Under the pieces are notes generated by a model. It was not told the origin of the DNA. It saw only the letters and a list, made by a program, of their open reading frames with translations, and did not search any database. From Candidatus Poseidoniales archaeon (GTDB taxonomy: Archaea; Thermoplasmatota; Poseidoniia; Poseidoniales; Thalassarchaeaceae), in assembly GCA_003602515.1 (NCBI GenBank), contig QQSB01000042.1, positions 1 through 52,643 of the forward strand: 52,643 bases of DNA, read 5' to 3'. Shown here one piece after another: positions 1 through 52,643 of this stretch; position 1 is the stretch's first letter, and each line of letters starts with the position of its first letter. A program made the translations under genes and the position numbers.

Positions 1-426
1 TGGCGGTGGCGAGTCGTCCTGCTCGGACCCATCATCTCCTTTTCCAGAGACATCCAATTGTTCTTCCTCATTTTCATGCCCCTCTTCTTCTGATTCGGCA
101 TCATCTTGCTGAGAATCCAGCATTCTGAGGTTTTCTTCCCCCTCAGTTAACTTGTCATCATCCTCGATATTTTCTTCATCATCCAGCCCTAGTAGCATCC
201 TCCTGGCGGCTTCATGATCGATGTTTTGGGGCTTTTCTTCTGGTTGTCTTTCCTCTGAACCAGGAAGTTCCGGAAGAGGGAAACCAGCAGGAGGTGGTGG
301 TTGTTCAAAACCAGCTGGAGGCGGTGGTGGCATCTCAAATCCAGGAGGTGCGGGAGGTCGACTAGGGTCACCTTCTTGTTTTTCTTTCGCTTCATCTTCA
401 TCGTAAGAATCAGAGTCTTCAACCAT
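1..426 (-). CDS. Partial acidic/proline-rich hypothetical protein; N-terminus at 426, runs off the left edge
   Basis: Reverse-strand reading from ATG at 426..424 gives MVEDSDSYDEDEAKEKQEGDPSRPPAPPGFEMPPPPPAGFEQPPPPAGFPLPELPGSEERQPEEKPQNIDHEAARRMLLGLDDEENIEDDDKLTEGEE..., open to the window edge. It is absent from the ORF track, probably because it has no stop inside the window. Confidence 0.7.
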   Translation of the reverse strand, partial: MVEDSDSYDEDEAKEKQEGDPSRPPAPPGFEMPPPPPAGFEQPPPPAGFPLPELPGSEERQPEEKPQNIDHEAARRMLLGLDDEENIEDDDKLTEGEENLRMLDSQQDDAESEEEGHENEEEQLDVSGKGDDGSEQDDSPPP

Positions 427-540
427 GAAATGACCCTCAGGGTACATTCACACGGGTGCGGGGTTCGTTTAACGGTTGCCTGATGAAGAATGTGGTTGTT
501 TCCCGAGAACGTTGAAGATAGAAACGTCCTCGGCTACTCT

Positions 541-1383
541 ATGAGCTCCAATGATGGAACTACCCCCCCAGTACTATTCGTGGTAGGTACCGCGGGGGCA
601 GGAAAGAGTTCGCTAGTTACTTCGTTCCAAAGATGGGCCAGATTCTTGGACATAGATGTGTTAGCAGTAAATCTTGACCCTGGTGCAGAAAGGGTACATT
701 ATGACCCCGAATTCGACGTCAGAGATCTGATATCTTTATCTGAAGTAATGGATGAATATGACCTAGGGCCAAATGGAGCCCAGATATTGGCAGCCGACTT
801 AGTGGCATCTCAGGCAGAGGAGGTTTTCGAAGAGATTGAGGGGCTAGCCGGAGACATAATGGTTGTAGACACCCCTGGCCAGGTAGAGCTTTTCGCATTT
901 AGAGAGGCTTCCAGTCATCTGGTACATGTTCTTGGCCAAGGGAGGGCATGCCTCATTTTCTTGTTCGATCCGTTGTTATCTAGCACCCCTAGTGGATTCG
1001 TCTCTCAGATGCTTTTGTCCTCGATAGTTCACTTCAGGCTTGGTCTACCGACTGCAAATTTCTTATCAAAATCAGACCTACTAGAGCCAGAAAATCTGGA
1101 AAGAATACTGGAATGGGGGGATAATCTGGATGTTCTGGAGGCGGCTTTGTTCGAGGAGTCTTCGAATCGGAGCAGCTTTGATGGGGGAGGTCAGAGGGCA
1201 GAGTTTGCAATTGGGCAACTTAGGATGATGCAGCATGCAGCGATCCAACCTGGACTAATTCCACTATCTAGTGAGATGGAGGAGGGTCAAGCCGATGTTC
1301 TAAGTTTCGCACAGAATATTTTTGGCGGGATGTCAGATGCTAAGGATGGATTTGCAGGAGATATTGAACATGAGAGGCAATGA
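541..1383 (+). CDS. GPN-loop GTPase (XAB1/Gpn family ATP/GTP-binding protein)
   Basis: P-loop VGTAGAGKSS, GPN motif (DLGPNGA), DTPGQVELF switch and NFLSKSDLLE base-recognition motif. The ORF opens at 490; ATG at 541 is a likely start. Confidence 0.9.
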   Translation: MSSNDGTTPPVLFVVGTAGAGKSSLVTSFQRWARFLDIDVLAVNLDPGAERVHYDPEFDVRDLISLSEVMDEYDLGPNGAQILAADLVASQAEEVFEEIEGLAGDIMVVDTPGQVELFAFREASSHLVHVLGQGRACLIFLFDPLLSSTPSGFVSQMLLSSIVHFRLGLPTANFLSKSDLLEPENLERILEWGDNLDVLEAALFEESSNRSSFDGGGQRAEFAIGQLRMMQHAAIQPGLIPLSSEMEEGQADVLSFAQNIFGGMSDAKDGFAGDIEHERQ

Positions 1384-2329
1384 AAAGAAATATGACCTAC
1401 TAGCAATAGATGACATTGCTGAAAAATTTTCAGAAATAGTAGACTGGGCTATTAGGATAAAGAATGACGATGATGCACTGTATGATTTCAAGCCTCTCGA
1501 AGGAATGTCTGTAGGTTCGATATACGAGAAGCCATCAACTAGGACGAGGGTGTCTTTTGAGACAGGTGTGAATAGACTTGGTGGACAACCAATAACTCTT
1601 CTATCAAGTGATCTTCAATTGGGCAAAAGTGAAACTATCGCCGATACTGCCGCAGTTCTCTCGAGGTATTTAGATTGCATCACATATCGATGCTTTGGGC
1701 ACGACGATGTCATGGAACTTGCGAAGCACTCTACGGTCCCAGTAATCAATGCTCTTTCAGACCTGCACCATCCCTGTCAAGCAGCGGCCGATATGATGAC
1801 GATTGTCGAGAATTCGGATAGGGTGGATGGCCATGTTGCTTGGGTAGGCGACGGGAACAACGTCCTACATGATTTGGCATTGGGATGTGCGATATTGGGA
1901 ATAGACATTATTTACGCCACTCCTGAAGGTTTTGAGCCTGATCCTGAAATCATGAGAAGAGCTGAAAAGATTGCTGATAAATCTGGATCGATAATTGAGG
2001 GGCGTAATATGGCAGAGGACGCAGTTACTGATGCCGGAGTAATCTATACTGATGTTTTCGTTTCCATGGGCGAAGAACATTTGGAAGGAAAAATGGGATC
2101 ATTCGATGGTTTTCAGGTCAATGGGAACCTAGTTTCCAAAGCCGACGAGAACTATCTCTTCATGCACTGCCTTCCCGCCCATAGAGGCGATGAAGTGACA
2201 GACGAAGTGATTGATTCGCGTAATAGTGTAGTTTTCGACCAGGCAGAAAATAGAATGTGGGCCCAAATGTCGTTACTTACATTACTATGCAACGAAGCAG
2301 CATGGGAGACCTACTGGGAGCTTCGTTAA
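1370..2329 (+). CDS. argF: Ornithine carbamoyltransferase
   Basis: YEKPSTRTRVSFETGVNRLGGQ carbamoyl-phosphate motif, ALSDLHHPCQAAADMMT and FMHCLPAHRGDEVTDEVID motifs. Confidence 0.93.
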   Translation: MRGNEKKYDLLAIDDIAEKFSEIVDWAIRIKNDDDALYDFKPLEGMSVGSIYEKPSTRTRVSFETGVNRLGGQPITLLSSDLQLGKSETIADTAAVLSRYLDCITYRCFGHDDVMELAKHSTVPVINALSDLHHPCQAAADMMTIVENSDRVDGHVAWVGDGNNVLHDLALGCAILGIDIIYATPEGFEPDPEIMRRAEKIADKSGSIIEGRNMAEDAVTDAGVIYTDVFVSMGEEHLEGKMGSFDGFQVNGNLVSKADENYLFMHCLPAHRGDEVTDEVIDSRNSVVFDQAENRMWAQMSLLTLLCNEAAWETYWELR

Positions 2330-3240
2330 CTAGGAATTAGAGAGATCGCCAAGAACGCAATTAGGCAGAGTTGCATAGAGTTCTTGATTAGTTTCTGTGC
2401 AGCGTTGTCTTCAGAGGCGAATAGGCGTGGCTTCACCATCATCAAAGAAACTACTGCTGGGATTACAAAAATCACATGCCAGTCGGTGAAGATTTGAAAA
2501 AATGGTAAAAATGGGGCAAGAATAGTGACTAGGGTCAACACAAGAAGGCCCGCCGCTAGTAAGCGTGCCCTATCAACTCCCGAACTCATTGCAAAGGTAT
2601 TCCTTCCCTTGTCGCCCTCAATGTCTTCTATGTCCTTCACTATCTCCCTTGAAAAATTATACAAGAACCCCATTAGGAAAACTGACCATGCCCTAGCATC
2701 TAGTGGCTTAGAAACACTAGCGGCACCGAAGATTATCACGAGTCCCACTGATAGGCTGATTGCGATATTTCCCGGTAGCCCCTTGTCCTTCATCTTATAG
2801 CTGAATCTTGAGTTTGATTCATAGTTGAAAAGTAAAATTAGTGCAATCATCCATATCGCCAAGGACGGCGTCCAATCACTCAGTCCCGAATTCCTTGATG
2901 AGGCGATATAACCTGCTAGGGACAATGAAATTACTGAAAATAATCCGAATATTTGGATTCCCCTCATGGCTGATTCTAATGTTATCGCTCCGGATGGAAG
3001 TGGTCGATCTGGCCTATTTGTCCTATCGATCTCAATATCCACGTAGTCATTTAGAGCGTTCCATGAGAACATGAATGTCATTACTGATATGGAATGCAAT
3101 AATGTGATTATGGCAAAGTCCCCACTGGGCATTCCTCTTGAAGCCAGTATTGACCCAAGCAATACTCCAAATACGCCTGATACAGAGTTCCCTGCTCGGA
3201 ATAAGGATGCCCATGAGTGGACCGTAGCGGGCAGTTTCAC
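2326..3240 (-). CDS. UbiA-family prenyltransferase, likely (S)-2,3-di-O-geranylgeranylglyceryl phosphate synthase
   Basis: NDYVDIEIDRTNRPDRPLPSGAI and DIEDIEGDKGRNTFA aspartate-rich motifs; many TM segments. Confidence 0.88.
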   Translation of the reverse strand: MKLPATVHSWASLFRAGNSVSGVFGVLLGSILASRGMPSGDFAIITLLHSISVMTFMFSWNALNDYVDIEIDRTNRPDRPLPSGAITLESAMRGIQIFGLFSVISLSLAGYIASSRNSGLSDWTPSLAIWMIALILLFNYESNSRFSYKMKDKGLPGNIAISLSVGLVIIFGAASVSKPLDARAWSVFLMGFLYNFSREIVKDIEDIEGDKGRNTFAMSSGVDRARLLAAGLLVLTLVTILAPFLPFFQIFTDWHVIFVIPAVVSLMMVKPRLFASEDNAAQKLIKNSMQLCLIAFLAISLIPS

Positions 3241-3280
3241 GCACCATAGACGAAGGTGGGAGTCTTCATCTCTTCCCTGG

Positions 3281-3538
3281 CTAAGAGACTACCAGAGCAG
3301 TTTCCTTCTCGGACAGGCCCCAGACGCAAACGGTGTATACACTACCTCTGAATGGACCTCTGACGTGTCCTACTTTCGAAAACCTAGAGTCCTTGGCCAT
3401 GATGTTCCCCACCTGGTTCATGGTAGCTCCCCATCGGAATCTTTCATTCAAGTGATCAAAAATCTCTACTGTATTTGCAGTCCCTTTGCCCTCCAGGAGA
3501 GAAAGTACCTCCTCCCTAAGTCTCCTTGTACGTGACAT
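3281..3538 (-). CDS. Small hypothetical protein, winged-helix-like
   Basis: MSRTRRLREEVLSLLEGKGTANTVEIFDHLNERFRWGATMNQVGNIMAKDSRFSKVGHV...; its start codon overlaps the upstream gene stop (ATGA at 3538). The ORF track start at 3598 is probably too long. Confidence 0.65.
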   Translation of the reverse strand: MSRTRRLREEVLSLLEGKGTANTVEIFDHLNERFRWGATMNQVGNIMAKDSRFSKVGHVRGPFRGSVYTVCVWGLSEKETALVVS

Positions 3539-3837
3539 CAAGATACCTCCACTTTGACGGGCCCGGATGCCAATAACCTCCGATGCAACCCTTCCCATCC
3601 TCTGGAGCTGATCTCAATAGGATTCTCTGGCATTGCCATTGGAGACCAAGATTGAATTGATTCTAGATTCCCCGAATGACTGACTAAGTTGCTGTAGTTG
3701 CATTCTTCAGTTTTGTTCCCGGTCATCTTTAGACTTGCCAATGGGACAACTTGATGTGGCTCTGGTCTCTTCCTGTATCGTATTGCAGTGTATCGCTTTC
3801 TTCTTCCAATCATGGCTCTATGTCTGGTCTTTGACAT
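3538..3837 (-). CDS. Small hypothetical protein with a very basic N-terminus
   Basis: MSKTRHRAMIGRRKRYTAIRYRKRPEPHQVV...; ATGA translational coupling to the 3281-3538 gene. Confidence 0.6.
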   Translation of the reverse strand: MSKTRHRAMIGRRKRYTAIRYRKRPEPHQVVPLASLKMTGNKTEECNYSNLVSHSGNLESIQSWSPMAMPENPIEISSRGWEGLHRRLLASGPVKVEVS

Positions 3838-3940
3838 ATTAATCGGGCCAAAGGGGACGTAAGTGAAAGTGAAAGTGTAATTTGGAAACTAGGGTGAAAT
3901 ACAACGTTTTGAAATAGAGATGGGGCCTCCCCAAGATACC

Positions 3941-4018
3941 GCTCGTGTGGTGTAGTTCGGTCCATCATGTCGGACTCTCGATCCGTCGACCCGGGTTCAA
4001 ATCCCGGCACGAGCACCA
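3941..4018 (+). tRNA. tRNA-Glu (CTC)
   Basis: Acceptor GCTCGTG/CACGAGC, anticodon loop CTCTCGA (anticodon CTC), T-arm CCCGGGTTCAAATCCCGG, discriminator A followed by encoded CCA. Confidence 0.95.
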
Positions 4019-4074
4019 ATCCGATACCTACGATTACAGTCATAAGCCCACCTTCGTTGGAGTAGTAAGGTCAT

Positions 4075-5124
4075 ATGCGAATAGAGCGTGATCTGAAGTT
4101 AACTTTTGATGATGTACTAATTCGCCCCAAGAGGAGCACGTTGGTCTCAAGGTCAGATGTAGACCTGGTCAGGGAATTCAAGTTCAGGCATGCGGAGGGA
4201 ACTTGGACAGGAATTCCAATAGTAGCTGCAAATATGGACACTACGGGACTATTTTCGATTGCCAGAGTTCTGCAAGGGCACAAAATGCTGACCTGTACCC
4301 AGAAATTCTACTCCACTAGGGAATTCTCAGAGGCATGGGCAGATGGAGTCGAACCCAGATGCATAGCGGTAACATGCGGTTCTACTAACGAGAGTTTCGA
4401 CCTATTGAAGAGGAAGATAGCGACTAATGAAGATCTGAATATGATTTGTATCGATGTTGCAAATGGGTACAGGGAAGTATTCCTACAGTTTGTTAGGAAG
4501 GTCAGGAAGGAATTCCCTGAAAAAATCATCATAGCAGGAAATGTTGCAACGAGAGAGATGACAGAGGCGCTTATTCTATCCGGGGCGGACATAGTTAAGG
4601 TTGGAATTGGCCCGGGTTCCGTCTGTACTACAAGGAAGGTTGCAGGCGTTGGCTACCCGCAGCTATCGGCAATTTCAGAATGCGCTGATGCTGCTCACGG
4701 ACTTAATGGCCATGTGATGTCAGATGGTGGTTGCTCCTCTCCAGGAGATGTTTCCAAGGCATTCGCAGCTGGAGCAGATTTTGTGATGCTAGGAGGCATG
4801 TTGGCAGGGCATGACGAGTCCGGGGGAGAAATAATTGACGACGGGAGTGGCAGCAAATACAAGTCATTCTACGGCATGTCATCGGCAAAGGCCATGGAGA
4901 CTCACTATGGCGAGATAGCGGATCATAGGGCCCCTGAGGGTAAAGAGGTCCGAGTACCTTATCGGGGGGCTCTTGAAATAACCATACAATCGATTCTGGG
5001 TGGTCTGAGGTCTGCCTGTTCATACGTTGGTGCAAGGAGAATCAAGGACCTTCCCAAATGCACCACATTCATTCGGGTTAGCATGACTACGAATGAAGTA
5101 TTCCAGAAGTTCAACGTAGATTAG
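4075..5124 (+). CDS. guaC: GMP reductase
   Basis: [16 protein letters not shown]-terminus, no CBS insert, [81 protein letters not shown]: GuaC rather than IMPDH. Confidence 0.9.
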
Positions 5125-8100
5125 TCGAAGTCGTTGCACAACTCGCCCTGTGATGGGAAGCTGGTTGGATCCTTGGGGTTGGTATTCCATCTACTCTCGC
5201 ACCGATTCGCAAAACCATCTCCATCGGAGTCAATTAAGGAGTCGGAAGAGTCGAATGGGTCGTATCCGAAATAGTACTCCCATCCAGACCACATGTCATC
5301 ATTATCCTGATCCTGATGGAAAACCTCTGAGCCATCGTTCCACTTGTCCCCATCGGTGTCGTTCTTGATGGGGCTAGTACCATTCTGATACTCTTCGAAA
5401 TTGGTATAATTCTCCAAATCGTCATAGAACAGAGATCCAGCACTGGAAGATGGATCGATGTGGCATTCGAAATCTTGAGGGTCGTCCCATCCGGGGCAGT
5501 ACCTGTACATCAGATTAGTACGGTTGAGGCCGTCATTATCCATGTCCTCGCTGCCATCGTTGATTCCATCAAGATCGGAGTCGGGCATCCTCGGATCCAT
5601 TGGCCCTCTTGATCCCAGGGCATTCAGAGTGTTGTTGTCGACGAGACCAAGCTCTATGGCCTCCTCCGAATAGCTAACCTCCCAGCCATCTGGTAGCCTG
5701 TCTCCGTCTGTGTCGTCATCTACTGGATTAGTGTCCCACCTATCTGGCGCCTCTAGTGAGTTCTGGAGAGTATCATTGTCTATGTCGTAAATGGAGTCCA
5801 CCGCAGATCCAAATGATGGGTCTAGTGCCCACCTCCCTTGTTCGGGAATCGAAAACCCAGACAGGTTCATTTCATGAAGGAAGTATTGAGGATCTAGAAC
5901 TCCATCGCCATCCCTATCGCCCGAAGAGTCGAATCCAGAGACGTAGTTAATCCAAATCCAACCTCCGGGACCCTTGCCGCATTCAATCATCGATTCGCAC
6001 CCAGGAGGGAGCCAGCTGTCGGTAGATATCCAGAGGCTGTGGCTGTTTGTGTTCTCCTGGACAGAGAAAACTTGCATCTCCCAACCATCTGGTTGCCCGT
6101 CCCCATCGGTGTCATTGAGGAGGGGGTTCGTTGCGCCCTGCCATGGGCGAGGGACGAATAGTACCTCGCTGCCATCATTAAGTCCGTCACCATCGGTGTC
6201 GGCATTGTTTCCGTGGGTTATGTAAAGATCTAGCCCGTCCACGACTTCCTCCCCATCCTCCAGGCCATCATTGTCCGTATCGAAGGCAGAGGCATTGGTG
6301 AAATAGTAAACTAACGTCCCGTTATCGTACCAAGGGTGACCATCGACGGCCTCCCTATAGTCTTCCAGTCCATCATTATCAGTATCTTTGTCTGTTGCAT
6401 TAGTGAATGTCTCGTAGTACTCAACTGCGTCAGACAGGCCATCCCTGTCCGTGTCGAAGACTCCGGGGTCCGACCTCACAATGACCTCTCTCACGCCGAA
6501 GTCTACAATACGGATCTTCCATCCGATGACTTCGATTCCGTCGATTAGGCCGTCTGCATCGGTATCCGAGACAAGTGGGTCGGTCGACCTACCATCAACG
6601 ACTCCATCCCCATCCCTGTCTCTGGCATTGTACTCATCCAAATTTGTGAACCTCTCGTGCTGCTCGACAACTGTGATTAGTGATTGTAATCTACTTTTTA
6701 CCTCTTCATCCAACTCCACATTGATGTGGTAAACCCAGCCAGCTGTTTCAGTCTTAACAGGGATATTGACGTAATTGCTATCCACAACTGTTCGGACCCA
6801 AAGTACTGTCTTGTTTGCCTGGACATATTCCCCGGGTGTGACATCTATCCTCTCGATAGTAGTCGCACCAATCATATCTTTGTATGTAACAGAACCGTCG
6901 TTGTCGGCATCATATCCATCGAAATCTGGATCATCATCGGCATTACTGCCGTCAGTGGGATGGATTCCACTTTGGAACTCCCATCCATCTGGCATACCAT
7001 CTTGGTCGGTATCCGGATTGAGTGGGTCAGTGAAGTTTGAAGGCCCCCAATCGTAAGAAACAGAGAACTCTTCGACATTGTTCAGTCCATCTCCATCGGA
7101 GTCCCCATATGCATCGGTAGAGTTTGCCGGGTTTAGGAACCAATTATAGTTAGAATCGAATGAGTAGCAGAATTCGAATCCGTCTGGCATCCCATCGCCA
7201 TCCGTATCCCAGTCACCTGGCCCATTCAACCTCCCATCGCCATCCATATCCTCATTGAACCAGTTGGGGTTGTCCAATGGGCTCTTCTTCTGAAGTGTGG
7301 TCTGAATTCCGCCATTTGGTAAATTCTGTGCGGTGAATTGAATTTCTGAAGCAAAGGCACGGAGATGGGGAGCTGGTAGTGTAAGAGTTCCGAAAGTAGG
7401 ACGGCCACAGAAAGACTCCAAGTCCACCAGATGTGTCGAAATCTCAACTAAATCGTCTATTAGATCGCCGTCGCTGTCGGAATCTCGGGGGTTCGTATCG
7501 TACTTCTCCTCTACGTAGTTCCTTAGCGTGTCTGGCTCCGGTAATTCAAGATCTAGAATAGCGTCACAGGAATGGCCGAACTGAGAACCCATCTCCTCCC
7601 ACAGTTCGTCTCCTATGTCCAGTTTAATCTCGGCTTGCATCGAGGGAGTCAGCAATGGACAATTCCAATTCCCATCGAGTGGATCTAGAAGCGTGATTAC
7701 TCCGGACGGGGTAGTTATTTCATGCGTGTGCCTGGATTCCCACCGATCATTCAGGCCATCTCCATCGGTGTCCTTTAGACGAGGGTTTGTCCCCAACTCT
7801 GCCTCATCCAGATTTGTCAGGCCATCCCTGTCGGGATCCCCTAGTGGGCCGTTGTCTGGGTTTGGAAAGGTCTCATTCTGCTCGCCGGTTTCCCTCTCGG
7901 TATCTACTGATGCCACTGGGATGTCTTCACATTCCACTTCTGTGAGGCCTTCACCTATGCTGATACATGGCTGTCCCGTATCAAGGGGATCGAGTCCGTT
8001 CTCAATTTCCCATCCATCGTCTAAACCGTCCCCATCGGTGTCTGCTTCCTGCCAATTAGTCCCATAGAGTGTACTCTCCATTCGGTCTGCAATCCCATCT

Positions 8101-8303
8101 CCATCCCAATCACAGCCTATCGTTGGAATATCCGGGGGGCACTCCCTCTGATTTCCTGGATTTAACTCCAAATCCTCCACAGCCGATTCGAAACCTCCAC
8201 TATTTGTACTCGAAAGTCCAGCCCCGACTACAGTGTAAAGTCCTGCCAAGCACAGCGTTGCGGTAATGGCTGCAACTGCATATTGGTTGTGTGTCAAGGC
8301 CAT
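5121..8303 (-). CDS. Large secreted/N-anchored protein rich in thrombospondin type-3-like calcium-binding repeats
   Basis: N-terminal hydrophobic segment, then many DxDGDGLxDG(W)E repeats, e.g. [50 protein letters not shown]. Confidence 0.9.
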
Positions 8304-8418
8304 GCAAATACCCCGCCCTCATAGAGGGCGTTTCATGCAACTTGGGTTCGGCTATAATGATTCATGGAGATTGACTGCAGGAAAATTGAAGATTTATTGT
8401 ACGGAATAGAAATTTTCA

Positions 8419-9624
8419 TTACTCCCCCCTCAGGAAAGATTCGATTCTATCGAATGCCTCCGATAGTATCGCCACTTCCGGAAGACAGACCATCCTGAAG
8501 TGTCCTTTACCCATCTGGGGGGAGAATCCAGACCCATGGACGAGTAGGACATGCTTCTTGTGAAGAAGATCTAAGACAAATTTCTTGTCATCTTGTGCAA
8601 GAGTAGGTTCTGTAATCTTCACAAACAGGTAAAATGATCCCCCAGGAGATTGGCATTCTAGTCCGTCCATCGATTCGATCCGATTCAATGAGTAATCCAG
8701 TCTTTTCTTAATCAGTTCTCGATGCGATTCTAGCCATCCATGATCCTCCGTGAGTCCGGCAAGGAAACCATATTGGGCGGGAGTCGAAGCGCAGAGACGG
8801 CTACGGAGTAGCCGCTCAACACCATCTCTGACGTTATCCAGCACCCCTCTGGGATCATGCCATGCCATGTATCCTATTCTCCATCCGGGTGCGAAATAGA
8901 CCTTCGAAACTCCATTTAGAGTGATTACTGGGACGTCCGGTGACCTCGATGCGAGTGAAACAAAATCACCCGAAAAGTCGAGACCGTCGTATATTTCATC
9001 TGAGATCAAAGTACACCTCGGGAAATCTCTGGCAATTTCAATTAAAGAGTCGATCTCTGACGGGAGGGGGACGTTGCCGGTCGGATTGTTTGGGTTGATT
9101 AGAACCAGGAGTCGGACGCTTTCGTCCATCTTTGAGCGGATATCATCGAAGTCGATACGCCAACTATCCTCAGAGTCTAGCCTGTATTCGATTGTCTTGG
9201 CACCATACATCTGTGGATATGCCATATAAGGGGGATAATGTGGCCCTGGTGCGAGAATCGAATCGCCCGGCTCCAGAAAGGCTGCAAATAAAATCTGCAA
9301 TGCCTCGGTAACTCCATGTGTTACGTAAACATCTTCCTCCGAGCACGCCCATCCTTTACTGGATTCGGCGTTTGCAATTGACCTCCGGAGCGGAGTGATC
9401 CCATATGACGGGCCGTAACCGTTGTCTTGGGAGTCGAGAGCCCGCTTGTATGCGTCGATCATGTGTTTCGGAGTCTGGAGTCCTTTGTATGCAAGTGGGT
9501 CTCCGATATTCAGCCTGATAATTTCGTGGCCCTGCTTCTCGAGCTCTATAGCTGGGACTACAACGTCCCTGATCGCGTACTCGATAGAAGAGGCACGCTT
9601 GGAAGCATCAACTGAAACGCTCAT
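8419..9624 (-). CDS. Class I/II pyridoxal-phosphate aminotransferase (alanine/aspartate aminotransferase-like)
   Basis: INPNNPTGNVP, ISDEIYDGLDF, LNGVSKVYFAPGWRIGYMA (PLP-lysine region), GSGFSPQMGKGHFRMVCLP. Confidence 0.9.
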   Translation of the reverse strand: MSVSVDASKRASSIEYAIRDVVVPAIELEKQGHEIIRLNIGDPLAYKGLQTPKHMIDAYKRALDSQDNGYGPSYGITPLRRSIANAESSKGWACSEEDVYVTHGVTEALQILFAAFLEPGDSILAPGPHYPPYMAYPQMYGAKTIEYRLDSEDSWRIDFDDIRSKMDESVRLLVLINPNNPTGNVPLPSEIDSLIEIARDFPRCTLISDEIYDGLDFSGDFVSLASRSPDVPVITLNGVSKVYFAPGWRIGYMAWHDPRGVLDNVRDGVERLLRSRLCASTPAQYGFLAGLTEDHGWLESHRELIKKRLDYSLNRIESMDGLECQSPGGSFYLFVKITEPTLAQDDKKFVLDLLHKKHVLLVHGSGFSPQMGKGHFRMVCLPEVAILSEAFDRIESFLRGE

Positions 9625-9628
9625 CTTC

Positions 9629-12520
9629 TCACAAACCTAGTAGTTGTCGTGCTGAGTCAAGCGCTGCGGGAATTCCATCCGAATTAGAACCCCCTCCTTG
9701 TGCCATAGTGGGACTCCCCCCTCCGCCCCCGCCTATATGGGAGGAAATTGAATTGAGTATTTCTACAGCATTGTGGAGTTCTGCGGCAGGAGTTCCTTCG
9801 GTAATAGCAACGATAAGCTTCCCCCCGCCATCCTTGGTTCCGAGAATCGCAAGTGTAGGAATTGATGGGTCCCTGGTTAGTTCTCCGAGCATAGACATTA
9901 GTGCCCTAATGCCGCCCTCAACCTCCATAATCGCATAACGGATTCCATCCCTCTCAACAGCAGCATCACCACCTCCACTGGTCCTTAATCTGACTATTTC
10001 TGCCTCCAATGACTCTATCTTCTTCTGTTGTGACTTCCATTCCTCGAAGAATCTAGAAACGGTTGAAGGGAGATCTTCCGAGGAGACTCCTAGGACCTCA
10101 CTTGATTCCCTCAATAGCCGCTCTTGCTCCCTTGCATGCTCGCGTGCCGTCTCCCCTGCCACGATTTGCAGACGCTCCACCCCGTCTTGGACTTGACTGG
10201 AACGAATGATGCGCAACTCCCCAATTCTACCCACTTTGTCGTGATGCGTCCCTCCACAGGCCTGGACGTCGTGGTCGTCGATTCTGATCACCCTTATGTG
10301 TCCTGATTTCGGCGGACCGCCCTGGTATAACTCAAAACCGAATAGTTCGTCTGCTTCGGCTCGTGGCATCATAAGTTTCTCAACTTCATAATCTGCTGTA
10401 ATTACATCATTTGACAGGTCTTCGATACGATTAATCTCATCCCTTGAAAGACGGGAAAAGTGAGTGAGGTCGATTCTAGCGTAGCGTGCCCCCTTGTTTG
10501 ATCCGGCCTGCCAAATATGCGGGCCCAGTATAGTCCGGGCACTTCCTCCTACGATATGCACAGCTGTGTGATGATCCATCAATTGACGGCGCCTGTCCCA
10601 ATTGACTGTACATGACACATCACCTATTGGCACGGGACCGTCAGTTAGGTGATATATGGTGCTATTTTCAATCATGGTGTCGCACACCATTACATCCCCT
10701 ATAGAGCCTTGATCTCCTAGTTGGCCGCCACCCTCCGGGTAGAATAGAGTCCGATCTAGTACTACGTAGTGAGTAGGAGTCTTGGGAACCTCACTAGACA
10801 GGACAAGGGAATGTAAATGAGATTCAGATAGGCTATCGGAACCCAGCACGGTTGCTTGGAAGTTTGTTCTGCTAGTATCCGAATAGTAGTCCATCGATGT
10901 TGAAGGAAAATCACAGGTTGGGAATAAATTAGACTGGGTCTTTTCTTTGGCCGCTGCCTTGGTTCTTTCGGCATTCCTAGATGCCATATCCGCAGCGAAG
11001 CCTACTCTTACGGACATCTCCTTCCAACCCGCCTGGTTAGCAATAGAAATTGCCATTTCTGGGTTCAATCCCCGTTCCTCGGATAGCCTGAATAGAGTCT
11101 CATCGGGGGCTTCTGTGGATTCCAGTGGCAGGTCTCTAAAGGCTGTCTTCACAGCTGCTTCCCCCTTTCGAAGCATTTCGTGGTATCTTATTTCCTCGAG
11201 TTCCAATATCTCCACTAAACCATCTTCGGATTGGATGAAATTTGTGAATTCTAGATTCTTCTCAATATGATGAGTTCCAAGTTCAGACAGTGAGACTCCG
11301 AGTGCCAATTCTTCCTTCATCCGACACACCCTTCTTGACAGCATTCTGACCAAGTATCCTGCCTTCGAGTTACTTGGAACCAATCCATCGCCCAGCATAT
11401 TGCAAATTGCGTGCATATGGTCCGGAATGGCATAGATGCTAGATAACGGCTCAGTGAGTCTTTTCAGTTCTTCAATAGAGACTTTCAGACCCGACTCTTG
11501 TAGCCTCTCTGAAAGTTTCAAGAAAAGTGCGTCGACATCCGTTCCGACATCGATATTCATAATCCCCGCCAATCGTGACAGCTCCCCCAGTAACAAGTCA
11601 GTATTAGCAGAGAGGCCAAGGCCCCTCACTATCTGGTCAAATCCGGACATTTCTTTCAGCCAGTTTACCGATTCTGGATAAATTGCATCATATATCGTTG
11701 GGGTGCCTGCAGCAGCCCAGCAGAACCTCTCAAGCCCGTAACCGGTGTCAATTATCTGCAGATCCATCTCACGATATCTGAGGCCCTTGATCTCAACTTC
11801 GCCCTCTTCATGCTCCTCAAGGTTCATGAAAACTAGTGTAGCCAGCTCCAACCCTCCAACTATGACCTCCAAAGCAGGGCCTGCATTTCCCCCTCCGGAC
11901 CAGGGATTCTCAACATAGGTCAATTCTGTCGGGTTGATTCCGAATTCACTTATGAGCATCTCATCGCAATACCTGACACATTCGTCAATCCAATAGATTG
12001 TATCATCTTCTTTGGGCCTGTTGAAGGCGTGATGAGCCATCATCTCAAATGTTGATAGGTGTCTTCCAGACCTTCCTACGGCAGCAACATCCGTTAATCT
12101 AATGCAAGGTTGGCTGATTACCAGTGGATTTGCTGGAGGAGGGACGAGGCCACTAGTTACGTGCGGTTGGAAGTCAGCGATGCTTGCAATTGTGAGATGG
12201 ATATCATCTCTCCATCTAGCTATAACCGGAAACGGGGAAATTCTGGAGTGACCCTTCTTTTCGAAGAAATCTTGGAACTTCTCCCGCATGGCATCCTTCA
12301 GTTCTTTCCCCCTCATTGGGAATCCAGAGATTATTGGATTTCCAATAAATGTGTATGGATCGTCGGTGCTGTCCCCACAGGTCTCCCTATTTTTGTCTCT
12401 TGTCCAAAATCTGGCACCGGTTACAGAACATTTCTTACAGATATGGCCTGATTCTGACCAGAAGGGAATTTCCACCTCTCCGAAGCTCACTACTACTCCC
12501 TCGGCCACCCCATTGTACAA
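9629..12520 (-). CDS. alaS: Alanyl-tRNA synthetase, archaeal type
   Basis: Archaeal N-terminus (CKKCSVTGARFWTRDKNRETCGD..YTFIGNP), FEMMAHHAFNRPKED, editing-domain HHTAVHIVGGSAR and CGGTHHDKVG, C-terminal IGGGGGGSPTMAQGGG. Confidence 0.96.
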   Translation of the reverse strand: MYNGVAEGVVVSFGEVEIPFWSESGHICKKCSVTGARFWTRDKNRETCGDSTDDPYTFIGNPIISGFPMRGKELKDAMREKFQDFFEKKGHSRISPFPVIARWRDDIHLTIASIADFQPHVTSGLVPPPANPLVISQPCIRLTDVAAVGRSGRHLSTFEMMAHHAFNRPKEDDTIYWIDECVRYCDEMLISEFGINPTELTYVENPWSGGGNAGPALEVIVGGLELATLVFMNLEEHEEGEVEIKGLRYREMDLQIIDTGYGLERFCWAAAGTPTIYDAIYPESVNWLKEMSGFDQIVRGLGLSANTDLLLGELSRLAGIMNIDVGTDVDALFLKLSERLQESGLKVSIEELKRLTEPLSSIYAIPDHMHAICNMLGDGLVPSNSKAGYLVRMLSRRVCRMKEELALGVSLSELGTHHIEKNLEFTNFIQSEDGLVEILELEEIRYHEMLRKGEAAVKTAFRDLPLESTEAPDETLFRLSEERGLNPEMAISIANQAGWKEMSVRVGFAADMASRNAERTKAAAKEKTQSNLFPTCDFPSTSMDYYSDTSRTNFQATVLGSDSLSESHLHSLVLSSEVPKTPTHYVVLDRTLFYPEGGGQLGDQGSIGDVMVCDTMIENSTIYHLTDGPVPIGDVSCTVNWDRRRQLMDHHTAVHIVGGSARTILGPHIWQAGSNKGARYARIDLTHFSRLSRDEINRIEDLSNDVITADYEVEKLMMPRAEADELFGFELYQGGPPKSGHIRVIRIDDHDVQACGGTHHDKVGRIGELRIIRSSQVQDGVERLQIVAGETAREHAREQERLLRESSEVLGVSSEDLPSTVSRFFEEWKSQQKKIESLEAEIVRLRTSGGGDAAVERDGIRYAIMEVEGGIRALMSMLGELTRDPSIPTLAILGTKDGGGKLIVAITEGTPAAELHNAVEILNSISSHIGGGGGGSPTMAQGGGSNSDGIPAALDSARQLLGL

Positions 12521-12588
12521 CGGGTCTTGAAGTCAATGCGGGAAATTACCCCGGTGTTTTGAAAGGAAAGCATTTGTCAGCGAGATTG

Positions 12589-14076
12589 ATGGATGACTGG
12601 GCGCGGTTTCTTGAGGATGATGGAGATTCCCTAATGAGGATTAAGAAACGAGGAGAGATGCTGGTCGATGCAGTGATTGTTTCAGATAGGAAACATGTAG
12701 GCAAGAGCGATGATAGGTCATTGGAACAGTTGACCAATACTGCATCTCTGCCCGGAATAGTTGGGGAGGCATGGGGTATGGCCGACTTCCACCAGGGGTA
12801 TGGTTTCCCGATTGGTGGAGTTGTGGCGACCGACATAGAAAACGGCGGGGTGATTTCACCCGGAGGTGTTGGATTCGACATCAATTGCGGAGTCAGACTT
12901 TGCTCGATAGACTTGGGAATTGAAGACCTGAAGCATCTGACTAGGAAAAAGTCGGGCAGTGGGAGTAAGGAATTCGGTAATCGGCTTAAGGCCAGGATTC
13001 CCGCTGGAGAGTCTGGGAAGAGTGGTTACAATCTCAGCTACAACGAGCTTGACGATATCCTAGCAGAAGGTGCAAAGGCTGCTGCCGAGATTGGCCTTGG
13101 ACATGAAGAAGATCTCTCGAGAATGGAGATGAAGGGGAGATTGGAGGGCGATTCGGGGAGTATCTCCGATGTCGCGAAGAGAAGAGGAGTTTCGGCACTT
13201 GGATCGATAGGAAGGGGGAACCACTTCCTCGAGGTGCAAGTAGTAGACCAGATTTTCGATCAAAGAGCCGCTAGAACATTTGGTTTGGAAGAAGGAAGAC
13301 TTACTGCGATGATTCATACCGGTTCCAGGGGTTTAGGATATCAGGTGTGTTCGGAGCACGTGAAAGGACTAGAGGGTAAATTCAGAAAATCAGATGGGAG
13401 GTGGAGGTCGAAAGATTGGGGGATATCTATCGCCGACCCTCAACTCGCCTCAGCCCCATTCTTTTCCAAGGAGGGAGAGTCTTACTTCGAAGCGATGAAG
13501 GCTGCTGGAAATTACGCATTCGCAAATAGGAGTAGTGTGACTCACCACCTGAGGAGCGCACTTAGATCCCACATGGGGGCCGAGGTAGATGTTGGAGTCG
13601 TATACGATGTTTGTCACAATATTGCTCGTGTAGAAGACCACGTGGTCCACGGCACTTCTTGCACTTGTTGCGTACACAGGAAGGGGGCGACCAGAGCATT
13701 TGGAGGGGATAATGATGAGATATCGGGAAATTTCTCCGGCATTGGTCAACCCGTTCTAGTGCCTGGGGACATGGGGACTGCCTCGTACGTAATGGCCGGC
13801 CCGAGCAGTGGTACAAATCGTGCATTTGGGTCATCTTGTCATGGTGCTGGAAGGGCCATGTCGAGAACCGAGGCGAGACAGAAGATTGACGGTGCAAAGG
13901 TGAAAAGAGAGTTGGCCGATAAAGGAGTCGCGATATACGAAACAAATGAAAAGTACCTGTCTGAAGAGGCACCTGATGCATACAAAAACGTAGATGACGT
14001 AATCAGGCTCACGGAGAAGGCTGGTCTTGCTAGGCCGGTGGCCCGATTAAAGCCAGTAATCGTAATCAAGGGATAG
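12589..14076 (+). CDS. rtcB: RNA-splicing ligase RtcB
   Basis: MADFHQGYGFPIGGVVATD, GGVGFDINCGVRL, GRGNHFLEVQ, HTGSRGLGYQV, YDVCHNIARVEDH, HRKGATRAF, SSCHGAGRAMSR. The ORF opens at 12349, but that extension lies antisense to alaS; the exact start is uncertain. Confidence 0.93.
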   Translation: MDDWARFLEDDGDSLMRIKKRGEMLVDAVIVSDRKHVGKSDDRSLEQLTNTASLPGIVGEAWGMADFHQGYGFPIGGVVATDIENGGVISPGGVGFDINCGVRLCSIDLGIEDLKHLTRKKSGSGSKEFGNRLKARIPAGESGKSGYNLSYNELDDILAEGAKAAAEIGLGHEEDLSRMEMKGRLEGDSGSISDVAKRRGVSALGSIGRGNHFLEVQVVDQIFDQRAARTFGLEEGRLTAMIHTGSRGLGYQVCSEHVKGLEGKFRKSDGRWRSKDWGISIADPQLASAPFFSKEGESYFEAMKAAGNYAFANRSSVTHHLRSALRSHMGAEVDVGVVYDVCHNIARVEDHVVHGTSCTCCVHRKGATRAFGGDNDEISGNFSGIGQPVLVPGDMGTASYVMAGPSSGTNRAFGSSCHGAGRAMSRTEARQKIDGAKVKRELADKGVAIYETNEKYLSEEAPDAYKNVDDVIRLTEKAGLARPVARLKPVIVIKG

Positions 14077-14082
14077 CGTCAT

Positions 14083-14640
14083 CTACTTCGAGACAAGGAT
14101 TAGTTCTATGTCATCGTAATCCAACATGACGTATTCCTCGAATTTGTCATTTGAATCTCCATTTACGGTCATACTGATATCATACTCTTCCCAATCTGAA
14201 ATGCCGTTTCTGTCGATATCGAAATTTCTATCCTCATCCAAGGACGGTCCTCCGTCCCTATCCCATATCTGAAAAAAGGCACCTAGTGGGACATTCATCT
14301 TGTCGGGAGTCTCGATGTGCAATTTCGTAAATCCGGTTTCTGAAGAGTCATGAACGTGAACCCACCTCATTCCCTCTCGGCAACCGATTTGATCTATCCC
14401 CGTATTTGGATCGATTGGGATCTGCTGCCCGTCCATGATTACTCTCAGATTTGGATGATAGTGGAAAGATATTCCGACATCCTCATGCTGCAAGCCACCC
14501 AAGCACCCATCGGAAACCTCCCAATCAGGTTCAGGGTCAAAAATTCCTGGTTGCAAAAGTGCCACACCGAAGAAGGCCACTGTGGCTACTGCCGCAGCGG
14601 AAAGTAGCCATTGCTCAGTCGACAATGAAGGCATTCCCAT
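14083..14640 (-). CDS. Membrane-anchored extracellular hypothetical protein with HYHPNLRV and HVHD motifs
   Basis: N-terminal TM (WLLSAAAVATVAFFGVALL), then ISFHYHPNLRVIMDGQQIPID, WVHVHDSSETGFTKLHIETP, FFQIWDRDGG. Confidence 0.8.
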   Translation of the reverse strand: MGMPSLSTEQWLLSAAAVATVAFFGVALLQPGIFDPEPDWEVSDGCLGGLQHEDVGISFHYHPNLRVIMDGQQIPIDPNTGIDQIGCREGMRWVHVHDSSETGFTKLHIETPDKMNVPLGAFFQIWDRDGGPSLDEDRNFDIDRNGISDWEEYDISMTVNGDSNDKFEEYVMLDYDDIELILVSK

Positions 14641-14686
14641 GTGTCGTCGAGATGGGGCATTTCACTTGAACTATGGGTAAATGATT

Positions 14687-14848
14687 TTACATCGAATATC
14701 CAATTCTAGGTAAGTTCGTTTGTGGTTGAGCGGAGCCCGATTGGACACCATCAGCCTCTTCCATAATTATCGTCAGCAGAGTATTCACCAGTGCCCTTAG
14801 CTCTTCCATCTCCTGCTTCATATCATCTATCTTAGTTACCTCTGTCAT
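14687..14848 (-). CDS. Possible small coiled-coil protein
   Basis: MTEVTKIDDMKQEMEELRALVNTLLTIIMEEADG...; the track ORF starts with TTG at 14896, and a TTTATAG box near 14905 suggests a downstream start such as ATG at 14848. Confidence 0.45.
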   Translation of the reverse strand: MTEVTKIDDMKQEMEELRALVNTLLTIIMEEADGVQSGSAQPQTNLPRIGYSM

Positions 14849-14973
14849 TATCGCATCCCATCCGAGGGATCTCTCCCTCGATGCGTTAATTTCCAAGTTG
14901 GCCTATAAACAAGACTGGGTCTTTTTCAGAATCAGGAGGTTTTTCGGACGACTTGAAGATAGGCGTGTTCCGT

Positions 14974-17900
14974 CTACTCGTATTCCTCGTCGTATTCCTC
15001 GTCGTAGAATCCCCCGCCAGTTGAGCCCCTGATGATGTAGAATGCCGCTCCCATCAGGGACAGTAGAAGAATCAAAGATCCTGCGATCCAGATCATTCCA
15101 CTGTTGGGCCCGGAGCTCTCTGACAAACTGCTTACCTGTATATCGCTTATCTCGACATTCATGTAATTCGCATTGCCGTAGTCGTCGTCTACTACAAGAA
15201 CCAGCAGTGGTTGTCCGGCGGCAACCGGGATGTACTCAAATTCTGCCCTAACGCTAGTGCTACCTGGAGCGAGGTACAACTCAACAGGGCCATTGACCAT
15301 AGTGGAAACTGATGGTGAGAAAGTCCCATCTATCCTCTGCTCATAGAGCCCCACGGAGATGGTTCCATCGCTCTTACCGGGGTTCTCCCAGTATGTAACA
15401 ATGGTAATGGTGTCGCCAACTAGTGGGTTCTTGGTCGGCGTTACTTGGGAACGAGTATACTGGCCATCGAACTCAACAAGTCGGATCGTTGGAGTCCGAG
15501 GGTTGTCCGGCCCACCGAGTCCTGCCACTTCGTTTCCGGCCTTGTCTGTTGACGTAATCCAGAATGACACCTTGTCCCCATCTTCTATGTTGAACTCCAG
15601 AGACGGCCTGAAGTCTAAATCGCCACGGTACACATGTACCCCCTCAGTGCTTGAGTACCAAGGGACCTCTCCGCTTTCTTCTGTCCCAGGAATTATCTGG
15701 CCGTTCCTCTGGAATGCCCATGAAACTTGAAGGGGGCCGTAGTTCATCCCTATCTCCTCATTGATTGTTATCGTTACCGAGACAGAGTTCATGGAATCGG
15801 TCTCGATTACGGTTAGGGAGGAATCGGGGTATGCATCGACATTGAACAGGGCGGTGGGCGGCTTCGTGTCCACTGTTGCCGAAGCATCGGAATTTGAAAC
15901 AGAGTGTGAAGACCCCGGGGTGCCGATCAGGGAAGTGGTCAACACGGTGACTGGATCGACGGGCTGGAAATTTGGTAGTGACATCTCAACCGTGAAGTTC
16001 CCCGATGAGTCGACTTCCGACGTAGCCTCATAGTTTCCACTCCCGTATAGCATCGATAGTAAGACCGTCAAATCCGGGGTGGACTCTGCTATCGGAACTC
16101 CAGTTCCTTCGTGATAGACGGAGCCACTGACCATGAAAGAGTCCCCCTGGCCCAGATAGAGGGATGTCCCTAGTGCCGGAATTATCGGAGCTGTTAGATC
16201 CTCGGCGTAGCTCGGAATAGCGACAATCCTGTTATCCAAACGCCAAGAAAGTGTGCTTAGCACCTCGGACTCAATCTGATCCAGGCCATCCTCGACAAGG
16301 ACTCTAGGCTTGCAATCGAAATCTTCGTCATCGAATGGTAAATCCCATGACATCTTGAAGCGGACACTCAACTCGGTCACGGAAGAAGTGATGCTCTCAG
16401 TGCTTGCGCTGATAGCCTGCAGCATGCTATTGCTAGGTGATGACAATGTCGAGGAGAATGGTTCGTAGGAAAAGGCACCGAAGTCGCTACTATAACCGCA
16501 CAGGAATACGGTAATATTGTCTATAGTGTGGAAGCCATTTGGCTCGTCTAATCGAACCTTGAACGTGTGTTCCTTTCCTGGTATTAGGAAGTAATCGATA
16601 CTGTCTTGGGTTATTCTGTCCAATGAGAAAGTTGACCCCCCTCCAGAACCAGTCCCGAGTCCGGCTCCTGCGAATTCCACCATGACGTCCTCTGCGACGA
16701 CTACCGATGCCCATGAGTTATCGGCACCGGGACCACCGCCTGTACCGCCATCCTGGTAAGTCAAACCGGCCCAGTCTGTCCCCTCGACATAAAGGTGAAT
16801 CATTTCATTGTCCATGGCGGATACGTCGATTCCCAGGAATTGAACTTGCTGCTCACCAGTTAGGCCCACGCTCAGATCGCTGCTCTGGTACTGATACTCG
16901 CCTTCATCGGCTACTCCGTCACCATTCAGATCATCCAAACCCTCTCTCCAGTACTTCAGAGTCAGGGTTTCCCCCCTTGCTTCTCCTTCACTAATTGTGA
17001 TGTACGGCGAGAAAGTAGTCGGAGGTACGACCATCCCGTCAACGTACTGAAGTCCGATAGGTGTTTGGACCTGAATTGAACCAGCGACAGGAGGATTTGT
17101 ATCTACTTCAATTTCAACTATCGGAGGTTCACCCGTAGTGTCTTCTGCCCCATTGGTTGAGCTCGATGGCCCTACTCTTAGCATCAACGGAGAGAGTGTC
17201 AAAGAGCTTGTGCCACTGGGTATTGAGGCCATGCCGGAGAATTGTCCATCGTCATCGGTCTGCAAGGCATAAATTGCCCCAGAGAGATTCAGTGCTACGG
17301 AGAAGTCCGAAGCAGATGGCCGCTTTGCTTCTTGATCTTGGAAGCGGACAGTTCCAGAAATATTCAGCAAACTTCCATCCTGTACGGGGAATGGATAAAA
17401 CAGAGTGTCATATGTATTGGAAATGACTCTATCAAACTCATCCCTAATTTCGAATGAATCTATCTGCAGGTCGTTCTCGACGGCATTCACACCTAAACGG
17501 CCACTTTGAGATGTGGATGGCCATATTGTTTCGCCGTTCTCGTCATTTGCTCGAGCAACCCAAGTTATGCTATCGACATCGTCCCAATTCCAGTCAATGT
17601 TGAATTTCCAATGAACTTCTATGTCCACATAACCATCGGCATGGACTGCCTCGGTGACGTAGCTGGCGCTGGCCTCAAGAGGGGCGACAGATGACCCATA
17701 GGACTGTGAGAACTGGGGTTCTACTGAGTTAGTTCCCCAGAGCCCGTCCGGACTATTCTCAACCATGAAACTGATTGTCTTCCCATCGGAAGAAGAACCA
17801 ACTAGAGTTATGTCTGCTATTTGCGAGTTATCTGACAAATGGTGATGGCTAGTAACTATCTCAACGAGGTTCCCATCGGGGTAGAGAGTGTTTGGGACGC

Positions 17901-20900
17901 TAAACTCCCTATTTACGAACATGAAGTCGTAAACCAGGGAGCCGTCCAGGGAGATCGCCCCATAGTCAGAGGTAATGCTCAGGGGGATGTCAGTCTCCTC
18001 TTCGAATTCCTCGTCGGGAATTCCCGCCAGGTAATCCTCTATGGACGGTCCTAGTCCTGAAACGTTCTCGAAGAACATGTATCCGACTCCAATTGATGAC
18101 ATTGATACGGTCTGAGCGGATGTAGATGTCACAGATAGCGGTACCTCGATCCAATTCCTCCCTGTTGATGTGTCGTAATGGCTGGGACTGAGTAGACCTA
18201 TGCCAGAAATTTGAGCAAGACTTAGGGTGCTGGTGAATGGAGAATCACCGCTGCCGCCTGAAACTGCCGAACCGGCAACTGATACAGTTACTGGGGCATC
18301 GAATCCATCAGAGTCAGGGGCGATGCTGATGAAACCCGTGTTTACTGCCGCGGATTCGGGAATCAGCACTGTAAGGCTCTCGGGATTCGAACCATCTAGG
18401 GACAAGGAGGTGCTTCTTGAGAGCGAGCCCCCATAATCGATCCAGGACTGCCATCCTAGATTGCCATAAGCATAATCGTCACCGTCGAACATCGGGAAGT
18501 GCCATTCATCGATTCCATCATCAAGTACATCTAGTCGAGAATTGGAGGATGGATCGGAGAACGTTGAGGAGATTCTGAGGACATCTATCCACCCATTGGT
18601 GGGAAGATTTACTGAGGCGGAGAAGCCGACCTGTTGGTGTGAGAATTGTATTGTCCCGCCCTTATTCGCTGAACCGAGGGAGTTTCCTAATTTATCGAAG
18701 ACAGTTACAGAAACAGAACTGGAGATGTTTCCTTGTATTGTTACGCTCTTGATGGGGCGAGGCGAGAAAATGAAATCGGAAGTAACCGTTCCGGTTACTG
18801 CTGTGGCATTCAGCAGACCGTCCACTACTTCAACTCCGGCACTAAGGTCCCACCCATTTTGTCCCGAGTCAGCATTCAATACTCTCTTGCCGCCGATGAC
18901 GACCCTTGACAAGCTAGGGGTCTGCTCTGAATCATCGGAACCCATATGTATCTTCAGTCTGACTTGAGGGAACTGAGCTGAGTCAACTCCTGCCAGGCTA
19001 AAGGGGAATGAAATATTGGAGAATCCGGGAACTTGGGCCCCTGTGCTACCATCCAATAGGGATCCGCGGATCCAGCCACCTTCATTTGCTTGGCCCTCAA
19101 TATCGATGAATCCAAGGTTGAATTTGTTGGCATTTGCCAATGATAACGAAGGACTGATCCAACTTCCGGGTATCCCATAGTTGGAAATCTGCACCCCTGC
19201 ATTGTCTATGAACCAACCAGCTAGGCTGTAGTAACCATCGGAGCCAAATGCGAACTTGAACTTCACAGAGTCTCCCTTGTAGGCATCTAGATTAGCCCGT
19301 AGGTTTGTCATCTCGCTAGTTGAAGACCAGGTACCGCCCCAAGCCGTACCTGTGCAATGATCCATCGTGAAAATGCCCATGCCCTGAAGGTTGTGGCCTG
19401 CAAAGGAAGAAGCAGTCCCAGTGTACCAACCCGGGTCAAAGTACTGCCATGACCCTCCGTTTACTTTGATGAATACAGCACCCCCGTCCCATCCTGCCTC
19501 ACCGCATGACCAGTGGTCAAATGTAAGATAAGATGTACCGTTCATTGGGATTTCATAGAGTGGCGAAATTAGCCTCGCTTCGTCGATTCCATTCTCATAA
19601 TTGCCGGAGAACCCGATACCGTACGCATACGGGAAGGAAGCGGTTTTTGGAGGTCCAGAGTTAGGGGAGACTTTGTTCAGGGTGAATTTACACCTGTCAC
19701 TGCTGCATGTCCCAGAAGTAGACCTAGACCACCCGGGAGCCTCTGAAACTGTGGGGGAGTTTGCTGTTGAATCTTCGAATCCGAGCATTACTGAATCCTC
19801 ACCCTTGGTCAGTGACCTGTGGATCCAGTCATCTGGAGAAGGGTTTCCCTGGGAATCTGGCATACCATAGTGGGACATCGTGGAAGGAACTTCGAATTCT
19901 TCCGTGAATAGAGAATTGCCTTCATAGTCAACTACTCTGAAATGGGAAATTGTCAGACCCTCTCGCGTGTCTTGGTTGTTTCCGCCATAATTGAATGAAG
20001 AGCTTGTATCTACGATTATTCTGATATCGACGCTTGATTGATCCTGGAATCCAGATGGGATATCAAATGAGACAAGACGGAAGTCCCCACTCTGATCGCC
20101 ATATGTTTGTCCGTCATCAGCAGTGTATCCTGTCCCAGGGATTGGACCTGATCTTGCCGAGCAATCAGAAGATGTGCTGCTCGTACTCGAGGAAATATCA
20201 GCCCATGTATTTCCATTCAATGAAAGTTCTACACAAGCGTTGTCACTAGATCCGCCCTCTAGATCCCATTCCATATTGAACTCAATTTTGGATGTGGAGT
20301 TGGTCCCAGAAAGATCGATATTCCGCTCAAGAACACCGTAGGCATTTGAATTGTATGTGCAAGAAGTTGAAGTGGTAGTGAAGCAACCGTGGTGCCAGAC
20401 ATCCAATTCAACGCCCTCGTTAATAACTTGAATATTATCGATGAACCATCCTGGCCTCTCGTTTACAGAATCTGGATGGGTCCATATAACGAATCTGAAC
20501 TGTACATTGTCAGATTCGGTTATCCCGGGTAGAGAAGACAGAGTGAAATTGCTAGTGACCCAACCGCTGTGTGATGAGGATGCAAAAACTGGGACTGGCG
20601 ATGCGGCGCCGTTAGGGGTTGGGGCATCGGAAGAGAGAGTACTAGGGTATCCACTCTGTGGCTCAATGAAATTCCATTCTCCCCATGTTGAGTCTGACTT
20701 TAGGCGGTATTCCACCCAGGTTCCATCGCCGCCCCCGGAAGAGGTTGAATCCACGTGGAACCAGTGATCGAAGGTTAGGTAGTATGTACTAATGTAGGGG
20801 CCTGTAGGGACACTCTGAGCAGGAATTAGCAGATGCCCGAAAGTTCCTGCAGGGACTGGTTCTCCAGGCATTGTTCCTGCTGAAACAAGACCCTGCGTAG

Positions 20901-22185
20901 ATGAGGAGGGGACGATGCCGTGAGGCAGAGTCTGCTCCTCGCCGTATATGCTCCCATTCAAATCTAGGAATGTTGTTGCCCTCCAAAGCTTGCTTCCATG
21001 GCAAATAAAGGAAGTGTCTAAAATCTCAGATTCATCCAGATTCCTATTCTCGTTCAGATCTAGTCCCGATACAAGCTTAATTCCCGCATATGTGCAATTT
21101 TCTCCAGTGGGCTCGGAAAGGATATCTACCTCATACTCGTAATAGTCTCCAAGATTGGCTGAAATTGTCCCTCCGGAACCTCCGGAGTCACTGATGGTAA
21201 TGGAAGGTGTTGAAGTATAGTTGGCACCCCCATCAGTTACTTCCACGGAGTGTATGACTCCTGTAGAGTAGACGTTTGCCGACAATGATTCTCCAGATCC
21301 GTTTGCAACACCAATCACAATAGTGTCTGAGGACTGGTATCCAGACCCCGAGGAGTCGATTGTAATCGATGTAATTGCACCACTAGCATCTACCGAACCA
21401 ATAGATGCAGTCGCACCGGAGCCATCGCACTGGCACTGGATTACAACCTGATCTGAAGTATCGAATCCGGAACCGCCATCGTTGATTGTTATACTCTCTA
21501 TCCCGGAGCTAACTGCATAGGTCCCCGAGAAGCCCGACCCTCCTCCTCCAGTGGCTGAAAGATTTCCTGAGGCATATCCGCTCCCGGAATCGTCTATCGA
21601 CAATGATGTGATTACATCGCCGTTAGCGAAAGTCTCACAGTAGTATATGGTCTCAATGATTTCGTCGTTGTCTAGAGTCTGGTCAAAGTCGCTATCGAGG
21701 CCATGTTCTATGTAGTCCCCTGGTGAACCACCACAGCCTGATAAGTTAGTTGAAGAGGACTTGAAGAAAACCCTACGCCATCCTGGCGAGTACTCGTATT
21801 CTGAGTTGAGAGTTACTTCGATTTCACCTACATCGAATGTACTTACATTGGAGCGTGATCCATCATCCTTTAGCACCATCTCGCCCTCATCATTCAGCTC
21901 GACTCCAACCATATTTCCAGAGGAGAAGTCGTCTCCATCCCAGGTAATCCCCGAATCAGGAGAAGAAGATAGAGGAGAGTTGGTCACATGGACCCATCCG
22001 TCCAAAATTGTAGAGTTGGTAGGTACAGTGAATCCGTCGACTAAAGTGGGAGTTCCCTCGCTATTGATTACAGAAGGACCAGACCAATTTGATACTCCAG
22101 CATAAGATATCGGAGACAGGATCATCATTAGGGTCATTACAATTGCAAGTCTAGCGCGTTCACTGGGCATACTTATGCTGTGCAT
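14974..22185 (-). CDS. Giant (about 2400 aa) cell-surface protein with signal peptide, beta-rich repeats and C-terminal TM plus acidic tail
   Basis: Start set at MHSISMPSERARLAIVMTLMMILSPISYAG. C-terminal SGMIWIAGSLILLLSLMGAAFYIIRG followed by YDEEYDEEYE. The annotated extension to 22281 reads through the tRNA-Thr gene. Confidence 0.88.
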   Translation of the reverse strand: MHSISMPSERARLAIVMTLMMILSPISYAGVSNWSGPSVINSEGTPTLVDGFTVPTNSTILDGWVHVTNSPLSSSPDSGITWDGDDFSSGNMVGVELNDEGEMVLKDDGSRSNVSTFDVGEIEVTLNSEYEYSPGWRRVFFKSSSTNLSGCGGSPGDYIEHGLDSDFDQTLDNDEIIETIYYCETFANGDVITSLSIDDSGSGYASGNLSATGGGGSGFSGTYAVSSGIESITINDGGSGFDTSDQVVIQCQCDGSGATASIGSVDASGAITSITIDSSGSGYQSSDTIVIGVANGSGESLSANVYSTGVIHSVEVTDGGANYTSTPSITISDSGGSGGTISANLGDYYEYEVDILSEPTGENCTYAGIKLVSGLDLNENRNLDESEILDTSFICHGSKLWRATTFLDLNGSIYGEEQTLPHGIVPSSSTQGLVSAGTMPGEPVPAGTFGHLLIPAQSVPTGPYISTYYLTFDHWFHVDSTSSGGGDGTWVEYRLKSDSTWGEWNFIEPQSGYPSTLSSDAPTPNGAASPVPVFASSSHSGWVTSNFTLSSLPGITESDNVQFRFVIWTHPDSVNERPGWFIDNIQVINEGVELDVWHHGCFTTTSTSCTYNSNAYGVLERNIDLSGTNSTSKIEFNMEWDLEGGSSDNACVELSLNGNTWADISSSTSSTSSDCSARSGPIPGTGYTADDGQTYGDQSGDFRLVSFDIPSGFQDQSSVDIRIIVDTSSSFNYGGNNQDTREGLTISHFRVVDYEGNSLFTEEFEVPSTMSHYGMPDSQGNPSPDDWIHRSLTKGEDSVMLGFEDSTANSPTVSEAPGWSRSTSGTCSSDRCKFTLNKVSPNSGPPKTASFPYAYGIGFSGNYENGIDEARLISPLYEIPMNGTSYLTFDHWSCGEAGWDGGAVFIKVNGGSWQYFDPGWYTGTASSFAGHNLQGMGIFTMDHCTGTAWGGTWSSTSEMTNLRANLDAYKGDSVKFKFAFGSDGYYSLAGWFIDNAGVQISNYGIPGSWISPSLSLANANKFNLGFIDIEGQANEGGWIRGSLLDGSTGAQVPGFSNISFPFSLAGVDSAQFPQVRLKIHMGSDDSEQTPSLSRVVIGGKRVLNADSGQNGWDLSAGVEVVDGLLNATAVTGTVTSDFIFSPRPIKSVTIQGNISSSVSVTVFDKLGNSLGSANKGGTIQFSHQQVGFSASVNLPTNGWIDVLRISSTFSDPSSNSRLDVLDDGIDEWHFPMFDGDDYAYGNLGWQSWIDYGGSLSRSTSLSLDGSNPESLTVLIPESAAVNTGFISIAPDSDGFDAPVTVSVAGSAVSGGSGDSPFTSTLSLAQISGIGLLSPSHYDTSTGRNWIEVPLSVTSTSAQTVSMSSIGVGYMFFENVSGLGPSIEDYLAGIPDEEFEEETDIPLSITSDYGAISLDGSLVYDFMFVNREFSVPNTLYPDGNLVEIVTSHHHLSDNSQIADITLVGSSSDGKTISFMVENSPDGLWGTNSVEPQFSQSYGSSVAPLEASASYVTEAVHADGYVDIEVHWKFNIDWNWDDVDSITWVARANDENGETIWPSTSQSGRLGVNAVENDLQIDSFEIRDEFDRVISNTYDTLFYPFPVQDGSLLNISGTVRFQDQEAKRPSASDFSVALNLSGAIYALQTDDDGQFSGMASIPSGTSSLTLSPLMLRVGPSSSTNGAEDTTGEPPIVEIEVDTNPPVAGSIQVQTPIGLQYVDGMVVPPTTFSPYITISEGEARGETLTLKYWREGLDDLNGDGVADEGEYQYQSSDLSVGLTGEQQVQFLGIDVSAMDNEMIHLYVEGTDWAGLTYQDGGTGGGPGADNSWASVVVAEDVMVEFAGAGLGTGSGGGSTFSLDRITQDSIDYFLIPGKEHTFKVRLDEPNGFHTIDNITVFLCGYSSDFGAFSYEPFSSTLSSPSNSMLQAISASTESITSSVTELSVRFKMSWDLPFDDEDFDCKPRVLVEDGLDQIESEVLSTLSWRLDNRIVAIPSYAEDLTAPIIPALGTSLYLGQGDSFMVSGSVYHEGTGVPIAESTPDLTVLLSMLYGSGNYEATSEVDSSGNFTVEMSLPNFQPVDPVTVLTTSLIGTPGSSHSVSNSDASATVDTKPPTALFNVDAYPDSSLTVIETDSMNSVSVTITINEEIGMNYGPLQVSWAFQRNGQIIPGTEESGEVPWYSSTEGVHVYRGDLDFRPSLEFNIEDGDKVSFWITSTDKAGNEVAGLGGPDNPRTPTIRLVEFDGQYTRSQVTPTKNPLVGDTITIVTYWENPGKSDGTISVGLYEQRIDGTFSPSVSTMVNGPVELYLAPGSTSVRAEFEYIPVAAGQPLLVLVVDDDYGNANYMNVEISDIQVSSLSESSGPNSGMIWIAGSLILLLSLMGAAFYIIRGSTGGGFYDEEYDEEYE

Positions 22186-22236
22186 TATATCAGTTATGAA
22201 CCAATCTACGTAACTGCCGAAAAAGCCTGTTCTGAG

Positions 22237-22311
22237 TGGAGCCACTGGGGGGAATTGAACCCCCGACCTTCGCCTTACCAAGGCGACGCTATACCTCTAA
22301 GCCACAGTGGC
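22237..22311 (-). tRNA. tRNA-Thr (GGT)
   Basis: Reverse strand GCCACTG...TCGCC TTGGTAA GGCGA...CAGTGGC, discriminator T, encoded CCA; anticodon GGT. Confidence 0.95.
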
Positions 22312-22415
22312 AGCACAGCAACGACCGAAGGAGTTGGTTTAATCGTGGCGACTATAGGAAGTCAGACTGTCTTCGAACGTCAGTCTGAAAACCAATGGGC
22401 TGGTGCGCCTCTGTA

Positions 22416-22502
22416 GCCGAGGTCGCATAGCCCGGTATTGCGCGGGCCTGGAAAGCCCGTGGGATTTTTCCCTCGCGAGTTCAAATCTCGCCCTCGGCGC
22501 CA
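22416..22502 (+). tRNA. tRNA-Ser (GGA)
   Basis: GCCGAGG...CGGGC CTGGAAA GCCCG, long variable arm TGGGATTTTTCCCT, T-arm GCGAGTTCAAATCTCGC, CCTCGGC-G-CCA. Confidence 0.95.
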
Positions 22503-22578
22503 ATATCTCCTAAATTGATGCCAATCACCGTACTCAGGGGATGAGTTTCTTATTCAATGTCAATGGCCTAAGAAGAAC

Positions 22579-23736
22579 ATGGAGCAGGCGGCGGAGGGCG
22601 ATTCTACGAATAGTGAAGAACGCCTGATGAATAGGTTGAGTGATTACTCAGTTGGAAATAGATTCTCCAATGTGAACCAACGACTTGGCCTCATTGACAC
22701 ATTATTTACAGAGATAAGGTACAATATTCTCCTAATCAGTAAATTCTGGGGAGTAAAAGAGGGAGTAATGATTGGCTTGTTCGTTGCAGGATTCTTTCTC
22801 GGAACATGGGACTTTGGGATTGGGGAGATTTCAACCGGGGGGGACTACAACAGATGGGGAATTCTAGGTGGCGAGGATAGTGGTTTCTTACACATGAGGG
22901 ATTTAGCCCTGATACTTTCCTTACTTTCGGTAATTTGCTGGGTAGGATTCGTTGTAATGCTTTGGAATAGCTATCCAATAATGAGAGAGAACATGGTCTA
23001 CCTTCTTATCGGAATGGGTTTCATTCAATTTGGCCATATCAAATCACATGCAGACAATCCTTCATTTCCCTGGGATTCAGGAATTGGTGGTTGGGTCTGG
23101 GTAGTAGTCTCCAACCTAGTAATGCTGTTTCTGTCGATCTTTGTGGTTAGGAGAGCCGTTGTTGAGACGAGGGACATTCATGTCCAAAGGAAGCACTCCC
23201 ATCCCGATCCCAGAGTAATAGATAGGGCATGGAAGGATCATAGCCTACAATCTTGGAGTTTGGGGATTGCCGTATGGATAATTGTACTCAACATCAGCTT
23301 CTGGAGTAGTGCCCATTCCATAGCCCCTAGCCCGGGAGATTTAGACTTCAGTTATTCATTGGTTTTTCTTCATCTGATTTCCGGAATTATGGCAACATTT
23401 CTTCTCCTAATGATAGTCTGGTTTCCCGAATTCATGCTCGGTTCGACTGAAGTAAGGATTCAGACATCTAGAGCACGTGAGGTTTCGGGAGAGGTATTTG
23501 AGCCGTTGAAGTCAGAACAAGGGAAATGCCCGGTTTGCAACCAAAAAACAACTGCCATTCGGGAATCTAATGGAGATATCAGCATCCCTTGCGATTCAGA
23601 TGACTGCTCTGGAAAGGGAGTTTCGGGTTCAGAATGTGGACAATGTGGGACTAGGATACCATCCAGAGTTGTTTGTTCAAGTTGTGGATCAAATACGCCC
23701 ATAGGGAGCCACTTTGGTAGGGTTGAGGCTTGGTGA
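22579..23736 (+). CDS. Polytopic membrane protein with C-terminal double zinc-ribbon
   Basis: About six hydrophobic segments, then KCPVCNQKT...IPCDSDDCSG and ECGQCGTRIPSRVVCSSCGSNTPIGSHF. Confidence 0.82.
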   Translation: MEQAAEGDSTNSEERLMNRLSDYSVGNRFSNVNQRLGLIDTLFTEIRYNILLISKFWGVKEGVMIGLFVAGFFLGTWDFGIGEISTGGDYNRWGILGGEDSGFLHMRDLALILSLLSVICWVGFVVMLWNSYPIMRENMVYLLIGMGFIQFGHIKSHADNPSFPWDSGIGGWVWVVVSNLVMLFLSIFVVRRAVVETRDIHVQRKHSHPDPRVIDRAWKDHSLQSWSLGIAVWIIVLNISFWSSAHSIAPSPGDLDFSYSLVFLHLISGIMATFLLLMIVWFPEFMLGSTEVRIQTSRAREVSGEVFEPLKSEQGKCPVCNQKTTAIRESNGDISIPCDSDDCSGKGVSGSECGQCGTRIPSRVVCSSCGSNTPIGSHFGRVEAW

Positions 23737-24890
23737 AGGATCGAGTTGCCGAGTTTCAAGATGCTGGAATCAGCGATATCGAAGAAATATCGAATAAAGA
23801 TGCGGCAAGAATGGTTGTCGCTTTCAGTCTATCAATGCTAATAATTTTGGCATCTTCCATTGCTATACTCTATATTTGGAAGGGCGAGGATCTAGTGATT
23901 GAAAGGCCTTCTCCAGCCCTTTCTTCTTGGGAAACAGAATACAAGGGCCTTACAGGGGTGAGTAACCAAACACTATCCGGGCTCAATGGCGAAGGGGTAG
24001 TTATCTGCGTGGTAGACTCAGGGATAGACCTGAGCCATCCCGATCTCAGTGATCTTGTGCTGAAGGGGTGGCTAGATTCGGTTAATGGCCTCGATGAGCC
24101 GTATGATGACGAAGGGCATGGGACTGCTATGTCTGGCATTATAGTTGCTGATGGGGGTCTGAAAGGGGTTTCCAGGGGAGTAGAGCTACTAGTTGCAAAG
24201 GCGATTGATGACGAAGGCCAGGGAGAATCGAACTCAGTCGCAAATTCTGTAGACTGGTGCGTCCAACAGGGAGCAGACATCATCTCTCTGAGCCTTGGGG
24301 GGGGTCAGAGTATCGGATCCGGATTTTTCACCACCGACGAATTGGGACAATCGGTGGATGAAGCGCTGGATAGCGGAGTTTTCGTAATTGCTTCCGCGGG
24401 AAATGACGGTGAGGACGATGATGGTGATGTGGGTTCACCGGGATCTATAGAGGACGTCATTTGTGTTGGAGGAGTTACTCGCACTGGAGACATCTGGTCA
24501 GGTAGTTCCGAAGGGGACAATGATGGGAGGTTGTGGCCAAATCCAATTCTCCCCAGGAATAATCCGGATAAAAAGCCGGAGATGGTAGCACCTGGGCACG
24601 AAGTACCGGTACTGATGGCATCAGGAGTAGGTAACAGCGGATGGTGGGGTTGGTCCAGCGGCACGTCCGCAGCCACCGCTTGGGTCAGTGGCTCGCTAGC
24701 GCTATTATTGCAAGAAGATTCGAGCCTACAGAGGGAGAATTCCTCCGGTAGGGAATCTATAGAGGCCGTCAAGGAGGCAATTACACAGTACTCGCAAATG
24801 ATGGATGGACAAGACTCCCATGACGATCACTATGGCTACGGGCACCTAAGGATCGATCTACTAGTTTCACATTTTGACGACGGGAACTAG
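23730..24890 (+). CDS. Membrane-tethered subtilisin-like (S8) serine protease
   Basis: N-terminal TM; catalytic Asp VICVVDSGIDLSHPDL, His DDEGHGTAMSGI, Ser SSGTSAATAWVSG. TTG/GTG start overlapping the upstream stop. Confidence 0.92.
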   Translation: MVKDRVAEFQDAGISDIEEISNKDAARMVVAFSLSMLIILASSIAILYIWKGEDLVIERPSPALSSWETEYKGLTGVSNQTLSGLNGEGVVICVVDSGIDLSHPDLSDLVLKGWLDSVNGLDEPYDDEGHGTAMSGIIVADGGLKGVSRGVELLVAKAIDDEGQGESNSVANSVDWCVQQGADIISLSLGGGQSIGSGFFTTDELGQSVDEALDSGVFVIASAGNDGEDDDGDVGSPGSIEDVICVGGVTRTGDIWSGSSEGDNDGRLWPNPILPRNNPDKKPEMVAPGHEVPVLMASGVGNSGWWGWSSGTSAATAWVSGSLALLLQEDSSLQRENSSGRESIEAVKEAITQYSQMMDGQDSHDDHYGYGHLRIDLLVSHFDDGN

Positions 24891-25681
24891 AAACTCTTCA
24901 GAAGTGCCACTAGGGTCCCACCTGTCAAATCTGTGAATCCAACAGAGTGACTATCATTGATACCTTTGACTAGTTCGATCCATTCGTTAAATGATTGAAC
25001 CTTCACCTGTGCAGCAGTTGGTTCAACTCCTTCGGAAAAATCACCCACGTCCCCGGTGGGCACAGTTGGTTCCAAAAGAAGAACCAGACCACCGGGAGAG
25101 GCCAGATCAAATGCAGCTGATGCGGCTGCGACCCTTTCCTCTTCGGGCAAATCGATGATAATTAGATCGAGAGGCATGGGAAGTATCGAATTTACAGCAT
25201 TCTCGGGAATTGCGATGTTGGAGGCTCTTGATGAAGCAGTCTCAGCGAAGACCTCGTGCCATTTCATGGAAATTGATTGTGCCCAACTCTCTGCCTCATA
25301 CCTTCTAATCAATCGGTCTATAATCACACAGAATCTGGTCCCTGGTTCAATAATCCTGAATGTTTCTGGTAGACTATTGGCTCCTTCTCTGGCGTCATGG
25401 CCACTATTTGACCAGAGGTCAAAAAGCCATGCAGAAAGGTGCCCAATCCCCCCACCCACCAGAGTTACGTTCCTAGGTTCAATTCTAGAGCAAACATCCC
25501 TAATTCTAGACCTCACGGATCTAGGCAAAAGAGGTATGTCCATGTGTAGCATCTGTTCCCCAATACTAGAAGCAATCTCAGGTTCTGATTGGTCCCTCGC
25601 TAGGTCCTCTGAGAGGAGGCGTAACATGACATCTGCATCTGACATTTGGGGAAGGCCGGAGCCATTACTGTCATCGCCCAT
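24887..25681 (-). CDS. SAM-dependent methyltransferase-like protein
   Basis: Rossmann-like NVTLVGGGIGHLSAWLFDLW, LDLIIIDLPEEERVAAASAAFDLASPGGLVLLLEP. Confidence 0.5.
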   Translation of the reverse strand: MGDDSNGSGLPQMSDADVMLRLLSEDLARDQSEPEIASSIGEQMLHMDIPLLPRSVRSRIRDVCSRIEPRNVTLVGGGIGHLSAWLFDLWSNSGHDAREGANSLPETFRIIEPGTRFCVIIDRLIRRYEAESWAQSISMKWHEVFAETASSRASNIAIPENAVNSILPMPLDLIIIDLPEEERVAAASAAFDLASPGGLVLLLEPTVPTGDVGDFSEGVEPTAAQVKVQSFNEWIELVKGINDSHSVGFTDLTGGTLVALLKSF

Positions 25682-25750
25682 GTTTCACTCTGACGAGTGT
25701 CACTCTTCAATAGTACTCTAGGATGGGTTGAATACCCTCACTCATCACGA

Positions 25751-26353
25751 ATGAGCATGAGTAAACAAGACGAGGGGCCTTTTTCGGAATGCCCTAGTTG
25801 CGTCGATATTACTGCCCATTCAATCATCAAGAGGGTCACGCAGGGAAAAGGCGAGGATGTCTTAGTCAGATGCAATGAATGTAAGTTTGTTCATAACATA
25901 ATGATTCGCCCCCCAAAACCGGTAATGGTAAAGACGACTTTGTCAGATGGAAGAGAGAGTTTCGGCGTGCAAATAGAGGTAGACGAGGATGAAGAGATTT
26001 CTATTGGCGACATGTTCGAGCATGAGGAGATAACATGGATGGTTACCAGAATTGACAATGATCAATCTCGACCAGAGAAAGTCCTCAGAGCGTCAAAGAT
26101 ATTCTCAATGTGGGCGACCAGATCAGATAAGACCGTAGTTGGCATCACTATGACCAGTGGCGAGATTAGTGAATCTGGAAAATTGGAATGTGAGCCAGAC
26201 AGAGTTTTCTCTTGTGGGTCAATTATTAACTTCGCAGAATCTAGATGGAGGATTAGGGCTATTCATACCGGCAAGGGTAGGACTCTGAACGGAAGTAGAG
26301 TTGCAAATGAGATTCGTAGGATATACTTGCATCCACCAGACAGAGAATATTGA
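25751..26353 (+). CDS. HVO_0476-type zinc-finger protein
   Basis: ECPSCVDITAHSIIKRV...VLVRCNECKFVHNIMIRPPK and downstream domain (GDMFEHEEITWMVTRID...). Start set at MSMSKQDEG. Confidence 0.7.
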   Translation: MSMSKQDEGPFSECPSCVDITAHSIIKRVTQGKGEDVLVRCNECKFVHNIMIRPPKPVMVKTTLSDGRESFGVQIEVDEDEEISIGDMFEHEEITWMVTRIDNDQSRPEKVLRASKIFSMWATRSDKTVVGITMTSGEISESGKLECEPDRVFSCGSIINFAESRWRIRAIHTGKGRTLNGSRVANEIRRIYLHPPDREY

Positions 26354-26368
26354 CGCCCGAATCTAGGA

Positions 26369-28216
26369 TCAGTAGTCCTTGTCTCGCCCCAGCATGGCAG
26401 CACCGAGCAAGGAGGCGCCGGCTACCACGGAAGCGAAGCCAGGAGTGAATCCAGGGGACTCTTTCGAGTCATCTGATTCAGAAACAATGATGGAAACATG
26501 AGCTACTAGATTGGTCGATGCATCATCATCAAGAATCGCTCGCACCATAACCGTCTGATTCCCCTCTATCTGATTTCCTGGCAGGTACTGGAGCCTATCA
26601 ACCAGCATCGTGTGGCTAATGCCAAAATATGAGTCCCCTTCAGAGAAGTCTGGGTGGCTCATCCAGTTATCCCTCATATCCCATGTCCTCCATTGGATTT
26701 CCATTGGCGAACCCTCTATAGAAATAAGGAAAGATTCACCCGGATATAGGTTGATTCGATTTTCTTGTGAGAATTCTGCGAGTATGCTTAGATTGAGATC
26801 TGTATTTAGGCCATAGACGTAGTTGGCGGCCTCAAGTAGTGCAGGCAGACCTTCTACGTGCCCATGGCCATAGACGTTGTTCTGTCTATTCTTCGGGATC
26901 AAATCCTCAGCACATGGCTCATTGGCTAGCATGTAGTGGCATTGTCGATATGTTGATGTCTCTTGCATTATGTTGCGGATATCAAAAGGTGAGAGATCGG
27001 GATTTGCCTGATACATCAGAGCTGCCAGTCCGGCTGCACCGGGCGTAGCCATGCTGGTACCCGAGTACCCTACGTAGCCATCTCCAGAATTGGCCTCAGG
27101 GGCCATTACACTGGATCCTACAAAGGCGATGTTTGGTTTGACCCTTCCTTCTTCGGTGGGCCCTTGGCTAGAGTAAACCGCAATGGAAGTGTCCTTGTCC
27201 AAGGCTCCAACGGTAATCACATCCTCAGCAGAACCGGGAGTGCCAATCTGGGCACTTACTGCTGCGTTTCCAGCGGCGATGAAGAGGGCCACTCCTGACC
27301 TAACCATTTCATTGGCCATCCTGTTCACGCTTTCCTCCTCGCTAGAAGTCCATTCAATCAATCCGAAGCCACCAAGGCTCATGCTAGCTGCTCTGATATT
27401 GAAGTCGTGTCTCTTGTCTACAGTCCATTGCATGCCTGCCATCACCGTTGCAAAGGAGCCCGATCCTCCTTCATCTAGAACCTTGACACCAACTAACTGA
27501 GCCTTTGGTGCCACTCCAACGTATTCGTATGTAGGGGCCCCCGTTCCAGCGGTTATGCCGGCACAGTGAGTCCCGTGACCCTGGTCATCATAGGCCTTCA
27601 CCTCTGTTCCGTTTGTCTTGTCAGGGTTATTCACAGCGTCATAGAAGGCGATTACCTTCGAGTCATTTGACGAATTATCATCATCCAAATCATCGAGCCC
27701 TACATGTTCTGAGTCTATTCCAGTATCAATGATAGAAACTACGCTACCTTCGCCCGTGTAACCGGTTTCCTCCCAGATCATTGGAATTCCATGGACATCA
27801 TTCACATCATTCATTTGGATTGTTAGAATGCCGTCTAATTCGATTAGGACTACGCCGGGCAACTCTGACAATTCTACAATATCTTCTACTGCAACCCTGC
27901 CAGCAATACTATCGATGAGATGATAACGAAACTGGGTCCTGAAGTCTACCTCACGCTCCAACATCTCTTGGTCCTCTGCAGTAGGCTGATGATCGAAATC
28001 TACAATCACGCTAATCGTGTCATTCGCATCTACCCAGTCATGGAGGTCGCTCTCAATTGCAATCCAAATCGCATCATGAATACCATCTCCGTTCAGATCC
28101 ATCGATGTTGAATCCCACCAGTTGGAATCTTCTACCGAATCAGAGATGGCCACTGTCGAAGAGGATAATGGTAGTGAAACCAAGATTGCGAGAATCGCAA
28201 TTGTGACTGGGCGCAT
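26369..28216 (-). CDS. Secreted subtilisin-like serine protease with C-terminal PGF-like anchor
   Basis: Signal peptide MRPVTIAILAILVSLPLSSSTVA; propeptide-like region; VVSIIDTGIDSEHVGL, GHGTHCAGITAG, YSGTSMATPGAAG triad; C-terminus SPGFTPGFASVVAGASLLGAAMLGRDKDY. Confidence 0.92.
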   Translation of the reverse strand: MRPVTIAILAILVSLPLSSSTVAISDSVEDSNWWDSTSMDLNGDGIHDAIWIAIESDLHDWVDANDTISVIVDFDHQPTAEDQEMLEREVDFRTQFRYHLIDSIAGRVAVEDIVELSELPGVVLIELDGILTIQMNDVNDVHGIPMIWEETGYTGEGSVVSIIDTGIDSEHVGLDDLDDDNSSNDSKVIAFYDAVNNPDKTNGTEVKAYDDQGHGTHCAGITAGTGAPTYEYVGVAPKAQLVGVKVLDEGGSGSFATVMAGMQWTVDKRHDFNIRAASMSLGGFGLIEWTSSEEESVNRMANEMVRSGVALFIAAGNAAVSAQIGTPGSAEDVITVGALDKDTSIAVYSSQGPTEEGRVKPNIAFVGSSVMAPEANSGDGYVGYSGTSMATPGAAGLAALMYQANPDLSPFDIRNIMQETSTYRQCHYMLANEPCAEDLIPKNRQNNVYGHGHVEGLPALLEAANYVYGLNTDLNLSILAEFSQENRINLYPGESFLISIEGSPMEIQWRTWDMRDNWMSHPDFSEGDSYFGISHTMLVDRLQYLPGNQIEGNQTVMVRAILDDDASTNLVAHVSIIVSESDDSKESPGFTPGFASVVAGASLLGAAMLGRDKDY

Positions 28217-28268
28217 GATTCGTTCAGGGAGCGGTCGGACTTGAATCAAACGGTTCCAGGACCATGTT

Positions 28269-29102
28269 CTATACAACTTTACTTATTTCTGCGCAATAAG
28301 GGCAATGCTCTCCAATGACGTATTTTTCCGATTTCTGCTCTTCCAGCGACAATGGTTCACGGCACTTGAAGCACATCTGAATGTCAGTCTCTGTTAGATC
28401 AGAATCTACAGCTACGCGTTGATCGAAGACGAAGCAATCGCCGTCCCAATAGGATCCCCCGCATTCTTTGAAATATCCCAGAATTCCGCCTTCGAGTTGC
28501 TTAACGTCTTCAAATCCGGCATTCATCATCACTGCGGAGGCCTTCTCGCATCTTATTCCTCCAGTACAATACATCACTACAGTCTTAGACTTGTACTCCT
28601 CTGGAATTGATGCGATAGCGTTTGGGAAGTCTCTGAACGAGGAAATCCCTAGTTCAAGGGAACCCTCGAAGGAACCGATTCTGGTCTCATAGTCGTTTCT
28701 AGTATCCAAAACCAATATATCTTCCTTGGCGTCCATCAGGTGTTTGAATTCAATTGGTTTGATATATGGGCCAGTAAATTCGGATGGCTTGATTTCGGAA
28801 TCCCCTAGAGAGATGATCTCATTCTTTCTCTTGACGAGCATGCGACGGAAGGGTTGGTAATCTGTACGACTGAATTTAATTGGGATCCCAGAGAATCTCC
28901 TGTCTGACTCAAGATATTGGATGAATTCGCTCACTGATTCCTCGAATCCGGCTAGAAAGAAGTTTATCCCATTGGGACTCAATAGAATCGTCCCCTTGAG
29001 TCCCAAGTCTGTGCATCTGTTCATGAATGGGTCGCGCAATTCGTCTCGATCATGAAGATCAATAAATCGATATCCAGCTATATTGAATACCTGACCGCTC
29101 AT
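28269..29102 (-). CDS. trhO: Rhodanese-family tRNA uridine hydroxylase/oxygenase (TrhO/YceA-like)
   Basis: GTILLSPNGINFFLAG, ILVLDTRNDYETRIGSFEGSLELGISSFRDFP, VVMYCTGGIRCEKASAVMMNAGFEDVKQLEGGILGYF. Confidence 0.88.
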   Translation of the reverse strand: MSGQVFNIAGYRFIDLHDRDELRDPFMNRCTDLGLKGTILLSPNGINFFLAGFEESVSEFIQYLESDRRFSGIPIKFSRTDYQPFRRMLVKRKNEIISLGDSEIKPSEFTGPYIKPIEFKHLMDAKEDILVLDTRNDYETRIGSFEGSLELGISSFRDFPNAIASIPEEYKSKTVVMYCTGGIRCEKASAVMMNAGFEDVKQLEGGILGYFKECGGSYWDGDCFVFDQRVAVDSDLTETDIQMCFKCREPLSLEEQKSEKYVIGEHCPYCAEISKVV

Positions 29103-29140
29103 GATTCATTGCGAAGAGTTTCAATGTAAGAAACTCTGCA

Positions 29141-30118
29141 TCATCTTCGGTTGGTCCAAGGCATCAATAGCGTCTTAGTAACGTGAACTGCTACCCCAGG
29201 ATTCTCTCGAAGTCTACGCATCCCATACTCATACCATTTCTCCCCATAAGGCAAGTAAATCCTTGTCCTATGTCCTTTCCTAGATAGGTCCCTCCTGATA
29301 TTCCCCCTCACCCCCAATAGGAACTGGAATTCGTAGCCAGGGCCCTTTCCCTTTCTCAGCGGAACTGTAGGGTTGTTTCGGGGGTCTTCTTTGCCAGGAC
29401 CTAGGCCTCTAGTTTCGAGTGAATTTAGAGCATGCTCTATCACTGGAATATCATGCGAGGCTATTGCTGTATAGGAGCCGGAATCCAACATCAGATCGAT
29501 GGCATGATTGGTAGCATCTACGATATCATTGTAGCTAGTGTGTGAGATTTCGGGAGGTTCTAGGTATATCCCCTTGCAAATTCTAAAGTCTGATTTGTTG
29601 CCCAATAGATTGCTCATTTCAGAGATATCATCGGGAGTTCTGAACAACCTACCCTGCAGGACAACTCCGATATTCTCCAGACCCTTATTCTGAATTGAAA
29701 CTGCTGCATTTATTGTAGCCTGTGTAACTCGGTTATCTTCCATATCTAATCTCACGAAGATATCGTTATCCGCCGCTTTCCGAACTATCCGTTCAATATT
29801 GGAGAAAGCCAATTCCTCGTCTATAAGGAGACCAAGTGCGGTTGGCTTGATTGAGATGTTTGCATCGAGTCCGCTATCCACTATCGAGTCGATGACAGAC
29901 TCATACTCATCGATGAACCATAATGACTCGTCGATGGACTTGATCTCTTCCCCCAGAACGTCAATTGTGAAGCATGCGCCCTCTGAAGAAAGTTTCCTCA
30001 TCAATTCAAGAGCCTGATCCAGGCTTTCTCCTGCAGTGTATCTCTTGGCTACCCATCCCACAATGAATCTTGGAGCAAATGGGAGGAAGGTCACGATGGT
30101 TCGGCCGAAGAGACCCAT
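29141..30118 (-). CDS. Proline dehydrogenase
   Basis: SIKPTALGL, FVRLDMEDNRVT, GVVLQGRLFRT, RICKGIYLEPPEI, YTAIASHDIPVIEHAL, EFQFLLGVR, RIYLPYGEKWYEYGMRRLRENP. Start set at MGLFGRT. Confidence 0.88.
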   Translation of the reverse strand: MGLFGRTIVTFLPFAPRFIVGWVAKRYTAGESLDQALELMRKLSSEGACFTIDVLGEEIKSIDESLWFIDEYESVIDSIVDSGLDANISIKPTALGLLIDEELAFSNIERIVRKAADNDIFVRLDMEDNRVTQATINAAVSIQNKGLENIGVVLQGRLFRTPDDISEMSNLLGNKSDFRICKGIYLEPPEISHTSYNDIVDATNHAIDLMLDSGSYTAIASHDIPVIEHALNSLETRGLGPGKEDPRNNPTVPLRKGKGPGYEFQFLLGVRGNIRRDLSRKGHRTRIYLPYGEKWYEYGMRRLRENPGVAVHVTKTLLMPWTNRR

Positions 30119-30149
30119 GCTTACCACAGCATGGCTAGAGACTTGACAA

Positions 30150-31091
30150 TTACGGGGAGCAAATTTGCTTTCCTCGAAGAACTGGTACACCGAGTTCTGA
30201 AAGAAGATCCGCCAGTGCGGACCTTTGCCAGCCCTTGAATGACTTACGATCTAAGTGGGCGAAAATGTCACCGCCGGGGAATGCAGCCCTAGTTGATTCC
30301 ACTGCAGTTCGAACAGAGTGGGCCCACGGACCACCGGGCTTGGAGGTGTTATCTACCTGTTCTTCGAAAACAATTGCATAATTCGCCAAGATGTGCCCGA
30401 CCCAGACATTTGATTCTGTTATTACCGCTTTGTGACGAGGCGCATAGTGTCCACCCCCAAGTCCGATCATCACACTCCCTCTGCCGTTCCAGTCCTTCTT
30501 TGAGGGGAATTCGGACATACCTAGGCAAAGGGCAATAGTCTCCGACCACACTCTAGCAGCTCTGACATCTTCCCATTGTTCGGAGCTTGAACCAATCTCT
30601 AGATATAGAGTAGGGGCTTGTAGAACGGGACCATGGTGAGTAGCCTCCAAAGTTAGGTCATACTCCTTTTCCAGGTTTGCTTCCTTGGCAATTCTACACA
30701 TATTTCTAAACAACTCTCCAAACCTGGTAGAAGGTGGTACGGCTGTTCCGGTTATTCCCCCTGAACGGGCCTTTTCTCCGTGTGGGAATTCACCGGGGAC
30801 TCCAATTGCATGGAGAGTCAGTGCAGGAGTCATCGATGCTGAAACGTGTCTTGAGAGGATCAAAACCTCATCTATTTCGGAACCGGTCAGAGATGAGTGT
30901 TCTTCGTCTATCCCATCGGCCCAAATGTGCAAACCATCAATCAGAAGTATTTCGACATCACATCTAGAATGCCTAGTCACCTGGCCATGGTCGAATTCTC
31001 GTGGACTGCCCCAGCCCTCTAAATTGACTAGTTCTGACATCATATTCATTGAAGCCGAATCTTCGGTGGAAGCCAGAAGCAGGGAGACCAT
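30150..31091 (-). CDS. dtdA: D-aminoacyl-tRNA deacylase, archaeal/plant type (DTD2/GEK1)
   Basis: LTLHAIGVPG, LEATHHGPVLQAPTLYLEIGS, GLGGGHYAPRHKAVI. Confidence 0.88.
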   Translation of the reverse strand: MVSLLLASTEDSASMNMMSELVNLEGWGSPREFDHGQVTRHSRCDVEILLIDGLHIWADGIDEEHSSLTGSEIDEVLILSRHVSASMTPALTLHAIGVPGEFPHGEKARSGGITGTAVPPSTRFGELFRNMCRIAKEANLEKEYDLTLEATHHGPVLQAPTLYLEIGSSSEQWEDVRAARVWSETIALCLGMSEFPSKKDWNGRGSVMIGLGGGHYAPRHKAVITESNVWVGHILANYAIVFEEQVDNTSKPGGPWAHSVRTAVESTRAAFPGGDIFAHLDRKSFKGWQRSALADLLSELGVPVLRGKQICSP

Positions 31092-31156
31092 GCCCCGTGA
31101 GGGAGCTTGTTTCTTCTATAATCTCGGGCACTCTTTCAATAGTTGTTCTACTTCCG

Positions 31157-32131
31157 ATGCCTATGGGGGGAATTGCAGGGCGTATTTTATCATGGTACTC
31201 TAAAATTTTGACGAAACCGAACGAAGTCGATTTTGCGCCTGAAAGAATCTCCAGGGGCAGTAATATCCACGTTTTGTTTGGAACTCAAGGGGAATTGGTA
31301 AAAATAAATCGAGAGGGAGATCCATTGGGGCCCGTTGTTACTCCATTTCCAGCACCAATAATCGATGGCTTGATAGTGGAACAAGTATGGATTGGGATTT
31401 GGCTAGATAGAGAGTTTAGGCAGGCTAGAATGGCCGCTCTACCAATCGACAAGGAGTGGGGGGACGGATCCAGTAGAGATCATCTACGCACTGCGATTAA
31501 TTCGCTTAATGGATCTGAAGTAGTACCCTCTAACTCATTGTGGCATCGAGTATTGGACTCAGAGCCGATGAAGATTGGTAAGTCTGGGGAAAACGTAGTT
31601 TTTGCCACTGTTTCGGGCATCTATATGATCAACTCCCAGGCAAATGAGGTTTGGAGGGGCCTTCTACCGAGGTGGCCTTCGATATCCAATATTTCCTCTT
31701 ACGACCAGATAGTCGGCATAGTGGAGTTTTCTGGCGGGATATCGATTTGGTCAAAGGCCGGAGGAGTATCTGTTCTAGATCCCTCAAATGGTCTAGAGAT
31801 ATTCTCCAAAGTAATTGACTTCGGAGACAGCGTTGCCAACGTAATTTTCTCTGATGATGGAGGGTGGTTTGTGATGCTCCACGAGGGTTCAATTGCAATT
31901 ATGGACAAAATCGAGGATGAACATCGAATCTATAGAACCGGAAGCCCAGTATTGGATGCCGAGTTCAGAAATGGTTACTGGAGATGGACTGGTTGGAGGC
32001 AGGACGGTCGCCTATCTAGTTCGGGAATAGAGATTTCCAAAAGAGGAAATGTAGGGGTCGCTATTTTGGATGGGCGTGTATTGGCAAATGATGGGTCTTG
32101 GAGAGAGTGGTCTTTTACTAGTCCGACTTGA
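31157..32131 (+). CDS. Hypothetical beta-propeller-like protein
   Basis: Repeated short beta-strand blocks ([73 protein letters not shown]). Start uncertain. Confidence 0.7.
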
Positions 32132-32303
32132 CAGTGTATCCGCACTTTCCACATACTTTTCTATCGCTATGCTCCCCCAGGAAGACTCCGGGGCCACATC
32201 CCGGTTGAGGGCAGGGGATTCCCTTTCTAACCAGTTCTCCGTCCACGACTTCATATTTCGATGGCTTTGATTTCTTCCACTTCTCTCCAGATCCGGCCAT
32301 CAA
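32118..32303 (-). CDS. rps27ae: Small-subunit ribosomal protein eS31 (S27Ae)
   Basis: [30 protein letters not shown] zinc ribbon. Confidence 0.93.
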
Positions 32304-32668
32304 GCATCACCTTCCTCTTCCGCTTCCTGTGACTCAGGTTCTGAGTCATCGATTTCCGTTTCCTTGGCCTTTTCCTGCTTTGATTCGTTTTCATTCAATG
32401 ACTTATGCCTTTCAATGACGTAGTCGGGCTCAATGGAAGCTGCCTCCGCTGCACCATATATTAGAGCCATTCCTGATGTTCTGGACATGCCAAACCTAGT
32501 GTTGACATTCTTGACGAAGACCAGTTTCTTATCGGCCCCGGGTTCGGCCTTTGCTGCTGCATCGACCATCTGAGATAGTGATGGAGTGGCCTCACCAGAG
32601 TGATTCCACTGGAATGTCAGTTCGACTCTATCAAGCACTGGATTTTCTTTTCTCTCAATAATCTCCAT
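32300..32668 (-). CDS. rps24e: Small-subunit ribosomal protein eS24 with acidic C-terminal tail
   Basis: [52 protein letters not shown] overlap with rps27ae. Confidence 0.92.
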
Positions 32669-32676
32669 ATTAATGC

Positions 32677-32904
32677 CTACCTGATATTTACCTTTAATGC
32701 GTAACTTCCTGGCCTAGCGATCTGCAGCCTCTTGGCTACTTCTGATCTGTCTGGATGCATTATCACTACGAATCCCTGCCAGTCAGTGGTCACTGGTGCG
32801 CTGGGGCAGTAATTACACTGGGGGGGATCAGACTTGTTTTCAGGATCAGGGAGTATCATATTGCACTCCCCGCATGCGAATGGTTGCTTGGCCATCTTAT
32901 TCAT
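32677..32904 (-). CDS. spt4: Spt4 / DNA-directed RNA polymerase subunit E''
   Basis: KQPFACGECNMILPDPE...CNYCPSAPVTTDWQGFVVIMHPDRSEVAKRLQIARPGSYALKVN. Confidence 0.93.
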   Translation of the reverse strand: MNKMAKQPFACGECNMILPDPENKSDPPQCNYCPSAPVTTDWQGFVVIMHPDRSEVAKRLQIARPGSYALKVNIR

Positions 32905-33445
32905 CCCCTCCGACCCAATCAAAAGAGCCGAGTCCGTCCATCTTGCAGTTTAATCCAATCTTACTTGAACGGGGATCATTATGGTTGATTGACTTGGATA
33001 CAATTCTTGATCTGACGAATGACCCCTCTTCCAAATTCCTCCCACTCTGGGAACCTTCTATCCTCTTGACTCCCAAATTAACCTGAACTGGCTCATCAAG
33101 AATCTGGGACTTGTGGAGGAGAGCCTCCATGGGGCCAATCCTCACGAAGGCACCGTACTCCGACACCTCGGAAACCGCTCCATCGACAACCTCATTGTTA
33201 TCCATCGAGAAAACAAGAGCCTTGAATCTGACATTCTGATAAATCGCACCGTCACCGTGGATAATTTTTCCTCGGCCAACTGCCTCATGGTCGAAAGTCA
33301 ATAGTGTGAAGTTCTCATCTTCGTCAAATCTACACTCAAATGCATCATGAGCTAACTCATCTATGTGGTCCTCTAATCTTCTTCCTCTACGTATGTACTC
33401 TGCAGGTATGCGGATAGTTGACTCTCTTGTCTCAAGGGTGTACAT
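32897..33445 (-). CDS. rpoE: DNA-directed RNA polymerase subunit E' (Rpo7)
   Basis: MYTLETRESTIRIPAEY N-terminus, S1 domain VVDGAVSEVSEYGAFVRIGPMEALLHKSQI, VRSRIVSKSINHNDPRSSKIGL. Confidence 0.95.
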   Translation of the reverse strand: MYTLETRESTIRIPAEYIRRGRRLEDHIDELAHDAFECRFDEDENFTLLTFDHEAVGRGKIIHGDGAIYQNVRFKALVFSMDNNEVVDGAVSEVSEYGAFVRIGPMEALLHKSQILDEPVQVNLGVKRIEGSQSGRNLEEGSFVRSRIVSKSINHNDPRSSKIGLNCKMDGLGSFDWVGGDE

Positions 33446-33572
33446 TCTTTTTCCTCCAATACGGACCCTTCCCGAAGCCGGACGGAGGTGGGAGTCGCCT
33501 CCCGTCCCTCATCGGCCATGCCTCTGGAGGAGAGGTCCGTTCGACCCGGCGACCGACCCCTCCTGTATAAGC
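33446..33572 (-). promoter_or_regulatory. rpoE operon promoter and structured 5' leader (candidate)
   Basis: Reverse strand: TATA-like CTTATACA near 33563-33571, about 100 nt leader, closing stem ACGGAC/GTCCGT, hairpin CCTCT-CCTCC-AGAGG, GNRA-type hairpin GGGAG-GCGA-CTCCC, and SD GGAGG 7 nt before ATG. Confidence 0.55.
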
Positions 33573-33684
33573 GCAACGGATTGTAAGATTTGCCCGGCTA
33601 CTAGGTTTGGCCAACAGACCGTAGGTCTGAATGTGGGTTTGGTGCGAATGTTCAAGTGGACTCTAGATTGCATATCTGATTCTG

Positions 33685-36600
33685 ATGGTGCCAGCAACCT
33701 TAGTGCGAGCGTCGCGGCGGAAAGCGATTTGTATCGTCGTTATTGCGATATTACTGGCAACTCCACTGGCATCCACCAATCTGGATACATCTGAGCCGAG
33801 TGTATTTGGTGACGACATCGGTGCAATCATGGGCACGCTAGGGGAGGAGGGAGAAGTGTGGGCCGATGGTGGACAACCATGGCCTCAGTCTGGTAGGACC
33901 GCCTCAAGGATTGCAGAAATTCCGGATCATGGCCCCTCCGGAGGAGCAGGTACGGGAAACCCGGCTGACAGTGAGGTACTTTTGTCAATAGTTGAGCCAT
34001 CCGTTAATTGGGAATATGGCTCATACTCGATAGGGACTGATTCCCTAGCCACACCTATTGCTGATTTATCTGGCTCCATTGAGGTTGGCCCGGGAGCTAT
34101 GCAGAGGTGCGGCGAGAGTTCCCTGTTCACAGTATTAGTCCAAACAGAGGACGTTTCGGGGTCTGATCACAGTATTCTTCGACTAATCGAGGGAGAAGAC
34201 TCTGAGCTATCATGGCAGGTTGATTTGGGAGAAACCGAGAAAATAAAGGCAGCACCCGTGATTGTGGATATCGATGAAGATGGCAAGCCAGAGATTCTAG
34301 TCGCATATGACGCAGGGGGTTCATTGAATGTTGATGCGTGGTCTCCTAGGCTCTCATGCACTGTCACTGGATGGTCTTACTCGGGGCATTCAGAAGAGTT
34401 GCTTTGGTCCTGGAATGACGATTCTCTGATGATTAGCAGTGACGAGGGGCCATACACAAGTGGCATTCTTGGGGGTCACAAACCTACTACTCAGCCCCTA
34501 CTTGCCGATATTGATTTAGATGGGGATGCCGAATTGGTAATCGCTGCGATTGATGAGGTTTCCGAGGACCCAGTTGTCCTAGCTTTGCCGCTTCAAGTAA
34601 ATGGGACACCCAATTCACTCTGGGAGGTCACATTGAGCAAAGGTAGCCACCCCTCTGATCCTGCTTTCGCGCAGGTCGATGATGACACTGGTTACGTGAT
34701 TCTGACAACTATTGAGGCGAACAATGGAGCCATGTGGGTTTGGAAGATAGATTCGGAAACTGGTAGTTCGGCATGGCAAGGTGGACTTTCGCTAAACAAC
34801 CTAGATGGGGACACCAATTCCCCCCACATCAGATTGCCTGGGCCTATTGTCGCAAATCTAGATTCGGATGAAGACCCAGAAATAATCATTACAATTCCAA
34901 CTGATGCTGATGGTTCAACAGCCGTAGACGGGGCTGAATTTAGAGGCCTGGAGATTTCCGATGGTTCCCAATTATGGGAATTCGAAGCCTCTAATGGGTT
35001 CGCTGATGCCCCTCCAACCGCGATTGATACCGATGGTGATGGGTCCCACGATAGGGTGTGCTGGAATACGTGGTGGCAGACAACAACGGACAGACATGGT
35101 GCTGCTGGGTGCCATGACGTAGGGGGAGCCACTCCGAATCAAGAATGGGCCCAAGACCTGGAGCAGAGCAGTGGAAATCCAAATGACGAGATTGCTGTTG
35201 CTGCACCGACGTGGATGGACATCAATTCCGAGGACGAGCCCGAGCTACTGGTATCCTATGGGAGGTCTCTTTGGGCCTTCGATGGTTCCACGGGATCATC
35301 TGCTGGGATTAACTCAGAATGGTCAGACGAGGTCGAGGTCGAACACAGGACTTGGTCATCTCCTTCCCTGGCAGATGTTGATGGGGATGGAACTCTCGAC
35401 ATAGTTCTTGGAAGCATGGTTGTTTCGACTGCAATGCCGGATGTGAGGCCATTAACCGATGGCAGGGGGATTGAGTTCAATCCCAGTGCCCCGGACCCAG
35501 GAGAGGATGTCACTGTCACAGTATACTTGGAGAATGCCGGTACGGCGGAAACTGACGAAGTTGTAGATGTGGCTCTGTTCGCCAACGGGGAGAAAATTGG
35601 GGGGACTGGCATTTCGATGATGACTCCCGTTGAGCCCAGCGGTTCTGGTTCATTCTCATCTTTTAGCTTAGAATGGAGCGGGGGTTTGGGAGAACACACG
35701 TTTGAATTAGTTCTGGACCCTTATCAAAACCTGAGCCAAACGAGATACGACAATGATATCCAAGTCCGTACACTTTCTATTATCCCTACATACAATGCGT
35801 CATTCGAAATCCCGACCGAACCTCTGCGAATCGATCCCGGTAGCGAGGGTTATGCAGAATTTGGGATTAGATCTACGGGGAGGCTGGCAGGATCTTGGAC
35901 GCTAGAAGTTGACGATTCTGCTCTACCAGACGGGTGGACATGGGAGGACGAGACTCCCGGTGGAATTAGCTCGGTCGAGATTGGCGTGGATGAGTTCTGG
36001 AGTCCTATCCTCAAAATAGCGTCTCCGTCAGGGGCTCTGGGTTCCGACTCTGGTTTCCTTGCCCTGACACTCTCGCACATTGACGGGTCTGCTGAAATAT
36101 CTGCCAATCTGCCAATAGAAGCCAACAGGACTAGGGGGATGTCAATAAGAGGCCCTGATGGTACTGCTCAGAGTACTGGCTTAGGACTGGTATCAGAAGA
36201 TGCCAGAGCTTGGTTAATGATTGAGAACGTCGGCAATGCTGCTGAGGAACAGATTGCGATATCATGGGATGGGACTGATTGGGGCTCTGATCTCCGAATT
36301 TTTGACTCCAGAGGAGGCGAGATTAGTGCACTTTCTCTTGGCCCGGGTGAGATGAAGGAGGTGACTGCGAGGCTTGCCGTACCTAGCGGCACCAGTGCTG
36401 GAGAGAGCGTCAGCACCCCTCTAAGCATGTGTGTTGGTTCTGGAGAAGAGCAAGAGTGTAGCCAGATTCAACTAGAGTTTGTTGCTACCAAATCGACCCT
36501 ACAACCAAATCACATCAGATCCGTACCAACTACGAACCTGACATGGGAATTATTTGCGGACCTGCCCGAGGGAGATGACAATGTAAGTTGGTCACTGGCT

Positions 36601-39330
36601 GATTCTGGCATGACTATCCAAGGGTGGGAATGGAGCGGAAGTGGCGATCTAGAAGTTACAGGTGATGTGATCTCCATATCGGGAGAACCGGGCTCTAGAG
36701 TCAGCGGGACGCTTTCTCTCGACCTACCTGTGGATGCCCGCCCCTCTTTCCACCTGTTCGGGGACGGTGTGGGCTCTGAGATGCCATTGATACTATCTAT
36801 CGAAGTTCTGCAGATTCATCGGGCTGGTTTGGAAATCAACTCCCCGACGACTCAGCCATTTGTAGTAGACGTAGAAGATTCGAACCTGGTTGTACTACGT
36901 CTCGAGAATCCGGGAAATGGAGATGATTCCTACTCACTCTCCCATGAGTTGATCCTCGACGAGAACATCACTTCCGACCCGGGAATTGAGATTTCTTTCT
37001 CCAGCAACCCGGTTGAGCTTGGAGCAGGGAGCCTCAGAACCGTACCAGTAAGCGTGACATTACCGGAAGACGCCCCCGCCAGGATCCCCATTTCAGTCTC
37101 TTTCTCCATGACTTCTCAGGGTAACGATACAGTTGCGGAGACAGAGGTGGTGGTTTTCGAAGTCAGGCAAGATCATAGATGGGATATCGACCTGCTGCAC
37201 GATGGTTCTCCGATCAATGGTTCGACTTATTTGCTAGTCCCGGGAGAAAGCAAAACGTTGTCAGTGAATGCCACAAACGTGGGTAACTTGGTCGATGACC
37301 TATCTCTGTTTGCTGAGGTGCATTTGTTGCTGAGCGGTTCGGACCCATCACAGGGCTGGGAGGCAAATGGGAGCTCTTCCACTGGAGTTGCGGTAAATCA
37401 GACCGAGGTTCTGTCGATCTCCGCCTCGGTGCCTGAGGAATCTTGGAATGGGTCAATAATGAGAGTAGACGTAATCGCTGATGCCAGGAATGAGGTGATC
37501 ATGGAATTCCACTTCTTCGTAGAAGTTTCCAGGGTACCGGGATGGGATATCTCGTCATCGATGTCTGATTTAGAAATCGATGCAAATGGCTCTTCTGTCG
37601 AAATCGAGATAATACAGGAAGGGAACAACCCGAGTGTCCCTTTCGTTTCGGCTTATATTTCTGGACAGAACGGGTGGGCTATCGATGAGTTGCCAGATCT
37701 GCCGGAAGTCGAACCAGGCTCTTCGACAACGCTGGCATTCAACGTAACCCCACCCGAGTCGGCCACTCCAAGCAAGACCGTTGAATTGCACATTAGAGTC
37801 AGGGACGGAGACTCCCTGGGGCTAATGGAAATAACTGTCCCACTGAGGGTTTCTCCGGAGTACAACTTCTCCATGGGACTCTCGGGATCATGGGTAGTTT
37901 CCCCGCTAGGCGGCCTTCCCAACGCGATGGTTACGAACACGGGCAATACCCCCACAACAATAGATTTCCAGGTACTGGATCTACCTCCGAATTGGGAGGC
38001 GAGCGGGTCAATGAGGATTACCCTCGGAGTTGGGGAGACCAGAGGCGTGCCAATCGAGATCGTCCCCGATGGGAACTCAAGCGATGTAGGGGGAAGTATC
38101 AGAATTTCGGCCGTAGATGCTATTGGAAACCAAATAGAGACATCCATAGAATTACAGTTTTACGAACACTCGTGGGAGATTTCTCCGTACTTGTTCGCCT
38201 ACGAGGGTGATGATGCTCTAATCAGAGTTCATGGGGCAAATGAAAACTCGATAGTGATAGATGAGGTGTCCGGGGACTCCTTGGAGTGGGATGGAATGGG
38301 CTGGTTGCTCCCAGCCGAATCATCCGTAAATGGAAGCCTGTCTATAGACGGAGAAACGTCATTGAGCTACTATCTGACAGTTGCTGAGTCCAAGCCAAGA
38401 GACGCAATTTGCTCATTATCAGGGGGATTCGAAGATGTTCGGGCGTCATGTTCGATATTCAATGGAAGCGCCGTCTTTGAGTACCAGGCTCTGCTAATTG
38501 GTGATGACGGAGTTGTTCTGGATTCCAGTTTCGGCAGCCTATCTGAAAACGAAACCGCCCTATCCATCAATCTCAGCGGATCTGCATGGGAACCAGATCC
38601 TGGCGAGAGAAGCATCGGCATCCGATTGCTAGACGGAAAGGGGACTTTAGTCACGTCTATGGAACGGACGTTCGATGTAAGAAGAAGCGACTGGAATATT
38701 GGTATTGGTGTCGTGGAATTGGTCGGAGTGGGTTCGGACCAGAAGATCAACATCCCAACAAAGAGGCTCAACGAGAATATCTTGACGGGTGCAGACTGCA
38801 GAATTACAATGAGTGCCGAGGGATACTACTCGGAGCATATTGTGGATATGACCCAAGCATTCGTTCCGGCTCCGAAATTCGATAGGCCGGATGTGGAAGA
38901 TGGGCAAGAATTGGTGGTATCCATAGGATGCGGATTCCCCTGGGACGTGGATTCTGACCCCAATGACGATGAGGCGACTCTCGTCCTTAGTGGCGGCTCT
39001 TCACTGGAGGACAGGTTCGATGAGTTCGGCACTGGTTTGATCGTAGCCATACTTGTGGTTGGTATGTACCTCGGGCTGACCTGGATCGCTAGCAATCGCA
39101 GAGAGGGTCAGCGTCTTATGGCCCTAGCACAAGCAGCCATAGATGAGAAGATGGCTGAGAACAAGACGAAAGTACAGGATGATGCCACCCCTGGCCCAGA
39201 AAAGAATAAGGAGACTTTGGAAGAAGATGATGGAGATCTGGATATGGATGAAATCGAGTTCGTACAAAAGGAGAAATCTGAGGATGGCGACGAGTATGAC
39301 CAGAGGCTCAGAAGGCTTCTTGACAGATAG
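33685..39330 (+). CDS. Giant (about 1880 aa) surface protein with N-terminal FG-GAP/VCBS-like propeller, CARDB-like Ig repeats and C-terminal TM
   Basis: Signal-like AICIVVIAILLATPLAS; DIDEDGKPEILVAYD, DIDLDGDAELVIAAID, DVDGDGTLDIVLGS; GEDVTVTVYLENAGTAETDEVVDVALFANGE; LIVAILVVGMYLGLTWIASNRR; acidic cytoplasmic tail. Confidence 0.9.
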   Translation: MVPATLVRASRRKAICIVVIAILLATPLASTNLDTSEPSVFGDDIGAIMGTLGEEGEVWADGGQPWPQSGRTASRIAEIPDHGPSGGAGTGNPADSEVLLSIVEPSVNWEYGSYSIGTDSLATPIADLSGSIEVGPGAMQRCGESSLFTVLVQTEDVSGSDHSILRLIEGEDSELSWQVDLGETEKIKAAPVIVDIDEDGKPEILVAYDAGGSLNVDAWSPRLSCTVTGWSYSGHSEELLWSWNDDSLMISSDEGPYTSGILGGHKPTTQPLLADIDLDGDAELVIAAIDEVSEDPVVLALPLQVNGTPNSLWEVTLSKGSHPSDPAFAQVDDDTGYVILTTIEANNGAMWVWKIDSETGSSAWQGGLSLNNLDGDTNSPHIRLPGPIVANLDSDEDPEIIITIPTDADGSTAVDGAEFRGLEISDGSQLWEFEASNGFADAPPTAIDTDGDGSHDRVCWNTWWQTTTDRHGAAGCHDVGGATPNQEWAQDLEQSSGNPNDEIAVAAPTWMDINSEDEPELLVSYGRSLWAFDGSTGSSAGINSEWSDEVEVEHRTWSSPSLADVDGDGTLDIVLGSMVVSTAMPDVRPLTDGRGIEFNPSAPDPGEDVTVTVYLENAGTAETDEVVDVALFANGEKIGGTGISMMTPVEPSGSGSFSSFSLEWSGGLGEHTFELVLDPYQNLSQTRYDNDIQVRTLSIIPTYNASFEIPTEPLRIDPGSEGYAEFGIRSTGRLAGSWTLEVDDSALPDGWTWEDETPGGISSVEIGVDEFWSPILKIASPSGALGSDSGFLALTLSHIDGSAEISANLPIEANRTRGMSIRGPDGTAQSTGLGLVSEDARAWLMIENVGNAAEEQIAISWDGTDWGSDLRIFDSRGGEISALSLGPGEMKEVTARLAVPSGTSAGESVSTPLSMCVGSGEEQECSQIQLEFVATKSTLQPNHIRSVPTTNLTWELFADLPEGDDNVSWSLADSGMTIQGWEWSGSGDLEVTGDVISISGEPGSRVSGTLSLDLPVDARPSFHLFGDGVGSEMPLILSIEVLQIHRAGLEINSPTTQPFVVDVEDSNLVVLRLENPGNGDDSYSLSHELILDENITSDPGIEISFSSNPVELGAGSLRTVPVSVTLPEDAPARIPISVSFSMTSQGNDTVAETEVVVFEVRQDHRWDIDLLHDGSPINGSTYLLVPGESKTLSVNATNVGNLVDDLSLFAEVHLLLSGSDPSQGWEANGSSSTGVAVNQTEVLSISASVPEESWNGSIMRVDVIADARNEVIMEFHFFVEVSRVPGWDISSSMSDLEIDANGSSVEIEIIQEGNNPSVPFVSAYISGQNGWAIDELPDLPEVEPGSSTTLAFNVTPPESATPSKTVELHIRVRDGDSLGLMEITVPLRVSPEYNFSMGLSGSWVVSPLGGLPNAMVTNTGNTPTTIDFQVLDLPPNWEASGSMRITLGVGETRGVPIEIVPDGNSSDVGGSIRISAVDAIGNQIETSIELQFYEHSWEISPYLFAYEGDDALIRVHGANENSIVIDEVSGDSLEWDGMGWLLPAESSVNGSLSIDGETSLSYYLTVAESKPRDAICSLSGGFEDVRASCSIFNGSAVFEYQALLIGDDGVVLDSSFGSLSENETALSINLSGSAWEPDPGERSIGIRLLDGKGTLVTSMERTFDVRRSDWNIGIGVVELVGVGSDQKINIPTKRLNENILTGADCRITMSAEGYYSEHIVDMTQAFVPAPKFDRPDVEDGQELVVSIGCGFPWDVDSDPNDDEATLVLSGGSSLEDRFDEFGTGLIVAILVVGMYLGLTWIASNRREGQRLMALAQAAIDEKMAENKTKVQDDATPGPEKNKETLEEDDGDLDMDEIEFVQKEKSEDGDEYDQRLRRLLDR

Positions 39331-39345
39331 CCAATATTACGACTC

Positions 39346-39972
39346 ATGGGGAGTTACATCCGCCCTTCTTCGTTCCACACTTTCGACCCGATCAGATTGT
39401 CCCTCGAATCCTTGATCGAACCCATTAACGAATCCATGACTGGGAATCATGAGAGGCTCCTGGACCTAGTCGGAGGATACAACGTGCTACCCGAATTGAA
39501 AGAAGGCGAGCCATCACCCATAGACAGGGCCACATCGCTATTCATCTCGGCACTAGATTGGCAAGATAGTGGCGAGGCGCCAAGGGCGTTAGACGGAGGC
39601 CATTCGAGAGAGCGTCTGGGCAGATTCCCCAGCAATGACGGGAATGCTATCGAATACCTGATTGAACACGCCATTGAGAGAAAGGGGAAGACCGACCTCC
39701 ATTCCCTTCTGGATAAACTAGGGAGGGGTTTGATTGATGGAAATGTTGGACAATCCGGATTCGGCGTGGGTTCTGGTGGTATCGAGCTACTGGGTTGGCT
39801 AGAAGTCTCTGATGTGATAGACCTGAGGAAGGAGATAGAGCGCGGAGGGTGGTCGGTCAAGTCGGAAGAGCCGCTAGATGGAGGGGTTCAGGATGCCTTC
39901 AGGCACCTGCTGGTGTTCCTGAGATCAGCCAGTAAAAGAGAACGCGGGATATTGATGAGGAGACATTCCTAA
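39346..39972 (+). CDS. Hypothetical protein
   Basis: Uninterrupted 208-aa ORF directly downstream of the giant surface protein gene; no family recognised. Confidence 0.65.
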   Translation: MGSYIRPSSFHTFDPIRLSLESLIEPINESMTGNHERLLDLVGGYNVLPELKEGEPSPIDRATSLFISALDWQDSGEAPRALDGGHSRERLGRFPSNDGNAIEYLIEHAIERKGKTDLHSLLDKLGRGLIDGNVGQSGFGVGSGGIELLGWLEVSDVIDLRKEIERGGWSVKSEEPLDGGVQDAFRHLLVFLRSASKRERGILMRRHS

Positions 39973-40680
39973 GCGCGAATTCTGATCTCGCTTAGTTTCT
40001 GATACAATGGCATGGCCTCATCCAGGACCTCCAAAAGATAAGGGCTCAACTCTCCTTCTCTGGGAGATGGCGCGGAGAATCCGGAAGAATCCCACACTGA
40101 ACCGTACCAAAATTTCGCCCAGACACCGTCGCAATCCCTTGGCCCGGGATCCCATGACAGCATCTTCTCGTCGAAATTGATTCCTACTAAATCACACAGT
40201 TCCCCCAGCATAGATCTAGGATTCTCCAAAATTTCCTTCGAATCCAGTATTGGGGGATTAAAGCCTGACCTTTCAGTCACGTGTTCCACGATTCTGATTT
40301 GCTGTGGCAGGCCGGTCGATCTCAGATCAATTGAGTCGGTTATCTTGGAAAGAGAAAGCAGTACCTCTCGAGGATCCCTGATTAGGAAGCAATTGGTTAG
40401 CCCGTCAACCCATGAGATGTCGGAATCATCCATCAAATGGTGGCACATGTGCTTCTGATACCAGATTGCTTTCCCCCTGGGTATTGGTCCGGTTAGTTGT
40501 GAGATTACTCGTCCAAGGTCGGACTCATGTTTCCCGATAACCACTTCTGCTCCGGGATGTTGTATCCCGGTGGAAATCAGAAAGTTCGCATATAGTGGCT
40601 CATCAGTAGCATGACAATCTGACCTATTGTCGAAGGAGTACATCATTGCCGTGGAGATGTTTCGTGGACCAGACCACATA
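39969..40680 (-). CDS. Sulfotransferase-like protein
   Basis: AMWSGPRNISTAMMYSFDNRSDCHATDEPLY (5'-PSB-like), CFLIRDPREVLLSLSK (3'-PB-like). The start is uncertain; the track ORF to 40802 overlaps the upstream gene. Confidence 0.78.
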
Positions 40681-40707
40681 GCTATTTTTACCTCGTCAGA
40701 CAAGGCA

Positions 40708-41604
40708 CTAACTCCTAACAAGTTCCTGATAGAGGTTCTGGAGGTGTTCGCAAATTGGCCCCCTATTACCATCTCCAACTGGACTTCCATCGAATGAAAC
40801 AACGGGAGTTAGTCCTGCAAAGGTTCCTGTTACGAAAGCCTCTTCCGCTGAATTCACATCTTCGAATGTGAAGTTTCTCTCTGAGTATGGTATTCCATTA
40901 CTGTTGCATAACTCCAACACCTTGCCCCTAGTGATCCCCTCCAGGCAATACTCTCCAGAAGATGTCCAGACCTCGCCGTCTTTCGCCATGAAGAAGTGTG
41001 TAGAGTTGCATGTAGATACGAAACCATGAGGATCCATCATCAGCCCCTCTTCCCCTCCTTTATCCGCTGCCTCGATACAGGCTGCAATGCAGTTATGCTT
41101 CGAGAGGCTGTTTATCCTTGGATCCTGAATCTCAGGTCCGCCCCTTCTTACTCCCACGGACACTAGTTTGATTCCCTCTACTGCCCTCCTTGGGTTTGCT
41201 TTCTTGTATTCTGGAATTATTACAATGGTTGGGGAGGATGAGATTACCCAAGGTGCTTGGTATGGAGTGGGCTTAAGGCCTCTAGAAATTATGAGTCGAA
41301 GATGCACCTGGTCATGCATCTGGTTGGCAGATATTACCCGATGGATTTCTTCCATAATTTGATTCCTTGACTTACCGGGATCCAGCGAAATCTGTGATGC
41401 ACCGCGAAATAGCCTATCCATGTGGTCTTCAATGAATACGAGTTTCCCCTCGTGTAGTCTAAATGACTCCCAGACTCCGTCGCCAAGTAGGAAACCAGCA
41501 TCGAAGACGGAAACCATAGCTTCGCTACGAGGGCATAGTTTTCCATTAACGGATATTAGAACCGTCTCGTTTCTGGGATCATCTTCGTACTCATGGGTTC
41601 CCAT
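40708..41604 (-). CDS. Class-IV PLP aminotransferase (branched-chain/D-amino-acid aminotransferase-like)
   Basis: VSVFDAGFLLGDGVWESFRLHEGKL, INSLSKHNCIAACIEA, GFVSTCNSTHFFMAKDGEVWT, CLEGITRGKVLELC, EEAFVTGTFAGLTPVVSFDG. Confidence 0.9.
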   Translation of the reverse strand: MGTHEYEDDPRNETVLISVNGKLCPRSEAMVSVFDAGFLLGDGVWESFRLHEGKLVFIEDHMDRLFRGASQISLDPGKSRNQIMEEIHRVISANQMHDQVHLRLIISRGLKPTPYQAPWVISSSPTIVIIPEYKKANPRRAVEGIKLVSVGVRRGGPEIQDPRINSLSKHNCIAACIEAADKGGEEGLMMDPHGFVSTCNSTHFFMAKDGEVWTSSGEYCLEGITRGKVLELCNSNGIPYSERNFTFEDVNSAEEAFVTGTFAGLTPVVSFDGSPVGDGNRGPICEHLQNLYQELVRS

Positions 41605-42515
41605 CAGAGTGCCTCTCCAGTAAGGCGCTGGAACATACTTGCGTATAGTTCAGCCGTACTTTCAATTATGGAATCTGGGAGTGCTGGTATTGCGGGTTCC
41701 TCGGTGTTTGACTGTCTGGCTTCGTAAAGAGAAGCATGATGGCCTGTTTCGATGTAGTGCTTCCTTACGGCTTCCTTCGATAGTTGGACTATCTCGCCGT
41801 CTTCGTATGCCTCTGCATCCCACCATCGATCCTCATCCAGAGTACCGAAGGAGTCGATTAGGATCGGTTCCCTCCCAGGTCCCAATGCAAATTCCTTCTT
41901 TCCATCAACGTGAATTAGTCCTCTCTTAGAGGTCTCTCGTTCTATTACTGCGTCCACATCGAGTACAATCTCAAGAATGGCATCCAATTCCTCTGGATCG
42001 AGGTTGGAAATCTCCAATGCCTCCTCTCTCCCGAGATTTCTATCGAACTTCTCGAATTTTGTGGATACCTCCAAGAATGGTTCTGGAAGCCTTGCACCCT
42101 CTTGGAGAGTCACCCCCTGTTCAAAACCGAAATCCTCTGGTTTTACCTCTCCCCTCTGGAATCTCCTCCAAGCGGTTCCCGCTAAGTAATGCCTGCATAT
42201 CACTTCCAAGGGGACGAAGAAGTTCTCAGCATCCTTGGGAATTGCTCCTGGCTCCTTGATTACATCAAAACGACGGGCTAGGACCCTGTCGGGAGCATTC
42301 ATCTCGATAACATGTGTCTGGCATATTCCTTCTTGCTCTACCAAACCGAACCAGTGGCAAGATGCCCTGTTGAGGGACTCTCCCTTTCTCGGTATAAGGC
42401 TCGGAATGACCTGATCGAAGACAGAAATCTGATCGGTATACCTGAATTCAATTATTTCAGGGTCGTCTGTACTCCAAACCTGTTTCACCTTTCCACTGTA
42501 CAATAATTCTCCCAT
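41604..42515 (-). CDS. purC: Phosphoribosylaminoimidazole-succinocarboxamide synthase
   Basis: LLYSGKVKQVWST, SVFDQVIPSLIPRKGESLNR, VICRHYLAGTAWRRF, PEPFLEVSTKFEKFDRNL, LIHVDGKKEFALG, ILIDSFGTLDEDRWWD. Confidence 0.95.
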   Translation of the reverse strand: MGELLYSGKVKQVWSTDDPEIIEFRYTDQISVFDQVIPSLIPRKGESLNRASCHWFGLVEQEGICQTHVIEMNAPDRVLARRFDVIKEPGAIPKDAENFFVPLEVICRHYLAGTAWRRFQRGEVKPEDFGFEQGVTLQEGARLPEPFLEVSTKFEKFDRNLGREEALEISNLDPEELDAILEIVLDVDAVIERETSKRGLIHVDGKKEFALGPGREPILIDSFGTLDEDRWWDAEAYEDGEIVQLSKEAVRKHYIETGHHASLYEARQSNTEEPAIPALPDSIIESTAELYASMFQRLTGEAL

Positions 42516-42630
42516 AGCCAGTATCGGAGAGAATGCGCACATCAATATTGCCCAACAGAACCTAGAGATTGGATAAAGGAAAATAGACGTCTAGACTAAA
42601 TCCTCAAGGCTTAACGAGCGTAGGGGAATC

Positions 42631-45015
42631 ATGTCATCGCAATCTTCCACTCATTCCGTCATTAGAGGTTCGAGGCATGCGGAGTTGATTGTAGTATTCG
42701 CCATTTTCGCCCTGTTTGTCTCGGCTGGAGGATCATCCGCACAGGAAGTCAGGAGTGGGTGGGAAGCAGTCGACAGCGGAATAGAAGGGGATCTGAACAC
42801 AGCAGAGGCGCTAGATGGGGAGATGTGGGCGTTCGGATCCGAAGGAGTCATGATTAGAAGCATTGACGAAGGAAAAACTTGGTCTGAATCGGGCATATCG
42901 ATCAATCATAATCTAACTTCCTCTGATGCGAGCTTCGGAGCAATAGCAGTAGCGGGAAATAGTGGGACCGTGTTGTTGATGAATGAGGGTCAATGGTTTG
43001 ATGTAAGCCATCCAGTAATCAATAGCGATTTCAAAGATATTGCACTTACTGGAAACAATAGTTTTGTTGTAATTTCAGAAAGTTCGATTATGACTTGCAT
43101 AGTTTCTGAAGGAGGGGGGACCGATTGGGAGTATGTTGATTCGAGTTTATCAGGAGGAGACTTGCATAGTATTTCTTTCCTAGACTCAGAAAATGGACTA
43201 ATTTCCGGTGAAAATGGAACTATTCTTGCATCTTCTGACGGAGGCAGTACTTGGGATTACAGAGATGCTCCCAGCGAGGTAACATCTTCCACAATTGTAG
43301 ACATAGAGTACCACAGTACCATCAGAGCATACGCAATCACTGATGAAGGCCACATTCTGAAGTCATCCAGGGAAGGGAATGTACCAGTAGGTTTTGTTTG
43401 GAGCGTAGTAGATATCGAAAGAGAGTACCCCCCTGGTGGGGGGGATGAGTTCGAAAATGGAGGTTTAGCCCTCGACTTCGATGTCTCGAGAATAGAGGTT
43501 CTAGGACAATTCAAGATCATGTTTTCAGGCTCGGGCGGTTATCTCTCAATTAGCCTCGATGGAGGAAATATAGTCTCTCAGCAGATGATTCCGGTTTCTA
43601 ATGAAACGGTTTTCAACAGTTTTGCAATGCAAGACGGTTTCAGAGGAGTTGTCGTAGGGGACGGAGGGGTGATACTTAGAACTGAGAATGCTGGATCCGA
43701 AGAGTTCGTTGGTTTCGAAGTAATTGACTTCAATGACTTCGGACAATTCGTGGATTATTCTAAGGAGCGTCTAATGGATGGTCTGGTCGCGACTGCTAAG
43801 ATTGTCGTCTTTGGCATAATGATGGGTTTCTCTCTGGGAATTATCCTCTCGATGCTGAAGACATCTCCGACCACCCTGAAGAATTTGGCACAGACTAATC
43901 GGTTCCAGATTATGGTGATGTTCGTTGTGGCTCCAATTTGGGTACTGTTTCAGATTCCCATCTCAGCGATTAAGGGCTCTGGTTTGGCTAAGAACTGGAA
44001 CCTGAATAACCCTCTGAATGGAATAATGGGTTACTGCAAGGAGAGGTCCCTCCAAATCGCAGCCAGTGAGCCGCTTAACGTCATAGCAATTCGGACTATT
44101 GGCCTGGTATTGCTTGCTTTCGGGTTGCACCGTATTTTCCTAAATCTTGATGACATTAGTGCTCTAAATCTGGATGGTTGGGAGCATATCTACTCGCCTA
44201 TAGGCGCCCCTAGCGCAGTGTTCTGGATTCTATTAGGAATCGGGATTGCAGTTCTCGGTTCCATCTTCTTATCCTGCAATGGAGACTTCTCGATAAGGGA
44301 AGTAAAGTTGGGGTGGACAAATATGTCACTGAACCCATGGGGAATCAGGCCACTGAATACAATCGCTACCGTGTATACTGATATTTTCAGGAATACCCCG
44401 CTTCTTGTCCAGTTCATGTTCATCCACTTTGGATTCGAGCTTGGAAGGAGGTTGCAAGACCCTGGGCTGATGCTATTCGACTTTGATTATCTAAATGGGA
44501 ACTCTAACTTCATCACCGATATTTTTGTTGTTTGGGAGACCAATCCAGAGTCTCTAGCCTATGGCAGACCTGTTGGGGGCATCCTAGAGGACAGAGCATA
44601 CATTAGTGCGATATTCGCACTCGGACTGAACTCAGGTGCCTACCAATGCGAGACAATCAGAGGCGCTATTGCAGCAATACCATCTGGCCAGATGGAAGCG
44701 GGAAGGAGCATTGGGTTGAACTACATGCAATCGATGAGGCTGGTAGTAATGCCTCAAGCAGTCAGGATCTGCATTCCGCCTTTAGGCAACGAGATGGTCA
44801 ACCTAGTCCTGAACTCTTCCTTGGCAATGATAATCGGTTATGCTGAGATAACGAGGCAGGGCAAACTGATCGTTGCGACTACATTCCAGGTTTTCTGGAC
44901 TTGGGGCATGGTTCTCATTTCCTACTTCCTAATTACATGGACTTTGGCCCTATTCCTCAGGTATCTCGAAGAAAGGACCAGGATACCGGGACTAGGGATC
45001 TCAGGGGGTGCTTGA
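42631..45015 (+). CDS. Predicted fusion: N-terminal secreted Ycf48/BNR-like beta-propeller plus C-terminal polar amino-acid ABC permease (HisM-type)
   Basis: Signal peptide/TM, BNR-like motifs (SIDEGKTWSE, SSDGGSTWDY); then LVATAKIVVFGIMMGFSLGIILSML and IYTDIFRNTPLLVQFMFIHFG-type HisM core, AYQCETIRGAIAAIPSGQMEAGRSIGLNYMQSMRLVVMPQAVRICIPPLGNEMVNLVLNSSLA EAA-loop. Confidence 0.88.
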   Translation: MSSQSSTHSVIRGSRHAELIVVFAIFALFVSAGGSSAQEVRSGWEAVDSGIEGDLNTAEALDGEMWAFGSEGVMIRSIDEGKTWSESGISINHNLTSSDASFGAIAVAGNSGTVLLMNEGQWFDVSHPVINSDFKDIALTGNNSFVVISESSIMTCIVSEGGGTDWEYVDSSLSGGDLHSISFLDSENGLISGENGTILASSDGGSTWDYRDAPSEVTSSTIVDIEYHSTIRAYAITDEGHILKSSREGNVPVGFVWSVVDIEREYPPGGGDEFENGGLALDFDVSRIEVLGQFKIMFSGSGGYLSISLDGGNIVSQQMIPVSNETVFNSFAMQDGFRGVVVGDGGVILRTENAGSEEFVGFEVIDFNDFGQFVDYSKERLMDGLVATAKIVVFGIMMGFSLGIILSMLKTSPTTLKNLAQTNRFQIMVMFVVAPIWVLFQIPISAIKGSGLAKNWNLNNPLNGIMGYCKERSLQIAASEPLNVIAIRTIGLVLLAFGLHRIFLNLDDISALNLDGWEHIYSPIGAPSAVFWILLGIGIAVLGSIFLSCNGDFSIREVKLGWTNMSLNPWGIRPLNTIATVYTDIFRNTPLLVQFMFIHFGFELGRRLQDPGLMLFDFDYLNGNSNFITDIFVVWETNPESLAYGRPVGGILEDRAYISAIFALGLNSGAYQCETIRGAIAAIPSGQMEAGRSIGLNYMQSMRLVVMPQAVRICIPPLGNEMVNLVLNSSLAMIIGYAEITRQGKLIVATTFQVFWTWGMVLISYFLITWTLALFLRYLEERTRIPGLGISGGA

Positions 45016-45753
45016 TTGTCGGAGATTATACTCAGTGTGGAAGACATGGAGAAGACATACGTAGGAGGGGTCCATGCAGTTAAGGGAGTCTCGTTCGAAG
45101 TTAGTGAGGGCGACTCTCTTGCTATTATTGGCTCCTCTGGGAGTGGCAAGTCGACTGTTCTGAGATGCATCAACCGTCTTATCGAGCCGACCAAGGGTAT
45201 TGTGAGGCTCAAGGGCGAGAAGATCAACACCCCTGCTGCTGATATCAACGAAGTACGTTCTAGAATCGGGATGGTCTTCCAATCCTTCGAGTTATTCTCT
45301 CACCTGAGGGTGATTGACAATGTCTCCCTAGGTCTGATTCACGTAAGGGGGATGGACAAGGAAGAGGCTCGTTCAGAGGCTCGTGAAGTACTGGATAGGG
45401 TAGACATGCTGGACAGAGTCGATGCCTATCCAGGAAACCTATCGGGAGGTCAGAAGCAGAGGGTTGCTATTGCCAGGGCACTTGCAATGAAGCCAGAGGT
45501 AATGCTATTCGATGAGCCCACCAGTGCACTTGACCCAGAACTAATTGGTTCCGTTCTAGAGACGATCCAGGGGCTGGCAGAAGAGGGGATGACGATGGTA
45601 GTTGTCACTCACGAAATCGGCTTTGCAAGGGATGTTGCAGACCGAGTGATATACATGGATGAGGGGCTTGTTGCCGAAGAGGGAGCCTCAACTATTATCG
45701 ACGATCCTAAGACTTCCAGGATGAGGGAGTTCCTCTCTAGCATCAATGACTGA
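45016..45753 (+). CDS. Polar amino-acid ABC transporter ATP-binding protein (GlnQ/HisP-like), TTG start
   Basis: [96 protein letters not shown]. Confidence 0.95.
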
Positions 45754-47007
45754 CTAACAGCTTGTGACCGATTCCCAGATATCGTTTGAGTTGCTCGTGC
45801 TGTACTCATAGTATGAGGTATCCGAAAGAGTGTTTGTTCCCTCATTCTGGCTAACTGTGATGGTGAATGAGTAGCACCCATAGTCACCTGCAGAGTCGAA
45901 TTCGTCCTTAGGCACGTACTTGCCGAAGTTTGCATCGAAGACCGAACCCCCCATTGCGAACTCTGATCCGTAGTCTCCCCAGAACCCGGATCCAGTTCCA
46001 AAAGAACCCCCGTTAGAGTCCCAAGTGGCAACGGTATTTGCAACTGTGATTGAAGGATAGTCAATCGCTACGTCGTTCCCCTCCATAAGAACGGCTTCAA
46101 CAGTGAAGTCGGCGAAAGGCATTCTTGCTGGATATTCCGCCCCAGTATCGAGACCTGACCAACCTGACATAACTACTCCTACTAGACAGTTCTGGGCATC
46201 TCCACTGCATCTGTCCGGATCCTCTTTCACAACGCCGCGGGCAATTCCATCGACACCTGTGATATCACGTGTAAGTGCGTCTGCTCCTGTCCATTGAGAG
46301 GATTCCCACTGAATCGTGCTGTAAGTCAGATCCCTAGTGTGCTCCTTTCCATCGACTGTCACCTTGAGAGTGTAAGGGGAGTTTGGGAGGGCGTTTGAAG
46401 AGTAGAATTCGCTTACTTGGATAGTTATCTGCCCTTCTCCATCGCTGCTGTCGATAGTAACATTCGCTGTGGAGCTCCAGACCTGTGACCCTGCCTGCAA
46501 AACAACTAGCTCCGCCTCTAATTCTCTATCTGACATTGTAGTCTGTAGAATATTGACTGTTATCGTCTCGCCATCGTCACTGTATTCTATCTGGCCTACG
46601 GAAAGCTCGCCCTCCAAGAATATCCCGAGCACCATGGGCAGGAGTAGCATCAATAGATATGAAACTGCAACTACGGACGCAGATATCGCTCCTGTGCCAG
46701 AAACTGCCAGCCCTGTGTTTGTCACCAATCCAAGCCTCCACATGACCAATGCGAGCGAAGCAAGGAATACTATTGCCATTACCAAAGAAACTGATGTGAA
46801 AGGAACCATCAACTCATCCAAATTCATTGGCAGGTATACTAGGGTGGCACGGAAGATGAGGATAGGCAAAAGGCCTAGCAAGATCACTGACTTTACTGCA
46901 TCAACTGGTCCTGCTGCTTTTTCACGCTCCTCGTCAGGAATCACGGCAACAGGAGTTGGGCGGGGATTCTTCCCAGTGGCCTTCTCCAGTAAACCCCCTT
47001 CACTCAA
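45754..47007 (-). CDS. Hypothetical membrane protein with N-terminal TM helices and extracellular domain
   Basis: About four N-terminal hydrophobic segments (VILLGLLPILIFRATLVYL, VSLVMAIVFLASLALVMW, VVAVSYLLMLLLPMVLGIFL) then a soluble C-terminal region. Confidence 0.75.
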   Translation of the reverse strand: MSEGGLLEKATGKNPRPTPVAVIPDEEREKAAGPVDAVKSVILLGLLPILIFRATLVYLPMNLDELMVPFTSVSLVMAIVFLASLALVMWRLGLVTNTGLAVSGTGAISASVVAVSYLLMLLLPMVLGIFLEGELSVGQIEYSDDGETITVNILQTTMSDRELEAELVVLQAGSQVWSSTANVTIDSSDGEGQITIQVSEFYSSNALPNSPYTLKVTVDGKEHTRDLTYSTIQWESSQWTGADALTRDITGVDGIARGVVKEDPDRCSGDAQNCLVGVVMSGWSGLDTGAEYPARMPFADFTVEAVLMEGNDVAIDYPSITVANTVATWDSNGGSFGTGSGFWGDYGSEFAMGGSVFDANFGKYVPKDEFDSAGDYGCYSFTITVSQNEGTNTLSDTSYYEYSTSNSNDIWESVTSC

Positions 47008-47084
47008 AAAAGTACACCCCTAAACATTCTACGTTAGACGTGTAGTTATGAATCCGTTGCCTTATGGCTCTTGGGTGGAGGCTT

Positions 47085-48020
47085 CTAGAATATCCTGCTA
47101 TCTAGGGGGGTGACGTTTCCATCTTCATCGAATAGTCGTTCGTCATTAGTTTGGTTCCTTCCGATCGCCGCACCGGCAAGAGCGGCCATCATCGTTGTCC
47201 CAATTAGCTCGAACCCAGGCAGGTAGACTCCTCTGATGTATATGGTCATGACCTGGATCTGGTAATTCGGAACCCCTTCTGACCTAACAGAATACTCTGA
47301 GGTGGCCTTGAATTGAAGATTGAAGTACTTGTCAGTCCAACCTTGATTCTTCGGAGTACGCATCTGAACTCTGAACTTCTCTGGAGGAGCAAGTGAGTCG
47401 ATCTCCTGCGATATCAGTGGCAGGCTAAGTTGGAAACCCTCGTCGTTCAACTCGTCGTAGTTCTGAATCTCGACATTGAATTTGTCTCTTGCATTGCCAT
47501 CATTGTAAACGTCGAAGACAAGGGTGTAGTCGACTTTTGGCCTAAGTTGGATGAATGCTAACTCTGCACCGACCCTGAGTCTGCTAAACTGCTTGAATAC
47601 TGTCATCACCTTCGCCTCAGTTGGAGAGGTCGCTGCTGTCACTGGTGCTCCGTTCCATTGAGTGACGGTTGCTGTTATCGTGACAACCTGTTGCCCTTCT
47701 GGCTGTCTCAGATCGGCCCTGGCAGCAACTTGGAAGGAAGTGTCTCCCGGGGGGACGGTTGCAGAACCGGGGCCGGCTACAGAAATTATCCCCTGTTGGT
47801 AAGTCAGATCAACCTTCTCGGAGAAGGTTGTGGGATTTGTCAAGGTGCAGTAGATGATTGTAGACCTAAGTGCGCCGGGGTAAACCTCGATTGGAGCGGG
47901 TTGATCACAGGTAAGTGAGACGTCTGGGGATGTCTGTGCTTGTACTGCGGCTACACCCGAGCAGAGACTCATGAAATAGACAACCAGTATCATTAATGGA
48001 ACTCTAAACGATGCACTCAT
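47085..48020 (-). CDS. Secreted protein with Ig/CARDB-like domains and C-terminal PGF-like anchor
   Basis: Signal peptide MSASFRVPLMILVVYFMSLCSGVAAVQAQ; C-terminal YLPGFELIGTTMMAALAGAAIGRN; start set downstream of the track ORF start. Confidence 0.78.
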   Translation of the reverse strand: MSASFRVPLMILVVYFMSLCSGVAAVQAQTSPDVSLTCDQPAPIEVYPGALRSTIIYCTLTNPTTFSEKVDLTYQQGIISVAGPGSATVPPGDTSFQVAARADLRQPEGQQVVTITATVTQWNGAPVTAATSPTEAKVMTVFKQFSRLRVGAELAFIQLRPKVDYTLVFDVYNDGNARDKFNVEIQNYDELNDEGFQLSLPLISQEIDSLAPPEKFRVQMRTPKNQGWTDKYFNLQFKATSEYSVRSEGVPNYQIQVMTIYIRGVYLPGFELIGTTMMAALAGAAIGRNQTNDERLFDEDGNVTPLDSRIF

Positions 48021-48101
48021 CACTAAATCCTCTGATTGAACCGTATTTGAGGCTTCGCCCAAGTCGGACCCCAAATGTATCAATAATGCAGGTTGTGATT
48101 T

Positions 48102-48178
48102 TGGTGGACCCGACCGGATTTGAACCGATGACCACTCGGTTATGAGCCGAGCGCTCTAACCAACTGAGCTACGGGTCC
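48102..48178 (-). tRNA. tRNA with CAT anticodon (elongator Met or Ile2)
   Basis: Reverse strand GGACCCG TA GCTCAGTTGGTTAGAGC G CTCGG CTCATAA CCGAG TGGTC ATCGGTTCAAATCCGGT CGGGTCC A CCA; anticodon CAT. Identity elements resemble archaeal Ile2(CAU), but this was not verified. Confidence 0.95.
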
Positions 48179-48312
48179 CCGTAGCCATCGCCCATGAGTA
48201 TCGAAATGAACCTTATCTTGCCAGGGGTTGTCTCTAGTGTATCAGGTATCAATGGCTAAACCTAGTGTAATGGTTTATGCCTAGTCCCCTTTTCGGAAGT
48301 CTGAGTGAAACT

Positions 48313-51009
48313 ATGGAGAACAAGGGAACTATTGCAATTATAATTGGGGCACTGCTTTTGATGGTAAACGTCGGAATAGGCGTTACAGGGGCTATAGACA
48401 GCATCATTGAAGGAACCGTAGCAGATACGGTGGCAGGGAGTTATGACGGCTTGGATGATGATGGAAACCAAGATTATACGGCTGACTTCGATGACGACTG
48501 GATTAACGCATCGGGAGAGAAGGCTTACTTCGCGAACTCGATTACCAATCTTGAGGAAATACTGGCGGATGCGACCGTTGAGCCGACGTATGAGAAGGTA
48601 GGACCTTTCATCTACTACGAGAATACTACTCGAGAGGTCATCGAATTCGACTATGACGAGGGCTCTATCACATACTCTGGATACGAGACATTCGAATGGT
48701 GCGAGGATTGCACATGGACGGACGACGAAGGGGTCGAACACACATCTGTATCCGGCGACACTGTCGTAAATCAGATCAACATCCTATGGAATACTCAGAG
48801 AATAGCTGGAATGGGTAGTGGTGTCGAGTACGGGGAGATTTTCGCCAAGGCGATGTTCGCTGCCCAGATGATAGAATTCGACCTCTCCAATAGGGCACCC
48901 AGCATCTGGGCGTCCGAGGAAATCGAGTCCATGACTGCTGCTGCCGGAGGGGGCAAGTTCGGGAACATGAATGCTGAATTGAATGTTTCAGCCGCTTCAT
49001 ATTCCGCCACTGGTCAGACCAACATCTGGACAATTTCTGATGATCATGACCTAACTCCCATAAAAAACGCATTTTACAATGCAAATGACGGTTATGGGAA
49101 CTGCATCGCATTAACTTGCGACATCGGTCCGGTTCTGATTGCAGGAATGGGGGCACCAAGTGAAACCGTGACTCCTGCCAGAGCCGCCCTCCTTGGATAC
49201 AGTGACTGGACCTCGACGCCAGAGGACACAGTCGCACTGGATTGGGCTGTCTACTCATTGGCGGCGTCCAAGTTCGTCGAGCATGGGGGAGGGGCAGAAA
49301 TAAACAATCAGACTGCACAGTTGAAAGAGAGATTCACAGAGGTCAGTGGCGTCACCATCAGCGACCCAGCCACACTAGAAAACCTGCTATTCAACGAAAG
49401 CGTTGGACTGCTTACCTCATTCGAAATCAGTGGCATCCCTCTTCCGGGGATGGTAGTTGGATTACTTCTACCCCTCCAGAGTGCAGACTACTTCGGGGCT
49501 ATGACGACCTACAACGTTGGCCTAATCACGATTGGCGGTCTTGCCGATTACGTAGAGCCTTGGGTCGGCTTGGGGCTAACTGGAGTCCCAACTGAGTTCG
49601 AGATGATTCTTGCTGGCGGGCAGGGAGTAATGGCCTCCAATGACTGGTGGTTGACCGCATTCGGCGACTATGACCCACTGGGGGGCATATACATCCCAAT
49701 AGGTCTGAATCGCGATACTTTCGCAGGTATGGCAAGCCTCACTCAGGAGGAGTCCGATTTCATCCTGAATGATCCGGATATCGGGCTCAAGTCCTCGTTC
49801 CCTGGACCATTCATGTACGGTGAGCTTTCCGGCTTGAGTCTACCAGACTCGGAAGGTGTGCAGCACACATGGGACGATGCCTATGTAGCATCCCTATACG
49901 GTATTTCAGAGGAAGCTGCCCATGCTCTAAGGGATTGGGTGGCAAACTTCTACTTCGATACGGTAATGCCAGTGCTACTGAACTTCGTTACTGGAAACAC
50001 CCCATACTACTCTATGCCCATCAGCAACTGGCTTTATGGATGGGACGATGCCGTTAGCGCCTACTTCGGATTCTTCTCTTGGAACAGCCTCGAGACGAAT
50101 GCAACTTACTACGGATCGGACGGGATTAGCACCGGAGACTGGTCCGTGTACAAGATGAGCACGAAAGGGGACACAATGGGGCAGAGAATGGCTCAAGGCT
50201 ACGTCAACTCTGACGGAGATGGGATTTGTGACTACGACTATGATGCCAATGGGAACTTCATTGGCTACGACCTTCCATGCGAAGATGGACAAGTTTACGG
50301 AATGACCGAGCACCTGACTTGGAGGGCTCCACACAGGGAAGATGCGGCAAACGGGCTGCTGACAGCCCATGCTGGGAATGCTGATACCTCGTTGATGGGA
50401 ACTGCTGGGTCGTTGGCAAGTCCGAACGATCCATTCAGCTTTAATGTGGCAGGATACGCAATTGCGACCTCAGAAGTGGGGAACGAGGCGACATACAAAG
50501 GAATAGACATGGTAGAGCATACAGTGACAGTCGAGCCTGCCAATACACAGATCCAAGGGAAGTTGATTGGTTCTTCGACCTACGTAGATGTCATTCCCGG
50601 TGCGCTACCTGTGTACCTAGGTGCGGACATAGACCTGAAGGTCGAACCAGTCACCTCTGCGATAATGTATGGCAAGGTCAAGGTCACTTTCCACTTGGAC
50701 AAACGCGGGCCGGGTTACTTGAACCCGGACCTTTCGGAAGAAAGCACAGAATCGATGCCAGTATTCGAAATCCACGTTTTCAGCGAAATCGATGACGAGG
50801 GAGCGGAGGACTTCAGAGGAGCGGTCTCGGAAAACCTGGGGCCAATGGGTTGGACCAACTTCGGAGGGACGGCAGGAACGGCATTGACTGTCGTGCACAC
50901 GGTTGTCGCTCTAATGTACGTGACCTCGATTGTGTCGCTAGCTTATGGCCTATCAGACCCAAGCACCAGAGCAATGCTGGGAATCGGTAAAGACGAAGAT
51001 GAAGAGTGA
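48313..51009 (+). CDS. Two-TM extracellular protein with CD36/LIMP-2/SR-BI-like sequence blocks
   Basis: N-terminal TM IAIIIGALLLMVNVGIGVTG; AYFANSITNLEEIL...YEKVGPFIYYENTTREVIEFDYDEGSITYSGYETFEW; ISNWLYGWDDAV...GFFSWNSLETNATYYGSDGISTGDWSVYKMSTKGDTMG; LKVEPVTSAIMYGKVKVTFHLD; C-terminal TM ALTVVHTVVALMYVTSIVSLAYG. CDS confidence is high; the family assignment is by eye. Confidence 0.85.
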   Translation: MENKGTIAIIIGALLLMVNVGIGVTGAIDSIIEGTVADTVAGSYDGLDDDGNQDYTADFDDDWINASGEKAYFANSITNLEEILADATVEPTYEKVGPFIYYENTTREVIEFDYDEGSITYSGYETFEWCEDCTWTDDEGVEHTSVSGDTVVNQINILWNTQRIAGMGSGVEYGEIFAKAMFAAQMIEFDLSNRAPSIWASEEIESMTAAAGGGKFGNMNAELNVSAASYSATGQTNIWTISDDHDLTPIKNAFYNANDGYGNCIALTCDIGPVLIAGMGAPSETVTPARAALLGYSDWTSTPEDTVALDWAVYSLAASKFVEHGGGAEINNQTAQLKERFTEVSGVTISDPATLENLLFNESVGLLTSFEISGIPLPGMVVGLLLPLQSADYFGAMTTYNVGLITIGGLADYVEPWVGLGLTGVPTEFEMILAGGQGVMASNDWWLTAFGDYDPLGGIYIPIGLNRDTFAGMASLTQEESDFILNDPDIGLKSSFPGPFMYGELSGLSLPDSEGVQHTWDDAYVASLYGISEEAAHALRDWVANFYFDTVMPVLLNFVTGNTPYYSMPISNWLYGWDDAVSAYFGFFSWNSLETNATYYGSDGISTGDWSVYKMSTKGDTMGQRMAQGYVNSDGDGICDYDYDANGNFIGYDLPCEDGQVYGMTEHLTWRAPHREDAANGLLTAHAGNADTSLMGTAGSLASPNDPFSFNVAGYAIATSEVGNEATYKGIDMVEHTVTVEPANTQIQGKLIGSSTYVDVIPGALPVYLGADIDLKVEPVTSAIMYGKVKVTFHLDKRGPGYLNPDLSEESTESMPVFEIHVFSEIDDEGAEDFRGAVSENLGPMGWTNFGGTAGTALTVVHTVVALMYVTSIVSLAYGLSDPSTRAMLGIGKDEDEE

Positions 51010-51081
51010 GTAGATTTGTGCTTCTAAGAAGCATCTTATTCTGCAACCTGTCAACTAGTGGTAACCTTTGCGGGGTGTAGC

Positions 51082-52158
51082 ATGAGGCTCAAGCATATAG
51101 ACAGGATAAGGGCGATCGCGGTCCTCTTCATGGTAGAGGTCCACACAGCAGCAATCGTACCCCCCAGCGGGATAACTGTGGGTCACCCTGCGGCATTCAT
51201 TGCAGCTGCATTTGGCGGAATGGCAGCACCTATGTTTGTCACAGTTTCCGGTTGGGGGATGTACAGTAGTGCCTCGAGGAGGTTATCAGAGGGGCATTCG
51301 GCCAGTCAGTGGATGAATTGGATCATCCCCCGGTTTACACTTCTCTGCATGTGTCAGATACTAGTTAACATCCTTCTGAACGTCGAAAGGGGAGGGAGGT
51401 TTGAGTGGCACACACCAGGAGTTCTTACTCTGCTTGCAATTTCATCCGCAATTTGCCCTGCACTAGTCAGGGCAAGCATGAGGGGCAGATCGATTTTGAT
51501 GCTTCTATTCTGCGTATCGCCATTGTTGATGGGAGCTAGCTCTGGTCCCGAACTAGGTTGGTTCGAAAGGGTCGATGCCAAGAGCTTCGAGGAGTGGGCG
51601 GCCAGACTACTATGGAACGGGACCTATCCGATCTTTCCTTGGTTCTTCTATATCCTGCTTGGGACAGTTCTTCACGATCTACGTGAGGACTACAGAGCCA
51701 GGGAGAGGGGGATATTATTGGGGATATTGGCAACTTCAGTTACGTTGGCCTTGTCAGTAATCGAGGGAATTGACTGGGCACTGACTTCGGGGGACGCCGT
51801 CCTGACTTTCTTCCCCGCTAGCATGCCCTTCCTGGTCGTCTCGGGTACTATGGTGGCATTAGCCCTTAGAATTCTTGAGGGAGAGGAGGAATCCGGAGGA
51901 GAGCCATGGATGGGAGAGAGGTTGTCACTGTTAGAGCCGGCCGGAAGACTATCCCTGACGATATACGTGTCCCACTTCGCGGTTCTAGGCGCAGTGGCAC
52001 TACTGATGGAAGGCGAGCCACGGTTGTCCCTGATTCCTGCTTTCCTGGTGACGATTCTGCATACAGCCGTCTGGATACCCCTTGCGATAGTTCATGAGAG
52101 CAAAGCCCCGGGACTTTCCCTTGAGGGGTTATTGAGGAGAACTCAGTCTTCTAGGTAG
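51082..52158 (+). CDS. Multi-TM acyltransferase-like membrane protein (DUF1624/HGSNAT- or acyltransferase-3-like)
   Basis: RLKHIDRIRAIAVLFMVEVHT N-terminus, FGGMAAPMFVTVSGWGMYSSA, IFPWFFYILLGTVLHDL, LEPAGRLSLTIYVSHFAVLGAVAL. Confidence 0.75.
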   Translation: MRLKHIDRIRAIAVLFMVEVHTAAIVPPSGITVGHPAAFIAAAFGGMAAPMFVTVSGWGMYSSASRRLSEGHSASQWMNWIIPRFTLLCMCQILVNILLNVERGGRFEWHTPGVLTLLAISSAICPALVRASMRGRSILMLLFCVSPLLMGASSGPELGWFERVDAKSFEEWAARLLWNGTYPIFPWFFYILLGTVLHDLREDYRARERGILLGILATSVTLALSVIEGIDWALTSGDAVLTFFPASMPFLVVSGTMVALALRILEGEEESGGEPWMGERLSLLEPAGRLSLTIYVSHFAVLGAVALLMEGEPRLSLIPAFLVTILHTAVWIPLAIVHESKAPGLSLEGLLRRTQSSR

Positions 52159-52643
52159 TCCGTGACCCAGGAGATGGGGCCAAACCATTCCTCACCGGCA
52201 TCGTTGGCCGCCCTTATCCTGGCATGGTACTCGGTCCCGCAACAAGAGAGACTAGATATCTCAAAGAACTCGTTCCCGACTTGTGTCTCGCCGATTTCGA
52301 TATTGTTCGACCATGCTGAGGGTTGGGTCCCGCCATCCGTCGTCCCGTAGAATGCAGTGAGCGTGATGTTGGTCCCATTGTCGTAGGTCTCCCAGGAGAT
52401 GTTGACAGAGTTCGCCTCGGAGATGCTGGGCGATTGCAGGTATCGCAGGATCGCTGGGTACTCGTAGAAATCGCCCCTGAGTGGGTCTCCGGTCCAAACG
52501 GGGAGATGGGAAAGTGCGTCGAAGGTGTTCTGGTCGAGGGGGAAGCCCCATGCAGCGTGGTAAGGCGCAAGATTTGATCCGGTCGAATTCGACATGTGAA
52601 GAACCCATGCGTTGAATTTCTCTTCGTCCGTCGAGGGTACCTC
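52143..52643 (-). CDS. Partial protein; C-terminus of an M60-like (enhancin-type) metallopeptidase plus Fn3-like domain, runs off the right edge
   Basis: The frame stays open to the edge (EVPSTDEEKFNAWVLHMSNSTGSNLAPYHAAWGFPLDQNTFDALSHLPVWTGDP), followed by Fn3-like ISEANSVNISWETYDNGTNITLTAFYGTTDGG...YHARIRAANDAGEEWFGPISWVTDYLED. Confidence 0.7.
   Translation of the reverse strand, partial: EVPSTDEEKFNAWVLHMSNSTGSNLAPYHAAWGFPLDQNTFDALSHLPVWTGDPLRGDFYEYPAILRYLQSPSISEANSVNISWETYDNGTNITLTAFYGTTDGGTQPSAWSNNIEIGETQVGNEFFEISSLSCCGTEYHARIRAANDAGEEWFGPISWVTDYLED

Follow-up and report, generated by a model that had tools for sequence, protein, structure and literature searches.

The window is the whole stretch of 52,643 nucleotides analysed here, and the genome to which it belongs is 1.36 Mb in size and 76% complete. 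As listed in Table 1, the window contains a gene for a large membrane protein that we assign to the CD36 family, together with its flanking genes. An in-frame ATG upstream of this gene, at position 48277, is an alternative start and gives a protein of 910 aa.

Table 1 Features of the CD36-family gene and its surroundings in the window
Feature	Position	Strand	Basis
CD36-family membrane protein gene	48313..51009	+	open frame, 898 aa
N-terminal transmembrane helix, aa 4-24	48322..48384	+	hydropathy mean 2.45 (aa ~5-25); helix in AlphaFold2 model
First CD36 core block, aa 65-133	48505..48711	+	PF01130 match; PDB profile alignments
Lineage-specific insert, aa ~159-530	48787..49902	+	HMMER gap between collinear blocks; helix-rich model; motif spacing
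Long helix (corresponding to LIMP-2 alpha5) and WLYGWDD motif, aa 533-585	49909..50067	+	invariant residues; aligned to LIMP-2 LLWGYKD
C-terminal half of CD36 beta core, aa 601-840	50113..50832	+	at least 10 strands in model; orthologue model spans LIMP-2 ectodomain
SDGDGxCD loop, aa 632-660	50206..50292	+	sequence; Cys columns; TSP3_bac matches in 2/40 orthologues
C-terminal transmembrane helix, aa 855-881	50875..50955	+	hydropathy mean 1.93; helix in model
Membrane acyltransferase (Acyltransferase_3 / HGSNAT-like)	51058..52158	+	PF01757 1.8e-18; PF07786 1.4e-13
Choice-of-anchor T surface protein	47085..48083	-	NF041740 3.7e-71; divergent orientation
tRNA-Met	48102-48178	-	upstream flank of CD36-family gene

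A sequence-only reading of this DNA had proposed a transmembrane helix near each end of the protein. Hydropathy gave one clear helix per end, as it did in almost all orthologues with complete ends. The cytoplasmic tail before the first helix is very short, the tail after the second is acidic, and the domain of about 810 aa between them would face the outside of the cell. The first core block comprises a strand, the sequence YFANSITN, the GPFIYY motif and a long beta hairpin, with core strands at aa 65-129. Seven residues are invariant in 40 orthologues (G97, P98, Y101, W573, L574, G576 and D579), and the most conserved stretch of the archaeal family is aa 533-585, with a pairwise identity of 0.459. 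Three Cys pairs are partly conserved (130/133, 264/269 and 639/656), apparently at places other than those of bilaterian disulfides 1-3. Because the disulfide bridges of the CD36 family are not universal outside bilaterians (PMC10715195), the bilaterian pattern does not define the family. The SDGDGxCD loop, which contains two Cys residues, resembles in sequence a thrombospondin type-3 or calcium-binding repeat. It should be mentioned that the ectodomain is strongly acidic (120 D/E vs 28 K/R in the window protein), and that N-glycosylation sequons in 43 CD36 proteins are modestly more frequent than in shuffled sequence (365 vs 272).

The relationship to CD36 was examined by profile searches in both directions. 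In the 910-aa form, the Pfam CD36 model (PF01130) covers aa 89-145 with an E-value of 4.5e-7 and 29.1 bits, above its curated cut-off of 26.5 bits, and it matches all 40 orthologues at E ≤ 0.01 (best 2.2e-20). The only other family in a Pfam scan of these orthologues was a TSP3 repeat, which two of the proteins contain. In the opposite direction, a profile built from the 40 orthologues gave eight matches among all PDB sequences, every one of them LIMP-2 or CD36 (E 0.001-0.009). With a more diverse profile of 43 orthologues, the E-values against the whole PDB were 2.7e-7 for LIMP-2 and 2e-4 for CD36; eight matches were found at E ≤ 0.001, all LIMP-2 or CD36, and the sole match outside the family, LAMP1, was at chance level (E 0.13). 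Thus, the profile match to Pfam CD36 that the earlier reading had put forward as a check is significant both ways. A single-sequence phmmer search of the PDB with the window protein gave no match, so the relationship is remote and a profile is needed to detect it. Overall identity to LIMP-2 and CD36 in the structural alignment is only about 9-12%.

The sequence-only reading had named four segments in the same order as in CD36-family proteins. The first two both lie inside the PF01130 match, and they belong to a collinear block shared with LIMP-2 and CD36 that consists of a strand, a helix and a hairpin with NxTNxEE and GPxxY. About 400 profile positions separate it from a second block, aligned to LIMP-2, which is a helix with LLWGYxD. 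The third segment (NWLYGWDD...SDGISTGD...) was recovered as this second HMMER block, with profile positions 538-639 corresponding to LIMP-2 129-219; taken alone it is weak (8.8 bits). For the fourth segment, near the C terminus, the sequence gives only a hint (0.8 bits to CD36 and a negative score to LIMP-2), and the segment is supported by the fold match of an orthologue over the whole ectodomain.

Structures were predicted by AlphaFold2 with the orthologue alignment. The model of the window protein had a pLDDT of 82.4 and a pTM of 0.74, and that of an orthologue, L066, had values of 83.4 and 0.73. When both models were compared with the PDB by Foldseek, as the earlier reading had suggested, the top 13 matches were all LIMP-2 or CD36 chains with a probability of 1.00. 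The L066 model was the best among the orthologues: its E-value against LIMP-2 was 6.5e-8, and nine LIMP-2 chains aligned over more than 800 columns with target TM-scores of 0.60-0.66, an alignment that covers the whole ectodomain together with the large insert. The model of the window protein itself aligned over about 340 columns to only part of LIMP-2, with a target TM-score of about 0.38. Accordingly, the asymmetric antiparallel beta-barrel core is supported by the fold match of L066, and the window model has the same family at the top with a lower TM-score. Helices 533-560, 570-575 and 580-585 of the window model occupy the place of alpha5/alpha7, and the apex is enlarged by about 370 aa. 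Both a profile match and a CD36 fold, on which the sequence-only reading had staked its claim, were looked for and found. From the PF01130 score, the archaeal profile that finds LIMP-2 and CD36, and the Foldseek ranking, we conclude that the protein is almost certainly a genuine, if divergent, member of the CD36 (class B scavenger receptor) family, as had been claimed.

The insertion that had been noticed in the first half of the ectodomain was borne out by motif spacing. The distance between the GP and WL motifs is 346-551 aa in the archaeal proteins, with a median of 496, whereas it is roughly 90 aa in LIMP-2 in the alignment of the 43-orthologue profile. The insert is present in all archaeal members read. 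The smallest, with 346 residues between the motifs, is found in L073 of genus g20; this gene (L073:5038-7248) encodes the shortest member (736 aa), on a very long branch. In the model of the window protein the insert is about 370 aa long and mostly alpha-helical, and the stretch aa ~159-530 has no Pfam or NCBIfam match. Alignment and model together place it at the alpha4/alpha5 position, where it is predicted to enlarge the membrane-distal apex, so that a helical cap would replace or extend the small alpha4/alpha5/alpha7 bundle. Mean pairwise identity is 0.35 in the insert vs 0.40-0.46 in the core. In eukaryotic class B scavenger receptors (SR-Bs) longer than 500 aa, helices were added independently at the alpha4/alpha5 apex (PMC10715195). 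Repeated enlargement of the apex offers a natural test of how CD36-type receptors change ligands.

Next, we consider the distribution of the gene. In a profile search, the protein was found in 116 of the 128 sampled genomes of Poseidoniales (Marine Group II) and in none of the 262 other sampled Thermoplasmatota, seven of which belong to a sister group in the same class (numbers counted from the listed rows). Thus, order-specificity holds within Thermoplasmatota, the phylum sampled. The PF01130 model gave a match in 107 of the 148 genomes of the same family, over the cut-off in 79, and exceeded the cut-off in none of 14 control genomes. Genera g4 and g16 are without the gene in every genome among those listed. 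The dN/dS values to the two closest relatives are about 0.07-0.12, and the gene is under strong purifying selection. A quick protein tree with long branches mostly tracks the two families of the order; the exceptions are a second copy in g9 and the copies in g2 and g10, which sit with the other family and suggest, as far as such a tree can indicate, that the gene was duplicated or exchanged long ago inside the order. In genus g9 (L017 and L018), the second, divergent paralogue and the first lie head to head. In the one-contig genome G162, the gene (L071:5744-8436) is split into two overlapping frames, by a frameshift or a sequencing error.

Single-cell genomes are among the named carriers. Near-universal presence in the order, synteny in Ca. 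Thalassarchaeaceae and these single-cell genomes exclude recent transfer, for which the earlier reading had suggested a check; contamination is ruled out on the same grounds. Two apparent bacterial carriers, Pedosphaera (L144) and Gemmatimonadetes (L151), proved to be misbinned Poseidoniales contigs: the order of their genes is that of the archaeal neighbours, to which they show mostly 92-99% and 61-73% identity. In the wider Verrucomicrobiota, the misbinned L144 contig was the only hit among 241, and Gemmatimonadota gave 0 of 200, where the positive control gave no match either. A search of viral contigs, plasmids and viral structures for a CD36-type protein found nothing.

The gene neighbourhood was read at 61 loci. 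The acyltransferase gene starts 48 bp downstream of the CD36 gene, and it is a same-strand neighbour at 24 of these loci; the choice-of-anchor T protein is a neighbour at 30. These two and an M60 glycopeptidase are the conserved neighbours in Ca. Thalassarchaeaceae, and in some genera of this family the intervening genes encode a TctA-type transporter, a secreted PLD/lamin-tail nuclease and a nucleoside phosphorylase. For example, at L037:7550-10573 and syntenic loci of sister genera, a secreted PLD-like nuclease with two lamin-tail domains lies directly downstream of the CD36 gene and adjoins the nucleoside phosphorylase. In Poseidoniaceae, the neighbours are completely different. Therefore, the CD36 gene probably works as a stand-alone unit; a functional partner kept across the order was sought in the 61 loci and was not found. 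Elsewhere in the window, an amino-acid type ABC permease (PF00528) stands behind a YCF48/VPS10-like beta-propeller (PF14870) in an unusual fusion (42631-45015, + strand), and two giant surface-type proteins, one of 2435 aa (14974-22281, - strand) and one of 1881 aa (33685-39330, + strand), contain DUF7151 and CARDB, FG-GAP and NPCBM domains.

As for function, a role in lipid uptake or transfer, or in the binding of particles, is plausible and is the best supported by the fold. We propose that the two transmembrane helices hold the ectodomain, with its CD36-type beta core, on the outside of the cell, where the helical cap would catch hydrophobic ligands or particles that carry lipid (algal fatty acids, lipoprotein or membrane debris). 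The core would hand lipids on to the cell membrane, after which an acyl-CoA synthetase would activate them and beta-oxidation would burn them. We give this route, from cap through core and membrane to beta-oxidation, an even chance of being correct in its steps. A family member that captures lipid by its cap and transfers it via its core is the overall explanation that we moderately favour. Solved relatives have cholesterol and phosphatidylcholine in a tunnel (PMC5712522). The window's genome encodes an AMP-binding enzyme of the acyl-CoA ligase type, and acyl-CoA dehydrogenase is present in all 148 genomes of the family. Excerpts of the literature report fatty acid degradation in all Poseidoniales genera (PMC6461757; PMC6336850) and high transcription of beta-oxidation in Poseidoniales (PMC9723583); a lipid uptake receptor does not appear for Poseidoniales in these excerpts (PMC6461757; PMC6336850; PMC9723583). 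In Marine Group II, the first step of lipid use, by which fatty acids enter the cells that degrade them, is unexplained, and the protein is a candidate for it. However, beta-oxidation is universal in the 148 family genomes, including genera without the CD36 gene. Its co-occurrence with the gene is therefore uninformative, and lipid use is independent of the gene because the genera that are without it keep beta-oxidation. In the loci read, no lipid-specific gene is linked to the CD36 gene across the order.

A serious rival is that the protein belongs to the same family and acts as an adhesion or tethering receptor, whose cap holds particles or secreted hydrolases while no lipid passes through the core. 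LIMP-2 tethers glucocerebrosidase in this way. Its apex helices bind protein partners (PMC5712522), and the enlarged part of the archaeal protein is precisely the cap. Moreover, the neighbours in Ca. Thalassarchaeaceae (the surface-anchored protein and the M60 glycopeptidase, with the PLD/lamin-tail nuclease in sister genera) resemble the equipment of a digestive cell surface. However, these neighbours are not kept in Poseidoniaceae, and the core is better conserved than the cap. We consider tethering rather unlikely.

Import of a carotenoid or retinal for proteorhodopsin is much less probable than either. Insect CD36 relatives import carotenoids, and many Poseidoniales have proteorhodopsin. 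Nevertheless, co-occurrence with rhodopsin does not support this idea: genus g4 is without CD36 yet has rhodopsin in 6 genomes, and g2, g10 and g11 have CD36 with no rhodopsin among the matches listed. Furthermore, 141 of the 148 genomes have phytoene/squalene synthase-type genes, and the isoprenoid precursor is therefore probably made in the cell. Equally improbable is a non-homologous origin, either as a surface protein with two helices and a beta-barrel that arose by convergence or as eukaryotic DNA that was misbinned. The low overall identity to LIMP-2 and CD36 would fit it, and so would the mycobacterial lipid-binding protein LmcA, whose fold is a weak second-rank match. However, the sequence matches are significant both ways and have the GPxxY and WLxGWxD blocks in the right sequence, the gene is spread over the order in an archaeal context that includes single-cell genomes, and the two bacterial contigs that carry it are themselves misbinned Poseidoniales DNA.

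Work on CD36-family proteins has dealt with them as receptors of eukaryotes, for fatty acids, lipoproteins and pheromones and in phagocytosis. Among the archaea of the surface ocean, Poseidoniales are one of the most abundant groups. A literature search that combined CD36 and family names with archaeal terms found, among the hits listed, no description of a prokaryotic CD36-family protein, and NCBIfam has no model that names an archaeal CD36-type protein. Since PF01130 recognises the protein, a CD36 label may already have been attached to it in databases by automatic annotation. A eukaryote-wide survey of 2023 placed the origin of the family in the last eukaryotic common ancestor, with archaea unmentioned (PMC10715195). 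What is new here is the domain of life, the status as a core gene and the giant cap; the kind of protein is already known. With the assignment made above, the CD36 family, of which the literature describes eukaryotic members only, exists in prokaryotes too, and the conserved archaeal branch offers either an outgroup for the family or a case of ancient inter-domain transfer. More tentatively, the gene may be an order-wide core trait of planktonic archaea, in a lineage from which the eukaryotic family arose or which acquired the gene anciently; the acquisition would have given archaea a lipid-import receptor free of endocytosis, with an independently evolved giant apex.

Finally, we compared the archaeal protein with known systems. 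Mycobacterial LmcA (PDB 7N3V, 7SHW) is the next-best fold match, with a probability of 0.97-1.00 over part of the beta core. However, its E-values are 0.01-0.05, its target TM-score is about 0.3 and it has no sequence match; on this evidence it is a separate family. CD36 (SCARB3; PDB 5LGD) shares PF01130, and the first transmembrane helix and first block align with it over 100 residues; there is also a weak likeness between the C-terminal block of the archaeal protein (PVFEIH...DEDAE) and that of CD36 (PILWLN...DEKAN). In contrast, CD36 is without the apex expansion, and the archaeal proteins show no evident bilaterian disulfide pattern. LIMP-2 (SCARB2; PDB 4F7B, 4Q4F, 5UPH) has the same two transmembrane helices, large ectodomain and beta-core fold, with the collinear blocks VGPYTY and LLWGYKD. 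It differs in its lysosomal membrane location in eukaryotes, in an ectodomain of about 400 aa against about 810 aa in the archaeal protein, to which its identity is the low value given above, and in its small three-helix apex. The eukaryotic SR-Bs longer than 500 aa (PMC10715195) have, as the archaeal protein has, a lineage-specific helical expansion of the alpha4/alpha5 apex with no known domain homology. These expansions are reported from eukaryotes only, whereas the archaeal insert of about 370 aa is common to the whole order.
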